From positions 1,240,001 to 1,304,000 of the forward strand of contig NZ_JAFKMA010000001.1 in assembly GCF_017304635.1 (NCBI RefSeq): 64,000 nucleotides of DNA. Direction: 5' to 3'. Of the stretch, positions 1 to 64,000 are shown piece after piece (the stretch's first letter is position 1; the number at the start of each line of letters is the position of its first letter). Origin of the DNA: Sphingomonas sp. (GTDB lineage: Bacteria > Pseudomonadota > Alphaproteobacteria > Sphingomonadales > Sphingomonadaceae). Under the pieces are notes generated by a model, which had not been told where the DNA came from, did no database searches, and saw only the letters and a program-made list of their open reading frames with translations. The position numbers and the translations under genes were made by a program.

Positions 1-531
1 ATAATCGGCGAAGGCGAGCGCGGTGTCGCGGTTCTGCCATCCGCCCGCCAGCGCGACCGGGTAATCCCAGTGGAACATCGTGACGTACGGGTCGATGCCC
101 GCCGCCAGCAACGCGTCGATCACGCGGTTGTAATAGTCGATCCCCTTCTGGTTGGGCTTGCCGCGTCCTTCCGGGAAGATCCGCGACCAGGCGATCGACA
201 TGCGATAGGTGCCGACGCCCAAGTCCTTCAGCAGCTGGATGTCGCGCGGATAGAGGTGATAGCTGTCGCACGCGACGTCGCCGGTATCGCCGTTGGCGAC
301 CTTGCCGGGCGTCTTGCAGAACACGTCCCAATTGGTCGGGCCGCGACCGTCCTCGTTCACGGCGCCCTCGATCTGGTAGGCGGCGGTGGCGCACCCCCAG
401 CGGAATCCGTTGGGGAAACTCTGGTCGATCGGTGCGGCGACGGCGTTGCCGGCGCTCAGCACGTCGCCGGCCAGTACGGTCGCGGCCACGCCGAGGCCCT
501 TGGCCAGGTCACGCCGATTGATCTCACGCAT
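1..531 (-). CDS. GH1 beta-glucosidase, N-terminal part (runs off the window)
   Basis: The 177 visible residues begin with MREINRRDLAKGLG, a twin-arginine (Tat) leader, so the enzyme is exported. They continue into a GH1 barrel start: FPNGFRWGCATAAYQIEGA, then RGPTNWDVF, the YHLYPRDIQLLKDLG helix, YRMSIAWSRIFPEGRG and the FHWDYP strand. GH1 enzymes release terminal beta-linked glucose or related sugars from oligosaccharides. Both catalytic glutamates lie beyond the window edge and cannot be checked. The ATG at 531 was chosen because it gives the full Tat leader. A LacI-type operator lies about 80 bp upstream at 612-625, which ties the gene to the hemicellulose regulon. A beta-mannosidase or beta-xylosidase activity cannot be excluded. 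Confidence 0.9.
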   Translation of the reverse strand, partial: MREINRRDLAKGLGVAATVLAGDVLSAGNAVAAPIDQSFPNGFRWGCATAAYQIEGAVNEDGRGPTNWDVFCKTPGKVANGDTGDVACDSYHLYPRDIQLLKDLGVGTYRMSIAWSRIFPEGRGKPNQKGIDYYNRVIDALLAAGIDPYVTMFHWDYPVALAGGWQNRDTALAFADY

Positions 532-611
532 ATCCGTCTCCCATGGCTGCGGTGTCCGCAGTCGCCCGCCGCGCTCGTTGGTCGCGTCCCGGAGAGAACG
601 GTACATCGACA

Positions 612-625
612 TGATAACGCTAACA
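612..625. promoter_or_regulatory. LacI-family operator candidate
   Basis: TGATAACGCTAACA is an imperfect palindrome centred on CG. It matches the sites in front of other sugar genes in this window (consensus about TGRTAGCGCTAYCA). It lies 81 bp upstream of the GH1 start (minus strand) and 89 bp upstream of the small secreted protein (plus strand). Confidence 0.6.
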
Positions 626-713
626 AGACGGTTTCTGGCGACCGTCGATCGGCGTGGCGGCAGCGTGAAATCTCGCTTATGATCGAGTGTCGCGAACGTT
701 GGCGGAGGCGAAG

Positions 714-1238
714 ATGGATCGGTTGGCGATCACATTATTGATGCTCGCTGTGAGCAATCCGGCGCTGGCCGGGCCCAAGTCCAAGCCGACCCCGCAAAGC
801 TGGGGCCGCGCCGGCGTGTCGCTGGAGCAATACCGGCGGGACGCGATCGAATGCGGCCGCCAGGGCTATTATCTCGACATCGCCCAGACCGACGACGCCA
901 AGGCGTTCGTGCGGGCGTCGCGCCAGCTCGACGATGCCAGCCAGAGCGTTTCGACCGCGCTGCCGGGCGACAATCCGGTGGATTCGGCGGTGAACCAGGC
1001 CAACCGGCTCGAACGCATCCGCGCCAGCATCCAGCCCGATCGCCGCATCGCGCATCTGCAAACCGTCATGCAGTCGGCGGTCGATCAGTGCCTCGTCAGC
1101 CGCGGCTATGCGCGGTTCCAGCTGACCGAAGATCAGTCCCGTCGGCTCGCCAAGCTGCCGCAAGGGTCGCCGGAACGGCGGTCATTCCTGTACGCGCTCG
1201 CCAGCGACCCGGCGGTCCTGAAGGCCCAGGCCCTCTAG
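714..1238 (+). CDS. Conserved secreted protein of unknown function
   Basis: This is a 174-residue protein that I do not recognise functionally. The start at 714 (MDRLAITLLMLAVSNPALA) gives a clear Sec signal peptide and has GGAGG eight bases upstream. A start nine codons earlier would put charged residues before the leader. The mature part is soluble, mostly helical and charged, with two cysteines (in DAIECGRQGYY and VDQCLVSRGYARF) that could pair. It probably acts in the periplasm or envelope. It is divergent from the GH1 gene and shares its upstream region, including the operator at 612-625, but nothing in the protein points to sugar metabolism. Confidence 0.75.
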   Translation: MDRLAITLLMLAVSNPALAGPKSKPTPQSWGRAGVSLEQYRRDAIECGRQGYYLDIAQTDDAKAFVRASRQLDDASQSVSTALPGDNPVDSAVNQANRLERIRASIQPDRRIAHLQTVMQSAVDQCLVSRGYARFQLTEDQSRRLAKLPQGSPERRSFLYALASDPAVLKAQAL

Positions 1239-1260
1239 ACCGCCGGCGCGCCTCGCACCG

Positions 1261-2823
1261 TCAACTCACGTAGCGTGGCAGGTCGAGCGGGTTCGCGTCG
1301 CGCAGCATGTCGGGCAACAGCGCGTCCGGGATATCCTGATAGCAGACCGGCCGCAGGAAACGGTCGATTGCCGTGGCGCCGACCGACGTCGTCCGCGCGT
1401 CCGACGTCGCCGGGAACGGCCCGCCATGGACCATGGCATGACTGACCTCGACCCCGGTCGGCCAGCCATTGGCGAGGATCCGCCCCGCCTTGCGCTCGGC
1501 GATCGGCAGCAGGCGTCGCGCGGCGTCGTGGTCGGCCGCGTCGATCTGCAACGTGATGGTCAACTGCCCTTCGATGACTTCGAGCAAATTCGCGATCTCG
1601 TCGAGCGAGGCGCATCGCACGATGATCGACGCCGCGCCGAACAGTTCCTCGGCCAGCGTCGGGTCCGCCGCGAACGCAGCGCCGGTGGTCGAGAACAGCG
1701 CCGCGCGGCCGCAATTGGCCCCGCCCGCGGCCACGCCTTCGGCCAGTAGTTCGACCGCCGCATGGTTGCTCCGCCCGTTGACGCCCTCGCTATAGGCACG
1801 ATGGATGCCGGGGGTCAGCATCACCTGCGGCTGCGCTCCCCCCAGGGCCTGCGCCGCTGCCGCCGCAAACCGATCGAGATCGGGGCCGTCGACCGCCAGC
1901 ACTACGCCCGGATTGGTGCAGAACTGCCCTGCCCCCATCGTCAGCGACGCGATATACCCGGTGCCCAGCGCTTCGGCGCGATCGGCCAGCGCCGCCGGGA
2001 ACAGGATCACCGGGTTGACGCTCGACATCTCGGCATAGACCGGGATCGGCTCGGGGCGAGCCTGAGCGATGTTGACAAGGGCCAGCCCGCCCGACCGGCT
2101 GCCGGTGAAGCCGACCGCCTTGATCCGGGGATCGCGCACCAACGCCTCGCCGAGTGTGTAGGACGGCCCCTGGAGGATCGAGAACACGCCCTCGGGCAGG
2201 CCGCACGCCGCCACGGCCTCGCGAATGGCATCGCCGACGAGTGCGGAGGTGCCGGGATGCGCCGGATGCGCCTTGACCACGACCGGGCACCCCGCCGCCA
2301 GCGCCGACGCCGTGTCGCCGCCCGCGACCGAGAAGGCGAGCGGGAAGTTCGACGCGCCGAACACGGCGACCGGTCCAAGCGGGATGCGGCGCTGGCGCAG
2401 GTCGGCCCGCGGTAGCGGCTGGCGCTCGGGCAGCGGCGGATCGAGCACGACGCCCGCCCAATGCCCCTCGCGCAACACGCGTGCGAACAGCCGCAACTGC
2501 CCTGTGGTCCGCCCGCGCTCGCCGGTCAGGCGGGCCTGCGGCAGGCCGCTTTCCGCCATTGCGCGCTCGATCAGCGCATCGCCGATCGCGTCGATCCGCT
2601 CGGCGATCGTCTTAAGGAAACGGGCGCGATCCTCCGGCGTCGTGGCACGAAACGAATCGAACGCGGCCTCAGCCTGGGCACAGGCGTCCGCGACGTCGGC
2701 CGTGGTCGCGATCGAGAAGGCCGGGGCGATTTCCTGCCCCGTCGCGGGGTTGATCGCCTGAAAGGTTTCGGGCCGGACGACGGCACGCGACCCGACGAGA
2801 AAATGACCGTCATTCATCGACAT
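1261..2823 (-). CDS. Alpha-ketoglutarate semialdehyde (2,5-dioxovalerate) dehydrogenase
   Basis: This 520-residue aldehyde dehydrogenase oxidises 2,5-dioxopentanoate to 2-oxoglutarate with NAD(P)+, the last step of the oxidative (Weimberg) pentose pathway. The cofactor fold is seen as [20 protein letters not shown] and [10 protein letters not shown], the general-base region as [10 protein letters not shown], and the catalytic cysteine in [11 protein letters not shown]. The C-terminal [14 protein letters not shown] and [18 protein letters not shown] blocks are typical of this branch rather than of generic ALDHs. It is the third gene of a minus-strand operon (GH27 > GH31 > this gene, with a 42-bp gap). 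Its pathway partners xylX-xylB-xylC lie in the divergent operon starting at 6490. Caulobacter calls the equivalent gene xylA; the symbol is left blank to avoid confusion with xylose isomerase. Confidence 0.93.
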
Positions 2824-2865
2824 ATGAAGCTAGTCCTGAGGCTTGGAGAGAAGAGTGGGAAGCGG

Positions 2866-5202
2866 TTACGGCGCCGGGCGAACGACCCGGACCAGCGGCG
2901 CCAGCGGCTGACGCGTCGGCAACGCCCCATCCGCCCGCAGCCGCTGCCCGCGCTCGTCCCAGCGCAGCGTCGTACCGCCGGTTCCCGCCGAGCGATAGGC
3001 GTTGGAGACGCCATCGTCGTCATACAGCGCGAACGTCGCGTCGCGGCCGGGATAGACGCGGATCTCGGCCAGATCCTGTTTCTCGGACGTGTTCTGGATC
3101 GGCTTGCCCAGCGGCACGATCGACCCGGCGCGCACGAACAAGGGGATCCGGTCGATCGGCGCCGCCGAGGTAATCGTCTGGCCGCCGGCATAGCGACGCT
3201 CGGTCCAGTAATCGTACCAGTCGGTCCCGGCCGGCAGATAGACCTGCCGCGCGGTCGTCCCCTGGTCGGTCACTGGCGCGACCAGGAAGGCCGGTCCGAA
3301 CATATATTCGTCGCCGATCGTCGCGACGCGCGGATCGTCGGGAAAATCCATGAACAGCGCGCGCATGAACGGCGCGCCGGTCTCGTACGTCTGGCGGCCG
3401 AGTGAATAGAGGTAGGGCATCAGCGCGTAGCGGAAGCGTAGCCATTGCGCGAGGATCGGCTCCGCCGCCGCGCCATATTGCCAGATCGCGGTCGCCGGGC
3501 GCTGGCCGTGGATGCGCAGCGTCGGCGTCAGCGTATTGTATTCGAACCAGCGCACGAACAGCTCGGGATAGTCGCGATAGCTGGGCGCCATCGCGGTCGC
3601 GCCCGCCGGATCGACCAGCACCGGGTGCGCCGCCGCCGGCCCGTTCGGCCATTGCCAGCCACCGGTGTCGCTGCTCCAATACGCCATGCCGGACGCAGTG
3701 AAGCCAAGCCCCGCCGGAACCTGTCGCCGCAGCGCCTCCCACGTCGACTGCACGTCGGACGACCAGAAGATCGCGCCGTTCGCCTGCGCACCCAGATAGG
3801 CGGCGCGCGCGAGGATCAGGTTGCGCTTGGCCGGCCGGTCGCGCGCCGACCCTTCCGCCACGCCTTGCGTGTGCACCAGCGGATAGAGGTTGTGGAACCG
3901 GTCGCCGCTGCCGATCGAATAGAAATGGCCGTCTGGCACGAGGTCCGGCTCCGTCTCGTCGAGCCAGAACCAGTCGAAGCCGCGGCTCGCGATATTGTCG
4001 CGAATGCGATCCCAGAACCACGCACGCGCATCGGGGTTGGTCGAATCGATCAGCGCGCCGGCCCGGTCGGACCGTACCGGCAGGCCGTCGACCGGCGCGC
4101 CATCGGAATCGTGGAGCAGCCAGCCCTTGCTCGCCAGCCAGTCGTGATAGCGCGATTCGCGCTCGAACCGCGGCCACACGCTGATGATCGAGTGCATGCC
4201 CCAATCGTGCAACTGCCGGTTCATCGCGTCGGGATCGGGGAAGGCGGCGGGATCGATGTCGATCTGCCCCATCCGCGTCCAGTAGAACCAGTCGAGCACC
4301 ATCACGTCGAGCGGATAGCCGCGCTTGCGATATTCGGCGGCGATGCCCAGCAACTCGGCCTGCGTCTCGTAGCGCGCCTTGCTCTGGATGAAGCCGAACG
4401 CGGCCTTGGGCGGCAGCGGCGTGACGCCGGTCAGGCGACGATAGCCGGCATAGAGCTCGTCCGCCGTCCGGCCGACGATCACGAAGAACGAGACGCGCTC
4501 GCCGACTTCCGACTGGAAGCGAGTCGCATTGTGCAGCCCGGGCGACACCGTCGTGGCCGATGGATTGTCCCACACGATCGCATAGCCCTGGTTGGTCACC
4601 AGGAACGGCACGCACACCGTCTCGCCCGCCGGCGCATCGTAATTGTGGCGGCAGTCGATCGTGCGCCCGCGCAGGTCGAGCACGCCCTCCTGATTCTGGC
4701 CGAGCCCGTAATAATGCGTGGCGGGGGTGTCGGCGAACGCCGCGCCGGTCTGGAAGGTGCGCTCGCCGGCGACGACGTGCGGCGCCAGGTCCCAGCCGTT
4801 CATCCGCGTGATCGCCGAGCCATCGGCGCGTGCGAACGCGATCGACACCGGCGGCAGCGAGGGCGCGAAATAGCGATCCATCTGGCTCGGCGGCTTGGGC
4901 TTGGGTTGCGCAGCGACGCTGACGGTCAGCGCGGACGAGGCGAAGACGTCGCCGCTGGCGTCGCCGCGATGCTCCCACCCAGTCTGGTCGGGCGTGCCGC
5001 TGATGCCGTAGCCCGCCGCCCGCTCCACCTCGCTCCGATCGAGCGCGATCGTGACGCGGACGATGTTGGGGCCATAGGGCTCGATCGCGACCAGCGCGCC
5101 GTTGCGATCGACCGTCGCGAACCGTGCCGCCGGCCACGCGCCGGCAATCCCAGCGGCCACCGCGCCGAGCACCCCGACGACGATCGTCAGCCAACGCCTC
5201 AT
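2866..5202 (-). CDS. GH31 glycosidase, alpha-xylosidase-like
   Basis: This 778-residue secreted enzyme starts MRRWLTIVVGVLGAVAAGIAG, a signal peptide or anchor. An N-terminal beta domain ends near HYYGLGQNQEGVLDLRG (residues 163-179). The GH31 barrel follows, with DVMVLDWFYW at about 299-308, the nucleophile D415 in WFWLDETEPD, and the likely acid/base D483 in IFWSSDVQSTWE. The LDETEP form of the nucleophile motif resembles alpha-xylosidases that act on xyloglucan oligosaccharides more than starch alpha-glucosidases, but substrate is an inference. The start at 5202 lies 11 bp after the GH27 stop; the open frame continues upstream in a shadow of GH27. The gene is co-transcribed with GH27 and the semialdehyde dehydrogenase. 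Confidence 0.88.
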   Translation of the reverse strand: MRRWLTIVVGVLGAVAAGIAGAWPAARFATVDRNGALVAIEPYGPNIVRVTIALDRSEVERAAGYGISGTPDQTGWEHRGDASGDVFASSALTVSVAAQPKPKPPSQMDRYFAPSLPPVSIAFARADGSAITRMNGWDLAPHVVAGERTFQTGAAFADTPATHYYGLGQNQEGVLDLRGRTIDCRHNYDAPAGETVCVPFLVTNQGYAIVWDNPSATTVSPGLHNATRFQSEVGERVSFFVIVGRTADELYAGYRRLTGVTPLPPKAAFGFIQSKARYETQAELLGIAAEYRKRGYPLDVMVLDWFYWTRMGQIDIDPAAFPDPDAMNRQLHDWGMHSIISVWPRFERESRYHDWLASKGWLLHDSDGAPVDGLPVRSDRAGALIDSTNPDARAWFWDRIRDNIASRGFDWFWLDETEPDLVPDGHFYSIGSGDRFHNLYPLVHTQGVAEGSARDRPAKRNLILARAAYLGAQANGAIFWSSDVQSTWEALRRQVPAGLGFTASGMAYWSSDTGGWQWPNGPAAAHPVLVDPAGATAMAPSYRDYPELFVRWFEYNTLTPTLRIHGQRPATAIWQYGAAAEPILAQWLRFRYALMPYLYSLGRQTYETGAPFMRALFMDFPDDPRVATIGDEYMFGPAFLVAPVTDQGTTARQVYLPAGTDWYDYWTERRYAGGQTITSAAPIDRIPLFVRAGSIVPLGKPIQNTSEKQDLAEIRVYPGRDATFALYDDDGVSNAYRSAGTGGTTLRWDERGQRLRADGALPTRQPLAPLVRVVRPAP

Positions 5203-5213
5203 GCCCGGCCGAT

Positions 5214-6425
5214 TCACAGGCTCACCACGAACATGGCGACGCCGTGCGGTGCGACCGTCGCCGACAGCCGGCCGCGCATCGACCCGAGCTCGCGATGCGC
5301 CCACAGGTCGCGCACGCGCAACGACAGCGCCGGCGCCAGGTCGAGCATCGCCCAGTCCGCCGCGATCGTCGCCGGCGCCACACCGCGATTGAACAGCAGC
5401 ACCGCCCGCCGCCCGCCCGACAGCGGCTTCACCCACACTTCGCGGTCGCCGTCCTTCGCGACGCGATGGCCCTGGACACCAAGCGGATCCTGATCGACCG
5501 CGATGACGTCGCGGTTGAGCAGGATGTCGCGCGTCGCCGCATCCATGCTCGCCACGTCGTTGCCGGCGATCAGCGGCGCCGCCATCATCGCCCAGAGCGA
5601 GAAATGGCTGCGATACTCGGTATCGGTCAGCCCGCCATTGCCGACCTCCAGCATGTCGGGATCGTTCCAGTGCCCCGGTCCGGCGAACGGCCAGAGCGGC
5701 TCGTTCAGGTCGGCGATCACGGTGAACCCCTTCCCCCATTCGGGATTGCCGCCCCATTTGTCGCCGATATCGCCGGTGGTGCGCCACATCTGGCCGACGC
5801 CCGCCGCCCATAGCCACGGCTTGCTGGTGCCCCATTCGCAGATCGACAGCAGGATCGGCCGCCCGGTCGCCTTCAGCGCCGCGGCCATGGTGCGATACGC
5901 TTCCTCCGCGTTGCGGGTGCCCGTCTCGCACCAGTCATACTTAAGGTAGTCGACGCCCCAGCGCGCATAGGCGAGCGCGTCCTGATATTCGTGCCCCTGG
6001 CTGCCGGGCCGCCCGCCGCACGTCCTGGCGCCGGCGTCCGAATAGATACCGAACGACAGGCCCCGCGCGTGAACATAGTCGGCCAGCGCCTTGATCCCGC
6101 TGGGAAACTTCGTGGCGTCGGCGGTGATGACGCCGTTCGCGTCGCGTGGACCCTGCCAGCAATCATCGATCACGACGTAGCGATAGCCGGCATCGCGCAT
6201 TCCCGAGGCGACCATCGCATCGGCGACGCGGCGCACCTTGGCCTCGTCGACCGAGCAGGCGAACTTGTTCCAGCTGTTCCACCCCATCGGCGGGGTCGGC
6301 GCAAGACGATCGACCGCCACGGCCGGCGCGGGGTCGGCTGCGGCCATCGAAGCGGCAAGCATGGCGGCGATCCCGAGCAACGCCCGCCACCAATGCGCCC
6401 CATTTCGTTGCAGGGTGGCGATCAT
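5214..6425 (-). CDS. GH27 alpha-galactosidase
   Basis: This 403-residue secreted enzyme removes alpha-1,6-galactose side chains, for example from galacto(gluco)mannan. A signal peptide covers about residues 1-30. The barrel opens with the family hallmark TPPMGWNSWNKF (44-55), followed by YRYVVIDDCWQ and FGIYSDAG. The nucleophile is D164 in YLKYDWC and the acid/base is D219 in MWRTTGDI. GHWNDPDML (251-259) is the conserved structural block. A short C-terminal beta domain follows. It is the first gene of the minus-strand operon, and a LacI-type operator at 6443-6456 lies 18 bp upstream, between it and the divergent mannanase gene. The pairing with a GH5 mannanase and two esterases fits acetylated galactoglucomannan breakdown. 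Confidence 0.95.
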   Translation of the reverse strand: MIATLQRNGAHWWRALLGIAAMLAASMAAADPAPAVAVDRLAPTPPMGWNSWNKFACSVDEAKVRRVADAMVASGMRDAGYRYVVIDDCWQGPRDANGVITADATKFPSGIKALADYVHARGLSFGIYSDAGARTCGGRPGSQGHEYQDALAYARWGVDYLKYDWCETGTRNAEEAYRTMAAALKATGRPILLSICEWGTSKPWLWAAGVGQMWRTTGDIGDKWGGNPEWGKGFTVIADLNEPLWPFAGPGHWNDPDMLEVGNGGLTDTEYRSHFSLWAMMAAPLIAGNDVASMDAATRDILLNRDVIAVDQDPLGVQGHRVAKDGDREVWVKPLSGGRRAVLLFNRGVAPATIAADWAMLDLAPALSLRVRDLWAHRELGSMRGRLSATVAPHGVAMFVVSL

Positions 6426-6442
6426 CCTTGTTCTCCCCTCCG

Positions 6443-6456
6443 TGTTACCGCTACCT
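6443..6456. promoter_or_regulatory. LacI-family operator between divergent GH27 and GH5 genes
   Basis: TGTTACCGCTACCT matches the operator consensus of this window with two deviations. It sits in the 64-bp gap between GH27 (start 6425, minus) and the GH5 mannanase (start 6490, plus). One bound repressor could control both operons, including the Weimberg genes carried at their distal ends. Confidence 0.55.
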
Positions 6457-6489
6457 TATGCCGACTCGCTAACGAGCGAAAGGGGTGGG

Positions 6490-7845
6490 ATGACCGATCG
6501 GCGAAGCGTCATCGCGGGGGCCGCCGCGACCTTGGCAGCGAGCGCGGCACGGCCGGTGCTGGCCGCGATGCCGGCATCGCGCGACGAGCGACCGTTCGTA
6601 CGCCGCGACGCTTCACACCTGATGATCGGCCGCGACCGCTATCGCTATGCCGGCGCCAATATGTGGTACGCCGCCTATCTCGGCGCGGAGGCGCCGATCG
6701 GCGACCGCGCGCGATTGCGCCGCGAACTCGACGCGCTCACCGGGATGGGGATCGGCAACCTCCGCATCCTGGCGTCGTCGGAAGCCTCGCCGCTCAGGAA
6801 CGCGGTCAAGCCGAGCTTTCGCGACCAGGGCACCGCGTACAACGAAACGCTGCTGCGCGGGCTCGACGTGGCGCTCGCCGAAATGGGCAAGCGCGGCATG
6901 CGCGCGGTGCTCTACCTGACCAACTTCTGGGACTGGTCGGGCGGCATGATGACCTATCTGTCCTGGACCAATGGCGGTCGCTACATCGAGCCGAACGACC
7001 CGGCGCATCCCTGGCCGGCGTTCGCCGACATGACCGCGCAATTCTACCGCAGCCCGGCGGCGATCGCGCTGTATCACGAGTATGTGCGAGCGGTGGTCGG
7101 GCGGACCAATAGCGTGACCGGCATGCGCTATATCGACGATCCGACGATCATGGCGTGGCAGTTGGCGAACGAGCCCCGCCCGGGCGGCAGCGCCGAGGTC
7201 GCCCATGCCGGCCTGCCGCCGTTCCTCGACTGGGTTCGCGGCACGGCGCGGCTCATCAAGTCGATCGATCCGAACCATCTCGTCTCGACCGGCAGCGAGG
7301 GGTTGCAGGGCGGCGTCGACGATCCCGCGATCGTGCTGGCCGAGCATGCGATTCCGGAGATCGACTATCTGACCGCGCACATCTGGCCACTCAACTGGAG
7401 CTGGGTCGACGACAAGGATCTGGCGGGAACGTGGGAAAGCGGTGCGGCGAAAGTGCGCGACTATGTCCGCCGCCACGTCGCGTTGGCCAACCAGTTGAAC
7501 AAGCCGTTGGTGATCGAGGAATTCGGCTTTCCGCGCGACCATGGCTACGATCCCGGCTCGCCGACCGTCTGGAAGGATCGCTTCTACCGCCTGATCTACG
7601 GCATGGCGGAGGCGGACGTCGCCGATGGCGGCCCGACCGCCGGCACGAATTTCTGGGCATGGGGCGGCAGCGGACGGAGCGCGACCGCCGACCATCGCTA
7701 CCGCCCCGGCCCCGCCCATCTGGTCGGCGACCCGCCGCACGAGCCGCAGGGATGGTACAGCGTGTTTGACGTCGACGTCTCCACGCGCTGCGTGATCGCC
7801 GCCCATGCGAGCGCGATGCGCCGCGCCGGCCGGGCGGCGGCGTGA
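6490..7845 (+). CDS. GH5 endo-beta-1,4-mannanase (GH5_7-like)
   Basis: This 451-residue enzyme begins MTDRRSVIAGAAATLAAS, a Tat leader. It has the GH5 barrel of bacterial and plant mannanases: FVRRDASHLMIGRDRYRYAGANMWY near the N-terminus, then VLYLTNFWDWSGGM (140-153), the acid/base E228 in AWQLANEPRP, and the nucleophile in VIEEFGFPRD (E343/E344). It would cleave the beta-1,4-mannan backbone outside the cytoplasm or in the periplasm. GGGGTGGG-like purine-rich sequence precedes the ATG at 6490; upstream in-frame sequence overlaps the operator and the divergent gene, so it was excluded. It is the first gene of an eight-gene operon whose next two members are esterases. Confidence 0.9.
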   Translation: MTDRRSVIAGAAATLAASAARPVLAAMPASRDERPFVRRDASHLMIGRDRYRYAGANMWYAAYLGAEAPIGDRARLRRELDALTGMGIGNLRILASSEASPLRNAVKPSFRDQGTAYNETLLRGLDVALAEMGKRGMRAVLYLTNFWDWSGGMMTYLSWTNGGRYIEPNDPAHPWPAFADMTAQFYRSPAAIALYHEYVRAVVGRTNSVTGMRYIDDPTIMAWQLANEPRPGGSAEVAHAGLPPFLDWVRGTARLIKSIDPNHLVSTGSEGLQGGVDDPAIVLAEHAIPEIDYLTAHIWPLNWSWVDDKDLAGTWESGAAKVRDYVRRHVALANQLNKPLVIEEFGFPRDHGYDPGSPTVWKDRFYRLIYGMAEADVADGGPTAGTNFWAWGGSGRSATADHRYRPGPAHLVGDPPHEPQGWYSVFDVDVSTRCVIAAHASAMRRAGRAAA

Positions 7846-8927
7846 TGCGCATCGCCACCCTCGCCGCAGCACTGGCTCTGACCGCGGCGGCACCGGCCCC
7901 GCAAAAGGCGCCGTTGCCGCTGAAGATCGGCGGTCGCATCGTGCCGGAAGCGGACGGCAGCGTCAGCTTCGGCTGGCCCGGCACGTATTTCGAGGGCCGT
8001 TTTCGCGGGACGGCGGTGCGCGTGCGCTTCGTCGCCGCCACCGATTTCTTCCGCCTACTGATCGACGGGCATGAGATGCGGCGGTTCGAAAAGCCGGGTG
8101 CGGTGGACGCCGTCATCGACGGGCTGACCGCCGGCGATCACGTCGTCCGGCTGGCGAAACTGACCGAGAACCAACACGGCGAAGCGCGCTTCATCGGATT
8201 CTATCCGGCTGCTGGCAGCATACCGCTCCCAATCGTGCGCGCGCCGCGAGCGATCGAATTCGTCGGCGATTCCTACACGGTCGGCTACGGCAACACATCG
8301 ACGACGCGGACCTGCACGCAGGATGCCGTCCACGACACCACCGACACGCAGGCCGCGTTTGGCCCGATCGTCGCGCGGCATTACGACGCGGACTATCGCA
8401 TCAACGCCTATTCGGGGATCGGCGTGGTGCGCAATTACAACGGGATCACGCCCGATATCGCGATGCCCCTGCTCTATCGGCGGTTGAAGCCGAGCGATGC
8501 CGCGCGATGGGAGAGTTCGGTCGGTGACTGGCGGCCGCAAATGATCGTCGTCAATCTGGGCACCAACGACTTCTCCACCCGGCTGCATGCCGGCGAGCGC
8601 TGGGCCGACGATGCCGCGTTGCGCGCCGATTATCGCCGGCAATATGTCACGTTCGTCACCCGGCTGGCGGCGACGCAGCCGCAGGCGCGGTTCGTGCTGA
8701 TGGGCTCGCCGGATTTCTATGCGGATGTCGAGGCGGTTGCCGCGACGATCGACGCCCGGTGGCTAGGCCGTGCGACGCCACTGCTGTTCGACGGTCTCGC
8801 GCGCGACGGATGCGACAGCCATCCCTCGCTCGCCGACGACCGCCTGCTCGCCCGGCTGATCGAGGGCGCCATCGACCGGATCGAGCCCGGCTGGGCCACC
8901 ACGCAAGACGGAGAACCCTCACGATGA
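7845..8927 (+). CDS. CE2-type carbohydrate acetyl esterase (SGNH fold)
   Basis: This 360-residue secreted esterase has a signal peptide (about 1-17). An N-terminal beta-sandwich (about 25-125, GWPGTYFEGRFRGTAVRVRF) is followed by an SGNH hydrolase domain. Visible catalytic blocks are S143 in FVGDSYTVGYGN, LGTND at about 238-242, and D324-S-H326 in CDSHPS. The two-domain layout is that of CE2 enzymes, which remove O-acetyl groups from mannan and xylan. The ATG at 7845 shares its A with the TGA of the mannanase gene, so translation is probably coupled. Together with the mannanase it should deacetylate and cut acetylated glucomannan. A GTG three bases earlier is an alternative start. Confidence 0.88.
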   Translation: MRIATLAAALALTAAAPAPQKAPLPLKIGGRIVPEADGSVSFGWPGTYFEGRFRGTAVRVRFVAATDFFRLLIDGHEMRRFEKPGAVDAVIDGLTAGDHVVRLAKLTENQHGEARFIGFYPAAGSIPLPIVRAPRAIEFVGDSYTVGYGNTSTTRTCTQDAVHDTTDTQAAFGPIVARHYDADYRINAYSGIGVVRNYNGITPDIAMPLLYRRLKPSDAARWESSVGDWRPQMIVVNLGTNDFSTRLHAGERWADDAALRADYRRQYVTFVTRLAATQPQARFVLMGSPDFYADVEAVAATIDARWLGRATPLLFDGLARDGCDSHPSLADDRLLARLIEGAIDRIEPGWATTQDGEPSR

Positions 8928-10900
8928 TGCGGCATGTCCTGGCGGCGACACCGCTGCTACTGGCGATCCCGGCGTCCGCCGCGCCCAGGCTCGACCCGCA
9001 GTTCGACGATCATGCCGTCATTCAGCGAGGCCAGCCGATCCTCGTCACCGGCACCGCCGATCCCGGCGAGACTCTGACCGTTGCGCTGGGCGACGAGCAT
9101 ACGACGGCGCGGGTCGGCACGGACGGTCGTTTCGCCGTCGCGTTCGCCCCGCGCGAGGCGGGCGGCTCGGCGCTCACGCTGACGGTGGTGGGCACCTCCG
9201 GCACCGCGACCGCCACCGACATCCTGATCGGCGACGTGTTCCTGTGTTCCGGCCAGTCGAACATGGAGTTGCAAGTCAGCCGCGCGCAGGACAGTTGGGG
9301 GACGGTGCCGGCGTCGGGCGACGCGATGCTGCGAGTGATGACGATCGACAAGACGACCGCGCTGCAACCGCAGACCGCCTTCGCGCATGTCCCGGCCTGG
9401 AAGATCGCCGGTCCCGACAGCATCGCCGACTTCTCCGCCGCCTGCTATTTCACGGTCAAGACGCTGCGGCAAAGCATGCACGTGCCGATCGGCGCGATCG
9501 CGTCGAGCTGGGGCGGCACCGCGATCAGCGCGTGGATGGGCGATCGTGCGCTGAAGGCGGGCGGACGCGCCGCCGACGCCGCTCTGCTACAACTCTACAC
9601 CCACGATCCGGCGGCGGCGGCCCGGCAGGCCGGCAAGACATGGGAGTCGTGGTGGCGTCAGCAGACCGGCGTCGCCCCCGGCCGTGAACCGTGGCAGCCG
9701 GCGACGACGCTCGACTGGCGCCCCGTGCCGACGATCGAAGCCTGGGGTCGATGGGGCGTCCCGGCGCTCGTCGACCATCAGGGCATGGTCTGGTACCGTC
9801 GCGAGGTCACGCTGACCGCGGCGCAGGCGCGCGGCGCGGCAACGCTCGGCATCGGCGTCGCCGACGACATGGACCAGACTTGGGTCAACGGCATCGCGGT
9901 CGGCGCCAACGGCAACCCCGGTGCGCAGCGGCATTATCCGCTGGCGGCCGGCACGCTGCATGCCGGGCGCAACGTCATCGTGGTCAATGTCGACAACGTC
10001 TATGCGGACGGCGGCCTGCTCGGTCCGGTCGACGCGATGAAGCTGGAGCTGGCGGACGGCGGCACGGTTCCGATCGGTGACGGCTGGCGCTACGCGGCCG
10101 CCGAGACGACCCCGCCGAACGTGCCCCGCGTGCCGTGGGACGACATCGCCGGCGCCGGCGTCATCTACAATGCGATGATCGCGCCGCTGGGCACGTTCAA
10201 GTTCGCCGGCGTCGCCTGGTACCAGGGCGAGACCGACGCCGGCAGCACCGGTTACGCCGATCGGCTGACGGCGATGATGAGCGACTGGCGCCGCCAATTC
10301 GGACAGCCGACGCTGCCGTTCGTGGTCGTCCAACTCTCGGCCTATGGCAAGCCGGCGACGGCGCCCGAGCAGAGCGGCTGGGCGGCGTTGCGCGAGGAGC
10401 AGCGGCAAGCGACGATCCGCGACGGCCACGCCGCGCTGGCGGTGACGATCGACCTTGGCGATCCGCTCGACATCCATCCGGGCGAGAAGCACGAAGTCGG
10501 CCGCCGGATCGCACGCGCGATGGCGACGATGACCTATCGCAATCCGCGCTCGCCGCCGACGCCGGCGATCGCCGGCGTCGGCGCGCAGCCCGACGGCGGC
10601 GTGGTGCTGCATTTCACCGGCGTCACCGGCGGTCTGCATATGCGGAGCAGCGACCGTGCGATCGGCTTCGAATTGTGCGGCGCCGGCGGGAAGGACTGCC
10701 GATACGCGCTCGGAGCAGTTACCGGGGACGACGTGCGGCTGGCGGGCGATGGTCGGCCGGTCGCGGAAGTGCGGTACGCCTGGGCCGACGCGCCCGTGGT
10801 CAATCTGTTCGACGCGTCGCCGCTGCCCGTTGGACCTTTCCGTATCGCCGTCCCGACGCCCGATCACGGCTTGACGACGGCGGGCCAACCAATACGGTAG
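8924..10900 (+). CDS. Sialate-O-acetylesterase-like (SASA family) acetyl esterase
   Basis: This 658-residue secreted SGNH-type esterase starts MMRHVLAATPLLLAIPASA, a signal peptide, at 8924 with an ATGA overlap with the CE2 gene; upstream in-frame sequence is a shadow of CE2. The nucleophile is S109 or S111 in FLCSGQSNMELQ. The later conserved blocks are FAGVAWYQGETDA and the His region DIHPGEKHEVG. Between them an inserted jelly-roll domain (about 285-390, VWYRREVTLTAAQARG to NVIVVNVDNVYADGGL) resembles the sugar-binding domain of GH2 enzymes. Homologs in polysaccharide loci deacetylate xylan or xyloglucan chains; a sialic acid role is unlikely in this context. The stop codon lies inside the operator at 10895-10908. 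Confidence 0.85.
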   Translation: MMRHVLAATPLLLAIPASAAPRLDPQFDDHAVIQRGQPILVTGTADPGETLTVALGDEHTTARVGTDGRFAVAFAPREAGGSALTLTVVGTSGTATATDILIGDVFLCSGQSNMELQVSRAQDSWGTVPASGDAMLRVMTIDKTTALQPQTAFAHVPAWKIAGPDSIADFSAACYFTVKTLRQSMHVPIGAIASSWGGTAISAWMGDRALKAGGRAADAALLQLYTHDPAAAARQAGKTWESWWRQQTGVAPGREPWQPATTLDWRPVPTIEAWGRWGVPALVDHQGMVWYRREVTLTAAQARGAATLGIGVADDMDQTWVNGIAVGANGNPGAQRHYPLAAGTLHAGRNVIVVNVDNVYADGGLLGPVDAMKLELADGGTVPIGDGWRYAAAETTPPNVPRVPWDDIAGAGVIYNAMIAPLGTFKFAGVAWYQGETDAGSTGYADRLTAMMSDWRRQFGQPTLPFVVVQLSAYGKPATAPEQSGWAALREEQRQATIRDGHAALAVTIDLGDPLDIHPGEKHEVGRRIARAMATMTYRNPRSPPTPAIAGVGAQPDGGVVLHFTGVTGGLHMRSSDRAIGFELCGAGGKDCRYALGAVTGDDVRLAGDGRPVAEVRYAWADAPVVNLFDASPLPVGPFRIAVPTPDHGLTTAGQPIR

Positions 10901-10908
10901 CGCTATCA
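10895..10908. promoter_or_regulatory. LacI-family operator across a stop/start junction
   Basis: CGGTAGCGCTATCA is a near-perfect palindrome. Its GGTAG part contains the TAG stop of the upstream esterase (10898-10900), and its last A is the first base of the xylX ATG (10908). It could drive or block an internal promoter for the xylose-oxidation genes. Confidence 0.6.
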
Positions 10909-12074
10909 TGAGCCCCGATATGACACCTGCCGCGTTCGACGCCGCCGAGAACCTGCCCGACGATTGGCGCGACGCCCTGCTGCTGGGGCGGATCGATTTC
11001 GGCGATGGCCCCTCTCCCGTGATCGTGGCCGGCGGCATCGTCCACGACATGTCGCGCGTCGCCCCGACCGTGTCGTTGCTGATCGAGGCCGGTGCTTTCG
11101 ACCCGTCGCAAGGCGTGGCGGTCGGCACGCTCGATACGCTGGAATTGTCGGTCACGGGCGCGCATCCCCGGCTGCTCAGTCCGATCGACCTGCAATGCGT
11201 GAAGGCGAGCGGCGTGACCTTCGCGGTTTCCGCGGTCGAGCGCGTCATCGAGGAACGCGCGCGCGGCGATGCGATGGCAGCGCGGGACATGCGCGACCGG
11301 CTCGAGACGAGCATCGGCGGCAGCATCCGGAGCGTGACGCCCGGCTCGACAGAAGCGGCGGCGTTGAAGGCGGTGCTGATCGCCGAGGGCCTGTGGTCGC
11401 AATATCTCGAAGTGGCGATCGGCCCCGACGCGGAAATCTTCACCAAGTCCCCCGTTCTGTCGACGGTCGGCTGGGGCGCGGCGGTCGGCGTGCGGTCGGA
11501 TTCGGACTGGAACAATCCCGAGCCGGAGGTCGTCGTCATCGCCGATCCGCACGGCAAGGCGGTCGGCGCGACGCTGGGCAACGACGTCAATCTGCGCGAT
11601 TTCGAGGGACGCTCGGCGCTGCTGCTGGGCAAGGCCAAGGACAACAACGCATCGTGTGCGCTGGGGCCGTTCATCCGGCTGTTCGATGACGGTTTCACGA
11701 TCGACGACGTCCGTGCGGCCGAGGTCGCGCTGACGATCGAGGGCAACGATGGTTACGTGCTGCGCGGATCGAGTTCGATGCGCGAGATCAGCCGCGATCC
11801 GCTCGAACTGCTGCGCCAGGCGATGAGCGAGCATCACTTCCCGGACGGTTTCGCGCTGTTCTGCGGCACGATGTTCGCGCCGACCCAGGATCGCGACCAT
11901 CCGGGGCGCGGTTTCACGCACAAGGTCGGCGATGTCGTCACCATAGCCAGCGATCGGCTGGGGCGGCTGGTCAATCCGGTGATGCACGCGTGCGACGCAC
12001 CAGCCTGGGTCGATGGAATTGGTGCGACGATGCGCAACCTGGCCGCGCGGGGATTGATCGGGACCGGACGATGA
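10908..12074 (+). CDS. xylX: 2-keto-3-deoxy-D-pentonate dehydratase (XylX, FAH family)
   Basis: This 388-residue cytoplasmic enzyme converts 2-keto-3-deoxyxylonate to alpha-ketoglutarate semialdehyde in the Weimberg pathway. From memory of Caulobacter XylX, long blocks agree: LPDDWRDALLLGRIDFGDGP, SPIDLQCVKASGVTFAVS, GLWSQYLEVAIGPDAEIFTK, WNNPEPEVVV, LGNDVNLRDFEGRSALLL, KAKDNNASCALGPFIRLFD, FALFCGTMFAP and GFTHKVGD. The metal-binding acidic residues of the fumarylacetoacetate hydrolase fold fall in these blocks. Start 10908 abuts the operator; an ATG at 10920 is equally possible because no strong ribosome-binding site favours either. It is followed by xylB with an ATGA overlap. Confidence 0.93.
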   Translation: MSPDMTPAAFDAAENLPDDWRDALLLGRIDFGDGPSPVIVAGGIVHDMSRVAPTVSLLIEAGAFDPSQGVAVGTLDTLELSVTGAHPRLLSPIDLQCVKASGVTFAVSAVERVIEERARGDAMAARDMRDRLETSIGGSIRSVTPGSTEAAALKAVLIAEGLWSQYLEVAIGPDAEIFTKSPVLSTVGWGAAVGVRSDSDWNNPEPEVVVIADPHGKAVGATLGNDVNLRDFEGRSALLLGKAKDNNASCALGPFIRLFDDGFTIDDVRAAEVALTIEGNDGYVLRGSSSMREISRDPLELLRQAMSEHHFPDGFALFCGTMFAPTQDRDHPGRGFTHKVGDVVTIASDRLGRLVNPVMHACDAPAWVDGIGATMRNLAARGLIGTGR

Positions 12075-12838
12075 TCGCGAACCGCGCCGTCTATCCGTCG
12101 CTCCGCGACAAGCGAGTCATCGTCACCGGCGGCGGGTCGGGTATCGGCGCTGCGCTGGTCGAGGGATTCGTCGATCAGGGCGCGCGCGTCGTCTTTGTCG
12201 ATCGATCGGAAGAGCCGTCGCGCGAACTGGTCGATCGGCTGTCGGCGGACGCCGCCGTGCCGCCGGTCTTCTACCAGCTCGATCTGCGCGACCTCGATGT
12301 CTTGGCCGAGACGATGCGCGCAGCGATCGCGACGCTCGGCGGGGTCGACGTCCTCGTCAACAATGCGGCGAGCGACGATCGCCATTCGCCGCACGACGTC
12401 ACGCCTGATTATTGGGACGATCGCATCGCGGTGAACCTGCGCCACCTGTTCTTCGCCGCGCAGGCGGTGATCCCGAGCATGCAGGCGCAGTCGTCGGGCG
12501 CGATCGTCAATTTCGGATCGATCAGCTGGCATCTCGGCCTGCCCGAACTGACGCTCTACCAGACCGCCAAGGCCGGGATCGAGGGTATGACCCGCGCGCT
12601 GGCGCGCGAGCTCGGCGGCGACGGCATCCGCGTCAACACGATCGTGCCCGGCAACGTCGACACGCCCCGCCAGCGCCAATGGTACACGCCCGAGGGCGAG
12701 GCGGGGATCGTCGCGGCGCAATGCCTGACGGGGCGTATCCAGCCAGCCGACGTGGCGGCGATGGCGTTGTTTCTCGCCTCGGACGATGCGCGTATGTGCA
12801 CCGGGCACAATTATTGGGTGGATGCCGGATGGCGGTGA
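12071..12838 (+). CDS. xylB: D-xylose 1-dehydrogenase (XylB, SDR family)
   Basis: This 255-residue short-chain dehydrogenase oxidises D-xylose to xylonolactone with NAD+, the first Weimberg step. It shows the Rossmann motif VTGGGSGIGAAL near residue 20, NNAASDDRH, the catalytic serine in FGSISWHLGL, and the YxxxK pair in TLYQTAKAGIEG. The C-terminal CTGHNYWVDAGWR ending and the AVYPSLRDKRVIVTGG start match Caulobacter XylB closely from memory. The ATG at 12071 overlaps the xylX stop by four bases, so the longer open frame beginning upstream is not used. The name collides with xylulokinase xylB at 32254, which is a different gene. Confidence 0.92.
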   Translation: MIANRAVYPSLRDKRVIVTGGGSGIGAALVEGFVDQGARVVFVDRSEEPSRELVDRLSADAAVPPVFYQLDLRDLDVLAETMRAAIATLGGVDVLVNNAASDDRHSPHDVTPDYWDDRIAVNLRHLFFAAQAVIPSMQAQSSGAIVNFGSISWHLGLPELTLYQTAKAGIEGMTRALARELGGDGIRVNTIVPGNVDTPRQRQWYTPEGEAGIVAAQCLTGRIQPADVAAMALFLASDDARMCTGHNYWVDAGWR

Positions 12839-13710
12839 CGATGATCGAGGCGAAACCGGTACTTTCGGTCGGCGCGGAACTCGGCGAGGGGCCGGTTTGG
12901 ATCGAACGCGATCGCGCCCTATGGTTCGTCGATATCAAGGCGCCACGCATCCATCGCTTCGATCCGGCCACTGGCGCGCACGACAGTTGGCCCGCCCCAA
13001 CGCATGTCGGCTGGATCCTGCCGGCGAGCGATGGCGGCCTCGTCGTGGGCTTGTCCGACGGCCTGCATCGTTTCGACCCGGCGACGGGCGCGTTCGCTCC
13101 GCTGGCGACGATCGAGCCCGACCTGCCCGACAATCGCCTGAACGACGCGACGGTGGATCGCGCCGGCCGTATCTGGTTCGGGTCGATGGACAATCGTGAA
13201 GCCGCCGCCAGCGGACGGTTCTACCGCCTTGCCGGGGGCATGGTGCAGGACACCGGCATCGCGCCGACCGAGATCACCAACGGCCCCGCCGTCTCGCCCG
13301 ACGGGACGACCTTGTACGCGGTCGATACGCTAGCGCGCACGATCGATGCTTACGAGGTGACGGCCGATGGTGAACTCGCCCGCCAGCGACGCTTCCTGAC
13401 GATCGACCCGGCACAGGGCCATCCCGACGGCGTCTCGACCGATGCCGAGGGCGGCGTGTGGGTCGGATTCTACGGCGGATGGGCGGCGCGGCGATACGAC
13501 GCGAGCGGCACGCTGACTCACGAGGTGCGCTTTCCCGCCGCCAACGTGACCAAGGTGGCGCTGGGCGGCGCGGACGGCCGCACCGCCTTCGCCACGACCG
13601 CGCGCCAGGGGCTCGATGCCGCCGCCCTCGCTGCGCAACCGCTGGCCGGCGACCTGTTCACCTTTCCAGTCGACATTTCCGCTGCGCCGGCTTGCGAAGC
13701 TCGCTTGTGA
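12829..13710 (+). CDS. xylC: Xylonolactonase (XylC, SMP-30/gluconolactonase family)
   Basis: This 293-residue beta-propeller lactonase hydrolyses xylono-lactone to xylonate. Metal-ligand blocks of the SMP-30 family are visible: GAELGEGPVWIERDRALWFVD at the N-terminus (first Glu ligand), NRLNDATVDRAGRIWFGSMD in the middle (Asn/Asp), and the TNGPAVSPDGTTLYAVDT block. The late PDGVSTDAEGGVWVGFYGG matches the last ligand region. The start at 12829 overlaps xylB by 10 bp. A second in-frame ATG at 12841, just after the xylB stop, is a good alternative. It is followed by GH10 with a GTGA overlap, so the sugar-oxidation genes and a secreted xylanase share one transcript. Confidence 0.9.
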   Translation: MAVTMIEAKPVLSVGAELGEGPVWIERDRALWFVDIKAPRIHRFDPATGAHDSWPAPTHVGWILPASDGGLVVGLSDGLHRFDPATGAFAPLATIEPDLPDNRLNDATVDRAGRIWFGSMDNREAAASGRFYRLAGGMVQDTGIAPTEITNGPAVSPDGTTLYAVDTLARTIDAYEVTADGELARQRRFLTIDPAQGHPDGVSTDAEGGVWVGFYGGWAARRYDASGTLTHEVRFPAANVTKVALGGADGRTAFATTARQGLDAAALAAQPLAGDLFTFPVDISAAPACEARL

Positions 13711-14843
13711 CCAGCGCCTTCACCCGGCGGGAAACCTTGCTGCTCGGCGCGAGCGCGGCGCTGGTCGGGAACGCTCCTGCTCTCGCCGCGTCCGAAGACT
13801 CGCTCCATGCGATCGCGCGGAGCCGGGGACTGCGGTTCGGGTCGGCCTTGGCATGGGGACCACCCGGCGCCGACCGCGCGTCGTTCGCCAACCCGCGCTA
13901 TGCCGCGTTGCTCGAACGCGATTGCGGATTGCTCGTCGCCGAAAATGAAATGAAGTGGCCGTCGCTCCACTATGCCCCGGCGACGTTCGACTTCACGCGA
14001 GCCGACGCGATCGTCCGCTACGCCGAGCGGCACGGTATGGCGATGCGCGGGCACAATCTGCTGTGGCATCAGCCCAAGTGGCTGCCGAAATGGGTGAATG
14101 ATTATGATTTCGGCCATCGCCCGCGCGATGCCGCGGCGGAACTGCTGACCCGACATATCGAGACGGTGTGCCGCCACTTCGGCACTCGCGTCACGGCGTG
14201 GGACGTCGTCAACGAGGCAGTGCGCCCATCGGACGGCCAGTTGTACGACACAGTCCTGTCGCGTGCCTATGGCGGGACCGAGCCGTTGCTCGATCTCGCC
14301 TTCCACACGGCGCGGGCGGCAGCGCCCGGCGCGCAACTCGTCTATAACGATTACATGGGCTGGGAGCCCGGCAATGCCGAGCATCGCGCGGGCGTGTTGC
14401 GCCTGCTCGAAGGATTCCGCCGCCGTGGCACGCCGGTCGACGCGCTCGGGCTGCAATCGCATCTCATTACGCAGGGTCGCGATGCGAGCCTCCAGGGAAT
14501 GGAGGCCGACTGGCGCCATTTCCTCGATGCCGTCACCGCAATGGGATTCGGGCTAGTGGTGACCGAACTCGACGTGCGCGACGACAATCTGCCGGCCGAC
14601 CCGGCGGCTCGCGACCGTGCCGTCGCCGACTGCACCAAGGCCTATCTCGACCTCACGCTCGACTATCGACAGGTCCGCGACGTGCTCGTCTGGGGGATGT
14701 GCGACCGCTATAGCTGGATCGAGGGGTTCAAGCCCCGCCCGGACGGTGCCCGGCGGCGTCCCTGCCCCTATGACGACGCGTTCCGGCCCAAGCCGATGCG
14801 GCAGGCGATCGCCGCCGCGCTCGCCGCGGCCCCGACCAGATAA
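13707..14843 (+). CDS. GH10 endo-beta-1,4-xylanase
   Basis: This 378-residue secreted xylanase has a GTG start at 13707 inside the GTGA overlap with xylC, giving VTSAFTRRETLLLGASAAL, a Tat leader. The GH10 barrel shows AENEMKWPSLHY (78-89), GHNLLWHQPKWLP (115-127), the acid/base E170 in AWDVVNEAV, and the nucleophile E287 in VVTELDVRDD. GLQSHL (248-253) and the C-terminal WGMCDRYSWI block are also typical. It cuts the xylan backbone into xylo-oligosaccharides for uptake. No carbohydrate-binding module is fused to it, but the next gene encodes a free domain that looks like one. Confidence 0.95.
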   Translation: MTSAFTRRETLLLGASAALVGNAPALAASEDSLHAIARSRGLRFGSALAWGPPGADRASFANPRYAALLERDCGLLVAENEMKWPSLHYAPATFDFTRADAIVRYAERHGMAMRGHNLLWHQPKWLPKWVNDYDFGHRPRDAAAELLTRHIETVCRHFGTRVTAWDVVNEAVRPSDGQLYDTVLSRAYGGTEPLLDLAFHTARAAAPGAQLVYNDYMGWEPGNAEHRAGVLRLLEGFRRRGTPVDALGLQSHLITQGRDASLQGMEADWRHFLDAVTAMGFGLVVTELDVRDDNLPADPAARDRAVADCTKAYLDLTLDYRQVRDVLVWGMCDRYSWIEGFKPRPDGARRRPCPYDDAFRPKPMRQAIAAALAAAPTR

Positions 14844-14869
14844 GGATGAAGACCAGGAGGAGACGCCAG

Positions 14870-15466
14870 ATGAAAGTATCGCTCATTCTATTGCCTGCCT
14901 GCGTCGCGATCAGCGCCGCCGTCGCGGCGCAGACCCAGCCGCCCGCTCCGGCCGCCGCGCCCCGGGCCGATCCCAATTCGAAGCTCGTCAATTTCCCGAC
15001 CGCACCGTGGGTGACCTACGGCCCCGACCAGGTCAGCAAATATGACGACAAGGGTGGGCCGCAGGGCTATCCGATGACTCGCGTCACGGTCAGCGCGGCG
15101 GGGAAGAACGCATGGGACGCGGGCGGCAACGCGCCGCTCAGCAAGGCGCTCGCGGCCGGCGACGTGGTGTTCGTCGCGGTCTATCTGCGCGCCCCGCAGC
15201 TCAAGGACGGCGAAACGGCGACCCTGCCCTTCATCGGCGTGAACGGCGCGACGCCCCCGTACGAAACGATCGCCGCCGGATCCGCGACGATTACCAATCA
15301 ATGGAAGCAATATTACGCAGTCGGCAAGGCACCGCGCGCCTTCCCCGCCGGTGGCGCGCAAGCCGCGATCCATCTCGCCGGCGAGAAGCACGTGATCGAT
15401 CTCGGACCGATCCGCGTGTTCGATTTCGGCCCCAACGCCGACATGACGCGCTTGCCCCATAATTGA
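14870..15466 (+). CDS. Secreted beta-sandwich protein, possible free carbohydrate-binding domain
   Basis: This 198-residue protein starts at 14870 (MKVSLILLPACVAISAAVAA), with GGAGGAGA upstream; an ATG eight codons earlier would place basic residues before the leader. A Pro/Ala-rich linker (about 22-38) is followed by a single domain. The pattern GGNAPLSKALAAGDVVFVAVY, ATLPFIGVNGA, TNQWKQYYAVGKAPRAFPAG and VIDLGPIRVFDFG is that of a galactose-binding-like jelly roll, as in CBM4/9-type modules usually fused to xylanases. No catalytic motif is seen. It closes the operon that begins at 6490, directly after GH10. Binding of xylan or its products is inferred, not shown. Confidence 0.7.
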   Translation: MKVSLILLPACVAISAAVAAQTQPPAPAAAPRADPNSKLVNFPTAPWVTYGPDQVSKYDDKGGPQGYPMTRVTVSAAGKNAWDAGGNAPLSKALAAGDVVFVAVYLRAPQLKDGETATLPFIGVNGATPPYETIAAGSATITNQWKQYYAVGKAPRAFPAGGAQAAIHLAGEKHVIDLGPIRVFDFGPNADMTRLPHN

Positions 15467-15494
15467 AAAAACCGGCCCGCGTTTGGCGGGCCGG
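15466..15494 (-). terminator. Rho-independent terminator for the TonB receptor gene
   Basis: A 9-bp GC stem CCGGCCCGC/GCGGGCCGG with a 5-nt loop (15472-15494) is followed, on the minus strand, by six T (the A run at 15466-15471). Confidence 0.75.
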
Positions 15495-15504
15495 TCCTTC
15501 CGGA

Positions 15505-15540
15505 ACGGTCGCTGCCGATTTGGCAGCGACCGTGTTTTTT
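15505..15540 (+). terminator. Rho-independent terminator for the mannan/xylan operon
   Basis: A 12-bp stem ACGGTCGCTGCC/GGCAGCGACCGT with loop GATTT (15505-15533) is followed by G and six T (15535-15540) on the plus strand. It closes the eight-gene operon that starts at 6490. Confidence 0.85.
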
Positions 15541-15546
15541 GAAGCG

Positions 15547-18500
15547 CTAGAAACTGCCGCGCAGGATGAACGAAAAGCGGCGGTCGTTGATGAAGTACGA
15601 CCGGGGCGCGAGCAAATTCGGATCACCCGTATATGCCTGCTCGGTCTTGGTGACCGTGTCCGTCAGGTTCACGCCCTGCACGCCGATCTTGATCTGCTTC
15701 GTGATGTTGATGAATGCCGAAGCATCGAGGTAACCGGCCGGCGCATTGAAAATCGGCGCGTATGGGAAGATCACGTCGGCCGCGGTCAATAGGAAGCGCG
15801 ATCGCCAGTTATAAGCGACCCGCAACGAGATCGGTCCCTTCTCGTAAAAGCCTTCGACGTTCACCGTATGCTTCGACAATTGTTCGAGCGGCAGATTACC
15901 GTCAACCTTGGCGAAATTGCCGGTGTTCGACGCCGACCCGCCATTGAGGAACGAGTTGGGCAGGCCCGAGCTTTCGAGATAGGTGTAGCTCGCATTGAGC
16001 CCGAACCCGCTCAGCAGGCCCGGCAGGAAATCGAACGTCTGCTGATAGGCGACCTCGAATCCCTTGATCTTCCCGTGACCGGAATAATTGTCGGCAATCC
16101 GCACGGCCACCGGAACCGTCACGCCGTTTTGCGTGAAGTTACGCTGCACCGTACTGGCATAGAAGAAGTTATTGATATCCTTATAAAAGGCATCGAACGT
16201 CAGCGACCCGACCCGCGCAAAGTACCATTCGACCGTCGCGTCGAACTGAGTCGCCGTCGCCGGCTTCAAATACGGATTGCCGAGGTTGAACGTGACGACA
16301 TTGTCCGAACCATAACTTGCGGAGAACGAATTACGGATAGATGCCATGTCAGGCAGCGTCATGACGCGCGAAGCGGCGAAGCGCGCGATCAGCTTCGACG
16401 ACAGCTCGAACTTCAGGTTGAGGCTGGGCAGAAAATGATTGTCGGTCGTGAATGCCGTGTTCGGTGTTACGGTCTGCGCGCCGGAGATAGGCGTGACACC
16501 ATCGGCCTGAACCCCCGTAAACGTCTGCAATTGCGAGTAACCGGTTGGCCCCAACAGACAGATTCCGCTGGGTTGCCCAATCGCGACGCCGGGCGGCACT
16601 CCTTGAGGCGGTGCACCCGCGTTGGGGCAACGCGACGAATAGGATTGGTTGACGCCCAAACCTGCTGCATTGATGTTCACGGCCCCCGCCGAACGTACGA
16701 ACGTATGCACGTACCGCAGGCCGAGGTTACCCGACATCCGCACACCGAAAACGTTGTTGCTGCGGAAATTGAGCTGAGCGTACAGGTCGGTATTGCGCTG
16801 CTGAACATCCTGGATTTCGTTCGGCAGATAGCCTCCCGATCCGGGCACGACACCGGCGCGTTGCGCCGCTGGCACCCAGCCCGAGCCGTTGCCCTGTGCC
16901 AGCCATTGCTGGTTGACCGACTGGAGGAACTGCGACGCTCCCTGATAATTATTAATCAGGTCACCGGTGTAATAAAGGGCGCTGGGCGGAGCATTCGTCT
17001 GCCCGCGGAAGAAATTGGGGAAGTTGTAGAGCGCATATTGCGAGCTGTTGGTCTGTGAGAACGAGATTGGGTTGCCATTACCCCACACCTCACTCAACGC
17101 GCCCCAATTGTAGGTACTGTATTTGATCGACTGGCGGCGATCGGCGTAGCGCGCGCCGAACTTGATATCCGTCAGGAAGCCCGAATCGAACTTGCGATCC
17201 AGATCCATCTTGAACGCATATTCCTTGCCGACGCTGTCCTCGATATGATCCATCGCGGCGCGCCAGAATTGGACCCGGGGATCGGAAAAATACTGCGAGT
17301 CCGATTCGGCCAGCACGGCCGGATTGGCCGAAGCCCAGCTATAGGCGGTATTGAGCGGCTTGTGCGCGACGACCTGCGGCAGGTTGCCGGTCAGATCGAG
17401 GTTTTCATCCGCCCAGGTCGAGCCGAAGGTGCTGACATCGAGCTGCGTATGGTGCGACCGCGTGTAATCCGCATCGATATTGAAATACAGATGATCGGTC
17501 GGCTGCGCCTTAAGGTTCAGGCCGTAGTCGGTGTTGGTGTTGGTTTCCCTGACCTGACGCCGCGACAATGACTGCTGAATGCCACCAGCGGAAACGAAGC
17601 TGCTGCCCGACCCTGGCCCCGCACCGCGCCAGCCGCCGCCCGGATAGGTGACGTAGCCCTTTTGGAACAGGCCATTGGAGGCATAGGTGTAATTCTGGGT
17701 CGATCCTGCCGGGCATTCCGCACGCGTAGTGCCGCCGGGACCATCAGTGTTCTGAAGACATCCCGCCGGATAGGTATTGTATTCCGACAGATCGGGACCG
17801 GACTCGAACGTATGCTCGCCCCAATCCAACTCGGTATGGCTGCGGAGATATTGAGCAGTCAGCAGCGTCTTGCTGTCGTTGCTCTGCCACTGGAAAGCGA
17901 ATGCCTGGCCTTCACGCTTGCGATCGAAGTCCTGCGTGCGGTACGATCCGCCGAGCGGCGCATATCGCGTCCCGGCGTTATCCAGCAATCCGTCGCTTCC
18001 GCTGGTCGACGCCGTGCCGCAGGCGGACCCGGCGGCCGGAAGCGTCATCGTGTCGCCGGTACCGGGCAGCGGGTTGCGGCAGACTAGGGTCGCCTGCGTG
18101 TTCGACGCGATGGCAAGCGTGTTGTCGCGCGTCTGGAAATTGGTGACCTGGATACCGTCCGAGCGATATTTCAACCGCGAATAGGAAATGTCGCCAAGGA
18201 AACCGATCGTGCCGATATTCGTGTTGAAGGTGTCACTGACCAACAGCGACCCGGTCGGCGTCCACTTTTTCTCGAAGTCGCCATAATTGGCTTCGGCGTC
18301 GAACGCGATGTGAAGCCCTTTGTTGTCGAAGGGCTTGCGGGTGTTGAGGTTGACGGTGCCGGCAAGGCCGCCCTCGATATTCTCCGCCGTCGCATTCTTG
18401 TAGATTTCCACCGAGCCGAGCAGTTCGGCGGGGACGTCGGCAAAATTCAATGCCTGGCCGCCGATGCCGGCGGAAAACGCGTCGCGACCGTTGAATTCGG

Positions 18501-18933
18501 ACCGGACGAAATTGAGGCCGCGGACCGTGACGCCCGAGCCTTCGGCCGAGAAGTGATCGGGATCGTTCGATCCGGCGAAGCGGTTGATCGCGACGCCGGG
18601 CACGCGCTGCAGTGCCTCGGTCACGGACCGGTCGGGCAGTGCGCCGATGTCCGTCGCCGTGATCGCGTCGACGACCGTGTCGGAGTTGCGCTTGATGTTC
18701 TGCGCGTTCGCCAGCGAAGCGCGGATGCCGGTCACGACGATGTCGGACTTCGAATCACCTTGGTCGGTAGAGGTCGTGCTCTGCCCCGGGTCGGCCGCCG
18801 GCTGCGCGGGAGCCGTTTGCGCCAGCGCCGGCACCGCGAACAGCGCGGCACACAGCGCCGTTGCGGACGCACCGCCACGCAAGGCACCAACAAGAGCATG
18901 GATGTCGCGGACTCGGCGAGTGGAATACGCCAT
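15547..18933 (-). CDS. TonB-dependent outer-membrane receptor, sugar-locus type
   Basis: This 1,128-residue receptor should import oligosaccharides across the outer membrane with energy from TonB-ExbBD. A signal peptide ends near residue 39 (PALAQ). A Gln/Ser/Thr-rich linker leads to the TonB box DIVVTG at 65-70. The plug follows (ALPDRSVTEALQRVPGVAIN, VTVRGLNFVRSEFNGRDAFS, EIYKNATAENIEGGLAGTVN), then a large beta-barrel ending in the outer-membrane signature RRFSFILRGSF. Length and plug sequence fit the Caulobacter/Xanthomonas/sphingomonad subfamily. ATG 18933 was chosen because GGGGAGGA lies just upstream; the open frame continues eight codons further. The gene is divergent from the halogenase operon, and an operator candidate lies about 80 bp upstream. 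The substrate is probably xylan- or mannan-derived. Confidence 0.92.
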   Translation of the reverse strand: MAYSTRRVRDIHALVGALRGGASATALCAALFAVPALAQTAPAQPAADPGQSTTSTDQGDSKSDIVVTGIRASLANAQNIKRNSDTVVDAITATDIGALPDRSVTEALQRVPGVAINRFAGSNDPDHFSAEGSGVTVRGLNFVRSEFNGRDAFSAGIGGQALNFADVPAELLGSVEIYKNATAENIEGGLAGTVNLNTRKPFDNKGLHIAFDAEANYGDFEKKWTPTGSLLVSDTFNTNIGTIGFLGDISYSRLKYRSDGIQVTNFQTRDNTLAIASNTQATLVCRNPLPGTGDTMTLPAAGSACGTASTSGSDGLLDNAGTRYAPLGGSYRTQDFDRKREGQAFAFQWQSNDSKTLLTAQYLRSHTELDWGEHTFESGPDLSEYNTYPAGCLQNTDGPGGTTRAECPAGSTQNYTYASNGLFQKGYVTYPGGGWRGAGPGSGSSFVSAGGIQQSLSRRQVRETNTNTDYGLNLKAQPTDHLYFNIDADYTRSHHTQLDVSTFGSTWADENLDLTGNLPQVVAHKPLNTAYSWASANPAVLAESDSQYFSDPRVQFWRAAMDHIEDSVGKEYAFKMDLDRKFDSGFLTDIKFGARYADRRQSIKYSTYNWGALSEVWGNGNPISFSQTNSSQYALYNFPNFFRGQTNAPPSALYYTGDLINNYQGASQFLQSVNQQWLAQGNGSGWVPAAQRAGVVPGSGGYLPNEIQDVQQRNTDLYAQLNFRSNNVFGVRMSGNLGLRYVHTFVRSAGAVNINAAGLGVNQSYSSRCPNAGAPPQGVPPGVAIGQPSGICLLGPTGYSQLQTFTGVQADGVTPISGAQTVTPNTAFTTDNHFLPSLNLKFELSSKLIARFAASRVMTLPDMASIRNSFSASYGSDNVVTFNLGNPYLKPATATQFDATVEWYFARVGSLTFDAFYKDINNFFYASTVQRNFTQNGVTVPVAVRIADNYSGHGKIKGFEVAYQQTFDFLPGLLSGFGLNASYTYLESSGLPNSFLNGGSASNTGNFAKVDGNLPLEQLSKHTVNVEGFYEKGPISLRVAYNWRSRFLLTAADVIFPYAPIFNAPAGYLDASAFINITKQIKIGVQGVNLTDTVTKTEQAYTGDPNLLAPRSYFINDRRFSFILRGSF

Positions 18934-19011
18934 CAATTCCTCCCCTGATGAACGCACCCCGCGCGTTCAAACGATTGTTAGCGGCTGGTTCGACCGCCTG
19001 ATTGTTTCCCA

Positions 19012-19025
19012 TGGTTGCGATAACA
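19012..19025. promoter_or_regulatory. LacI-family operator upstream of the TonB receptor
   Basis: TGGTTGCGATAACA differs from the window consensus mainly at one inner position. It lies 79 bp upstream of the receptor start and 128 bp before the halogenase operon, in their shared 220-bp divergent region. Confidence 0.45.
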
Positions 19026-19101
19026 TTTTGGTTTTGGCAAGACCTCAAATGCAGTTTGGTGTTGCGCGATCGCAACATGCGGCGAGCTTTGTGTATGGCG
19101 A

Positions 19102-19115
19102 TGATACCGCTATGC
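19102..19115. promoter_or_regulatory. Weak LacI-type half-site upstream of the halogenase operon
   Basis: TGATACCGCTATGC keeps the left half-site TGATA-CG and part of the right half, with three deviations. It lies 38 bp before the first halogenase ATG. It may be chance. Confidence 0.3.
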
Positions 19116-19153
19116 AGGACGAAAAGACGCAAGGGTGAGGATCGGCAGCGGGA

Positions 19154-20668
19154 ATGGCGGACGAAGCCAAGGTCAGGGTCGTGGTCGTCGGCGGTGGCAC
19201 CGCCGGTTGGATGACCGCCGCGGCGCTGGCCAAGTTGTTGCCCACGGTCTGCTCGGTGCACCTGGTCGAGTCCGAGGCGATCGGCGTGGTGGGTGTCGGC
19301 GAAGCCACCCTGCCCCACATCCGCGCGTTCAACGAAAAGCTCGGCATCGCCGAGGCCGACTTCATGCGGTGGACGCGCGCGACCTTCAAGCTCGGCATCG
19401 AATTTCGCGACTGGGGCCGGATCGGCGACAGCTACATCCACCCGTTCGGCACGTTCGGCCGCGGTCACGGCGAGGTCGATTTCCACCATTACTGGACGCG
19501 GATGCGTGCGGCGGGCCAGCCGGTGCCGCCGCTCGAGCACTTTTCCTATGCCTGCATGCTCGCGCGCCAGAACCGGTTCCGCTTGCCGGGAACCGAGCCG
19601 CGCGACCTCGCCTCTACCTTCGGCTATGCGTACCAGTTCGATGCGCTGCTGTTCGCGCCCTATTTGCGCCAGCTTGCCGAGGGGCTCGGCGCGCAACGTA
19701 GCGAGGGCATCGTGGTTGCCGTCGATCGCGACGGGGAAAGCGGCGATATCCGTGCCGTGACGCTGCAAGGTGGCGAGCGGATCGAGGGGGACCTGTTCGT
19801 CGATTGCTCCGGATTCCGCTCGCTCCTGCTCGGCGAGGCGATGGGCGAGCCGTTCCAGGACTGGTCGCGCTGGCTGCCGACGGACCGCGCGGTGGCGATG
19901 CCGTGCCGGACCGCGACCGACGTGACGCCCTATACCGGCGCGATCGCGATGCCCGCCGGCTGGCGCTGGCGGATCCCGCTCCAGCACCGCACCGGCAACG
20001 GCTATGTCTACGCCAGCGCGTTCGTCGACGACGACACGGCGGCGACGGCACTGGCAGCGGCGGTCGAGGGCGAGGCGATCGCGCAACCCCGCCTGCTCAG
20101 GTTCCGCGCCGGTCGCCGCGAGCGTAGCTGGGTCGGCAATTGCATCGCGATCGGGCTCGCCAGCGGCTTCCTCGAACCGCTCGAATCGACCAGCATCTAC
20201 CTCGTCCAGGCGGCGATCACCGCGTTGGTCGAACTGTTTCCCGAACGCCGCGTCTCGCCGGTCGATCGCGACGAATTCAACCGGCTGATCGACCTGGAAT
20301 ATGACCGTATCCGCGATTTCCTGATCCTGCACTACCACGCCACGACCCGCGACGATTCGCCGTTCTGGGACTATGTCCGCACGATGCCGATCCCGGACAG
20401 CCTGGCCGAGAAGATCGAGCTGTTTCGCCGGCGCGGGCGCGTCGTGAAGTACCGCGAGGGCGTGTTCCTCGATGCCAGCTGGATCGCGGTGTATGTGGGC
20501 CAGGGGATCGTGCCGGACGGTCACGACCCGCGCGCCGACCTGCCGCCGCTCGACGCGCTGGCCGCGGGATTGCGCAACTTGCGGACGGAGATCGACGCGA
20601 CCGTCGCGCAAGCGCCGGCCCATATCGATTTCATCGACCGCTATTGCCCGATGGCCGAGGCGGCGTGA
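19154..20668 (+). CDS. Flavin-dependent tryptophan-halogenase-like protein 1
   Basis: This 504-residue cytoplasmic protein has the FAD-binding motif VVVGGGTAGW (10-19), GVGEATLP (47-54), the catalytic lysine K79 in ATFKLGIEF (same number as in PrnA/RebH), the halogenase hallmark WRWRIP (270-275) and the active-site glutamate region FLEPLES (339-345). There is no signal peptide. Enzymes of this family use FADH2, O2 and halide to form a hypohalous species that the lysine guides to an aromatic substrate. The physiological substrate of the TonB-receptor-linked branch is not known to me. It is the first gene of a five-gene operon with a 4-nt overlap at each junction. It is divergent from the TonB receptor. 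Confidence 0.88.
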   Translation: MADEAKVRVVVVGGGTAGWMTAAALAKLLPTVCSVHLVESEAIGVVGVGEATLPHIRAFNEKLGIAEADFMRWTRATFKLGIEFRDWGRIGDSYIHPFGTFGRGHGEVDFHHYWTRMRAAGQPVPPLEHFSYACMLARQNRFRLPGTEPRDLASTFGYAYQFDALLFAPYLRQLAEGLGAQRSEGIVVAVDRDGESGDIRAVTLQGGERIEGDLFVDCSGFRSLLLGEAMGEPFQDWSRWLPTDRAVAMPCRTATDVTPYTGAIAMPAGWRWRIPLQHRTGNGYVYASAFVDDDTAATALAAAVEGEAIAQPRLLRFRAGRRERSWVGNCIAIGLASGFLEPLESTSIYLVQAAITALVELFPERRVSPVDRDEFNRLIDLEYDRIRDFLILHYHATTRDDSPFWDYVRTMPIPDSLAEKIELFRRRGRVVKYREGVFLDASWIAVYVGQGIVPDGHDPRADLPPLDALAAGLRNLRTEIDATVAQAPAHIDFIDRYCPMAEAA

Positions 20669-22158
20669 CGACGGGGCCGATCCGTCAGATCGTGGTGGTC
20701 GGCGGCGGGCTGGCCGGCTGGTCGGCGGCCGTCGCGCTCAAACGACGCGTGCCGTCGCTCGATGTCACGATCCTGCCGCTCGCCCCGGCACCGGATGCGC
20801 TGGCCGACCGCATCGGCGCGACCCTGCCGTCGATCCTGGGCTTCCACGCCGATCTCGGCATCGGCGAGGACGATGCCGTGTTGCGCACCGGGAGCAGCTA
20901 TCGCCTGGGGAGTCGCTTCGTCGGCTGGTCGTTCGACGCGCCTCCCTACATCCACGCTTACGGGCAGCATGGCCGGCCCTTGCCCGGCGGCTCGTTCCAT
21001 CTGCATTGGGCGCGCGCCACGACGCAGGCGAGCGCACCGCCGTATGACCTGTTCTCGGCCGCCGCCGCAATGGCGAGCGACGGGCGGTTCGCGCCGCCGC
21101 CGGACGACCCCGCCGACCCGTTCGCCGGGTACGAATACGGACTGTACCTCGACCTTCCGCGGTACACGGCGATGCTGCACGCCTTCGCGCGGCATTGCGG
21201 CGTGCGGGAGCAGACGGTCCCGCTGCGCGAGGTGCGGCTGCGCGGCGACGGCTGGATCGATGCGCTCGTGCTGGCGGACGGGTCGGAACAGCGCGGCGAC
21301 CTGTTTCTCGATTGCACCGGACCGGCGGCGATGCTGCGCAGCAAAATCGATGACCGGCGCGACGATTGGTCGCAATGGCTGCCGTGCGACCGCATCCTGT
21401 TCGCGACGGAAGAAGCGACGACGCACCCCTGCCCGCTCGACGAGGTGACGGCCTGGGCCGCCGGGTGGCGCTGGTCAGCGACGACGCCGCGCAGTCGGTC
21501 GACCGGGATCGTCTATGCATCGGCTGGCGCCAGCGACGATCAAGCGGCGCGCATCCTGGAGACGATGGGCACCGCCCCTGCCGATGTTCCGGTCGCGATC
21601 GCAGCCGGCAATCGCGCCGAGCCCTGGCGCGGCAATTGCGTCGCGATCGGCGAAGCGGCGACGCAGGTCGAGCCGCTCGAATGGACCAACCTGCACCTCG
21701 CCCACAGCGCGATCGACCGGCTGATCGCGATGCTGCCCGACCGCGAGTGCGCGACGGTCGAGGCGGCGGACTATAATCGCCAGACGGAGGCCGAAGCCGA
21801 ACGCGTCCGCGATTTCCTGGTGCTGCATTACGCGGCCGCACGGCGCGACGAACCGTTCTGGCGCGACCGCGCCGTAGCGTTGCTGCCCGAATCGCTGGCG
21901 CACACGCTGGCGCTGTTCCGCGAGCGCGGCCGCCTGCCGATCTACGAGGAGGAAACCTTTGCGCGCGATAGCTGGCTGGCCGTGCTGTTCGGCCAAGGCG
22001 TGCGCCCGCGCCGGATCGACCCGTTGATCGCCGCGACGCCGATCGCCGAATCGCAGGCGCTGATGAACCGCTGGCGCCAGGCGATCGCCGCCGGCGTCGC
22101 CGCTCGCCCGACCCTGTCGACCTATCTCTCCCACCAGATGAGCCAGCTATCCCGATGA
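20665..22158 (+). CDS. Tryptophan-halogenase-like paralog 2, lacking the catalytic lysine
   Basis: This 497-residue paralog starts with GTG at 20665 in a GTGA overlap with paralog 1. The FAD motif is kept as VVVGGGLAGW (10-19). The usual GVGEATxP has become DRIGATLP, the catalytic lysine is R80 in SSYRLGSRF, and the WxWxIP hallmark is replaced by WRWSAT (268-273). The glutamate of PLE (about E339) remains. The frame is intact over the full family length and the C-terminal blocks (RVRDFLVLHYAAARRDEPFW) are conserved, so it is not a decayed pseudogene. It may be a non-halogenating flavoprotein, a reductase-like partner or a structural subunit; no halogenation should be assumed. Confidence 0.85.
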   Translation: MTTGPIRQIVVVGGGLAGWSAAVALKRRVPSLDVTILPLAPAPDALADRIGATLPSILGFHADLGIGEDDAVLRTGSSYRLGSRFVGWSFDAPPYIHAYGQHGRPLPGGSFHLHWARATTQASAPPYDLFSAAAAMASDGRFAPPPDDPADPFAGYEYGLYLDLPRYTAMLHAFARHCGVREQTVPLREVRLRGDGWIDALVLADGSEQRGDLFLDCTGPAAMLRSKIDDRRDDWSQWLPCDRILFATEEATTHPCPLDEVTAWAAGWRWSATTPRSRSTGIVYASAGASDDQAARILETMGTAPADVPVAIAAGNRAEPWRGNCVAIGEAATQVEPLEWTNLHLAHSAIDRLIAMLPDRECATVEAADYNRQTEAEAERVRDFLVLHYAAARRDEPFWRDRAVALLPESLAHTLALFRERGRLPIYEEETFARDSWLAVLFGQGVRPRRIDPLIAATPIAESQALMNRWRQAIAAGVAARPTLSTYLSHQMSQLSR

Positions 22159-23771
22159 ACGAACATTCGATCCGCGACGTCGTCATCGTCGGCGGCGGCA
22201 CCGCCGGCTGGATGGCGGCGGCCGGCCTCTCGCGTTTCCTCAACAACGGCTACACTCGCATCACGCTGGTGGAATCGGAGGAGATCGGCACGATCGGCGT
22301 CGGCGAGGCGACGATCCCGCCGCTCATCAACTTCAACCGCATGCTCGGGCTGAACGAGAACGAATTCCTGGCGGCGACCGGGGGCACGTTCAAGCTTGGC
22401 ATCGAGTTCGTCGACTGGGGCGGCCTCGGCGAGCGGTATTTCCACCCGTTCGGCCATTACGGCCAGGATTTGCAGGGCATCCACTTTCACCAATTGTACC
22501 TGCGCGAGCGCAAGCGCCGGGTGATGCCCGACATCTCGGCCTGGTCGATGAGCTCGGTCGCCGCCTCGCTCGGCCGGTTCGGGCGCGCGGCGGAAGGCGC
22601 GCAGTCGCCGGTGCGCGAATTGTTCTACGCGTTCCATTTCGACGCCGGGCGCTATGCGCGCTACCTGCGCGATTATGCCGAGCGCGCCGGGGTCATGCGC
22701 GTGGAAGGCCGCATCGTCGATGTCGGCCTGCGCGCCGGAGACGGGTTCGTCGAGGGGGTGACGCTGGCCAATGGCGAGCGCGTCACGGGCGACCTGTTCA
22801 TCGACTGCTCCGGCTTTCGCGGGCTGTTGATCGAGCAGGCGCTGGAGACCGGTTACGAGAGCTGGCAGCACTGGCTGCCGTGCGATCGCGCGGTCGCGGT
22901 GCCATCGGCGCTGACCGGCGATCCCGATCCGTACACGCGGTCGACCGCGCGCACGGCCGGCTGGCAATGGCGCATCCCGTTGCAGCATCGCATGGGCAAC
23001 GGGAACGTCTATGCCAGCGATCATCTCGACGACGCGACGGCGGAACGCATGCTGCTCGAGTCGATCGAGGGCGAGCCGCTGGCCGAACCGCGTCGGGTTG
23101 CGTTCACGACCGGCCGGCGCAAGGCCGCGTGGAACCGCAACGTGGTGGCGCTCGGCCTGTCGAGCGGGTTCATCGAGCCACTCGAATCGACCAGCATCCA
23201 TTTCATCCAGGCCGGCATCTCGCGCCTGATCTCGCTGTTCCCCGACAAGCGCTTCGATCCCACCGAACGCGACGAATATAATCGCCAGATCGACGAGATT
23301 TACGCCGACGTGCGCGACTTCATCATCCTGCATTACAAGGCGACGACGCGCGACGACACGCCGTTCTGGCGCCAGTGCCGCGATATGACGATCCCCGACT
23401 CGCTGGCGCGCAAGATCGAACTGTTCCGCAGCAAGGGCCGGCTGTTCCGCGAAGGGCGCGAGCTGTTCGCCAACGCGAGCTGGGTCGCGGTCTGTCTCGG
23501 CCAGCACATCGTCCCGCGCGAGTACGAACCCGCGGTCGATGCCCTCGACGAGGACAAGGTCGCCGCGGCACTCGAACAGATTCGGCTCGGCTATTGGGAA
23601 ACCGCGCAGCATCTGCCGTCACACGGCGATTTCCTGCGTCGCGTCGCCCCCGCCCCGTTCGCCGCCCCGCCGTCGGCAGCGACTGCCGCCGCCGCACCGG
23701 AGGGCGACGTGCCGTTCTTCTCGTTCACCGCCGAATCGCCCTTCCCGACCGGCTCCGGTTCCCCGGTATGA
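22155..23771 (+). CDS. Flavin-dependent tryptophan-halogenase-like protein 3
   Basis: This 538-residue paralog carries the complete motif set: VIVGGGTAGW (10-19), GVGEATIP (48-55), K80 in GTFKLGIEF, WQWRIP (270-275) and FIEPLES. It begins with an ATGA overlap with paralog 2. It is longer than the others because of an Ala/Pro-rich C-terminal tail (from about residue 505) ending FTAESPFPTGSGSPV, which looks disordered and could mediate an interaction. There is no signal peptide. Related enzymes of this branch have been reported to brominate indole in vitro, but their natural substrate is open. Confidence 0.88.
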   Translation: MNEHSIRDVVIVGGGTAGWMAAAGLSRFLNNGYTRITLVESEEIGTIGVGEATIPPLINFNRMLGLNENEFLAATGGTFKLGIEFVDWGGLGERYFHPFGHYGQDLQGIHFHQLYLRERKRRVMPDISAWSMSSVAASLGRFGRAAEGAQSPVRELFYAFHFDAGRYARYLRDYAERAGVMRVEGRIVDVGLRAGDGFVEGVTLANGERVTGDLFIDCSGFRGLLIEQALETGYESWQHWLPCDRAVAVPSALTGDPDPYTRSTARTAGWQWRIPLQHRMGNGNVYASDHLDDATAERMLLESIEGEPLAEPRRVAFTTGRRKAAWNRNVVALGLSSGFIEPLESTSIHFIQAGISRLISLFPDKRFDPTERDEYNRQIDEIYADVRDFIILHYKATTRDDTPFWRQCRDMTIPDSLARKIELFRSKGRLFREGRELFANASWVAVCLGQHIVPREYEPAVDALDEDKVAAALEQIRLGYWETAQHLPSHGDFLRRVAPAPFAAPPSAATAAAAPEGDVPFFSFTAESPFPTGSGSPV

Positions 23772-25300
23772 GGGCGGATGCGATGCGGCGCATCGTCATC
23801 GTCGGCGGCGGGACGGCGGGATGGATGGCGGCCGCAGGGATCGCGCGCGCCGTGGGCGAATTGCCGGGCCTGACGATCGAACTGATCGAATCCGACGAGA
23901 TCGGCACGGTCGGCGTCGGCGAGGCGACGATCCCGCAGATCGTCCTGTTCAACCAATTGCTCGGGATCGACGAAGCCGACTTCGTCCGCGCGACCAACGC
24001 CACCTACAAGCTCGGGATCGAGTTCGTCGACTGGACGCGGATCGGGCATCGCTACGTCCATCCGTTCGGTTTCTACGGCCTCGACATGAAGGGGGTGGAG
24101 TTCCACCATTTCTGGCTGAAAGGTCGCGGGCTCGGCGATCCGACGCCGCTCGATGCCTATTCGCTCGGCGTGGTGGGCGGGATGCAGGGCCGCTTCGCGC
24201 ATCCCCGCCCCGACCAGCCCAATTCGCCATTGTCGAAGCTCGGCTACGCCTTCCAGTTCGATGCCGCGCTGTATGCGCGCTACCTGCGCGGGCTGGCCGA
24301 ACGCTGGGGCGTCAGGCGGACCGAGGGGCGGATCGTCGACATGGCCCGTAATGGCGACAACGGCCTGGTCGACGCGGTCGTGCTGCAATCGGGCGCGCGG
24401 ATCGCGGGCGATCTGTTCATCGACTGCTCGGGGTTTCGCGGGCTGCTGATCGAGGGCGTCATGCAGGCCGGGTTCGAGGACTGGTCGGCGTGGCTTCCCT
24501 GCGATCGCGCGTTCGCCGTGCCGTGCGAGCTCGGCGGCGACCGCCTGCCGATGACGCGCGCGACCGCGCGACCGGCGGGATGGCAATGGCGCATCCCGCA
24601 GCAGCATCGCATCGGCAACGGCTATGTCTATTCGAGCGCGCACGTCTCCGACGACGAAGCCGCGGCGACGTTGCTCGCCAATCTCGACGGCGCTCCGTTG
24701 GCCGATCCCAAGCCGCTCCGCTTCACCGCCGGGCACCGCAAGCAGGCATGGGTCGGCAACGTCGTCGCGCTCGGCCTGGCCGGCGGATTCCTCGAACCGC
24801 TCGAATCGACCAGCATCCACCTCGTCCAGTCGGGGATCGCGCGATTGATGGCGCTGTTCCCGCATCGCGGGCTGGAGCCGGTCGAGATCGCGCGGTTCAA
24901 CGCCGACAGCGCGCGGGAATATGAGGATATCCGCGACTTCCTGGTACTCCATTACAATGCGACCGAGCGCGACGACACGCCGTTCTGGGACTATTGCCGC
25001 ACGCTGGCGCCGCCGCCCGGTTTGGCCGACAAGCTGGCGATGTTCCGGCGCAACGGCCGCATCTTCCGCGAGCATGAGGAATTGTTTACCGAGACGAGCT
25101 GGCTGTCGGTGATGGCCGGCCAGGGCGTCGAGCCGGCGGGCTATCATCCGGTCGCCGACCTGCTGTCGGATGACGAGACGCTGCATCGGCTCGCGCATAT
25201 TCGCGACGTGATAGCAAAGACCGCGGCGGCGATGCCGCACCAGGCCGATTATCTGCGCCAGATCGGGTGTGGCGAGCCGCCGCTCCGCCGCGCGTCATGA
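23768..25300 (+). CDS. Flavin-dependent tryptophan-halogenase-like protein 4
   Basis: This 510-residue paralog has full motifs: VIVGGGTAGW (10-19), GVGEATIP (49-56), K81 in ATYKLGIEF, WQWRIP (272-277) and FLEPLES. The ATG at 23768 overlaps the stop of paralog 3 by four bases; a second in-frame ATG (MRRIVIVGG) lies five codons later. The open frame runs further upstream only as a shadow of paralog 3. It is closest by eye to paralog 3, sharing IELIESDEIGTVGVGEATIP-like and LFIDCSGFRGLLIE blocks, which suggests tandem duplication. It is followed by the JmjC-type oxygenase with another ATGA overlap. Confidence 0.88.
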   Translation: MRADAMRRIVIVGGGTAGWMAAAGIARAVGELPGLTIELIESDEIGTVGVGEATIPQIVLFNQLLGIDEADFVRATNATYKLGIEFVDWTRIGHRYVHPFGFYGLDMKGVEFHHFWLKGRGLGDPTPLDAYSLGVVGGMQGRFAHPRPDQPNSPLSKLGYAFQFDAALYARYLRGLAERWGVRRTEGRIVDMARNGDNGLVDAVVLQSGARIAGDLFIDCSGFRGLLIEGVMQAGFEDWSAWLPCDRAFAVPCELGGDRLPMTRATARPAGWQWRIPQQHRIGNGYVYSSAHVSDDEAAATLLANLDGAPLADPKPLRFTAGHRKQAWVGNVVALGLAGGFLEPLESTSIHLVQSGIARLMALFPHRGLEPVEIARFNADSAREYEDIRDFLVLHYNATERDDTPFWDYCRTLAPPPGLADKLAMFRRNGRIFREHEELFTETSWLSVMAGQGVEPAGYHPVADLLSDDETLHRLAHIRDVIAKTAAAMPHQADYLRQIGCGEPPLRRAS

Positions 25301-26313
25301 CACCCCTGCCCCGACCCAGGCCGATCGCCGAAATCACCGGGATCGACCGCCGACGGTTCGATGCCGAGATACGGCCGGCCGGACAGCCGGTGGTCTTGCA
25401 CGGACTCGCCGCCGAGTGGCCGGCGGTCCGTGCCGCTCGGTCCGGTGCCGAGGAGGCGGTCGCCTATCTCAAGCGCTTCAGCCATGCCGAACCGGTCGCC
25501 GCGATCGTCGGCGCGCCGGAGATCGAGGGGCGGTTCTTCTACACACCGGATCTGACGGCGCTGAACTTCACCCGCGGGCAATCGCCGCTCGATCCCTTTC
25601 TCGACCGATTGCTGCGCGATCGCGATGCGGCGCGGCCCTATGCGATGGCGGTGCAGTCGATCCCCGCGCCCCAGCTATTGCCCGGCTTCATCGAAGAGAA
25701 CCGGATCGACATCGTCGCCGATGCGGTCACGCCGCGGCTATGGCTCGGCAATGCGATCCGCGTCGCCGCACATTTCGACCTGATGGAGAATATCGGGATC
25801 GTGGTCGCGGGCCGGCGCCGCTTCACGCTGTTTCCGCCCGACCAAATGGCGAACCTGTATATGGGTCCGATCGAGTTGACCCCCGCCGGCACCCCGGTCA
25901 GTCTGGTCGACCTCGCCGCGCCCGACCTCGACCGCTTTCCGCGCTTCGCCGAGGCGATGGCCCACGCACAGGAGGCGACGCTCGAGCCGGGCGATGCGAT
26001 CTACATCCCGTATCATTGGTGGCACGGCGTCGCGTCGCTCGACCCGGTCAATCTGTTCGTCAATTACTGGTGGAACGACGCGCGGCAGGATCTCGGCAAT
26101 CCGTACGACACGCTGCTCCACGCCTTGTTCGCGCTCCGCACCCTGCCCGCGGACCAGCGCGAAGCTTGGCGGATCATGTTCGACCAACTCATCTTCCGGC
26201 CGGATGGCGACGCCTTCGCCCACATCCCGCCCGAGGCGCAGGGCGTGTTCGGCCCGGCCGATGCCGATAATTACCAGCGGATGCGCGCGACATTGCTGCG
26301 CAACCTGGCCTAG
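25297..26313 (+). CDS. JmjC/cupin_8-type Fe(II)/2-oxoglutarate oxygenase-like protein
   Basis: This 338-residue cytoplasmic protein has the cupin_8 (FIH-like) layout. GQPVVLHGLAAEWPAV lies near residues 29-44. The metal pair H159-x-D161 is in VAAHFDLMENIG, FTLFPPDQM follows at 176-184, and the distal ligand, probably H243, is in YIPYHWWHGV. All three iron ligands are therefore present. Relatives such as FIH hydroxylate side chains of proteins, so a protein or peptide substrate is plausible, but small molecules are possible. The start at 25297 (ATGA overlap with halogenase 4) makes it the fifth gene of the halogenase operon. Its stop shares the CTAG at 26310-26313 with the convergent paralog. 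Confidence 0.82.
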   Translation: MTPLPRPRPIAEITGIDRRRFDAEIRPAGQPVVLHGLAAEWPAVRAARSGAEEAVAYLKRFSHAEPVAAIVGAPEIEGRFFYTPDLTALNFTRGQSPLDPFLDRLLRDRDAARPYAMAVQSIPAPQLLPGFIEENRIDIVADAVTPRLWLGNAIRVAAHFDLMENIGIVVAGRRRFTLFPPDQMANLYMGPIELTPAGTPVSLVDLAAPDLDRFPRFAEAMAHAQEATLEPGDAIYIPYHWWHGVASLDPVNLFVNYWWNDARQDLGNPYDTLLHALFALRTLPADQREAWRIMFDQLIFRPDGDAFAHIPPEAQGVFGPADADNYQRMRATLLRNLA

Positions 26314-27335
26314 CTTCGCTGCAGCATTCGGACGAGAAAATCGCGCAGGCGATGCGTGCGGGCCGGGCTCGACGGTCCCAGCACGCTGCGCGCGGCGGGT
26401 GGCAGATGATCGGCCGCGCGATCGGCATCCTGCGCGAATACCATATGGTCGAACCACGCCCGCCACGTCGCCTTCTCGGCCGGCGGCAAGTCGCGGATCG
26501 CCAGCACCGCGTGGATCAGGGCGGGGAACGCCGCCCCGGATTCGTGTCCCCACCAGTAGTTGACCAACACGTTGAGCGGATCGAACGCGCGAACGTGGTG
26601 CCACCACAAGGGCGGGATGAAGATCGCATCGCCGGGGCCGAGTTCGGCGGTCTCGGCATGGGTCAGGGCGTCCGTGAAGCGCGGATATCGATCGACATCC
26701 GGCGCCTCCGGATCGACCATGCTGACGGGCTGGCCGGCCAGCGTGTGGTCGAGCGGCCCGACATACAGATTGGCGAGCTGGTCGGGCGGGAACAGCGTGA
26801 AACGCCGCCGCCCGGCGACGACGCAGGCGATGTTGCTCGACATGTCGTAATGCGTCGCGACTTGCGTGGCGTTGCCGATCCACAGCCGCGCGGGTGCGTC
26901 GATCGCAAGACCCAGCGGATTGGCCGCCTCCCATCCCGGCAGGTGCTCCGGCGCGGTCGCGGAATTGGCGTACAGAGCGTGCGGCCGCGCGACGCCTTCC
27001 TCGGCAAAGCGCAGCAACTCGCCGAGCAGGGCGCCGAGCGCTACCGACTGGCGATGGAAGTTGAGCCCGGTGACGCTGTCGTCGGCGTAGAAGAACCGTC
27101 CGCCGATCTCTGGCGGGCCGATCATCACGTCGAGCGGTCGGCCACCGCCGAAGCCGGCGAGATATTCGGCGATCGCACGGGCGCCCTGCTTAGCCGCTCC
27201 GACCGCCGGCCAATCGGCGACCTGCCCGCGCAGAACGACCGGGCGTGACGCCGTCACGATCTCGCGCGCGAACGTATCGGCGTCGACGGCCCGACGTTCG
27301 GTGATGGGCTTCAGGTCGCGCAGGTCGATCGACAT
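26310..27335 (-). CDS. Second JmjC/cupin_8-type oxygenase-like protein
   Basis: This 341-residue paralog of the preceding gene lies on the opposite strand, tail to tail. It shows RPVVLRGQVADWPAVG (31-46), the iron pair H162-x-D164 in VATHYDMSSNIA, RRRFTLFPPDQLANLYVGP, and the distal His (H246) in IPPLWWHHV, the form seen in FIH. No signal peptide is present. Shared blocks such as RRRFTLFPPDQ and VNYWW show common descent by duplication followed by inversion. Its upstream region (27336-27432) is shared with the divergent deacetylase gene and contains an operator, so it could be induced with the sugar genes. The substrate is unknown. Confidence 0.82.
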   Translation of the reverse strand: MSIDLRDLKPITERRAVDADTFAREIVTASRPVVLRGQVADWPAVGAAKQGARAIAEYLAGFGGGRPLDVMIGPPEIGGRFFYADDSVTGLNFHRQSVALGALLGELLRFAEEGVARPHALYANSATAPEHLPGWEAANPLGLAIDAPARLWIGNATQVATHYDMSSNIACVVAGRRRFTLFPPDQLANLYVGPLDHTLAGQPVSMVDPEAPDVDRYPRFTDALTHAETAELGPGDAIFIPPLWWHHVRAFDPLNVLVNYWWGHESGAAFPALIHAVLAIRDLPPAEKATWRAWFDHMVFAQDADRAADHLPPAARSVLGPSSPARTHRLRDFLVRMLQRS

Positions 27336-27405
27336 GGCGCCACGCTAGCCGCACCCCCGTCCGGCCGCCAGCGAAACGCGTTGCGCGGCTCCGATGCGCG
27401 ACGCA

Positions 27406-27419
27406 TGATAGCGCTAACC
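27406..27419. promoter_or_regulatory. LacI-family operator upstream of the CE4-like gene
   Basis: TGATAGCGCTAACC is a near-palindrome with the AGCGCT core. It lies 13 bp before the deacetylase ATG (27433) and 70 bp upstream of the divergent JmjC gene. Confidence 0.6.
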
Positions 27420-27432
27420 GGGAGGGGTGAGC

Positions 27433-28374
27433 ATGCGACGGTCACGGCAGGTTTTGGCGGCATTGTGCGGCGTGCTGTTGGCGCACAGCGAGGAAACGAG
27501 CGCATCGTCGCGCAAGCCGGCGCCCCAACCGCTTAGGCTGGCGATCACCTTCGACGACTTGCCGTTACACGGCCTGTTGCCGCCCGGCGCGACGCCGTTG
27601 AGCGTGATTTCGGCGATCATCGCCGCGTTGCGGTCGGCCGGTGCGCCGGCGACCTACGGTTTCGTCAATGCCGGCAATCCGGCGGACGGCCAGAACGACG
27701 CGGTCCTCAATGCCTGGCGCTCGGCCGGTTTCCCGCTCGGCAACCACGGCTGGAGCCACGCCAACCTCGCCCAGATCGACCCGGCGGCCGCCAGCGCCGA
27801 GATCACGCGCGGCGAGGCCGTCATCGCCGGCAAGATGGGCAGCCGGGACTGGCGCTGGTTCCGCTATCCGTTTCTGTCGGAGGGGCAGACGCCCGATCAG
27901 GTCGCGGCGCTGCGTGGCATGCTCGCCGCCGGGCGTTACAAGGTCGCCGCCGTCACGATGTCGTTCGGTGACTATGCCTGGAACGGCCCCTATGCCCGTT
28001 GCGTCGCCAGGAACGATACGGCCGCGATCGCGGCACTGGAGGCGCGCTACCTCGCCGCTGCCCGCGCTGAAGCCGACCGCGCACGATCGATGAGCCGGGC
28101 CGCGACCGGTCGCGATATCCCCTACGTCCTGCTGATGCATGTCGGCGCGTTCGACGCGCGGATGCTGCCGCGCTTGCTGGCGCTGTATCGCGAGATGGGC
28201 TTTCGGCTGGTCGGGTTGCCCGAGGCCGAGGCCGACTCGTTCTATGCCAATGCGCGCGACCTGACGCTGCCCGGCCCGAGCGCGACGCTGGAAAGCGCGC
28301 TCCGTGCCAAGGGGCTGCCGATCCCGGCAGCGGCCCCTGCTGCCGCCCTGCCCGGCCCGGAAGTCTGCGCCTGA
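27433..28374 (+). CDS. Polysaccharide deacetylase-like protein (CE4/NodB fold)
   Basis: This 313-residue secreted protein has a signal peptide (about 1-20) and a NodB-type domain. Motif 1 is AITFDDLPLHG, motif 2 is NHGWSHANL with the HxxxH metal ligands, and motif 3 is RWFRYPFLSEGQ. CE4 enzymes are metal-dependent N- or O-deacetylases acting on chitin, peptidoglycan or xylan; the local context favours acetylated xylan, but that is inference. The ATG at 27433 lies 7 bases after GGAGG (27421-27425); a GTG at 27427 is too close to that site. The operator at 27406-27419 overlaps the likely promoter region. Confidence 0.8.
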   Translation: MRRSRQVLAALCGVLLAHSEETSASSRKPAPQPLRLAITFDDLPLHGLLPPGATPLSVISAIIAALRSAGAPATYGFVNAGNPADGQNDAVLNAWRSAGFPLGNHGWSHANLAQIDPAAASAEITRGEAVIAGKMGSRDWRWFRYPFLSEGQTPDQVAALRGMLAAGRYKVAAVTMSFGDYAWNGPYARCVARNDTAAIAALEARYLAAARAEADRARSMSRAATGRDIPYVLLMHVGAFDARMLPRLLALYREMGFRLVGLPEAEADSFYANARDLTLPGPSATLESALRAKGLPIPAAAPAAALPGPEVCA

Positions 28375-28380
28375 CACGAA

Positions 28381-28413
28381 AAAGGGACGCCGACTCGCGC
28401 CGACGCCCCCTTT
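28381..28413. terminator. Imperfect inverted repeat between convergent genes
   Basis: AAAGGG at 28381-28386 pairs with CCCTTT at 28408-28413 around a GC-rich centre with only partial pairing. It sits between the deacetylase and the MFS transporter stops and may terminate both weakly. Confidence 0.35.
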
Positions 28414-28431
28414 CCTCCTGACGCAGGACGA

Positions 28432-29862
28432 TCAGCCCTGCATCGCTTCCAGTTCCTTGCCCTTGGTCTCATGAATGAACTTCTGGACCAGGAAGAAGCT
28501 GATGAGCGCGCAGCCGCCATACAGGCTGTAGCTGACCGCCAGGCCCAGTCCGGCCGCCATGATCGGGAAGCTCTGCGCGATCAGATAGTTGGAGAACCAC
28601 TGCGCGAACCCGCACACCGCGAGCGCCGATCCGCGGATCTGGTTGGGGAACATCTCGCCCAGCATCACCCACATCACCGGCCCCCAACTGACGTTGAAGA
28701 ACACGACGTAGAGGTTGGCCGCGACCACCGCGACGATGCCCAGATCCTTCGACAGGACCAGCTTGCCGTCCGGGTCGAGCGTCCCGTGGCTGAAGGCGTA
28801 GACCATCACGAACAACGTGACGGTCATCCCGGCCGACCCGATCAGCAGTAACGGCTTGCGACCGATCCGGTCGATCACCGCGATGGTGATGAGGCAGGCA
28901 CCGATCGACACGGCGCCCGATACGATGTTGATGAGCAGCGAGTCCGCCTCGCTGAACCCGGCGAGCTGCCACAACGTCGCGCCATAATAGAAAATGACGT
29001 TGATGCCGACGAGCTGCTGGAACACGGCCAGCAACAGCCCCGCCCAGACGATCGCCCGGATGCCGAGGAATCCGCGCCCGCCGGCCGGCGTCAGCACGTC
29101 GGCCAGGCGTGGACGGTGGTCGGCCGAAAAACTCGCGCGGATCTCGTCGAGCTTGGTGCGTGCGGCACTTTCTCCGAACAGGCGCGCGAGCACGCCCGCG
29201 GCTTCGTCATGCCGCCCCTTCGCCACCAGGTATCGCGGGCTCTCGGGAATGAACATCAACGCGATCAGGAAGACCGCGGCCGGGATCGCCTGCATCAGGT
29301 ACATCCAGCGCCAAGCCTCGATTCCGCCCCAGAACGCGTTGGTCGAAACGCCGGCGGCCTTGGCCAGGAAGAAATTGATGACGAACGCGGCGGTCAGGCC
29401 GCTGATAATCATGATCTGCTGCACCGTGGTCATTCGCCCGCGGACGTTGGCGGGCGCCACTTCGGAGATATAAGCGGGCGACAGCACGCTCGCCGCGCCG
29501 ACCGCGATCCCGCCGCAAATCCGCGCGAGCACGAAGAGCGGCTGGGCATGCGCAAAACCCTGGGTCAGCGCCCCGGCGAGGAACAGCACCGCGGCCAGCC
29601 GCATGACGTTGCGACGACCCATCGCATCGGCCAGCGTGCCGGCGAAGAACGCACCGATGAAGCATCCGATCAGCAGCGATCCGACCGTGAATCCCAGCCC
29701 GCCTTCGCTCAGATGGAATGCCGCTTTCAGGCCATCCTGCGTGCCGTTCACCGCGCCGCTGTCATAGCCGAACAGCAATCCGCCGATCGTCGCGACCGCG
29801 ACGATCGAGGCGATGAACCCCATATTGGCGCCGCCGGGCGGCGCCGCTTGCGTATCCCTCAT
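28432..29862 (-). CDS. Sugar-porter MFS transporter (xylose/hexose:H+ symporter type)
   Basis: This 476-residue inner-membrane protein of the sugar-porter family has about 12 predicted membrane segments. Signatures visible in order are GGLLFGYDSGAVNG, GTLADAMGRRNVMRL, YISEVAPANVRGRM, FIPESPRYLVAKGR, FQQLVGINVIFYYG, DRIGRKPLLL, GPVMWVMLGEMFPNQIRG and the terminal HETKGKELE. It resembles XylE-type proton symporters and probably carries xylose or another monosaccharide. The ATG at 29862 has GGGAGAGGG upstream. A start at 29907 would place the operator palindrome inside the coding region and is unlikely. It lies 64 bp after the LacI-family gene on the same strand, separated by an operator. Confidence 0.9.
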   Translation of the reverse strand: MRDTQAAPPGGANMGFIASIVAVATIGGLLFGYDSGAVNGTQDGLKAAFHLSEGGLGFTVGSLLIGCFIGAFFAGTLADAMGRRNVMRLAAVLFLAGALTQGFAHAQPLFVLARICGGIAVGAASVLSPAYISEVAPANVRGRMTTVQQIMIISGLTAAFVINFFLAKAAGVSTNAFWGGIEAWRWMYLMQAIPAAVFLIALMFIPESPRYLVAKGRHDEAAGVLARLFGESAARTKLDEIRASFSADHRPRLADVLTPAGGRGFLGIRAIVWAGLLLAVFQQLVGINVIFYYGATLWQLAGFSEADSLLINIVSGAVSIGACLITIAVIDRIGRKPLLLIGSAGMTVTLFVMVYAFSHGTLDPDGKLVLSKDLGIVAVVAANLYVVFFNVSWGPVMWVMLGEMFPNQIRGSALAVCGFAQWFSNYLIAQSFPIMAAGLGLAVSYSLYGGCALISFFLVQKFIHETKGKELEAMQG

Positions 29863-29893
29863 CAACCCTCTCCCACGCCACGCCTTTGTTGGC

Positions 29894-29905
29894 GTTAGCG
29901 CTAAC
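29894..29905. promoter_or_regulatory. LacI-family operator upstream of the MFS gene (perfect palindrome)
   Basis: GTTAGCGCTAAC is a perfect 12-bp palindrome between the regulator stop (29927) and the transporter start (29862). It would control a transporter promoter separately from the regulator. Confidence 0.7.
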
Positions 29906-29926
29906 AACCCCGCCCCGGCGCTGCTG

Positions 29927-30985
29927 TCAAGCGGGTCGCGCGGCCGGTCGGCGGCGGGGCGGAGCGTCCGACTGGCGCCGTACCAAGGTGAAATCGAGCA
30001 GGCGATGCTCGCGCTCCCCGGCGCCCGCGCCCGCGCGGATGGTTGTCACCAGCATCTCGATTGCGGCCCGTGCCATGTCGTCGATCGGCTGGTGGATCGT
30101 GGTGAGCTCGGGCCACGTCACCGTAGCCAGCGTCGTATCGTCGAACCCGCACACGGTCAGGTCGCCCGGCACATCGAGCCCCAATTTGTGCGCGACCGCA
30201 ACGGTCGCCGCGCCCATGTCGTCGTTGCTGGCGAAGATCGCGGTCGGCGCATCCTCGCGATCGATCAGTTGCTCGGCCGCATCGAGGCCCGACCGGTATG
30301 TGAAGAGACCCGACGCGATCAGCGTTTCGTCGACCGGCAACCGTGAATCGCGCAACGCCGCCTTGTACCCGTCGAGCCGCAAGCTGCTCGCGGTATGCAC
30401 CGGATCGCCGGTGATGAACCCGATGCGACGATGCCCGAGCGAGACGATGTGCTTCGTCATCGCATAGGCCGCCCCGCCCTCATCGATGTCGACCGCCAGC
30501 ATTTCGGGCGCCGGCGCGCCGGATCCGATCAAGACGGTCGGGATGCCCTCCGCGATCAACAGGCGGCGAAGCTCCCGCGATTCGTTGAGCGGCGACGGTA
30601 GCAGGATGCCGTCGATACCGCCCTGGATCAGGTGACGCGCCGCGTCGAAGCCCTGATCGGCGACGTCGCAATGCTCGACGATCAGCTGTGCGTCGTGGCG
30701 TCGGGCCTGATCGAGCCCGCCCAGCAGGAAGGCGCTGAAATAACCGGCGCTGGGATTGCTGTAGAGCAGGCCGAGCCGGCATTGCTCCGCCCCCGCGAGC
30801 GCGCGCGCGGCGGAGTTCGGCGAATAATTGAGCTCGGCGATCGCGTCCTTCACGACATCGCGGGTCGCGGGGCGAACCTTGGCCTCCCCATTGATGACGC
30901 GCGAGACGGTCATCGGCGACACACCGGCGCGGCGCGCGACGTCGGCGATAGTGGGGGCGGAACGGACTCGACGGGGTGATTTCAC
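29927..30985 (-). CDS. LacI-family transcriptional regulator (probable pentose/xylan regulator)
   Basis: This 352-residue repressor has an N-terminal LacI helix-turn-helix: PTIADVARRAGVSPMTVSRV at 11-30, then the hinge YSPNSAARALAG. A periplasmic-binding-protein-like sugar domain follows (LLYSNPSAGYFSAFLLGGLD, IDGILLPSPLNESRELR, GHRRIGFITGDP, IFASNDDMGAATVAVAH). It uses a GTG start at 30985; the nearest upstream ATG is out of frame. It is the only transcription factor in the window and lies between two perfect copies of the operator palindrome, so it is the natural candidate to bind all of them. The inducer is likely xylose or a xylo-oligosaccharide, as with Caulobacter XylR, whose xylX promoter carries a very similar site from memory. 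Confidence 0.88.
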   Translation of the reverse strand: MKSPRRVRSAPTIADVARRAGVSPMTVSRVINGEAKVRPATRDVVKDAIAELNYSPNSAARALAGAEQCRLGLLYSNPSAGYFSAFLLGGLDQARRHDAQLIVEHCDVADQGFDAARHLIQGGIDGILLPSPLNESRELRRLLIAEGIPTVLIGSGAPAPEMLAVDIDEGGAAYAMTKHIVSLGHRRIGFITGDPVHTASSLRLDGYKAALRDSRLPVDETLIASGLFTYRSGLDAAEQLIDREDAPTAIFASNDDMGAATVAVAHKLGLDVPGDLTVCGFDDTTLATVTWPELTTIHQPIDDMARAAIEMLVTTIRAGAGAGEREHRLLDFTLVRRQSDAPPRRRPAARPA

Positions 30986-31084
30986 GGCGCGCGTGGTCTC
31001 ATGAAATTATGACGATGGCAATTGGTGCCCCCTGCACCGTCTCAAATCGCGACGGGCTTGCCCTTCCCTTTTGAAAAGGCTTAG

Positions 31085-31096
31085 GGTAGCGCTACC
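31085..31096. promoter_or_regulatory. LacI-family operator between regulator and xylose operon (perfect palindrome)
   Basis: GGTAGCGCTACC is a perfect palindrome, extended by G and A on the flanks. It lies 25 bp before the GH43 start and about 100 bp upstream of the divergent regulator, so it could serve both induction of the xylose operon and autoregulation. Confidence 0.75.
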
Positions 31097-31121
31097 ACAA
31101 AGATAAGGGAGGGGGAGTCGG

Positions 31122-32246
31122 ATGGCGAAGGTTCGTGCCGGCTTGATCGGGGTTTCGACGCTGGCGGCCGTCATCGCGGTCGGCACCGGGCTGATGGCGC
31201 AGACGACCGCGCCGACGCGTGCCGTACCGAAGGCACCGAACGGGCGGCACTATCTGTCGCAACCATTGGTCACGTCGATCTATACGGCCGACCCGTCGGC
31301 ACACGTCTTTGCCGGCAAGATCTACGTCTATCCCAGCCATGACGTGCCGACGACCATCGCCGACGACGATCTCGGCAACGAATATGCGATGCACGATTAT
31401 CGCGTGCTGAGCATGGATCGCATCGGCGGCCCGGTCACGGTCGGCCCGGTGGCGCTCGACGTGAAGGACGTGCCCTGGGCCTCGCAACAGATGTGGGCAC
31501 CCGATGCGGCCTATCGCAACGGCACCTATTATCTCTATTTCCCCGCCCGCGATAAGTCGAAGGACAAGAACGGCTTGGGCGCGTTCCGGATCGGCGTGGC
31601 GACCTCGAAGAGCCCGGTCGGTCCGTTCAAGGCCGAGCCGCAGCCGATCGCGGGCAGCTATTCGATGGATTCCGCGGTGTTCACCGACACCGATGGCAAG
31701 ACCTATATGTATTTCGGCGGCATCTGGGGCGGCCAGCTCCAGCGCTGGCACGACGGGCGCTACGACCCCAATGGGAGCGATACCGACCTGCATCAGGACG
31801 ACCGGCCGTCTTTGTCGGGCAAGGTCGTCCGGATGGGCGCCGATATGAAGAGCTTCGTGGAAACGCCGCGCGATGCGGTGATCCTCGATCCGGCGACCGG
31901 CAAGCCGGTGCTCGGCGGCGACCACGACAAGCGCTTCTTCGAGGCGTCGTGGATGTTCAAGCGCGGTGGCACCTATTACTACACCTATTCGACCGGCGAC
32001 ACGCACTTCCTTAATTACGCGACCGGGACCAATCCCTACGGCCCGTTCACCTATCGCGGGCACTTCCTGTTGCCGGTGCAGGGCTGGACGACGCACCATT
32101 CGATCATCGAATGGAACGGCAAGTGGTGGCTGTTCTACGCCGATACGCAGCTGTCGAACCGCAATCACCTGCGCAACGTGAAGGTCACCGAACTCCAATT
32201 CGCCCCGGACGGCAGCATCCGGACGATCGACCCGTTCGTCGACTGA
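31122..32246 (+). CDS. GH43 beta-xylosidase/alpha-L-arabinofuranosidase
   Basis: This 374-residue secreted enzyme has a signal peptide (about 1-26) and a five-bladed GH43 propeller. The catalytic triad is visible as D57 in YTADPSAHVF, D183 in YSMDSAVF and E274 in RFFEASWMF. WAPDAAYRNGTYYLYFPA and YFGGIWGGQLQ are typical of the family. It would release xylose or arabinose from xylo-oligosaccharides; the choice between them cannot be made by eye. GGGAGGGGGAG precedes the ATG at 31122. It heads the operon that continues with xylulokinase and xylose isomerase, so it links product release to catabolism. Confidence 0.9.
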   Translation: MAKVRAGLIGVSTLAAVIAVGTGLMAQTTAPTRAVPKAPNGRHYLSQPLVTSIYTADPSAHVFAGKIYVYPSHDVPTTIADDDLGNEYAMHDYRVLSMDRIGGPVTVGPVALDVKDVPWASQQMWAPDAAYRNGTYYLYFPARDKSKDKNGLGAFRIGVATSKSPVGPFKAEPQPIAGSYSMDSAVFTDTDGKTYMYFGGIWGGQLQRWHDGRYDPNGSDTDLHQDDRPSLSGKVVRMGADMKSFVETPRDAVILDPATGKPVLGGDHDKRFFEASWMFKRGGTYYYTYSTGDTHFLNYATGTNPYGPFTYRGHFLLPVQGWTTHHSIIEWNGKWWLFYADTQLSNRNHLRNVKVTELQFAPDGSIRTIDPFVD

Positions 32247-32253
32247 GGCACGG

Positions 32254-33708
32254 ATGTTCCTGGGCATCGACATCGGCACCTCCGGGGTGAAGGCGGTCGT
32301 GATCGACGAGCGCGGCAGCGTGGTCGATCAGCGAACCGCCGCGCTGACCGTGCAGCGCCCGCATCCGCTCTGGTCGGAGCAGGATCCGGACGCCTGGTGG
32401 AATGCGACCGACGCCGCGGTGCGCGCGATCGCGCCCGAGGTGCGCCGCACGGTGCGTGGGATCGGGCTCGCCGGGCAGATGCACGGCGCGACCCTGCTCG
32501 GCGGCGACGATCGCCCGCTCCGCCCCGCCATCCTGTGGAACGACGGCCGTAGCTTCGCCGAATGCGAGGAGCTGGAGCGCGACTGTCCCGACCTGCACGC
32601 AATTACCGGCAACCTGGCCATGCCCGGTTTCACCGCGCCCAAGCTGTTGTGGGTCCGCAAGCACGAGCCCGACATTTTCGCGCAGGTGCGGAGCGTGCTG
32701 CTGCCCAAGGACTATGTCCGGCTGCGCATGACTGGCGACAGGGCGTCGGACATGGCTGACAGCGCGGGGACCCTCTGGCTCGACGTCGCAGGGCGTCGGT
32801 GGAGCGATACGGTGCTCGCCGCATGCGGGCTGAGCGACGCGCAGATGCCGCGCCTGTTCGAAGGGTCGCAAGCGACAGGTACGCTGCGCCCCGAGATCGC
32901 CGAGGCATGGGGGATGGACCGCGTCCCGGTCGCGGCAGGCGGCGGCGACAATGCCGCGGGCGCGGTCGGCGTCGGCGTGGTCCGGGACGGCGATGCGCTG
33001 CTGTCGCTCGGCACGTCGGGCGTGATCTTCGTCGCGACGGCGGAGTTCCGGCCCAATCCCGGCCGCGCGGTGCACGCCTTCTGCCATTGTCTGCCCGATC
33101 TGTGGCACCAGATGTCGGTCCATCTGAGCGCCGCCGCATGTGTCGACTGGGTCGCCAGACTGACCGGAGCGAACGGGGCCGCCGAAATGTTCGAACGGGC
33201 AGAGCGATCGGGCATCGGACGCGGACCCGAACTCTTCCTCCCCTATCTGTCGGGTGAGCGCACGCCGCACAACGATCCGCTGGTCCGCGGCGCCTTCCTT
33301 CAGCTCGACAATGACAGCGACGCCGATCGGCTGTCCGCGGCGGTGCTGGAAGGTGTCGCGTTCGCGCTGGCGGACGGACTCGACACGCTGACCGATGCCG
33401 GCACGACGGTCGATCGGCTCGCGGTGATCGGCGGCGGTGCGCGGTCGGGCCATTGGGGCCGCATCCTCGCCGCCGCGCTCGAACGGCCGCTCGTCTACCT
33501 CCAGGGCGGCGAAGTCGGCCCCGCCCTCGGTGCCGCTCGCCTCGCCCAACTCGCGGTCGACGGCGGCGATCCGGCGGCAGTCTGCGCCGCCCCTCCGGTC
33601 GCGCGCATCGTCGAGCCGGAGCCGGCGCTCATCGACATCCTATCCACCAAGAAACGGCAATTCCGCGACGCCTATGCGCGGATCACGCCCAGACAGAAGG
33701 CAGCTTGA
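32254..33708 (+). CDS. xylB: Xylulokinase
   Basis: This 484-residue FGGY-family kinase phosphorylates D-xylulose with ATP. N-terminal phosphate-binding motif: MFLGIDIGTSGVKAVVID. The substrate region GIGLAGQMHGATLL and AILWNDGR is typical of xylulokinases, as is the central AAGGGDNAAGAVGVG. The second ATP block DALLSLGTSGVIF and the C-terminal LAVIGGGARSGHWGRILA complete the family set. It lies 7 bp after the GH43 stop and is followed immediately by xylose isomerase (ATG directly after its stop), so the three genes form one operon. It is distinct from the dehydrogenase also called xylB at 12071. Confidence 0.95.
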   Translation: MFLGIDIGTSGVKAVVIDERGSVVDQRTAALTVQRPHPLWSEQDPDAWWNATDAAVRAIAPEVRRTVRGIGLAGQMHGATLLGGDDRPLRPAILWNDGRSFAECEELERDCPDLHAITGNLAMPGFTAPKLLWVRKHEPDIFAQVRSVLLPKDYVRLRMTGDRASDMADSAGTLWLDVAGRRWSDTVLAACGLSDAQMPRLFEGSQATGTLRPEIAEAWGMDRVPVAAGGGDNAAGAVGVGVVRDGDALLSLGTSGVIFVATAEFRPNPGRAVHAFCHCLPDLWHQMSVHLSAAACVDWVARLTGANGAAEMFERAERSGIGRGPELFLPYLSGERTPHNDPLVRGAFLQLDNDSDADRLSAAVLEGVAFALADGLDTLTDAGTTVDRLAVIGGGARSGHWGRILAAALERPLVYLQGGEVGPALGAARLAQLAVDGGDPAAVCAAPPVARIVEPEPALIDILSTKKRQFRDAYARITPRQKAA

Positions 33709-35022
33709 ATGGCATCCGATTTCTTCGCCGACGTACCGACCGTCACCTACAAGGGGCCGGAAAGCGACGACGACCTCGCCTATCGCTGGTACGACAAGGA
33801 TCGCGTCGTGCTGGGCAAGCGGATGGAGGACCATCTGCGTTTCGCGATCTGTTTCTGGCACACCTTCTGCTGGCCGGGCAGCGACGTGTTCGGCGCGGGC
33901 ACGTTCAATCGTCCGTGGCATGCCGGCGCCAACGACGCAGCGGCCGCGACGGCCAAGCGCACGATCGCGTTCGACTTCTTCCGGAAGATGGACGTGCCCT
34001 TCTACTGCTTCCACGACGTCGACGTGATGGCCGACGCCAACGACGTCGCGAGCTTCCGCCGGTCGTTCGCCGACGCCGTGGACGATCTCGAACGGTTGCA
34101 GGCGACGCACGGCCGCAAGCTGCTGTGGGGCACCGCCAACCTGTTCAGCCATCCGCGCTATGCGGCCGGCGGCGCGACCAATCCCGACCCGGAGGTGTTC
34201 GCCTGGGGCGCGATGCAGGTTCGCGACGCGCTGGAGGCGACGCATCGCCTAGGTGGCGTGAACTACGTCCTGTGGGGCGGTCGTGAGGGATACGAGACGA
34301 TCCTCAACACCGATCTGAAACAGGAACTCGACCAGCTCGGCCGCTTCCTCAGCCTGGTCGTCGAGCACAAGCACAAGATCGGCTTCACCGGCACGATCCT
34401 GATCGAGCCCAAGCCGCACGAGCCGACCAAGCATCAGTACGATTTCGACACCGCGACGGTGTACGGTTTCCTCAAACGCTACGGTCTCGAGAACGAGGTG
34501 CGCGTGAATATCGAGGCGAACCACGCGACCCTGTCCGGCCACACGTTCGAACACGAGATCGCGACGGCGGCGGCGCTCGGCATCTTCGGCTCGATCGACG
34601 CCAATCGCGGCGATCACCAGAACGGCTGGGACACCGATCAATTCCCCAACTCGGTCGAGGATCTGACGCTGGCGATGATCGAGATCGTGCGCGCGGGCGG
34701 CTTCACGACGGGCGGGTTCAATTTCGACGCCAAGGTGCGGCGGCAGAGCATGGACGCGATCGACCTGGTCCACGGCCATATCGGCGGGATCGACACGGTC
34801 GCGCGCGCGCTGTTGCGCGCGGCGGCGATCATCGAGGACGGGCGGCTCGATCGGTTCCGCGACGAGCGCTACGCCGGATGGCAGGGCGATGCGGGCCGGG
34901 CGATCATGGGCAACGACGCCAGCCTGGCGTCGATCGCCGACATGGCGGTCGCGCGCGATCTGGCGCCGCAACCGCGATCGGGGCGGCAGGAATGGCTGGA
35001 GAACCTCGTCAACCGCTTCTGA
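33709..35022 (+). CDS. xylA: Xylose isomerase
   Basis: This 437-residue cytoplasmic enzyme interconverts D-xylose and D-xylulose. It is a class II xylose isomerase by length and N-terminus ([25 protein letters not shown]). Active-site blocks are [21 protein letters not shown] (His/Asp of ring opening), [33 protein letters not shown] with a metal Glu and Lys, and [16 protein letters not shown] with further metal ligands. [17 protein letters not shown] and [13 protein letters not shown] follow. It is positioned directly after xylulokinase. Its presence alongside xylX-xylB-xylC gives the organism two xylose routes. Confidence 0.97.
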
Positions 35023-35062
35023 TCGCGGCTAGACCTGTCGCGCGAAGCGACGGGAGGCTGGG

Positions 35063-36094
35063 ATGAGCGTACGGGTCGGGCTGATCGGTTTCGGACTGGC
35101 GGGACGATCCTTCCACGCGCCACTGATCGATGCCGAGCCGCGCCTCGTTTTGACGGCCGTCGCTAGCTCTCGCGCCGATGCGGTCCTGGCATCGCATCCG
35201 GGCGTTCGGGTCCATCCGACCGCAGAGCGACTGATCGCCGATCCCGGAATCGAATTGGTCGTCATCGCGACGCCCAACGATCTGCACGCGCCGCTGGCCC
35301 GTGCTGCGTTGATGGCGGGGAAGCACGTCGTCGTCGACAAGCCGTTCGTGGTCGATCTGGCGGACGGAGCGGCGCTGATCGACCTGGCGAAACGGCAAGC
35401 GCGCATGCTGAGCGTATTCCACAACCGGCGCTGGGACGGCGACTTCCTGACCGTACGCAACTTGCTGGCCAGCGGCCGGCTGGGGGACGTACGGCTGGGC
35501 GAATTCTGTTGGGATCGCTTTCGCCCGACCATCAAGCCCGGCTGGCGCGAGGCGGGCGGCGATGGCGGCGGCGTGCTGGCGGATCTGGGGCCGCATCTGG
35601 TCGATCAGGCGCTGCAACTGTTCGGAAATCCGGACAACGTCGCCGGTGATATTCTGGTGCAACGCGACGACGCGCAGGTCGACGACTATTTCGCGCTCAC
35701 GCTCGGGTACGGACGCTGCCGTGTACGGCTATGCGCGTCGACGCTGGTCGCATCGGCTCGCCCGCGGTTCGCGCTGCACGGCACGATGGGCAGCTTCGTC
35801 AAATACGGGATCGACCCGCAAGAGGCTGCGCTCCGGGCCGATGTTAGCGTGGTGTCGCCGGGGTTCGGCGAGGAGCAGCCCGGCAGCTTCGGCCGACTGA
35901 CGGCGCCCGACGGCACGCAAACCCAGGTCCCGACCGAGCGCGGCGACTGGCGACGTTATTATGCCGGAGTCGCGGCGGCGATCCTCGACGGCACACCGCC
36001 GCCGGTCAGCGCGGAGGAGGCGCTGACCGGATTGCGCATTATCGATCTCGCGCGCCGGAGTGCTGTCGAAAACGGTCGCGCTTTGCCGTTCTGA
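35063..36094 (+). CDS. Gfo/Idh/MocA-family NAD(P)-dependent oxidoreductase
   Basis: This 343-residue cytoplasmic oxidoreductase has the Rossmann motif VGLIGFGLAGRSFHAPLI near the start, VVIATPNDLHAPLA, and the family signature GKHVVVDKPFVVDLADG (about residues 85-101). The C-terminal domain shows SVFHNRRWDGDF and GGGVLADLGPHLVDQALQLFG, the latter containing the catalytic His. The family oxidises hydroxyls of sugars and inositols, and the local pathway suggests a pentose or uronate derivative, but the substrate cannot be named. GGGAGGCTGGG precedes the ATG at 35063. It is probably the last gene of the GH43-xylulokinase-isomerase operon and converges on the next GH43 gene. Confidence 0.85.
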   Translation: MSVRVGLIGFGLAGRSFHAPLIDAEPRLVLTAVASSRADAVLASHPGVRVHPTAERLIADPGIELVVIATPNDLHAPLARAALMAGKHVVVDKPFVVDLADGAALIDLAKRQARMLSVFHNRRWDGDFLTVRNLLASGRLGDVRLGEFCWDRFRPTIKPGWREAGGDGGGVLADLGPHLVDQALQLFGNPDNVAGDILVQRDDAQVDDYFALTLGYGRCRVRLCASTLVASARPRFALHGTMGSFVKYGIDPQEAALRADVSVVSPGFGEEQPGSFGRLTAPDGTQTQVPTERGDWRRYYAGVAAAILDGTPPPVSAEEALTGLRIIDLARRSAVENGRALPF

Positions 36095-36101
36095 CGCAGG
36101 G

Positions 36102-37784
36102 CTATCGCGGCGAATAGGCATAGAGCCCGAAGCTCGCACCGACGAAGCCGCCGGCGCGTTTCGTGCTGAGCACGCCGCCGTCGGCGCCCGTAACCAGCGG
36201 CATCCACCGCCCCTTCTCGTCGGCGAAGGCGAAGTCGTAAGCGTCGCCGCGCGCGACGATGCGCAACCTCACCGAGCCCGTCGCAGGCGCCGGTGCGGAG
36301 GCGATCACGACGCCATCACGCGGGTCGCTGGCATCGGCGCGGCGGTCGACCTCGACCATCCGCCGGCCGCCGCGATTGACGATCCCGACGAAGTAATAAT
36401 GTTCCTCGTTCTGATACGCGACCAACCCGGCCCGCGAACCCTCGACCGGCGCGGCGAAACGCACGATCGTCGATGCGGTGGCGTACGGATGCTGCTGACG
36501 ACGCAGCAATGCGCTGGGCTGGCCGCGCGTTCCGATGGCGTCGGGTCGCGCCGCGATTTGCAACGCGCCGTCCGCCAGTCGCCACCATCGGTCGCTGGGG
36601 ATGCGGATCGTCATCCAGTCGAGCGGCAGTCGGCTGCCCGTGAAATCGTCGTGCACCGTGAAATCGCCGCTGGTCGGGACCGGCGGCGGCGGCGTTGCCG
36701 GCAACGCCGGCCGTCGTATGACGGAGGGGATAGCCTGCCCCGGCGCGGTGATGATCGGCCAGCCATCGACCCAGCGGACGGGCAGCAGGAAGGTCTCGCG
36801 ACCGGTATTGTATTCGTCGCCGCGATATGGGCGCACGGCGAGAAAGCTCGACCACCACTCGCCCGACGGCGTATCGACGATCGTCGCGTGACCGGCCGAG
36901 GTGACCGGATCGGGCCGACCGGGATCGAGGTCGCGCTGCGTCAGGATGGGCTTGGGAAACGCCGTCCACGGCCCCTCCGGCCGGTCGGCGCGATAGACGG
37001 TTTCCGAATGGCCCATTGCGGTGCCGCCCTCCGCCGCGATCAGATAATAGCGGCCGTCATGCGTAAAGAGCTTGGGCCCCTCCACCCAGATCGGCTTGGT
37101 CGCGATATCGACGCCGCCGTCGACGATCATCGTCGCCGCACCGCTGGTCTTGAGCGTCGCCAGGTCGAACCGCCGGATCCAGATCGCGCGATGCCCGTCA
37201 TAGCGCGAGCCACCCTCCGGCGCATCGTTGTTGAGCAGCCACGCTTTCCCGTCCGGGGCGATGTAGAGCGACGGGTCGATGCCGCCGACATCCTTGATCC
37301 AGACCGGATCGGACCACGGCCCAGCCGGATTGCGCGCGGTAATGACGTAATTCCCGCCGCAATTGACGCAGGTGTTGACCAGGTAGAACAGCCCGGCGTG
37401 ATAGGCGAGCGACGGTGCGAACACGCCCTCCGACAGGCCGATACCGCGAAAATCGAGCTGCCCCGGACGATCGATCGCATTGCCGATCTGGCTCCAGTGG
37501 ATCAGGTCGCGGCTGTGGAAGACCGGCAATCCGGGAAAGTACCCGAACGTCGAGGTCACGAGATAGAAGTCGCCACCGACGCGCAGCAGACTGGGGTCGG
37601 GATAGAAGCCGTTGAGGATCGGGTTACGATAGTGATCGGGCCCGATCGGCGATTGCGGGGTCGCGCGATCCGTGCCGCGATAGTCGAACCAGCCGAAGCT
37701 GGCGATCGGACCGCCGAACGCGGGCGAGGATATCGCTACCATGACTGAAAGTGAAGCCATGCCGACTGTCCTGCGCCACATCAT
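36102..37784 (-). CDS. GH43 beta-xylosidase/arabinofuranosidase with C-terminal beta-sandwich
   Basis: This 560-residue secreted enzyme has a signal peptide (about 1-25), a GH43 propeller and a C-terminal concanavalin-like domain (from about 380, DDFTGSRLPLDWMTIRIPSD). The catalytic triad is D63 in FYPDPSLL, D170 in GGIDPSLY and E235 in WVEGPKLF. STFGYFPGLPVFHSRDLIHW is characteristic of the two-domain GH43 xylosidases. The ATGATG at 37781-37784 was chosen because GGAGGAGGGAG lies just upstream; the open frame starts 11 codons earlier. It is divergent from the GH5-GH35-GH67 operon, with an operator between them and a second candidate inside its leader-coding region. Confidence 0.9.
   Translation of the reverse strand: MMWRRTVGMASLSVMVAISSPAFGGPIASFGWFDYRGTDRATPQSPIGPDHYRNPILNGFYPDPSLLRVGGDFYLVTSTFGYFPGLPVFHSRDLIHWSQIGNAIDRPGQLDFRGIGLSEGVFAPSLAYHAGLFYLVNTCVNCGGNYVITARNPAGPWSDPVWIKDVGGIDPSLYIAPDGKAWLLNNDAPEGGSRYDGHRAIWIRRFDLATLKTSGAATMIVDGGVDIATKPIWVEGPKLFTHDGRYYLIAAEGGTAMGHSETVYRADRPEGPWTAFPKPILTQRDLDPGRPDPVTSAGHATIVDTPSGEWWSSFLAVRPYRGDEYNTGRETFLLPVRWVDGWPIITAPGQAIPSVIRRPALPATPPPPVPTSGDFTVHDDFTGSRLPLDWMTIRIPSDRWWRLADGALQIAARPDAIGTRGQPSALLRRQQHPYATASTIVRFAAPVEGSRAGLVAYQNEEHYYFVGIVNRGGRRMVEVDRRADASDPRDGVVIASAPAPATGSVRLRIVARGDAYDFAFADEKGRWMPLVTGADGGVLSTKRAGGFVGASFGLYAYSPR
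37729..37741. promoter_or_regulatory. Possible intragenic LacI-type operator
   Basis: GATATCGCTACCA lies within the signal-peptide codons of the minus-strand GH43 gene. Read on the other strand it is TGGTAGCGATATC, close to the site at 37878-37891. It could be a downstream auxiliary operator or a chance match constrained by the codons for Val-Ala-Ile. Confidence 0.3.
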
Positions 37785-37877
37785 CGTCGCTCCCTCCTCC
37801 AGCGGGTTGAACGCCAATCAAGGCGATCGTCCAGCGAAGCCATTGCACTGGACGCTTATCGCAAAGCGCGCTTATGA

Positions 37878-37891
37878 TGATAGCGATATCA
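37878..37891. promoter_or_regulatory. LacI-family operator between divergent GH43 and GH5 genes
   Basis: TGATAGCGATATCA keeps both outer half-sites (TGATA/TATCA) and differs from the consensus only in the centre. It lies 24 bp before the GH5 start and 94 bp upstream of the GH43 start. Confidence 0.6.
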
Positions 37892-37914
37892 GAACGGACT
37901 CGGGAGAGCGATCG

Positions 37915-38955
37915 ATGGGCATGGTGAGATGGCTCGCATTGGCGTCGCTCGCACTGGCACCGATGCCGGCGATCGCTCAATCCGCCTCTCCGCAACCATC
38001 CGCCGCCCCCGACGCATGGCAAGCCGCCGCTCGTTTGCATCGCGGCGTCAACGTGTTGGGGTACGACCCGTTGTGGACCGACCCGGCCAAGGCCCGCTTC
38101 CAGCCGCGACACTTCACGATCATCCGCAAGGGCGGGTTCGATTTCGTGCGGATCGTGCTGCAATCGTTCAAGCACATGGACGCCCGCAACCGGCTCGATC
38201 GGCAATGGCTGGCGACGCTCGACCGGCTCGTCGCTCAGGCCGGCGCGGCGGGTCTGAGCGTCATCCTGGACGAGCACGACTTCAACTATTGCGCCGACGA
38301 CGCGGCGATGTGCGAGACGAAGCTGATCGCCTTTTGGCAGCAGGTCGGCGCCCATTTCGCCAATGCGCCGGCCAACGTCCTGTTCGAGGTATTGAACGAA
38401 CCGCACGGTGCGCTGAACGGCGAGCCGTGGAATGCACTGATCGCCAAGGTGGTGCCGGTGATCCGCGCGACCAATCCGCGGCGGACACTCATCATCGGCC
38501 CGTCGCACTGGAACAGCCTGGCCGACTTGCCGCTGCTCAAACTGCCGCCCGACGACCGCAACATCATCGTGACCGTGCATTATTACGAACCGTTCCGCTT
38601 CACTCATCAGGGCGCGCGATGGGCTGGCGATGTCGCGAACCTGCACGGCATCCCGCTCACGGCCGACGACGAGCGTCGGATCGTCGGTGACTTCGATACG
38701 GTCGCGGCATGGTCGAAAGCCAATGACCGGCCGGTCGAGCTCGGCGAGTTCGGCGCCTACGACCGCAGCGGCACGCCGATCGCCGACCGCGCCCGCTATG
38801 TCCGCGATGTCCGGCAAGCGGCGGAATCGCATGGCATGCCCTGGGCTTATTGGCAGTTCGACGGGGATTTCGTCGTATACGACATCGATCGCGACGCCTG
38901 GGTCGAGCCGATCCGCCGGGCGCTGATGATGCCGTCCGACCCGACGGGGAAGTGA
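37915..38955 (+). CDS. GH5 endo-beta-glucanase-like hydrolase
   Basis: This 346-residue secreted enzyme has a signal peptide (about 1-21, ending PAIAQ) and a cellulase-type GH5 barrel: RLHRGVNVLGYDPL near residue 41, FDFVRIVLQSF (75-85), ILDEHDFNYC (117-126), the acid/base E162 in FEVLNEPHG, VTVHYYEPFRFTHQGA (219-234) and the nucleophile E278 in VELGEFGAYD. Substrate is likely a beta-1,4-glucan, glucomannan or xyloglucan backbone, because the following genes are GH35 and GH67. GGGAGAG precedes the ATG at 37915; an in-frame ATG two codons later is also possible. The longer open frame upstream would run through the operator. Confidence 0.88.
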   Translation: MGMVRWLALASLALAPMPAIAQSASPQPSAAPDAWQAAARLHRGVNVLGYDPLWTDPAKARFQPRHFTIIRKGGFDFVRIVLQSFKHMDARNRLDRQWLATLDRLVAQAGAAGLSVILDEHDFNYCADDAAMCETKLIAFWQQVGAHFANAPANVLFEVLNEPHGALNGEPWNALIAKVVPVIRATNPRRTLIIGPSHWNSLADLPLLKLPPDDRNIIVTVHYYEPFRFTHQGARWAGDVANLHGIPLTADDERRIVGDFDTVAAWSKANDRPVELGEFGAYDRSGTPIADRARYVRDVRQAAESHGMPWAYWQFDGDFVVYDIDRDAWVEPIRRALMMPSDPTGK

Positions 38956-38958
38956 CCG

Positions 38959-40575
38959 ATGCGCCGATGGAGTCACGCCTTGCTGGCGCTGTGCGCGATG
39001 ACGACGAGCGTGATCGCGCGCGCCGACGACGTTCCCCGCATCGTGACCAAGGGCGACCGCCATGCCTTGCTGGTCGACGGCCAGCCGTTCCTGATGCTTG
39101 CCGCGCAGGCCAACAACTCGTCCAACTACCCCGCCGCATTGCCCGACGTCTGGCCGGTGATCGAGCGGATCGGCGCCAACACGCTCGAAATGCCGATCGC
39201 GTGGGAACAGATCGAACCCGAACGCGGCACATTCGATTTCGGCTTCGTCGATACGTTGCTGGCGGAGGCGCGCCGACGCAACCTGCACCTCGTGTTGCTA
39301 TGGTTCGGCACGTGGAAGAACACGGCCTCCAATTACCAGCCCGCCTGGGTCAAGCTCGACACGCGTACCTATCCGCGCATGATCGACGCGAAGGGTGAGC
39401 GGCATTATGCGCCGACCCCCTTCGCCCCGGCGACGCTGGCGGCCGATCGCGCCGCCTTCGCTCGCCTGATCGCCCACCTTCGCGACGTCGACCGGCAGAA
39501 TACCGTGCTGATGGTGCAGGCGGAGAACGAAGTCGGCAGCTATCGCCTCGCCCGCGATCATTCGCCGGCGGCCGAGCGGCTGTTTCAGGCCAAGGTGCCC
39601 GCCCCTCTCCTCGCCAAGCTCGGCAAGGCGACCGGCACCTGGACGCAAGTGTTCGGCCGCAATGCGGAGGTGGCGTTCCAGACCTGGTACGTCGCGCAAT
39701 ATGTCGATGCGGTCGCGGCGGCGGGCAAGGCGATCAAGCCGATCCCGATGTACGCCAACGCCGCGCTGACCGCGCACGCGACCGGGTGGCAGGATCCTGC
39801 GACCTATGCGGCCGGCGGTCCGGTGCCCGGCATGATCGACATCTGGAAGGCGGCGGCACCGCATATCGACGTGGTCGCGCCCGATATCTACCAATCGGAC
39901 CAGGCCGAGTATCTCGGCTTCCTGACCGCCTACGACCGGCCCGACAATGCGCTGTTCGTGCCGGAAACCGGCAACGCCACCTCCTTCGCCCGTCACTTCT
40001 TCGCGGCGGTCGGGCGCGGGGCGATCGGATGGTCGCCGTTCGGTATGGATGCGACCGGATACGCCAATTTCCCGCTCGGCGCGCCGAAGCTCGACGACGC
40101 GACGCTGGAGGCGTTCGCCGCGAACTATCGCCTGTTCGCGCCGATGACTCGAATCTGGCCTACCCTGGCCCTCGACGGCAGGACGTGGGGTGTGGCGGAG
40201 CCCAACGACCCGGCGGCAAAGCATGCGCAAGTCATCGCGCTCGGCGCCGATTGGCGCGCCACCGTCACCTTCGGCCGCCCGCAATTCGGCTTCGACGCGC
40301 CGGTCGGCAACGACCCGCTGACCGGCGGCGCGGTGATCGCGCAGCTCGAGCCCAACACCTTCCTCGTATCCGGCATCCGGTCGCGGGTCGCGTTCGACCA
40401 TGTCGGGAACGGCAAACCGGACGATTGGGTGCTCGTCCGCGCCGAGCAGGGGCATTACGACCCGGCCGGCCAGTGGCAGTTCGAGCGCGTCTGGAACGGG
40501 GATCAGGTCGATTACGGCTTCAACTTCGGCACGCGTCCGGTGTGGCTGCGCGTGACGTTCGCCAAGCTTTCCTGA
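38959..40575 (+). CDS. GH35 beta-galactosidase with C-terminal beta domain
   Basis: This 538-residue secreted enzyme (signal peptide about 1-22) has the GH35 barrel: GQPFLMLAAQANNSSNYP (41-58), ANTLEMPIAWEQIEPERGTFDF (73-94 region), acid/base E191 in VQAENEVGSY and nucleophile E336 in LFVPETGNA. A C-terminal domain (from about 400) carries a GDQVDYGFNFG stretch and resembles the DUF5597 extension of bacterial GH35. Relatives in plant-polymer loci remove beta-galactose from xyloglucan side chains. It starts 3 bp after the GH5 stop and ends 2 bp before GH67, so the three are one operon. Confidence 0.9.
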   Translation: MRRWSHALLALCAMTTSVIARADDVPRIVTKGDRHALLVDGQPFLMLAAQANNSSNYPAALPDVWPVIERIGANTLEMPIAWEQIEPERGTFDFGFVDTLLAEARRRNLHLVLLWFGTWKNTASNYQPAWVKLDTRTYPRMIDAKGERHYAPTPFAPATLAADRAAFARLIAHLRDVDRQNTVLMVQAENEVGSYRLARDHSPAAERLFQAKVPAPLLAKLGKATGTWTQVFGRNAEVAFQTWYVAQYVDAVAAAGKAIKPIPMYANAALTAHATGWQDPATYAAGGPVPGMIDIWKAAAPHIDVVAPDIYQSDQAEYLGFLTAYDRPDNALFVPETGNATSFARHFFAAVGRGAIGWSPFGMDATGYANFPLGAPKLDDATLEAFAANYRLFAPMTRIWPTLALDGRTWGVAEPNDPAAKHAQVIALGADWRATVTFGRPQFGFDAPVGNDPLTGGAVIAQLEPNTFLVSGIRSRVAFDHVGNGKPDDWVLVRAEQGHYDPAGQWQFERVWNGDQVDYGFNFGTRPVWLRVTFAKLS

Positions 40576-40577
40576 CG

Positions 40578-42734
40578 TTGCGGTCGCGCGCGATACGGTG
40601 GCCGAAGCGCATCGCGATCTTGACTGCGATAGCGCTGGGGCTGGTCGGCACACAGCCGGCATCGGCGGAAGACGGCTATGACCTCTGGCTGCGCTATGGC
40701 CCCCTGCCCCCCGCGATGGCGACCGGTGCCAGGGCGACCGGCATCGTCGTCGAGGGCGATGGCGCGACGCTCGATGCGGCGGCGAAGGAATTGTCGCGCG
40801 GCCTGTCGGGTCTCGGCGCCACGCGCGTTCCGATCGCGACGACGATCCGCGACGACAGCATCGTGCTGGCGATCGCCGCGCGGCACGACCTTCCTGGCTT
40901 GGGCGACGAGGGATATCGAATCGAACCCGCGACCCGCCGGGGGCGGCACGTGCTGCTCATCACCGCCAATCGCGATCGCGGGGTGTTGTACGGCGCCTTT
41001 GCGTTGCTGCGCTGGGTGCAGACCGGACATCGGCTCGCCGACGCGCGCTTGGCCTCGGCACCGCGCGTCAAGCTCCGCGTGCTCGACCATTGGGACAATC
41101 TCGATGGCAGCGTCGAGCGTGGCTATGCCGGCGCGTCGCTGTGGGATTGGTGGACGCTGCCCGATTACGCCGACCCGCGCTACACCGACTATGCCCGCGC
41201 CGATGCGTCGGTCGGCATCAACGGCGTCGTGCTCAACAACGTCAACGCCACCGCGGACAGCCTGACGGCGGCCTATATCGCGAAGGCCGCCGCGCTTGCC
41301 GACATCTTCCGGCCATGGGGCATTCGCGTCTTCCTGTCCGCTCGCTTCTCCGCGCCGATCGAACTCGACCACCTGCGCACCGCCGATCCGCTCGATCCCG
41401 CCGTCGCGGCGTGGTGGCGACGCAAGGCCGACGAAATCTATCGCGCGATCCCCGATTTCGGCGGCTTCCTGGTCAAGGCCAATTCCGAAGGCCAGCCCGG
41501 GCCGCAGGATTATCATCGCAGCCATGCCGACGGCGCGAACATGCTCGCGGCGGCGCTGGCCCCTCATGGCGGCGTCGTCATGTGGCGCGCCTTCGTCTAC
41601 GCCGCGCCGAACGGCGAGGATCGCGCCAAGCAGGCGTATGACGATTTCCATCCGCTCGACGGCCGCTTCGCGCCCAATGTGCTGGTCCAGGTCAAGAACG
41701 GTCCGATCGACTTCCAGCCGCGCGAACCGTTCCACCCGCTGTTCGGCGCGATGCCGAAGACGCCGCTGATGATCGAGTTCCAGATCACGAAGGAATATCT
41801 CGGGTTCGCGACGCACCTCGTCTATCTCGGCCCCTTGTTCGAGGAAACGCTGGCCAGCGACACGTTCGCGCGCGGCCGGGGATCGACCGTCGCCCGCGTG
41901 ATCGACGGCAGCCTCGATCGCCACGCGTTGACGGGCATGGCGGGCGTCGCCAATGTCGGTCGCGACCGCGACTGGTCGGGCTCGACGTTCAATCAGGCCA
42001 ATTGGTATGCGTTCGGTCGCTTCGCCTGGGACCCGTCCGCATCGGCTGAGGCGGTCGCCCGCGAATGGGCGGCCATGACCTTCGCGCCCGATCCGCGCAT
42101 CGTCGATCCGGTCGTGGCGATGATGATGGGATCGCGGGAAGCGGCGGTCGATTACATGACGCCGCTCGGCCTCGCGCACCAGATGGCGACCGACAGCCAT
42201 TACGGCCCGGCGCCGTGGGTCGCCGATCTGGCGCGGCCGGAATGGAACCCGGCCTATTACAACCGGGCCCGCGCCGACGGCATCGGCTTCGACAGGACGG
42301 CCGGCGGAAGCGACGCGATCGCGCAATATTCGCCCGAGATCGCGCGTCGTCTGGCCGATCCCGCCACGACGCCGGATCGCGAGCTGTTATGGTTCCACCA
42401 TCTGCCCTGGAACTACCGCCTGTCCTCCGGTCAGTCGCTCTGGCAGGAGATTGTCGCACACTACGATCGAGGAGTGGGATCCGTCGTGGGAATGCGCCGC
42501 TCCTGGGCGACGCTGACGCTCCTGATCGACGCCGAACGCTTCGCCAAGACGGCGACGTTCCTGGCGATCCAGGAGCGCGAAGCACGCTGGTGGCGCGACG
42601 CCAGCATCGCCTACTGGATGTCGCTCAACCACCTCCCCCTGCCGGCCGGCGCCGCTGCTCCGGCCCACGACCTCGCCTGGTACCAATCCCAACACGCCAC
42701 CCACGCACCGGGAACGCCGAAGACGTCGAACTGA
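40578..42734 (+). CDS. GH67 alpha-glucuronidase
   Basis: This 718-residue enzyme removes (4-O-methyl-)glucuronic acid from the ends of glucuronoxylo-oligosaccharides. It shows LDHWDNLDGSVERGYAG (169-185), SLWDWW, the acid E304 in VKANSEGQPGP, D378 in QVKNGPIDFQPREP and E406 in EFQITKEYLGF, which correspond to the catalytic Glu, Asp and Glu of the Cellvibrio enzyme. C-terminal WFHHLPWNYRLSSGQSLWQE is also typical. The only start that gives a signal peptide (LRSRAIRWPKRIAILTAIALG) is TTG at 40578, two bases after the GH35 stop, implying coupling to GH35 translation. The open frame runs further upstream as a shadow of GH35. Confidence 0.93.
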   Translation: MRSRAIRWPKRIAILTAIALGLVGTQPASAEDGYDLWLRYGPLPPAMATGARATGIVVEGDGATLDAAAKELSRGLSGLGATRVPIATTIRDDSIVLAIAARHDLPGLGDEGYRIEPATRRGRHVLLITANRDRGVLYGAFALLRWVQTGHRLADARLASAPRVKLRVLDHWDNLDGSVERGYAGASLWDWWTLPDYADPRYTDYARADASVGINGVVLNNVNATADSLTAAYIAKAAALADIFRPWGIRVFLSARFSAPIELDHLRTADPLDPAVAAWWRRKADEIYRAIPDFGGFLVKANSEGQPGPQDYHRSHADGANMLAAALAPHGGVVMWRAFVYAAPNGEDRAKQAYDDFHPLDGRFAPNVLVQVKNGPIDFQPREPFHPLFGAMPKTPLMIEFQITKEYLGFATHLVYLGPLFEETLASDTFARGRGSTVARVIDGSLDRHALTGMAGVANVGRDRDWSGSTFNQANWYAFGRFAWDPSASAEAVAREWAAMTFAPDPRIVDPVVAMMMGSREAAVDYMTPLGLAHQMATDSHYGPAPWVADLARPEWNPAYYNRARADGIGFDRTAGGSDAIAQYSPEIARRLADPATTPDRELLWFHHLPWNYRLSSGQSLWQEIVAHYDRGVGSVVGMRRSWATLTLLIDAERFAKTATFLAIQEREARWWRDASIAYWMSLNHLPLPAGAAAPAHDLAWYQSQHATHAPGTPKTSN

Positions 42735-42766
42735 GGATGGCCGACCTGCTTGCCGGGCTGACGCGA

Positions 42767-42795
42767 ATGGCTGCGCGACTCTTTCGCGCAGCCAT
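42767..42795. terminator. Stem-loop between convergent GH67 and autotransporter genes
   Basis: A perfect 12-bp inverted repeat ATGGCTGCGCGA/TCGCGCAGCCAT encloses the 5-nt loop CTCTT. No T tract follows, so it may be a weak or factor-assisted bidirectional terminator. Confidence 0.55.
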
Positions 42796-42812
42796 CCGTC
42801 GTCCGGTCACGA

Positions 42813-45167
42813 TCAGAACTGCGCGCGGACGCCCGCCATCAGGCCGTGCGCCTTCAGGTCACTGCGGTATGTGCCCTGATACCCGAGGTAGAAACCGAGG
42901 CCGTCGTCCACCAGCAGCTGCACGCCGGCGTCGAGGTCCGCTTCGGACGATGCCGCGGGCAGGCCGGCCACGGTGAACGCGGTCGTCGTGTCGCCGTCGA
43001 GATAGGCGGTGACGTTGCTCTGCGGATTGCCGTCCAGCCGCGAGCGGTACATGCCCTTCAGGTATGGACGGAACCGGCCCTGGGTCTTGGCGATCGAGAA
43101 ACCAGCGAGCAGGTCGGTGCGGTTGGCGTTGATCCGCTGCACCGTCAGCGTGTCCGGCGTCGCGCTCGTCTCGGTGAACTGGCGGATCGCGCCATGGTCG
43201 AACTGTACGCCGGCGAACGGCGTCAGCTTGTAGTCGCCGACCGGCAACGCCGCGCCGATCCGCACGGTGCCGGACACGAGATAGTCGTACGCCGTCCCGG
43301 TCGCGGTGTCGGTCGCCGTCGCGCTGGTGGTCGTCGTCCCCGTGGTCGACGTCGTCGTGGTCGTTCCCAGCACGGCCGACCGCGTCGCCGACATGTGCCC
43401 GAACTGATAGCTCGCGATTGCGTCGATGAAGACCGGGCCGGCATGATACGATCCGTAGGCAGCGACCTGGGTCGCGCCGTTGTGCCCGGTCAGGTTGCCG
43501 CCATTGTAGCGAAGCTTGTCGTACGAATAGCCGATCGCGGCGCCCATTGTGAAGTTGCGCGCGATCGCGTCGTAACCGCCGCCGAACGAGGTGCCGGTCT
43601 GGCGGCTGCCGGTCGCCGGCGCGCTGCCGGCCAGCTGTGCCGCGCCCTGCAGCCAGAAACCGGGGTGCCAGCCGCCATCGTCGTCGTACAACTGGTAATG
43701 ATCGTCCATCCGCTGGCTGATCTGGCGATGGAACAGGTTGGTCTGGTCGCGCATCGCGCCGGCATAAGCGAGATATCCGGCCGGGCTCAGGTCGCCGAAA
43801 TAGGTCGCCGCGTCCGCCGCGCTCAGGAAGTCGATCTTGCCGACCAACGCCGCGACCGGCGACGTCGGCGTCGTGCTGGCGGTCGCGACGAGCGGCTGGA
43901 ACCCGGTCGCGGCGGCCAGCTGGACCGCAGTGGCGGTCGGCGCCAGCACGGACGCATAGGTACCGTTGCGCTGCACCGTCAGCTGGTACGCCTGCTGCCC
44001 GTTCGACAGCGTGACGACGCCCGACGGTACGAAGCTGATGAACCGCAACGTCGTGCCGTTGACCGTGGCGAAGTTGCCGGTCACCCCGCCATCGGCGACG
44101 ACGACGTTGTAGGTCGATCCGGTCGGGTAGAAGCCCGCGCTCGGCGTGACGTTCAGCGTGCCGCCCAGGCTGGCGGTCGCGCCGGTGCCGGCGGCATAGA
44201 TCTGGCCATAGGTGGCGCCTGCCACCGCGACCCCGGCCGATGGCGCCAGGATCGACACGTTGAGCATGCCGCTCGATCCCTGGCTGAACCCACCGTTGAC
44301 GACCAGCGTCGTCGCCGACGTCGCCGTGCCGATCGTCAGCGTGCCGTTATTGGTAAAGCTGGTGCCTGGTGACAGCAAGGTTCCGATCCGGCTGAGACCG
44401 TTGAGGGTCATCGTGCCGTTATTGGTGACGGTGGTGACGTCGCCGGTCGTGATGGTGCCGGTGAAAGTACCCGCCGCCTCGTTCAGGATCGAGACCGATC
44501 CCAATGTCGCGACCTGGTTGATCGAGCCGTTGAACAAGCCGGCATTGTCGACCTGCGTGTTACCGCTCGAATTCACGGCGCCGGTGAAGCCGAACGAGGT
44601 GTTGCGATTGGTGAAGGTTGCGACGTCGTTGCCGAGGTTGAGCCCGTACTGGATGTTGCCGGTCACCGCCGCCGTCGCGCTCGCCAGGTTCAGGAAGGTA
44701 CCGCCGCGCCCGAACTGGACGGCGTTGGTCCCGGACGCGGCGGTCAGGACGGCGCCGTTGGTCACCGACGCGTGATCGCCGAGCACGATGCCCGCCGACC
44801 CGGCGCTCGCATTGGTCGAGGTGATCGTGCCGAGATTGTTGACGACGCTCGCATCGCCCGCCTGCAATGCGGCGCTGCCCGCGCTCGCCGTGATCGTGCC
44901 GTTGTTCGCGACCGTGGCGGACGGACCCAGGATGACGGGACCGGTGACCGACGATCCGGTCGCGGTGGTCAGCGTGACGCCGGTGTTGGAATTCTGGTAG
45001 CCGGTGCTGACCGTGCCGCTGCAATTGACGTTGGTGTTGGTCGAATCCGCGACGCATTGCGCCGCCGCCGGGCTGGCGACGCTCAAGGACGCCACGCCGA
45101 TCGCGATCAGCGAGACGGAACGGGGAGACAACGTGCTCGGGAGGGAGCGCACTGGGTTGATCGGCAT
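42813..45167 (-). CDS. Autotransporter (type Va) outer-membrane protein
   Basis: This 784-residue protein has a signal peptide (about 1-36, ASPAAAQ) and a passenger of short Gly/Ala/Ser/Thr-rich beta-helix repeats (NNGTITASAGSAALQAGD, FTNNGTLTIGTATSATT). The C-terminal autotransporter barrel starts around residue 500 (GFWLQGAAQLAG, FTMGAAIGYSYDKLRYNG) and ends in GLMAGVRAQF with a terminal Phe. The passenger has two cysteines near its start and no protease or esterase motif, so an adhesive or structural role is likeliest. A Thr-rich insert lies in a barrel loop at 43,290-43,370. Its product would be displayed on the cell surface; no link to sugar use is visible except position. Confidence 0.87.
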   Translation of the reverse strand: MPINPVRSLPSTLSPRSVSLIAIGVASLSVASPAAAQCVADSTNTNVNCSGTVSTGYQNSNTGVTLTTATGSSVTGPVILGPSATVANNGTITASAGSAALQAGDASVVNNLGTITSTNASAGSAGIVLGDHASVTNGAVLTAASGTNAVQFGRGGTFLNLASATAAVTGNIQYGLNLGNDVATFTNRNTSFGFTGAVNSSGNTQVDNAGLFNGSINQVATLGSVSILNEAAGTFTGTITTGDVTTVTNNGTMTLNGLSRIGTLLSPGTSFTNNGTLTIGTATSATTLVVNGGFSQGSSGMLNVSILAPSAGVAVAGATYGQIYAAGTGATASLGGTLNVTPSAGFYPTGSTYNVVVADGGVTGNFATVNGTTLRFISFVPSGVVTLSNGQQAYQLTVQRNGTYASVLAPTATAVQLAAATGFQPLVATASTTPTSPVAALVGKIDFLSAADAATYFGDLSPAGYLAYAGAMRDQTNLFHRQISQRMDDHYQLYDDDGGWHPGFWLQGAAQLAGSAPATGSRQTGTSFGGGYDAIARNFTMGAAIGYSYDKLRYNGGNLTGHNGATQVAAYGSYHAGPVFIDAIASYQFGHMSATRSAVLGTTTTTSTTGTTTTSATATDTATGTAYDYLVSGTVRIGAALPVGDYKLTPFAGVQFDHGAIRQFTETSATPDTLTVQRINANRTDLLAGFSIAKTQGRFRPYLKGMYRSRLDGNPQSNVTAYLDGDTTTAFTVAGLPAASSEADLDAGVQLLVDDGLGFYLGYQGTYRSDLKAHGLMAGVRAQF

Positions 45168-45357
45168 GCAATGTTCTCTTCGTCTGGATCGCGGCAGCGG
45201 GGGGCAACGGCCGCGTGGGAAAAAGCGCCGGTTTCCGGCAGCCAGACGAGTGCCGGGCGTCGCTTACAGCCACCTTACGGCGACGAGCGAGCGAGATTTT
45301 GCCGAGACGAACGAGCGATTTGCGATGATCGGCGCGGTTGCCGTGTGGGCAGGCCAG

Positions 45358-46368
45358 CTATCCCGAAAAACGCGGCGCCGGTGCCGGCTGTCTTATCCCG
45401 TCTCGTTCGACGAAGGTATTGCGCGCGGCGTTGTGCGGGTGAGCCGCGGCTTCGTCCATCGACAGGACGGGGGCGAAGCAGACGTCCGAGCCTTCCATCA
45501 GCGCGCACCATTCGTAGCGAGTCCTGCTGCGGAAGACTTGGGTCAGGCGCTCGCGCATCGCCGGCCAGCGCGCGCGGTCGTGCTGCGCGTCGAACAGCGG
45601 ATCGTCGGTCAGCTCCAGCTTTTCGCGCAGGAGCGCGTAGAATTGCGGTTCGAGCGAACCGATCGCGACGTAGCCGCCATCCATCGTCTCATACGTGTCG
45701 TAGAACGGCGCCCCGCCGTCGAGCAGGTTCACGCCGCGCTCGTCGCGCCACAGCCCGGTCGCGCGAAAGCCCCACATCATCGCCATCAACAGCGCCGACC
45801 CGTCGGTCATCGCGCAGTCGATCACTTGGCCGCCCGCGCCGTTCTTCACCGCCAGCAACCCCGCGACCATCCCGAACGCCAGCATCATCGCGCCGCCGCC
45901 GAAATCGCCGACCAGATTGATCGGCGGCACCGGTCTCTCGCCCGCTCGCCCGATCCCGCCGAGCACACCGGACAGCGCGATATAATTGATGTCGTGCCCC
46001 GCCGCCTGGGCATAGGGTCCGTCCTGCCCCCATCCGGTCATGCGACCGATCACCAGCTTCGGGTTGTCCGCCAGCAAGATGTCCGGCCCGATCCCCAGCC
46101 GCTCGATCACGCCGGGCCGGAATCCCTCGATCAATCCGTCCACCGTCTTCACCACCTCGCGCAGCCTCGCGATGTCGTCGGGCGACTTGAGGTCGAGGTT
46201 CATCGCCGTCCGCCCGCGCAGCAACGGATCGCGCGAGTCGAGCTTCACGCCGGGCCGATCGATGCGGATCACCTCCGCTCCGTGATCGGCCAGCATCATG
46301 CCGCAGAACGGCGCCGGCCCGATCCCGGCGAGTTCGACGATGCGAAGACCGGCGAGCGGGCCGGGCAT
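45358..46368 (-). CDS. CaiB/BaiF family CoA enzyme, alpha-methylacyl-CoA racemase-like
   Basis: This 336-residue protein matches the racemase branch of class III CoA transferases. GLRIVELAGIGPAPFCGMMLADHGAEV at the N-terminus is followed by RIDRPG, DLKSPDD, and the residues equivalent to the catalytic pair of mycobacterial MCR: H125 in AAGHDINYIALSG and D155 in LVGDFGGGAM. It would interconvert the alpha-epimers of methyl-branched acyl-CoAs. The start at 46368 follows the SDR stop after one base. The operon order thiolase > SDR > this gene suggests branched-chain or isoprenoid acyl-CoA breakdown. Confidence 0.88.
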   Translation of the reverse strand: MPGPLAGLRIVELAGIGPAPFCGMMLADHGAEVIRIDRPGVKLDSRDPLLRGRTAMNLDLKSPDDIARLREVVKTVDGLIEGFRPGVIERLGIGPDILLADNPKLVIGRMTGWGQDGPYAQAAGHDINYIALSGVLGGIGRAGERPVPPINLVGDFGGGAMMLAFGMVAGLLAVKNGAGGQVIDCAMTDGSALLMAMMWGFRATGLWRDERGVNLLDGGAPFYDTYETMDGGYVAIGSLEPQFYALLREKLELTDDPLFDAQHDRARWPAMRERLTQVFRSRTRYEWCALMEGSDVCFAPVLSMDEAAAHPHNAARNTFVERDGIRQPAPAPRFSG

Positions 46369-46369
46369 G

Positions 46370-47152
46370 TCAGCGCGGCGCCATCCGGATCGCACCATCG
46401 AGGCGGACGTCCTCGCCGTTGAAATAGCCGTTCTCGATCATCGTCAGCGCGAGCGCGGCATATTCGGGCGGGTTGCCGAGTCGCTTCGGGAACGGCACCG
46501 ACGCCGCCAGCGCGTCCTTCACGTTCTGTGGCGCACCCTGCATCAGCGGCGTCTCGAAAATGCCGGGCAGGATCGTGTTGATGCGGATACCCTCACCCAT
46601 CAGGTCGCGCGCGATCGGCAGCGTCATGCCGACCACCCCGCCCTTCGACGCCGAATAGGCCGCCTGACCGATCTGGCCGTCCTCGGCGGCGACCGAGGCG
46701 GTCATGACCATCGCGCCGCGCTCGCCATCCTCCTGCGGATCGAGCGTCAGCATGCCAGCCGCCGACTTGGCGACGCAACGGAACGTGCCGATCAGGTTGA
46801 TCTGGATGAGCCAGTCGAACGCCTGGAGGCTGAAATGCTTGATGCTGCCGTCTTCCTTCGATCGGCTGGCGGTCTTCATCGCATTGCCGGTGCCGGCGCA
46901 GCAGACTAGCACGCGCTCCTGGCCATGCGCGGCGCGGGCCTTGGCGAAGCCGGCATCGACGCTGTCGTCGCTGGTCACGTTGACTTCGCAGAACACGCCG
47001 CCGATCTCCGCCGCCAGCGCCTCGCCCTTCTCCGCCTGCAAGTCGAAGATCGCGACCTTGACGCCCTTTGCCGCCAGCGCCCGCGCCGTCGCGGCGCCGA
47101 GGCCGGAAGCACCGCCGGTGACGACCGCCGCGACCGAATTGTCAAGTTTCAT
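46370..47152 (-). CDS. SDR 3-hydroxyacyl-CoA dehydrogenase-like (type II HAD family)
   Basis: This 260-residue short-chain dehydrogenase has VVTGGASGLGAATARAL near residue 8, a CCAGTGNAMKT stretch in place of NNAG, MVMTASVAAEDGQIGQ with the catalytic Ser, and YSASKGGVVGM with Tyr/Lys. The C-terminal PFPKRLGNPPEYAALA and IRMAPR ending resembles mitochondrial type II 3-hydroxyacyl-CoA dehydrogenase (HSD10), which acts on 2-methyl-3-hydroxybutyryl-CoA. The ATG at 47152 follows GGGAGGATAGA, so the longer open frame is not used. It lies downstream of a thiolase and directly upstream of a racemase-like gene on the same strand. Confidence 0.86.
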   Translation of the reverse strand: MKLDNSVAAVVTGGASGLGAATARALAAKGVKVAIFDLQAEKGEALAAEIGGVFCEVNVTSDDSVDAGFAKARAAHGQERVLVCCAGTGNAMKTASRSKEDGSIKHFSLQAFDWLIQINLIGTFRCVAKSAAGMLTLDPQEDGERGAMVMTASVAAEDGQIGQAAYSASKGGVVGMTLPIARDLMGEGIRINTILPGIFETPLMQGAPQNVKDALAASVPFPKRLGNPPEYAALALTMIENGYFNGEDVRLDGAIRMAPR

Positions 47153-47161
47153 TCTATCCTC

Positions 47162-47240
47162 CCGTCGCCCCCGCGGAGGCCGGGGCACCTATGTCAGTTA
47201 TTCTAGTCGCCAGCGGCCCCGGACTCCGCCGGGGCGACGG
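47162..47240. repeat. REP-like inverted repeat pair
   Basis: A 25-bp arm at 47162-47186 (CCGTCGCCCC... to CCGGGGC) is repeated inverted at 47216-47240 with about two mismatches, separated by 29 bp. It fills the gap between the thiolase stop and the SDR start. GC-rich arms with a GTCGCCCC-GGAG core look like the short dispersed palindromes of sphingomonad intergenic regions. Confidence 0.65.
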
Positions 47241-47244
47241 CAAA

Positions 47245-48420
47245 TCACAACCGTTCGACGATCGTCACATTGGCGATGCCGCCGCCCTCGCACATCGTCT
47301 GCAACCCGTAGCGCTTCCCGCGCGCCTTCAGCGCATGCAGCAAGGTCGTCATCAGCTTCGTGCCCGATGCCCCCAGCGGATGACCGAGCGCGATCGCGCC
47401 GCCATTGACGTTGAGCTTCGCATGGTCGCCGCCGATCACGCGCAACCACGCGAGCGGCACCGGCGCGAACGCCTCGTTGACTTCGTACAGGTCGATATCC
47501 TCGATCCGCATTCCGGCCCGCTGCAACGCGCGCTGCGTAGCCGGCAGCGGCTCCTCCAGCATGATGACCGGGTCGCCCGCCGTCACCGTCAGATTGTGGA
47601 TTCGCGCGAGCGGTGTCAGGCCGTGCTGCTTCAACGCGCGTTCGCTGACGATCATCACGCCCGATGCGCCATCGCAGATCTGGCTGGCGGACGCCGCGGT
47701 CAGCACGCTGCCCTCGCCCAGCGGCTTCACGCCCGCCATCGATTCGGGCGTCGCGTCGTAGCGGATGCCCTCGTCATGGATGTGGCGGACGGTGTTGCCC
47801 TCCTCATTCACGATCTCGATCGGCACGATCTCGGCATCGAACGCGCCGGCCTGCGTGGCGGCGGCGGCGCGCTTGTGGCTTTCGAGCGAATAGGCGTCGA
47901 GCTCCTCGCGGCTGAATCCGTACTTCTCCGCGATCATCGCCGCGCCGGTGAACTGGCTGAAGCCCTGCACGCCGTAGCGGTCCTTGATCCGTTGCGACCA
48001 GGGACCGATGCCGATGCCGAGCTGCGCGGGCGCGGAACTGGCGAGGCCCATCGGCACGCGAGTCATGCTCTCGACCCCCGCCGCGATCACGATATCCTGC
48101 GTGCCCGACATCACCGCCTGCGCCGCGAACTGGATCGCCTGTTGCGAGCTGCCGCACTGGCGGTCGATCGATACGGCGGGCACGCTGTCGGGCAGGGACG
48201 ACGCCATGACGGCGCTGCGTCCGATATGCGCGGATTGCTCGCCGGCCTGCATCACGCAGCCCATGATGACGTCCTCGACCGCCGCCGGATCGACCCCGGC
48301 GCGCGCGACCACCGCGTCGAGCACCTGGCCCGCCAGATCGGCCGGATGCCAGTCCTTCAGCTTGCCGCCGCGCCGCCCGCCGGCGGTGCGCCCCGCCGAC
48401 ACGATATATGCCTCCGCCAT
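47245..48420 (-). CDS. Acetyl-CoA acyltransferase (thiolase)
   Basis: This 391-residue thiolase has the nucleophile C89 in DRQCGSSQQA, the NEAFA block in YEVNEAFAPVPLAWLR, the His in GGAIALGHPLGASG and the second cysteine in TMCEGGGIAN. It cleaves 3-ketoacyl-CoA with CoA, or condenses acetyl-CoA. The N-terminal AYIVSAGRTAGGRRGG form is common in degradative thiolases of alphaproteobacteria. ATG 48420 follows GAGGAGAGAAGG; the longer open frame upstream overlaps the promoter region shared with malate synthase. It is first in the operon with the SDR and racemase-like genes. A beta-oxidation role is more likely than polyhydroxybutyrate synthesis because no phaB/phaC is adjacent. Confidence 0.92.
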   Translation of the reverse strand: MAEAYIVSAGRTAGGRRGGKLKDWHPADLAGQVLDAVVARAGVDPAAVEDVIMGCVMQAGEQSAHIGRSAVMASSLPDSVPAVSIDRQCGSSQQAIQFAAQAVMSGTQDIVIAAGVESMTRVPMGLASSAPAQLGIGIGPWSQRIKDRYGVQGFSQFTGAAMIAEKYGFSREELDAYSLESHKRAAAATQAGAFDAEIVPIEIVNEEGNTVRHIHDEGIRYDATPESMAGVKPLGEGSVLTAASASQICDGASGVMIVSERALKQHGLTPLARIHNLTVTAGDPVIMLEEPLPATQRALQRAGMRIEDIDLYEVNEAFAPVPLAWLRVIGGDHAKLNVNGGAIALGHPLGASGTKLMTTLLHALKARGKRYGLQTMCEGGGIANVTIVERL

Positions 48421-48552
48421 CCTTCTCTCCTCGATTTGGGTTGCAGATAGCCACCGACCTGACGCGCCCGCAAGCGAATTTCCGGGCTGGACGGCGTGGC
48501 CCGGCGGTGTATTGGCACGGCTCCTCCCCCTCCATGCTGAACGGAGTTGCGC

Positions 48553-50646
48553 ATGCCCGGAGGTTCCCTGATTGATCGCCACGGCTTGCAGGTTGCAAGC
48601 GAGCTCGCCGACTTCATCGAAACGCAAGCGCTACCCGGCACGGGCATCGCACAGGATGATTTCTGGGCTGGCGCCGCCGCGATCTTCGCGCGGTTCGCGC
48701 CCCGGAATGCCGACCTGCTGGCGACGCGCGACCGGATGCAGGCGGAGATCGACGGCTGGCTCGCGCAGCGGGCCGGGCTGCCGATCGATCAGGCGGAGTA
48801 TCAGGCGTTCCTGCGCTCGATCGGGTATCTGGTGGACGAACCCGCGCCGTTCCAGGTCACCACGACCGGTGTCGATCCGGAGATCGCGAGCACCGCTGGG
48901 CCGCAGTTGGTCGTCCCCGTGCTCAACGCTCGCTTCGCGCTCAACGCCGCCAATGCGCGCTGGGGGAGCCTGTACGACGCGCTGTACGGCACCGATGCGA
49001 TTCCGGGTGCGGCGAAACCTGGCGTTTACGACGCGGAACGCGGTGCGCAGGTGATTGCTTGGGCGAAGGCGTTTCTTGATACCGCGGTGCCGCTGGCGGA
49101 AGGTAGCTGGGCCGATCTGCGCGGCGAGCCAATACTGGCTGACCCATCGATTCTCGTCGGCCGTTCGGGCGATAATTATCTGTTCGAACACAATGGTCTG
49201 CACATCGAAGTCGTGATCGATCGCGAACATCCGATCGGCCGCGACGATCCCTCCGGGATCGCCGACGTCATCCTCGAAAGCGCGATCACGACCATCGTCG
49301 ATCTCGAGGATTCGGTCGCGGCGGTCGATGCCGCGGACAAGGTCGCAGCCTATGCCAATTGGCTCGGGCTGATGCGGGGCGATCTGAGCGACACGTTCGA
49401 TAAGGGCGGCCAGTCGCTGACGCGCAAGCTGAACGAGGATCGCCGGTACACGAAGCCCGATGGCACCACCCTCACCCTCCCCGGCCGCGCGTTGCTGTTC
49501 GTGCGCAACGTCGGCCACCTGATGACCACGCCCGCCGTCCGCCTCGCCGATGGTGGCGAAGCGCCGGAGGGCATCCTCGACGCGATCGTCACCAGCCTGA
49601 TCGGGCTGCACGACATCAATGGGCCAAAGCGCAACAGCCGCGCCGGTTCGATCTACATCGTCAAGCCGAAGATGCACGGCCCCGCCGAGGCCGCCTTCAC
49701 CAACGACCTGTTCGACGCGGTCGAGGACCTGCTCGGGCTCCCTCGCCACACGATCAAGGTCGGGGTGATGGACGAGGAGCGCCGCACCTCGGCCAACCTC
49801 GCCGCGTGCATCCATGCGGTGAAGCACCGCATCGTCTTCATCAACACCGGCTTCCTCGACCGCACCGGCGACGAGATCCATACCTCGATGCAGGCCGGGC
49901 CGATGGTGCCCAAGGGCGAGATGAAGACCAGCGCCTGGATCACGGCGTACGAGAACCGCAACGTCCGGATCGGACTGGCCTGCGGGCTGGCCGGCAAGGC
50001 GCAGATTGGCAAGGGGATGTGGGCGGCGCCCGACCGCATGGCCGATATGCTCGACCAGAAGATCGCCCATCCGATGACCGGCGCGACCACCGCCTGGGTA
50101 CCCTCGCAGACCGCCGCGACACTGCACGCGACGCATTACCACCGGGTCGACGTGGCCGCGCGACAGGCGGAGCGTGCCAAGGAGCCGGTCGCCGGCCTGG
50201 ACGACCTGCTCACCGTTCCGCTCGCGCTGGGGCGCAACTGGACGCCCGACACGGTCCGCGCCGAGCTCGACAACAATGCGCAGGGCATCCTGGGCTATGT
50301 CGTGCGCTGGGTCGACAAGGGCGTCGGCTGCTCAAAGGTGCCCGACATCCACGACATCGGCCTGATGGAGGATCGCGCGACGCTGCGCATCTCCAGCCAG
50401 GCGCTCGCCAACTGGCTGCTCCACGGCGTCTGCACCGCGGAGGAGATCGAGGCGGCATTCGGTCGCATGGCCGCCAAGGTGGATGCGCAAAACGCCGGCG
50501 ACCCGGCATATCGATCGCTCGTCGCTAACCCGACCGGCCCCGCTTATCGCGCCGCCCGCGCGCTCGTGTTCGAGGGCACGGTGCAGCCCAACGGCTATAC
50601 CGAGCCGCTGCTCCACGCCTTCCGCGCGGAGGCCAAGGGTCGCTAG
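48553..50646 (+). CDS. glcB: Malate synthase G
   Basis: This 697-residue enzyme condenses glyoxylate and acetyl-CoA to malate. It has the long single-chain architecture of isoform G. Blocks visible include [37 protein letters not shown] with the active-site Arg, [34 protein letters not shown] with the metal-binding Glu, and [18 protein letters not shown]. The C-terminal domain contains [18 protein letters not shown] and [17 protein letters not shown] 48553 has GGAG six bases before it. It is divergent from the thiolase operon, which fits acetyl-CoA feeding the glyoxylate shunt. Isocitrate lyase is not in the window. Confidence 0.96.
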
Positions 50647-50648
50647 CG

Positions 50649-50666
50649 CCTCTGCCGCGGCAGAGG
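50649..50666. terminator. Perfect palindrome after glcB
   Basis: CCTCTGCCGCGGCAGAGG is an 18-bp perfect palindrome starting 3 bp after the glcB stop codon and ending 10 bp before the convergent small gene. It has no T tract; it may act as a bidirectional terminator or a protein site. Confidence 0.45.
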
Positions 50667-50676
50667 TGCCAGGACG

Positions 50677-51000
50677 CTACGTGCCGGTGACGCTGCCGCC
50701 ACGGCAGACGTTGACGTTGTTGGTTTCCTGCTCGGTGCCGTCGCTGAACTTGATCCGCACGTCGTACAGGCAGTAATCGCTCGCCGGCACGGTGAAGGAC
50801 GATCGCGAGCTCGGCCCGATCGGGTATTTCAGGTCCATTTCCTGAAACGCCTTGCCGCTGCCCGATTGCGCGTACCACAGTTTGACAATGGCTGCCTTGC
50901 CGTTGGTGTTCGACACGGTGAAGCCGCGATCCGCGGCCATGGCCGGCGCGGCGACTGCGGTGGTGAGCACCAGAGCGGAAACGATCGAACGCAACATCAT
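50677..51000 (-). CDS. Small secreted protein of unknown function
   Basis: This 107-residue protein has a signal peptide (MMLRSIVSALVLTTAVAAPAMA) and a mature beta-rich domain of about 84 residues with two cysteines, in SDYCLYDVRIKF and NNVNVCRGG, likely disulfide-bonded. The pattern RGFTVSNTNGKAAIVKLWYA with FTVPASDYCLYDVRIKFSDG is a short conserved family in alphaproteobacteria to my eye, but I cannot name a function. AAGGAGGGGC precedes the ATG pair at 50997-51000. It converges on glcB and lies between glcB and dnaE2 with its own leader, so it is probably expressed alone. Confidence 0.75.
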   Translation of the reverse strand: MMLRSIVSALVLTTAVAAPAMAADRGFTVSNTNGKAAIVKLWYAQSGSGKAFQEMDLKYPIGPSSRSSFTVPASDYCLYDVRIKFSDGTEQETNNVNVCRGGSVTGT

Positions 51001-51067
51001 GCCCCTCCTTCAGGGCGGTGGTTTCAGGAGGCGAGATAGGGTCCGAACCCGGCGAATTGAAGGCGGA

Positions 51068-54000
51068 TCAATGGAAATCGCGCGACTTGGGCAGGATGCG
51101 GACGTCGCGCGGATGGCGTCCGCCGGTCGACGTGGCCCGCGTGTAGCGCGGGTCGGGCTGGAGGCCGATGTCTGCCCGCGCCATGACAGGGCGCGTCGCG
51201 CGATCCTCCGACAGGCGCGACAGTTCGTGCGTGCGGTCGATCACACGGGCGCCCATCAGGTGGACGACGTCGCCCTCGTCCTTGGGACTGCGCTGGATCT
51301 CGCCCTCGACCGTCATCAGCCGCGATCCCATCACCTGCATCCGCTGCGCCTCGAAGATCCGCGCCCAGAGCAGCACGTTGGTTATGCCGGTCTCGTCCTC
51401 CAGCGTGATGAAGACCGCGTTGCCGTTGCCCGGCCGCTGGCGCACCAGCACGACGCCGGCAACGGTCGCACGCGTGCCGTTCTTCGCCGCGTCGATCTCG
51501 GCGCTGCTTTTGACCCCCTCACGCGCGAACATCGGGCGGAGGAATTGCATCGGATGCCCTTTGAGCGACAGCCGGGTCAGCTGGTAATCGGCGCTGACTT
51601 CCTCGCTGAGCGGCATCGCCGGCAGCCGCGCGTCGTCCTCCACCCCCAATTCGCGCGCCTTTGCTGCCGCGAACAGCGGTAGTTCGTTCGACGGCGTCCG
51701 CCGCACCTCCCACAAGGCATCGCGCCGCCCCGTGCCGAGCGATCCCCACGCATCGGCATCGGCCAGCAACCGCAACGCCCGCGACGGCAGGCTGGCGCGC
51801 CGCGCGAGTTCTTCGATCGAGGCGAAAGGGCCGTGGGCGAGGCGCTCGTCGCGCAAACGAACCGCCCATTCCTCGCGAAACCCGTCGATCTGGCGGAAAC
51901 CGATGCGCAAGGCCAGCCCGCCATCGCTCCGCTCCCGCTGCGCCCAACGCGGCAAGGGGTCGGGCGGTGCGTCATTCGGCTCCAACAGATTGTCCCAGTC
52001 ACTTGCGTTGACGTCGACCGGCAGGATCGCAACGCCGTGCTCGAACGCATCGCGCACGATCTGCGCCGGCGCGTAGAACCCCATCGGCTGTGAGTTCAGC
52101 AAGGCGCAGGCGAAGGCGGCGGGATAAAAGCATTTAAGCCAGGCGGAAACATAGACCAGCCGCCCGAAGGCCAGGGCATGACTTTCGGGAAAGCCGTAGC
52201 TGCCGAACCCCTCGATCTGCTTGAAACAGCGTTCGGCGAAATCGCGCTCGTATCCGCGTGCGACCATGCCCTCGACCATCTTCTCCTGAAAATGCGGCAT
52301 CGTGCCGACGTTACGGAAGGTCGCCATGGCACGACGCAGGCGGTTGGCATCCTCGGGGGAAAATCTGGCGGCGACGATCGCCAGCTTCATCGCCTGTTCC
52401 TGAAACAGCGGCACGCCCAGCGTCATGCCGAGCACGCCTTCCAGTTCGTCGCTCGGTCCGAACCGCGGATTGGGGGCCGGATATTCGGGTTTTTCCTTGC
52501 CCGCTCGTCGTCTCAGATACGGATGGACCATGTTTCCCTGGATCGGTCCGGGCCGAACGATCGCGACCTGCACGACGATGTCGTAGAATTTACGAGGTCT
52601 GAGCCGGGGCAGCATGTTCATCTGCGCTCTGCTCTCGATCTGGAACAGGCCCAGGCTGTCGCCCTGGCAGAGCATGTCGTAAACGGTCGAAAGTTCGGCC
52701 GGCACATCATCGAGCGTCAGCCTGACGCCATCGGCCCGCTCGATGAGATCGAACGCCTTCTTGATGCAGGTCAGCATGCCCAGCGCCAGCACGTCGACCT
52801 TCATCAGTTGCAATGAGTCGATATCGTCCTTGTCCCACTCGATGAACGTACGATCCGCCATCGCCGCATTGTGGATCGGCACGGTTTCGATCAACGGCAG
52901 CTGCGTCAGCACGAATCCGCCGACATGCTGCGAGAGATGGCGCGGGAATTCGAGCAACTGGTCGACCAGCGCTTTCAGCCGTGCAACGTCGGGATTGTCG
53001 AGCGCGAAGCCGGCTTGCACGAAGCGGCTTTCCTCGACGCTGTTCGAATAACTCCCCCAGATCGTGCTCGACAGGCGCGAGGTGACGTCCTCGCTCATGC
53101 CCAGCGCCTTGCCGACTTCGCGCAACGTACTGCGCGAGCGGTAGTGGATGACCGTGGCCGCGATCGCCGCGCGATGGCGACCGTAGCGGCGATACACGTA
53201 TTGCATCACTTCCTCGCGTCGCTCGTGCTCGAAATCGACGTCGATATCGGGTGGCTCGTCGCGCTCGGCGGAAACGAAGCGGGAGAAGAGCAGGTCGAAC
53301 TTCATCGGATCGACCGAGGTCACGCCGAGGATGAAGCATACCGCCGAATTCGCCGCCGAACCGCGTCCTTGGCAAAGGATCGGCGGATTCTGGCTGCGCG
53401 CGAACCGCACGAGGTCGTGGACGGTCAGGAAATAATAAGCGTAGCCGCGCGCGCGGATCAGCGTGAATTCCTCGTACAGCAAGGCGTAGAGCTTTTCCGG
53501 CACGCGATAATCGTACCGCTCCAACGCGGTCTGCCAGACCAGATGTTCGAGCCAGTCCTGCGCCTCCCATCCGTCGGGCACAGGCTCATGCGGATATTCG
53601 TAGCTCAGCTGGTCGAGCGTGAAGTCGATGCGGTCGAGCAGGCGCTGGCTCTCCGCGATTGCCTCCGGATAATGGCGGAACAGTCGGTCCATCTCATTCG
53701 GGTGTTTGAGGTGCCGCTCGGCATTCGCCTCGAGCAACCGCCCGGCCGATTTCACGTCGACGCCCTTGCGGATGCAGGTGACGATATCGTGGAGCTGGCG
53801 CTGGTCCGGCGATGCGAACAGGGCGTCGTTGGTCGCCAATAAAGGGATCTGGGCCAGCGTCGCGATCCTGGCCAGGCGATGCAGATGGCGCTTGTCCTTG
53901 CCACGATGCGGCACGGTCGCGCCGAGCCACAGGCGGTCGCCAACGAGACGTTTGAGGCGCTTGAGTATCGGCTCGAGCCCTGCCTGGTATCCATGCGAAT

Positions 54001-54682
54001 TGCCCAGTTCCACGACCCGGGCCGTCGTTCGTTGCCCGAGCGCCGGTGCGCCGCCATCCCTGCGCGCAGGAAATCGGACGATATTATCGCCCATGACTTC
54101 CTCCTCATCGCCGAGTTGCAGGAAACCGCGGTCCTGTTCTTCCGCGATCCGTCGCTTTTCGGCGAGTTGCTCGACCTCGTCGGGATCGAAGGTCGAGTGG
54201 CCGAGGACGATCAGCAGGAGGTCCTGATGATGCGCGGTCAGATCGCCGAGATCGAGCAGGCACCCGCCTTTCTGGGCGCGCCGGTTGCCCATGGTCAGCA
54301 GCCGCGTCAGCCGGCCCCAGCCGTAGCGTGTCGCTGGGTAAGCGACGACGTCCGGCGTGCCGTCGCGGAACACGAGACGCGCGCCGACGACCAGGCGGAA
54401 ATCGAGGCTCGGCTCGGGCAGATCGGGCGGATCGGGAAACGGCTCCCACGGCGCGTCGGCTTCGTGTTTGACTCGCGCCTTGGCCCATTCGGCGCTGAAC
54501 CGGGCGCGCGCGTCGCGCAACGCGACATGAGCACGCACGACGCCGGCGACCGTATTGCGATCGGCGATACCGATGCCGGTCATGCCGAGCTCGATCGCGC
54601 GGGCGACCATGTCGCTGGGATGCGACGCGCCGCGCAGGAAGGAATAGTTGGTCGCGGCGACCAGCTCGGCGAACGCCGTCAC
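51068..54682 (-). CDS. dnaE2: Error-prone DNA polymerase III alpha subunit DnaE2
   Basis: This 1,204-residue C-family polymerase performs damage-tolerant, mutagenic synthesis. The N-terminal PHP domain starts FAELVAATNYSFLRGASHP. The polymerase core has CQGRGSAANSAVCFILG (437-453) and the catalytic aspartates D479, D481 and D483 in PPDIDVDFEHERREE. A helix-hairpin-helix region and an OB fold (VAGVVLVRQRPGNGNAVFITLEDE) follow. The last visible residues are ILPKSRDFH. GTG 54682 was chosen because it overlaps the imuB stop as GTGA. The protein is somewhat longer than many DnaE2 proteins because of an acidic/charged insertion near 165-215. It is the third gene of imuA-imuB-dnaE2. Confidence 0.95.
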   Translation of the reverse strand: MTAFAELVAATNYSFLRGASHPSDMVARAIELGMTGIGIADRNTVAGVVRAHVALRDARARFSAEWAKARVKHEADAPWEPFPDPPDLPEPSLDFRLVVGARLVFRDGTPDVVAYPATRYGWGRLTRLLTMGNRRAQKGGCLLDLGDLTAHHQDLLLIVLGHSTFDPDEVEQLAEKRRIAEEQDRGFLQLGDEEEVMGDNIVRFPARRDGGAPALGQRTTARVVELGNSHGYQAGLEPILKRLKRLVGDRLWLGATVPHRGKDKRHLHRLARIATLAQIPLLATNDALFASPDQRQLHDIVTCIRKGVDVKSAGRLLEANAERHLKHPNEMDRLFRHYPEAIAESQRLLDRIDFTLDQLSYEYPHEPVPDGWEAQDWLEHLVWQTALERYDYRVPEKLYALLYEEFTLIRARGYAYYFLTVHDLVRFARSQNPPILCQGRGSAANSAVCFILGVTSVDPMKFDLLFSRFVSAERDEPPDIDVDFEHERREEVMQYVYRRYGRHRAAIAATVIHYRSRSTLREVGKALGMSEDVTSRLSSTIWGSYSNSVEESRFVQAGFALDNPDVARLKALVDQLLEFPRHLSQHVGGFVLTQLPLIETVPIHNAAMADRTFIEWDKDDIDSLQLMKVDVLALGMLTCIKKAFDLIERADGVRLTLDDVPAELSTVYDMLCQGDSLGLFQIESRAQMNMLPRLRPRKFYDIVVQVAIVRPGPIQGNMVHPYLRRRAGKEKPEYPAPNPRFGPSDELEGVLGMTLGVPLFQEQAMKLAIVAARFSPEDANRLRRAMATFRNVGTMPHFQEKMVEGMVARGYERDFAERCFKQIEGFGSYGFPESHALAFGRLVYVSAWLKCFYPAAFACALLNSQPMGFYAPAQIVRDAFEHGVAILPVDVNASDWDNLLEPNDAPPDPLPRWAQRERSDGGLALRIGFRQIDGFREEWAVRLRDERLAHGPFASIEELARRASLPSRALRLLADADAWGSLGTGRRDALWEVRRTPSNELPLFAAAKARELGVEDDARLPAMPLSEEVSADYQLTRLSLKGHPMQFLRPMFAREGVKSSAEIDAAKNGTRATVAGVVLVRQRPGNGNAVFITLEDETGITNVLLWARIFEAQRMQVMGSRLMTVEGEIQRSPKDEGDVVHLMGARVIDRTHELSRLSEDRATRPVMARADIGLQPDPRYTRATSTGGRHPRDVRILPKSRDFH

Positions 54683-56238
54683 GCGAATACACCGTGGACA
54701 TACCAGGCGGGTGCCGGCTGGCCGTCCTCGAACAGGCCGTGGCGGAAGATCCAGAGGCGGCGGCCGCGACGGTCCTCGACCCGATAATAGTCGCGCGTCG
54801 GCGCCTCGCGCCTGGTCCACCACGGCGCGGCGATCCGCTCCGGTCCTTCGGCGCGCGCGACCTCGTGCAGCGTGCGACGCCAGCGGAACTGGGCGGGCGG
54901 CCCATCGGGCACGCCGGCGACGACGTTGTCGATCGGTTGCGGCGGATCGAACAGGTGGATCGGGCGGAGCGGCGGCTCGTCGGTATCGAGCGTCGGCCAG
55001 GCGGATGGCGCCGCCGGCTCCATCGCCGGCAGCATGAACTCGGCCTGTTCGGGCAAGTGGCGATCGCGCGCCACGAACCGCCGCACCCGGTTGCGCCCCA
55101 GCCGCGTCGACAGGCGATCGATCAGGAGCGCCAGTTGGTCCTCCGCGACCGCGCCGCCCTCCAGTTTCAGCTGCGCCGCGTCGAGCCGTTCGGCGACCGG
55201 CACGTCGAGCCGGATCAGGTCGAACCCGAACCCCGGATCGATCGGATCGGCCAGCGCGTCGATCCGTTCGCGGAACAGCCGCAACACCGCCGCCACGTCG
55301 CGGCTCGGCCGGCCGGTTTCGACCGCGAGACGCTGCACCAACCCGTCGGTGCGAAAGAAACGCGCCTCGAACCGACGTCCGCCTTCATGGCCCTGCTCCA
55401 GCCGCGCCACCGCTTCCGCCATCAGCTCAGCCAGCACGTCCAGCGCATAATCGGTGCGTGCGACCGGCTCGACGAAGCGGCGTTCGGCATGGAGCGGCGG
55501 CGTGACGATGCGCGGGGTCAGCGGGCTGTCCGCCTCGCCGACGATGCGGCGAACGCGCGTCGCCGCCTCCCCGCCGAACCGCGCGGCGATCGCCGACAGC
55601 GGGCGCACGACGACGTCGCCCACCGTCTTCAAGCCGGCGCGCTTCAACGCCAGCGTCGCCTCGTCGTCGAGCCCCAGCGCCGCCACCGGCAGCCGCCGCA
55701 CGGCCTCGTCCTCGGTCGCGCCGCTCACCCGCCAGCGCGCCAGCGCGCGCGCCGCGTCGGGGTTGCCGGCAAAGGCATACGCCACGACCACGCCCAGCCG
55801 ATCGAACCGCGCGATCGCATCGTCGGCCAACGCCGTCTCGCCACCGAACAAGTGAACGCACCCGGTCACGTCGAGCAGCAACCCATCGGGCGCGTCGAGC
55901 ATCACCCATGGCGTGTAGCGGATGCAGCCGTCGGCCAGCCGCTCGAGCCATTGCTGGTCGTCATACGGGGCATGGTCGAACGCGGCGAGTTCCGGCACCC
56001 GCGCCCGCGCATCGGCGAGCGTCGTGCCCGGTTCGAGCCCGAGCCGCGCCGCCGCCGGATCGACGGCATGCAGGCGTTGCGCGCCCTTCACCTTCTCGAT
56101 CAGCGCATAGGGGGCCGCCTCATCCGCCCCGGCGAACAGATGCGCGCGCGTGTGGCGCAGCCGCTCAGCCGGCAGCCACGGGAAGTACAACGCCAGGTAG
56201 CGGCGCGGCTTCAGGCTCCTGGAAGGCTCGTCGTTCAC
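54679..56238 (-). CDS. imuB: ImuB, Y-family polymerase-like mutasome subunit
   Basis: This 519-residue protein has the Y-family fold but lacks its catalytic acids. Motif I is YLALYFPWLPAERL without the Asp, and the SxDE position reads DAPDG before LLLDVTGCVHLFGGE. This absence is known for ImuB, which acts as an adaptor linking DnaE2 to the beta clamp rather than as a polymerase. The palm-little finger region and C-terminal WWTRREAPTRDYYRVEDRRGRRLWIFRHG block are characteristic. GTG 56238 gives VNDEPSRSLKPRRYLALYF and overlaps imuA by 74 bp. The upstream frame extension is only a shadow of imuA. It is translated with dnaE2 through a GTGA overlap. Confidence 0.92.
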   Translation of the reverse strand: MNDEPSRSLKPRRYLALYFPWLPAERLRHTRAHLFAGADEAAPYALIEKVKGAQRLHAVDPAAARLGLEPGTTLADARARVPELAAFDHAPYDDQQWLERLADGCIRYTPWVMLDAPDGLLLDVTGCVHLFGGETALADDAIARFDRLGVVVAYAFAGNPDAARALARWRVSGATEDEAVRRLPVAALGLDDEATLALKRAGLKTVGDVVVRPLSAIAARFGGEAATRVRRIVGEADSPLTPRIVTPPLHAERRFVEPVARTDYALDVLAELMAEAVARLEQGHEGGRRFEARFFRTDGLVQRLAVETGRPSRDVAAVLRLFRERIDALADPIDPGFGFDLIRLDVPVAERLDAAQLKLEGGAVAEDQLALLIDRLSTRLGRNRVRRFVARDRHLPEQAEFMLPAMEPAAPSAWPTLDTDEPPLRPIHLFDPPQPIDNVVAGVPDGPPAQFRWRRTLHEVARAEGPERIAAPWWTRREAPTRDYYRVEDRRGRRLWIFRHGLFEDGQPAPAWYVHGVFA

Positions 56239-56926
56239 GGTTCCACTCCACGCGCCAGACGCCGCCGGCGGGACCGGCGCGACGGCGCAACAATTCGATC
56301 TCGAACGCCGGATGTCCCGGCGCCCCCTCCCCGCCATCAGCGACCGGCCGCGACGACGAGGGCGCCACGCGCCAGCGCGTATCGGCGACGCTGGGGCTCT
56401 CCCGCGCGGCGATCCGCAGCAGCAGCACGGTCACCCCCGACGCTTCCGCCGCCAGCATCAGCCGCCGCGTCGCGGTGAGGTCGAGCGCGCGGGGATCGTC
56501 CCATGCCTCGACCACCAGCGCGCCGATGCCGGCACAGCGCGCCGCATCGTTCGCCGCGCGGAGCAGCGCATCGTCGTCGGCGACGAGCGCCAGCACCATC
56601 GCACCCACCGCCACGCCGACCGCGTGCAAGCCCCCGGCATGGAGCTTGCCGCCGCGCCGCTCCGCCGCATCGGTGCGCAGCCACAAGAGCGGTCGCGCCT
56701 CCCCTGCCAGCATCGCCAGCATCGCCCCGAACCCGGCCGCCGCTCCGGCATCCTCGCTCGCCGCCGCGACGATTTCGTGCAGCCGCCCGCGGCTCAGGCC
56801 GCCGCCGAGCCAGCGATCGACCGCCGCATGCCCGGTCGCGAAGCGCACGCCATCACGCGGCGGCGCGCGTTCCAGACGCGCCAGCCGCCGACGCAAACGA
56901 GCAAGCGAGGCAACCGACTCGGGCAT
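56165..56926 (-). CDS. imuA: ImuA, RecA/SulA-like mutasome subunit
   Basis: This 253-residue protein is the first gene of the SOS mutagenesis cassette. FATGHAAVDRWLGGGLSRGRLHEI (29-52 region) is the family hallmark, similar to the RecA core before Walker A. ARPLLWLRTDAAERRGGKLHAGGL and VVEAWDDPRALDLTATRRLMLAAE follow. Together with ImuB and DnaE2 it performs translesion synthesis after DNA damage. The ATG at 56926 lies 6 bp downstream of a LexA box, on the minus strand. Its 3' end overlaps imuB by 74 bp. Confidence 0.9.
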   Translation of the reverse strand: MPESVASLARLRRRLARLERAPPRDGVRFATGHAAVDRWLGGGLSRGRLHEIVAAASEDAGAAAGFGAMLAMLAGEARPLLWLRTDAAERRGGKLHAGGLHAVGVAVGAMVLALVADDDALLRAANDAARCAGIGALVVEAWDDPRALDLTATRRLMLAAEASGVTVLLLRIAARESPSVADTRWRVAPSSSRPVADGGEGAPGHPAFEIELLRRRAGPAGGVWRVEWNRERRAFQEPEAAPLPGVVLPVAAG

Positions 56927-56931
56927 AGATT

Positions 56932-56946
56932 GTTCATGATATGTTC
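56932..56946. promoter_or_regulatory. LexA (SOS) box of the imuA operon
   Basis: GTTC-ATGATAT-GTTC is an exact match to the direct-repeat GTTC-N7-GTTC LexA motif of alphaproteobacteria. It is 5 bp upstream of the imuA ATG (minus strand), so LexA bound here would block the start of the operon. Confidence 0.88.
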
Positions 56947-57081
56947 TTATGCGCCGCTGGCAAGTGTTGGATTCGACGGAAAGATTGATTCAGGTTGGTC
57001 GCTTTCCCGTCGCGACCTTGGATCGCGTCTCCGCTTCCACGCGTTGCGCTTTGCGCGATATCGACGGGAGGAGATGGCCCA

Positions 57082-57375
57082 ATGCCCCGCGGCGACAAGA
57101 GTGCCTATACCGACAAGCAGAAGCGCCAGGCCGAGCATATCGAGGAAGGGTATGAAAATCGCGGCACGCCCAAGGACGAGGCCGAGCGCCGGGCCTGGGC
57201 GACGGTCAACAAGGACTCGGGCGGCGGCAAGAAATCGGGCTCAGGCCGCGGCAAGCATGTCGAGCACAGCGCTTCCGAACGCGGCGGCCGCGCGCACAAG
57301 AAGGGCTCGCCCGAGGCGCGATCGGCGGCGGCGCGCAAGGGCTGGGACACCAGGCGACGCAACGGCAACGCCTGA
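57082..57375 (+). CDS. Small basic KGG-type protein (often labelled plasmid stabilization protein)
   Basis: This 97-residue, highly charged, low-hydrophobicity protein has AYTDKQKRQAEHIEEGYENRG at the N-terminus, then ERRAWATVNKDSGGGKKSG, a Gly/Lys/Ser-rich middle, and ERGGRAHKKGSPEARSAAARKG WDTRRR at the end. It has no membrane segment or leader. Similar proteins are common on chromosomes of alphaproteobacteria and are usually annotated from a weak resemblance to plasmid stabilization proteins; nothing here supports plasmid maintenance. GGGAGGAG lies about 8 bases before ATG 57082, and the closer ATG at 57074 is out of frame. It is divergent from the SOS operon, so LexA could also influence it. 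Confidence 0.75.
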   Translation: MPRGDKSAYTDKQKRQAEHIEEGYENRGTPKDEAERRAWATVNKDSGGGKKSGSGRGKHVEHSASERGGRAHKKGSPEARSAAARKGWDTRRRNGNA

Positions 57376-57416
57376 GACGATAGCGTAACGGTCACAACGT
57401 CGCTAAATCGCCACGC

Positions 57417-59471
57417 ATGGCGAAGACGCATCGTTTCTACTCGCACCATTCACACGAGTTCCTGCGAGTCGCGGCGTGCACGCCGGTCGCGAGCGTCGGC
57501 GATGTCGCCGCCAACGTCGCCGCGACGATCGCGCTGGCGAAGCGCGGGCACGACGAACGCTGCGACCTGCTCGTCTTCCCAGAGCTCAACCTGACCAGCT
57601 ACGCCATCGACGATCTCCATCACCAGGACGTGATCCAGCGCGCCAGCGAGGCCGCGATCGCCGAGGTCGCGGCGGCCACAGCCAAGCTGCGCCCCGTCCT
57701 GCTGGTCGGGGCGGGCGTCGTCCGCAACGGCCGACTCTACAATTGCGCGATCGCGATCCATCGCGGGCGCATCCTGGGCATCGTGCCCAAGACGTTCCTG
57801 CCCAACTATCGCGAATATTACGAGAAACGCTGGTTCGCGAGCGGTGCGGAAATCGACGCGCCGACCACGACCCTCCTCGCCGGGCAGGAGGTGCCGTTCG
57901 GCATCGACCTGATCTTCGCCGCCGACGACTTGTCGCATTTCATCTTCCATGCGGAAATCTGCGAGGATTACTGGGCCCCCACCCCACCCTCGACCGAAGG
58001 CGCGCTGGCCGGAGCGCTGGTGTGCTGCAACCTGTCCGCGTCGAACGTCGTCATCGGCAAGTCGCGCCAGCGGCAGTTGCTCTGCGCGTCGCAGTCGGAG
58101 CGCGCGGTCTGCGCCTACGTCTTCTCCGCCGCCGGGCCGGGGGAAAGCAGCACCGACCTCGCCTGGGACGGCCAGGGCCTGATCCACGAGCTCGGCGAAC
58201 TGATCGCGGAAAGCGCGCGGTTCGAGGGCGATCCCGAACTGCTGGTCGCCGACGTCGATTGCGGGCGCATCCGGCAGGAGCGCATCCGCAACGGCACGTT
58301 CAACGATGCCGCCCGCCTGCTCGCGCATCCCGAGCGCCGCTTTCGCCGGGTGGCGTTCGCGGCCAAGCCCGACTTCGCCGATGCCGGCCTGCGCCGCGAC
58401 ATCCGCCGCTTTCCGTTCGTCCCCAATACGCCGGAAAAGCTCGACGTCGACTGTTACGAGGCGTTCAACATCCAGGTCTCGGCGCTGGCCCAGCGGATCG
58501 TCGCGGCGCGGGCCGAGCGGCTGGTGATCGGCATATCTGGCGGGCTCGACTCCACCCACGCGCTGATCGTCGCGGCCAAGGCGATGGACCGGCTCGGTCG
58601 CTCGCGCGAGGCGATCCTGGGCTACACCATGCCCGGTTTCGCGACGAGCGACGGGACCAAGGCCAATGCCTGGGCGCTGATGCGCGCGCTGGGCGTCGCC
58701 GGCGACGAGATCGACATCCGCCCCGCCGCCAAGCAGATGCTCGCCGACATGCGGCATCCGTTCGCCGCTGGCGAGCCGGTCCACGACGTGACGTTCGAAA
58801 ACGTGCAGGCGGGCCTGCGCACCGATTACCTGTTCCGGCTGGCCAATCAGCATAACGGCCTCGTCATCGGCACCGGCGACCTGTCGGAGCTGGCGCTGGG
58901 CTGGTGCACCTATGGCGTCGGCGACCAGATGAGCCATTACGCGGTCAATGCCGGGGTGCCCAAGACGCTGATCCAGTTCCTGATCCGCTGGTGCATCCGG
59001 ACCGACCAGTACGATGCCGAAACCGACCGCGTGCTGGACGCGATCCTGGCGACGGAAATCTCGCCCGAGCTGGTCCCGGCCGACGCCGATGGCGCGATCC
59101 AGTCGACCGAGGAGCGGATCGGGCCATACGCGCTCAACGACTTCTTCGCGCATTACGTGATCCGGCATGGGCTGGCGCCGTCGAAGATCGCGTTCCTGGC
59201 GCTGAAGGCGTGGGAGGATGCCGGGCGGGGCCGCTGGCCACGCGACTTCCCGGCCAAGGCGCGGGCCGAATACGACATGCCGACGATCCGTTACTGGCTG
59301 GAGCAGTTCCTGTTCCGGTTCTTCGCGATCAGCCAGTTCAAGCGGTCGGCGATCCCCAATGGGCCGAAGATGTCGGCGGGCGGCGCGTTGTCCCCGCGCG
59401 GCGACTGGCGGGCGCCGTCGGACGGGACCGCCGGGCCATTCCTCGACGAACTCGCCGCCAACGTACCGTAG
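57417..59471 (+). CDS. nadE: Glutamine-dependent NAD+ synthetase
   Basis: This 684-residue two-domain enzyme amidates nicotinic acid adenine dinucleotide to NAD+. The N-terminal nitrilase-type glutaminase shows the triad E56 in VFPELNLTSY, K125 in VPKTFLPNYREYY and C182 in AEICEDYW. The C-terminal synthetase has the P-loop GISGGLDSTHALI (372-384), GYTMPGFATSD, the region GTGDLSELALGWCTYGVGDQ and ISPELVP. The C-terminal WLEQFLFRFFAISQFKRSAIPNGPK is typical of the long form. ATG 57417 is the only start that preserves the N-terminal domain. A 706-residue antisense frame lies opposite, but it is a shadow. Confidence 0.96.
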   Translation: MAKTHRFYSHHSHEFLRVAACTPVASVGDVAANVAATIALAKRGHDERCDLLVFPELNLTSYAIDDLHHQDVIQRASEAAIAEVAAATAKLRPVLLVGAGVVRNGRLYNCAIAIHRGRILGIVPKTFLPNYREYYEKRWFASGAEIDAPTTTLLAGQEVPFGIDLIFAADDLSHFIFHAEICEDYWAPTPPSTEGALAGALVCCNLSASNVVIGKSRQRQLLCASQSERAVCAYVFSAAGPGESSTDLAWDGQGLIHELGELIAESARFEGDPELLVADVDCGRIRQERIRNGTFNDAARLLAHPERRFRRVAFAAKPDFADAGLRRDIRRFPFVPNTPEKLDVDCYEAFNIQVSALAQRIVAARAERLVIGISGGLDSTHALIVAAKAMDRLGRSREAILGYTMPGFATSDGTKANAWALMRALGVAGDEIDIRPAAKQMLADMRHPFAAGEPVHDVTFENVQAGLRTDYLFRLANQHNGLVIGTGDLSELALGWCTYGVGDQMSHYAVNAGVPKTLIQFLIRWCIRTDQYDAETDRVLDAILATEISPELVPADADGAIQSTEERIGPYALNDFFAHYVIRHGLAPSKIAFLALKAWEDAGRGRWPRDFPAKARAEYDMPTIRYWLEQFLFRFFAISQFKRSAIPNGPKMSAGGALSPRGDWRAPSDGTAGPFLDELAANVP

Positions 59472-59490
59472 GGCCGCCAAGGAGAACGAC

Positions 59491-60381
59491 GTGAAGGCGA
59501 AGGCCAACGGTATCGAACTGGAATATGAGATCGACGGCGCCGACGATGCGCCGCCGGTGCTGCTCATCATGGGGCTCGGCGCGCAGCTGACGCTGTGGCC
59601 GATGCCGATGGTCGAGCAACTGGTCGCGCGCGGCTATCGCGTGATCCGCTACGACAATCGCGACATCGGTTTATCGACCAAGTTCGATGCCGCGGGCATT
59701 CCGCTGATGCCCGGTGTGATCGCCGCGATGATGATGGGGGTGAAGCCCGACGTACCCTATCTGCTCGCCGACATGGCGGCGGACGCGATCGGGCTGCTCG
59801 ACGCGCTCGGCATCGCCCGGGCGCACATCATCGGCGCGTCGATGGGCGGCATGATCGCGCAGATGGTCGCCGCCGCCTATCCGGAGCGCGTGCTGTCGCT
59901 GACGTCGATCATGTCGACCACCGGCAACCCCGCTTTGCCGCCGGCGACGACCGAGGCGATGACGGTGCTGACCACGCGCCCCGACTGCATCGACGAGGAC
60001 GCGATCGTCGCGCACGGCGTCAGGATCGAGAAAGTGATCGGCAGTCCTGGCTACCCGGCCGACCCGGAGAAGCTGTCCGCCCAGGTCCGGGCCGGTTTCC
60101 GGCGCAGCTACCACCCGCCCGGTTTCGCGCGGCAGATGGTGGCGATCGTCGCGAGCGGCGACCGGCGCGATGCCCTGCGCACGATCACCGCGCCGACGAT
60201 GGTCATCCACGGCGTCGACGACCCGTTGGTTCCGCTGGCGGGCGGCCGCGACACCGCAGCGACGATCCCGGGCGCGCAGATCGTCGAGATACTCGGCATG
60301 GGCCACAACCTGCCCGAAGCGCTGATCCCGCAGGTGCTCGACGCGTTCGAACGAGTGGCGAAGGACGGAGCAGCAGGCTGA
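59491..60381 (+). CDS. Alpha/beta hydrolase
   Basis: This 296-residue cytoplasmic hydrolase has the full triad of the alpha/beta fold: the nucleophile in IIGASMGGMIAQ, an acid in VIHGVDDPLVPLAGG and a His in ILGMGHNLPEAL. LLIMGLGAQLTLWP forms the oxyanion strand and RVIRYDNRDIGLS follows. It resembles the arylesterase/3-oxoadipate enol-lactonase-like branch common in proteobacteria; the substrate cannot be named. GTG 59491 is preceded by AAGGAG at a good distance, 19 bp after the nadE stop. The open frame extends far upstream only within nadE. Confidence 0.85.
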   Translation: MKAKANGIELEYEIDGADDAPPVLLIMGLGAQLTLWPMPMVEQLVARGYRVIRYDNRDIGLSTKFDAAGIPLMPGVIAAMMMGVKPDVPYLLADMAADAIGLLDALGIARAHIIGASMGGMIAQMVAAAYPERVLSLTSIMSTTGNPALPPATTEAMTVLTTRPDCIDEDAIVAHGVRIEKVIGSPGYPADPEKLSAQVRAGFRRSYHPPGFARQMVAIVASGDRRDALRTITAPTMVIHGVDDPLVPLAGGRDTAATIPGAQIVEILGMGHNLPEALIPQVLDAFERVAKDGAAG

Positions 60382-60483
60382 CCCGGCCAAGAAGTTAAGA
60401 GTCGCACCCTGTCACGCTACAGCGGCGGCAGGAAAAAGGCGCTCGCTCTGACCCCGCGCTCGGCCCTCGCGCGTTGTCGGCGG

Positions 60484-60771
60484 ATGAGCAGCAGCACCGA
60501 TATCGATGCACTCCGCCAGCGCATGGAAACCGCCGCCGAGGCACTCAATTTCGAGGAGGCGCGGCGGTTGCGGGATCAGCTCAACCTGATCCGCGGCGGG
60601 GCGAGCGTGGCGGAGGCGGCGGCGAGCGACACCAGCGGCCTGACGCGGCAACGGCCCGGCGCGATGGGCCTCGGCACCAGCCAGCAGCGCATGACCCCGC
60701 CGCCGGGATGGAAAGCGCCGCCCAAGCCGGATTTGATGACACGACGGAGCGGCAGGAAGGGAAAGACTTAG
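60484..60771 (+). CDS. UVR-motif (UvrB/UvrC motif) protein
   Basis: This 95-residue protein carries a UVR motif: IDALRQRMETAAEALNFEEA followed by RRLRDQLNLIR (about 7-37), a coiled-coil hairpin used for UvrB-UvrC contact and found alone in small proteins. The rest is Gly/Pro/Arg-rich (TRQRPGAMGLGTSQQRMTPP) and ends MTRRSGRKGKT. It has no leader. A role as an adaptor is possible but not shown. It lies 100 bp after the alpha/beta hydrolase. Confidence 0.8.
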   Translation: MSSSTDIDALRQRMETAAEALNFEEARRLRDQLNLIRGGASVAEAAASDTSGLTRQRPGAMGLGTSQQRMTPPPGWKAPPKPDLMTRRSGRKGKT

Positions 60772-60843
60772 GCCGATCGCTACACGCCCTACAACCGTTC
60801 CTTCTTCGTACCAGAAGGTGCGCGGCGCCAAGTCGGCCCTGCC

Positions 60844-62004
60844 CTAAACCCGAACCGCTCCCGCTGCGCGCACGTCGACCAGCGTCGGCATCCCGTTCAC
60901 CGCCATCATCAGGTCCGCCTCCGCCAGGATGCATTTCAGCACGTGCGCCGCGCCCTTCGCGCCGTCGAGCGCCAGGCCATAGGCGAACGGCCGCCCAATC
61001 CCGACCGCAGCCGCTCCCAGCGCCAGCGCCTTCACAACGTCGCTGCCCGATCGCACGCCACTGTCGAACCAGACCGGTACGTCGCCCGCGCCGGCGACCA
61101 CGTCCGGCAGCATGTCGATCGCCGCGATGCCGCCGTTCGCCTGACGCCCGCCATGGTTGGAGCAGTAGATCGCATCCGCCCCCAGATCGACCGCGCGCCG
61201 TGCATCGTCGGGATGGCAGATCCCCTTGAGCACGATCGGCATTTTCGTGACCGACCGGAACCAGGCGATGTCGTCCCACACGATCGGCCGCGCGAATTGC
61301 GATGCCCACAGCACGATCGCCTCCGCCGGGGCGCTGGCCGGCTCCTTGCCCAGCATCTTGTGAAACACCGGATCGGTGAAATAGTTGGTCAGCACATGGC
61401 CGCGCAGTTGCGGGAAATTGCCCGCATTCAGGTCGCGCGGCCGCCAACCCGTCACCCACGTGTCGAGCGTCACGACCAGCGCGCGATAGCCCGCCGCCTC
61501 CGCCCGCCGGATCAGGCTTTCCGCCAGATCCCGATCGCGCGGCGTATAGAGCTGGAAAAAACCCGGCACGTCGCCGAGATGCCCGGCCACGTCCTCAAGC
61601 GTGTCGTTGCCCAACGTCGAGACGGTCATCGGCACGCCGGTCATCGCCGATGCCTGCGCCGCCGCGATGTCGCCATGCTGGTCGGTGGTGCAGATGCCGG
61701 TGACGCCGATCGGGCTGAGAAAGATCGGGCTGTGATAGGTGTGGCCGAAGATGGTGGTCGACAGGTCGCGCCTGGTCGTGCCGACCATCATCCGCGGCAC
61801 CATGCCCCAGTGACGGAACGCCGCCGCGTTCTGGTCCTGAGTCCACTCGTCGCCGCAGCCGCCCTGCACGTAGTTGAGCACGTGCGGCGGCATGGCGGCG
61901 GTCGCGCGTTGGACGAGCGTCGCGTAATCGACCGGCAGGCTGGGCAGCACGCCGCGCAGGCCCGCGCCGTAGATCTCGTTCTGGTAATCGCCGAAATGCG
62001 GCAT
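60844..62004 (-). CDS. FMN-dependent alpha-hydroxy-acid oxidase/dehydrogenase (lactate 2-monooxygenase-like)
   Basis: This 386-residue TIM-barrel flavoenzyme shows [41 protein letters not shown], the FMN-binding [46 protein letters not shown] with the conserved Lys, and the catalytic [12 protein letters not shown] followed by [18 protein letters not shown]. The [13 protein letters not shown] segment is closer to lactate 2-monooxygenase and related enzymes than to membrane LldD. It would oxidise L-lactate or a similar 2-hydroxy acid. ATG 62004 is used. It stands alone between the UVR gene and putA. Confidence 0.88.
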
Positions 62005-62097
62005 TTCTGGCCCTCTCGTGCCCGGTTGTCGGGAGAGTTATGGGCGATTTTGCGGGGTTAGTCGCGGGCAAGTGATCTGCTCAATCACGCTTCGTTG

Positions 62098-62165
62098 TTC
62101 CTGCGAAAGCAGAACCCCAGAGCCACTAACGCGGCGCCGGCAACCCCGGACTCCTGCTTTCGCAG
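62098..62165. repeat. Short dispersed inverted repeat upstream of putA stop
   Basis: The core CTGCGAAAGCAG (62101-62112) recurs inverted as CTGCTTTCGCAG (62154-62165), each with flanking CC/GG matches such as AACCCC and CCCCGG. The arms are 41 bp apart in the gap between the hydroxy-acid oxidase and putA. Similar TTCCTGCGAAAGCAGG repeats are common between genes in sphingomonads, from memory. Confidence 0.55.
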
Positions 62166-62195
62166 AAATCCGGGAGGATGAACGAGGCACCTTTT

Positions 62196-64000
62196 CTACC
62201 CGATCATCATCAAACTCGCATTGCCGCCCGCCGCCGTCGTGTTGATCGAGGTCGACACTTCCTCGAGCAGCCAGTCGCATTGATACGCCAGCGGCTGGTC
62301 AGGCGCGGCGGCGTGGACAGAGACGATCGGGCCGGGCAGCGCCGCGACCTCGGCGGCGACTTCGGTGACGTGGGTGGCATCGCCCTCAACCAGCGCCGCC
62401 GCATAGGGCTCGCGCGTGTCGGCGGCGAACACCGCCGCGACGGTGCGCGGCAGGCCGGTCGGCAACCCCATGCCCGCGACCGTGCCGCGATTGCCCGTCG
62501 CCAGCACCGCCGCCATCTGTTCGACCAGCCCCTCGCGCGTCGCCGGGCGCAACAGGATGCGGCCGCGCGGATGCAGCGCGTAGAGGTTGCGCTCGCCGAC
62601 CGGCCCCGGCAGCGCGAGATCGACGCCGAGCGCCGATGCGTCGCCATAACGCCGCGCGACCGCCGCCCCGGCGCGGTCGCCGCCCGCATCAAGCCAATCG
62701 GCGAAGTCGTGGAGCGGCGAATCGAGATGCTCGGCGCGCGCCGCGAACACCGGCGCCTGGGCGACCAGCCGGCCGAGATAGAGCGGCCCGCCCGCCTTCG
62801 GCCCGGTTCCCGACAGGCCGCGCCCGCCGAACGGCTGCACGCCGACGATCGCGCCGATGACGTTACGATTGACGTAAAGGTTGCCGGCTTTCACTCGCGA
62901 CGTGACGTGCGCGATCGTCTCGTCGAGCCGCGTGTGCAACCCGAACGTCAGGCCATAGCCGGTCGCGTTGATCGCATCGATCAGCGCGCCGAGCCGCTCG
63001 CGCCGATAGCGCACGACGTGGAGGACCGGGCCGAACACCTCGCGCTTCAATTCGGCTATGTCGGCGATCTCGATGATCGTCGGCGCGACGAAGGTGCCGT
63101 TGACCGCTTCGGCCGGCAGCGCCTGCTGCTCGATCCGCGCGCCGGCCTTGCGTATCGCGGCGACGTGCCGCTCGATATTTTCCTTCGCCTCGGCAGTGAT
63201 GACCGGGCCGATATCGACCTTCAGCGCGTCGGTGCGGCCGATCCGCAACTCCTTCAGCGCGCCCTTCAGCATCGCCAGCGTACGGTCGGCGACGTCCTCC
63301 TGCAGGCACAGCACGCGCAACGCCGAGCAGCGCTGACCGGCGCTGTCGAACGCGGAGACCAGCACGTCGGCGACTACCTGTTCGGCGAGCGCGGAGCTGT
63401 CGACGATCATCGCGTTCTGGCCGCCGGTCTCGGCGATCAGCGGGATCGGGCGGCCGGCGGGCGACAGCCGCGTCGCGAGCTGGCGCTGGATCAGCCGCGC
63501 GACCTCGGTCGAGCCGGTGAACATGACGCCGGCGGTCGCGGGCGCCGCGACCAAAGCCGCGCCGATCGCGCCGTCGCCGGGGACGAGTTGCAGCGCGTCG
63601 GCCGGGACGCCGGCGGCGTGGAGCAGGCGCACCGCCTCGGCGGCGATCAGCGGGGTTTCCTCGGCCGGCTTGGCGAGCACCGGATTGCCGGCAACCAGCG
63701 CCGCGGCAACCTGGCCGGTGAAGATCGCGAGCGGGAAGTTCCACGGGCTGATGCAGACGACGGGACCGAGCGGTTGCTGGTTCGCACCGAACGTGCCGCG
63801 CGCCTGCGCCGCGTAATAGCGCAGGAAGTCGATCGCCTCGCGCACTTCGGCGATCGCGTTGGGCAGCGACTTGCCCGCTTCGCGCATCACCAGTCCGAGC
63901 AGGATCGGCATCCGCGCCTGCATCGCATCGGCCGCGCGGTCGAGCATCGCGGCGCGCTCGACGACGGGGACGCCGGCCCAGCTCGCGGTGGCGGCGGTCG
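62196..64000 (-). CDS. putA: Bifunctional proline dehydrogenase/P5C dehydrogenase PutA, C-terminal part
   Basis: The 601 visible codons cover the aldehyde dehydrogenase half of PutA, which oxidises glutamate-5-semialdehyde to glutamate; the proline dehydrogenase half lies beyond the window. Visible blocks are [82 protein letters not shown] with the Glu, [19 protein letters not shown] with the catalytic Cys, and [23 protein letters not shown]-terminal ALDH-like extension ending [17 protein letters not shown] is the family end. The stop codon is at 62196, and the frame is open to the window edge. Confidence 0.95.

Follow-up and report, generated by a model that had tools for sequence, protein, structure and literature searches.

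Five forward-strand genes form an operon in the window, by which we mean the whole stretch of 64,000 nucleotides that was analysed. As originally predicted, four of them match Trp_halogenase and one Cupin_8/JmjC, and every junction is an overlap of 4 nucleotides. The first gene, FDH1 (19154–20668; Trp_halogenase, 620 bits), encodes a BrvH-type flavin-dependent halogenase with all catalytic motifs intact. It is followed by the GTG-started FDH2 (20665–22158; Trp_halogenase, PF04820, 362 bits), which we call a pseudohalogenase; by FDH3 (22155–23771; 657 bits), a halogenase that has its motifs intact and ends in a C-terminal tail rich in Pro/Ala and containing FSFTAESPF; and by FDH4 (23768–25300; 625 bits), a halogenase whose motifs are also intact. 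The last gene, CUP1 (25297–26313; Cupin_8, 213 bits), encodes a Cupin_8/JmjC protein in which the Fe(II) triad H159-x-D161...H243 is preserved. Tail to tail with it, on the reverse strand, lies the gene of a second Cupin_8 protein, CUP2 (26310–27335; Pfam). The proteins had been placed in the cytoplasm, a probable location in view of the Rossmann motif at the N-terminus.

The operon diverges from a reverse-strand gene for a TonB-dependent receptor (TBDR) of TIGR01782 type (15547–18957; Pfam and NCBIfam), for which an ATG at about 18933 is a likelier start than the listed end at 18957; the predicted sharing of the intergenic region by both was confirmed. A GH10 endo-xylanase ORF (13458–14843 as listed, forward strand; PF00331, 261 bits), whose true start is probably downstream, lies beyond the receptor gene. 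On the other side are genes for a LacI-family regulator (29927–30985, reverse strand; PF00356, 72 bits) and a GH43 glycosidase (31122–32246, forward strand; PF04616, 87 bits). The halogenase/cupin operon is part of a xylan-type locus. The neighbours scanned comprised GH10, TBDR, Cupin_8, polysaccharide deacetylase, MFS, LacI and GH43, and the claimed absence of assembly-line genes for natural products holds for these neighbours, from GH10 to GH43. The claim that no flavin reductase is present was borne out for PF01613, which had zero matches genome-wide at E ≤ 0.001. A transporter had also been said to be missing; this is correct for the operon but not for its surroundings, as an MFS sugar transporter gene (28432–29907, reverse strand; PF00083, 370 bits) is found 2.1 kb past it.

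The intergenic region contains a putative half-site, TGTTAGCG (18976–18983, forward strand), resembling half of what we take to be the 'xyl box' consensus (TGGTAGCGCTAACA). Of 19 stretches preceding gene 1, 12 had the pattern TG[GT]TA[GA]CG, against a mean of 0.44 and a maximum of 3 of 19 in dinucleotide shuffles; as the pattern was picked after TGTTAGCG had been seen, this shuffle test is post hoc, it was made on related genomes, and 7 of the 19 stretches lack the pattern. A sigma-70 promoter scan of 18850–19300 found nothing. A LacI-type repressor probably turns the cassette on and off according to xylan use.

FDH2 and its pairing with FDH1

Searching 397 family genomes with gene 1 only, at a threshold of 1e-190 that serves as the definition of FDH1, gave 45 places in 43 genomes, a patchy distribution. 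At all 45 places, the gene after FDH1 was a lysine-less FDH2 on the same strand. This pairing rests on the gene-1 query and not on loci found with gene 2, which are biased toward having gene 2. The FDH1 total is a lower bound: two genomes (G091 and G245) bear dead copies yet gave no match at 1e-190. The 4-nucleotide overlaps also recurred at these 45 loci, in agreement with the tight coupling originally noted, with 39 of 45 gene1/gene2, 13 of 13 gene2/gene3, 34 of 35 gene3/gene4 and 28 of 32 gene4/cupin junctions measured; the start closest to the preceding stop was picked, which biases these counts toward short overlaps. Close orthologues of FDH2 were rare in a strict gene-2 search (E ≤ 1e-120; 2 of 249 family genomes), and the wider FDH2 type is recognisable only via its position after gene 1.

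The catalytic Lys was present in 45 of 45 FDH1 and in none of 45 FDH2, where Arg (42), Gln (1), Leu (1) or Val (1) took its place. It was also present in 42 of 42 FDH3 and 35 of 35 FDH4, cut rows (three FDH3, one FDH4) being excluded from the count, and the other motifs (GxGxxG and WxWxIP) were likewise kept. The Glu of the GEAT flavin loop (45/45 in FDH1) was found in no FDH2, the beta-2 Glu contacting the FAD ribose (45/45 in FDH1) in a single one, and the Ile-Pro of WxWxIP was missing from all 45 FDH2 (one being a gap); some alignment rows derive from frames overrunning the gene and were trimmed by the alignment. In the FDH2 of the window, Arg replaces the catalytic Lys, and neither the GEAT loop, the FAD-ribose Glu nor the IP of WxWxIP remains. 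A Glu that we take to be catalytic is present in this protein and is kept in 6 of the 45 FDH2. Catalytic and flavin residues are thus lost in FDH2 alone among the cassette FDHs. BrvH is a dead enzyme when its Lys is mutated (K83A), according to the available text of its report (PMC5945002).

A model of FDH2, built with 38 of the 45 sequences, had a pLDDT of 94.2 and a TM score of 0.91 to BrvH (6frl). In nine close pairs, FDH2 gave dN/dS values of 0.15–0.26, indicating purifying selection; these were 1.2–2.2 times those of FDH1 in the same pairs, indicating weaker constraint. Judged by its residues, gene 2 (20665–22158) cannot be a halogenase, yet its fold is retained. The original count of four flavin-dependent halogenases has to be revised accordingly: only FDH1, FDH3 and FDH4 retain catalytic residues, gene 2 being a paralogue that is conserved but has no catalytic lysine. 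In five other tandem FDH pairs, Lys was kept in both copies, so the active/dead pattern does not follow from tandem duplication alone.

Distribution, receptor linkage and the cupin proteins

The active/dead/active order beside a TBDR was also found in Phenylobacterium, in Azospirillaceae and in two other families of Pseudomonadota (f189 and f211), and Catenovulum has an active-dead pair within a xylan locus. The dead Phenylobacterium copy had matches in 6 of 385 class genomes; at three of these loci (L118 and two of family f51), the matched genes proved to be active copies next to dead ones. In trees, active genes clustered largely by cassette position across families. The family-level tree placed 17 FDH2 rows and the Phenylobacterium copy on one side of a branch with an SH-aLRT of 98 (quick method). 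With all lineages included, where branches are very long, the best tree needed two changes, and a single change, as expected for one origin of all dead copies, occurred in 32% of 200 bootstrap trees.

The original prediction had named a lack of conserved co-occurrence with receptors as something that would refute it, and this refutation failed. We found an orthologue of the receptor in 33 of 394 family genomes, cassette halogenases adjoined it in 33 of 33, and no orthologue without halogenases was found among the 394. In some genomes the FDH1-FDH2 pair is separate from the receptor (by about 205 kb in one, G311). Eight Trp positions were conserved to at least 95% in 30 of the 33 orthologues, the other three not having been fetched as loci, but as every orthologue has the cassette, this offers no contrast. 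The Trp content of cassette receptors (mean 1.23%, range 0.93–1.64) was higher than that of nine of the 35 receptors of the same genome, all nine without halogenases (mean 0.73%, range 0.19–1.25), but the orthologues are one clade. Three other halogenase-linked receptors of this genome were not richer (0.47–1.06%), and a Trp signature as a halogenase-linked feature was not established. The receptor is a possible modification target, for which its somewhat high Trp content is not decisive.

The HxD...H iron triad of CUP1 was invariant in 29 of 29 aligned sequences (27 of CUP1 type, CUP2 and one further cupin, from L015). The position that we take to be that of the 2-oxoglutarate Lys was Arg in all 29 (R174 in CUP1); Arg can replace this Lys in some 2OG enzymes. 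By sequence and model, the nearest solved relatives of CUP1 are FIH, JMJD5 and TYW5, which share its JmjC fold and iron triad but differ in having only 18–23% identity in the fold matches and in the residue at the presumed 2OG Lys site. As the triad is kept and the best resemblance is to protein and tRNA hydroxylases, hydroxylation of a macromolecule by CUP1 is plausible, but no more than that.

Possible roles of FDH2

On balance, we favour reading the cassette as a long-established module in which BrvH-type halogenases are linked to a receptor and include a pseudohalogenase, the latter most likely serving as a partner subunit without catalysis of its own. That many bacteria keep a dead copy beside active ones points to a halogenating complex of several parts with a tie to an outer-membrane receptor. 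In this arrangement, FDH1 of the active type is followed by FDH2 and accompanied by FDH3, also of the active type, and often by FDH4 and a JmjC protein, beside the TBDR. FDH2 would have no redox chemistry of its own; coupled translation would make it in step with FDH1, which it may join as a non-catalytic subunit, either holding or positioning the substrate or activating FDH1. FDH3 and FDH4 may work on that substrate as well, which the JmjC protein may hydroxylate. A polypeptide handled with the receptor (the receptor or another exported protein) is a somewhat likelier target than a free small molecule, because the BrvH-type active site is open and the nearest JmjC relatives have macromolecular substrates. 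Against the module reading stand the weaker constraint on FDH2, the presumed catalytic Glu that the FDH2 of the window still has, the patchiness of FDH1 and the genomes in which the FDH1-FDH2 pair lies away from the receptor. In a bolder form, which we regard as rather unlikely, a hetero-oligomeric machine would use FDH2 to dock the receptor or a co-exported polypeptide for regiospecific halogenation in the cytoplasm by FDH1, FDH3 and FDH4, with hydroxylation by the JmjC protein. If true, TonB receptors would have a post-translational modification system of their own, induced by sugar and distributed across Pseudomonadota.

BrvH (6frl) and Xcc4156 (6y1w) are open-site halogenases, a type marked by action on indole and not on free Trp, and share their catalytic motifs with FDH1, FDH3 and FDH4; among PDB entries, 6frl matches both FDH1 (E 9.4e-144) and the FDH2 model best, and the BrvH gene too adjoins a second halogenase gene. 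By contrast, the published enzymes are active, and the available text of those reports mentions no inactive partner. MibH, ChlH and a leader-guided RiPP brominase are halogenases of peptides (PMC12518702, PMC10286304, accessible parts), and MibH was proposed as an analogue for Xcc4156 (PMC7336383, accessible part), but these enzymes sit in peptide natural-product clusters. PltD of pyoluteorin biosynthesis, halogenase-like and listed as 'Not clear if FHal' in the consulted part of PMC6864650, is a candidate parallel from another pathway. The literature searched, mostly outside subscription journals, contained no account of a pseudohalogenase at receptor-linked loci. BrvH-type halogenases are widespread in genomes, and published work, in its accessible text, names no natural substrate; indole studies may have overlooked it because the partner was absent. 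A conserved dead paralogue after one active copy, in every place examined, offers a handle, namely what FDH1 and FDH2 bind together.

It is possible, if somewhat unlikely, that the active FDHs halogenate a small aromatic (indole or xylan phenolics) as a signal or for detoxification, the receptor link reflecting shared regulation only. GH10, GH43, LacI and MFS genes nearby are consistent with this, as is the finding that in 31 of 45 loci the labelled gene directly preceding FDH1 is an MFS gene. BrvH does brominate indole in vitro, but its activity is low and the authors doubt that indole is natural (PMC5945002, available text). Moreover, halogenase clusters adjoin receptors in other-sugar loci (L016 and L017, judged visually to be GH32 and amylase loci, and L210, with an annotated fucosidase), and the action of JmjC relatives on macromolecules also argues against a small molecule.

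We consider it improbable that FDH2 is a flavoprotein oxygenase without halogenation, like QhpG, LodB and GoxB, which are flavoproteins that oxidise Trp within a protein during the maturation of tryptophylquinone proteins. QhpG has a halogenase-like structure and acts on peptidyl Trp (PMC7876137, accessible part), and all 45 FDH2 keep the first two Rossmann glycines and 44 of them the DC[ST]G Asp. Its best NCBIfam match is GoxB, but at 27.6 bits this is far under the cut-off of 400, and matches to the models of these flavoproteins reach only 18.6–27.8 bits against cut-offs of 240–400. Loss of the FAD-ribose and FAD-loop Glu residues from nearly all or all FDH2 speaks against an oxygenase, as do the replacement of Lys by different residues per lineage (R, S, A or L) and the absence of GxGxxG from the dead Catenovulum copy. 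Least probable of all is that FDH2 is decaying after duplication and persists solely because its operon position makes loss polar: it evolves faster than active copies, two copies are strongly eroded (L113, 97 bits; Catenovulum, 42.6 bits) and three frames are short (416, 437 and 455 aa), but its dN/dS is far under 1, 42 of 45 frames span 471–502 aa, it is absent from none of the 45 places, and it is kept after rearrangement in 28 of 45 loci, where FDH1-FDH2 faces FDH3, FDH4 or CUP1 on the opposite strand and FDH3 does not follow.

For enzyme mining it is relevant that annotations such as 'tryptophan 7-halogenase' and 'tryptophan halogenase family protein' also cover conserved proteins that are not halogenases; dead copies of Niveispirillum and S. 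parapaucimobilis are so annotated.

Operon organization and genomic context

The original prediction of five genes whose four junctions each overlap by 4 nt was borne out on the window's sequence: FDH1 (19154-20668), FDH2 (20665-22158), FDH3 (22155-23771), FDH4 (23768-25300) and CUP1 (25297-26313), all on the forward strand. Genes 1 to 4 scored 620, 362, 657 and 625 bits, respectively, as Trp_halogenase, and CUP1 scored as Cupin_8. FDH1, FDH3 and FDH4 are, by sequence, new members of the type of BrvH, an open-site flavin-dependent halogenase (PDB 6frl). A TonB-dependent receptor (TBDR) gene (15547-18957, reverse strand) diverges from the operon, and a second Cupin_8 gene, CUP2 (26310-27335, reverse strand), lies tail to tail with its end. 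CUP1 and CUP2 are paralogues (48% identical), and CUP2-like ORFs were seen in 13 of the 23 loci found with gene 2 as query. The operon is flanked by GH10, GH43, LacI-family and MFS sugar-porter genes, indicating a xylan-type locus.

The 3.18-Mb source genome contains 9 Trp_halogenase, 35 TBDR plug, 3 Cupin_8 and 2 SapC genes. For eight of these nine halogenases a plug is found within 6.7 kb, and for the remaining one at 9.1 kb; all four halogenase clusters have plugs nearby (p about 3e-5 to 7e-4 on the basis of genome fraction, varying with the distance used). One separate cluster (L015, 4049-11996) reads TBDR, halogenase, SapC, Cupin_8, halogenase; both halogenases possess the catalytic lysine, and the first lacks the proline of WxWxIP (GWIWNIG). 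Despite the nine Trp_halogenase genes, a search for PF01613 flavin reductases gave no match in the source genome, whereas the same search was positive in 13 of 14 control genomes. FADH2 would thus need to come from another reductase type.

Residue loss in gene 2 and its pairing with gene 1

Gene 2 was aligned over its length with BrvH, the open-site halogenase Xcc4156 and a Pseudoalteromonas enzyme (9luq). Compared with all three, it has arginine for the catalytic lysine and lacks both the GVGEAT flavin loop and the glutamate ending strand beta-2. It also reads GWRWSAT where halogenases have GWxWxIP. The lysine is kept in the other eight source-genome halogenases. Changing this lysine to alanine is reported to abolish BrvH activity (PMC5945002), and a second report calls a conserved active-site lysine crucial (PMC7336383).

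With gene 1 as sole query against 397 family genomes (E <= 1e-190), we found 45 places in 43 genomes, and the surroundings of all 45 were fetched (the window, L021 and L075-L117). In every case a gene-2-type paralogue came next on the same strand; the pair is obligate among the places examined. The two genes overlap by 4 nt in 39 of the 45. The fetched stretches also hold a gene-3 type (44/45), a gene-4 type (35/45), a CUP1-type cupin (32/45) and a TBDR, as recognised by four references (38/45).

All 45 gene-1 proteins keep the catalytic lysine, the GEAT glutamate, the beta-2 glutamate and the catalytic glutamate that precedes the conserved serine. The corresponding counts for gene-2 proteins are 0 (R 42, Q 1, L 1, V 1), 0, 1 and 6, and the window's own gene 2 belongs to those six. 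All 45 gene-2 proteins retain the first two Rossmann glycines, and an FDH2 model from a 38-row alignment (pLDDT 94.2) resembles BrvH (TM 0.91). Since FDH2 fails the defining catalytic features, it is by sequence not a halogenase, and the name should not apply.

Among close species, dN/dS was 0.15-0.26 for FDH2, 0.10-0.14 for FDH1, 0.07-0.18 for FDH3, 0.04-0.14 for FDH4, 0.08-0.22 for CUP1, 0.11-0.22 for CUP2 and 0.06-0.16 for the TBDR (Nei-Gojobori; nine pairs per gene, which are not independent because they come from seven loci in two groups). Gene 2 is therefore constrained, yet less so than the active copies.

Architecture and age of the array

In the 23 genomic-contig loci of the gene-2 search, a set biased by its query, 16 carry FDH1-4 and CUP1 in order; two more (L029 and L040) are cut by contig ends. 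FDH1-FDH2 faces FDH3, FDH4 or CUP1 on the opposite strand in 28 of the 45 gene-1-query loci. In 31 of the 45 (all within L080-L116), the labelled gene that immediately precedes FDH1, in the same orientation, encodes an MFS sugar porter. Smaller forms, such as L078 and L097, read TBDR, FDH1, FDH2, FDH3 with no labelled FDH4. Outside the family, the order TBDR, active, dead (lysine-less), active, active recurs in Phenylobacterium deserti (L039, K to S) and Niveispirillum (Azospirillaceae; NZ_CP025614, K to S). A genome of the window's own genus (G245, K to A) shares this order, and families f189 and f211 of the same phylum have TBDR, active, dead (K to S), active. In a xylan locus of Catenovulum adriaticum (Gammaproteobacteria), an active gene is followed by a dead copy so strongly eroded that it scores 42.6 bits. 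Both copies keep the lysine in five control tandem halogenase pairs (L184, L186, L195, L197, L210), the first four viewed with 1.5 kb flanks only.

In a 69-row tree, one branch separates gene-2 proteins from all other rows (SH-aLRT 98), and another does the same for gene-1 proteins (SH-aLRT 85). In a careful 45-row tree, whose bootstrap is not fully settled, active genes cluster largely by array position across families. Position 1 has two groups, one in which f189, f211 and Catenovulum join the window type (96/92) and a second (98/48). Position 3 forms one group (89/89), as does position 4 (96/99), where the third gene of f189 and f211 also falls. The position-1 gene of Phenylobacterium is left unplaced. 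This grouping by position suggests an early origin of the ordered array.

Receptor association and possible function

With the receptor as query (394 family genomes, E <= 1e-250), orthologues were found in 33 genomes, all within the 43 carrying FDH1. Receptor and FDH1 share a contig with a gap of <7 kb in 31. In the other two the receptor adjoins FDH4-CUP1 (G086) or FDH3-FDH4-CUP1 (G311), so that cassette halogenases stand beside all 33 receptors. Ten of the 43 FDH1 genomes lack the receptor at this threshold; several have a more distant TBDR adjacent. Upstream of gene 1, a TG[GT]TA[GA]CG half-site resembling the xyl box occurs in 12 of 19 loci versus 0.44 in shuffles, as would fit LacI-type xylan control. 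At L016 (4830-8991) and L017 (6761-11177), a single halogenase also directly adjoins a TBDR; by eye the former looks like a GH32 (fructan) locus and the latter like an amylase locus, indicating that the link is to receptors, not xylan.

FDH2 may serve FDH1 as a non-catalytic partner. The order of the genes, their conserved overlap and a dead site that is free to vary although the protein is always present would fit a subunit with a structural or docking role better than a second enzyme: depending on lineage the dead-site residue is R, S, A or L, and even the flavin motif can be lost. A literature search of limited coverage found no account of such a dead partner or of the cassette. Sphingomonas-type FDH3 ends (window 23600-23771) in a Pro/Ala-rich linker and a short F[SA]F..[ED].P, a possible docking motif present in 14 of the 22 proteins of this type; the tail differs in other genera.

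Halogenation may be directed at the receptor or at some other exported polypeptide. The open sites of BrvH and Xcc4156 prompted their authors to propose peptides (PMC7336383). Cassette receptors average 1.23% Trp versus 0.73% in nine controls, a weak hint at such a target. The CUP1 model (pLDDT 91.4) is nearest to TYW5, FIH and JMJD5 (TM 0.57-0.66 by query length; 0.82-0.86 for JMJD5 by its own length), whose substrates are tRNA or proteins. In one genome (G110, L021, region 15499-16327), a putative phenylalanine 4-hydroxylase gene, read by eye from the translation, follows CUP1.
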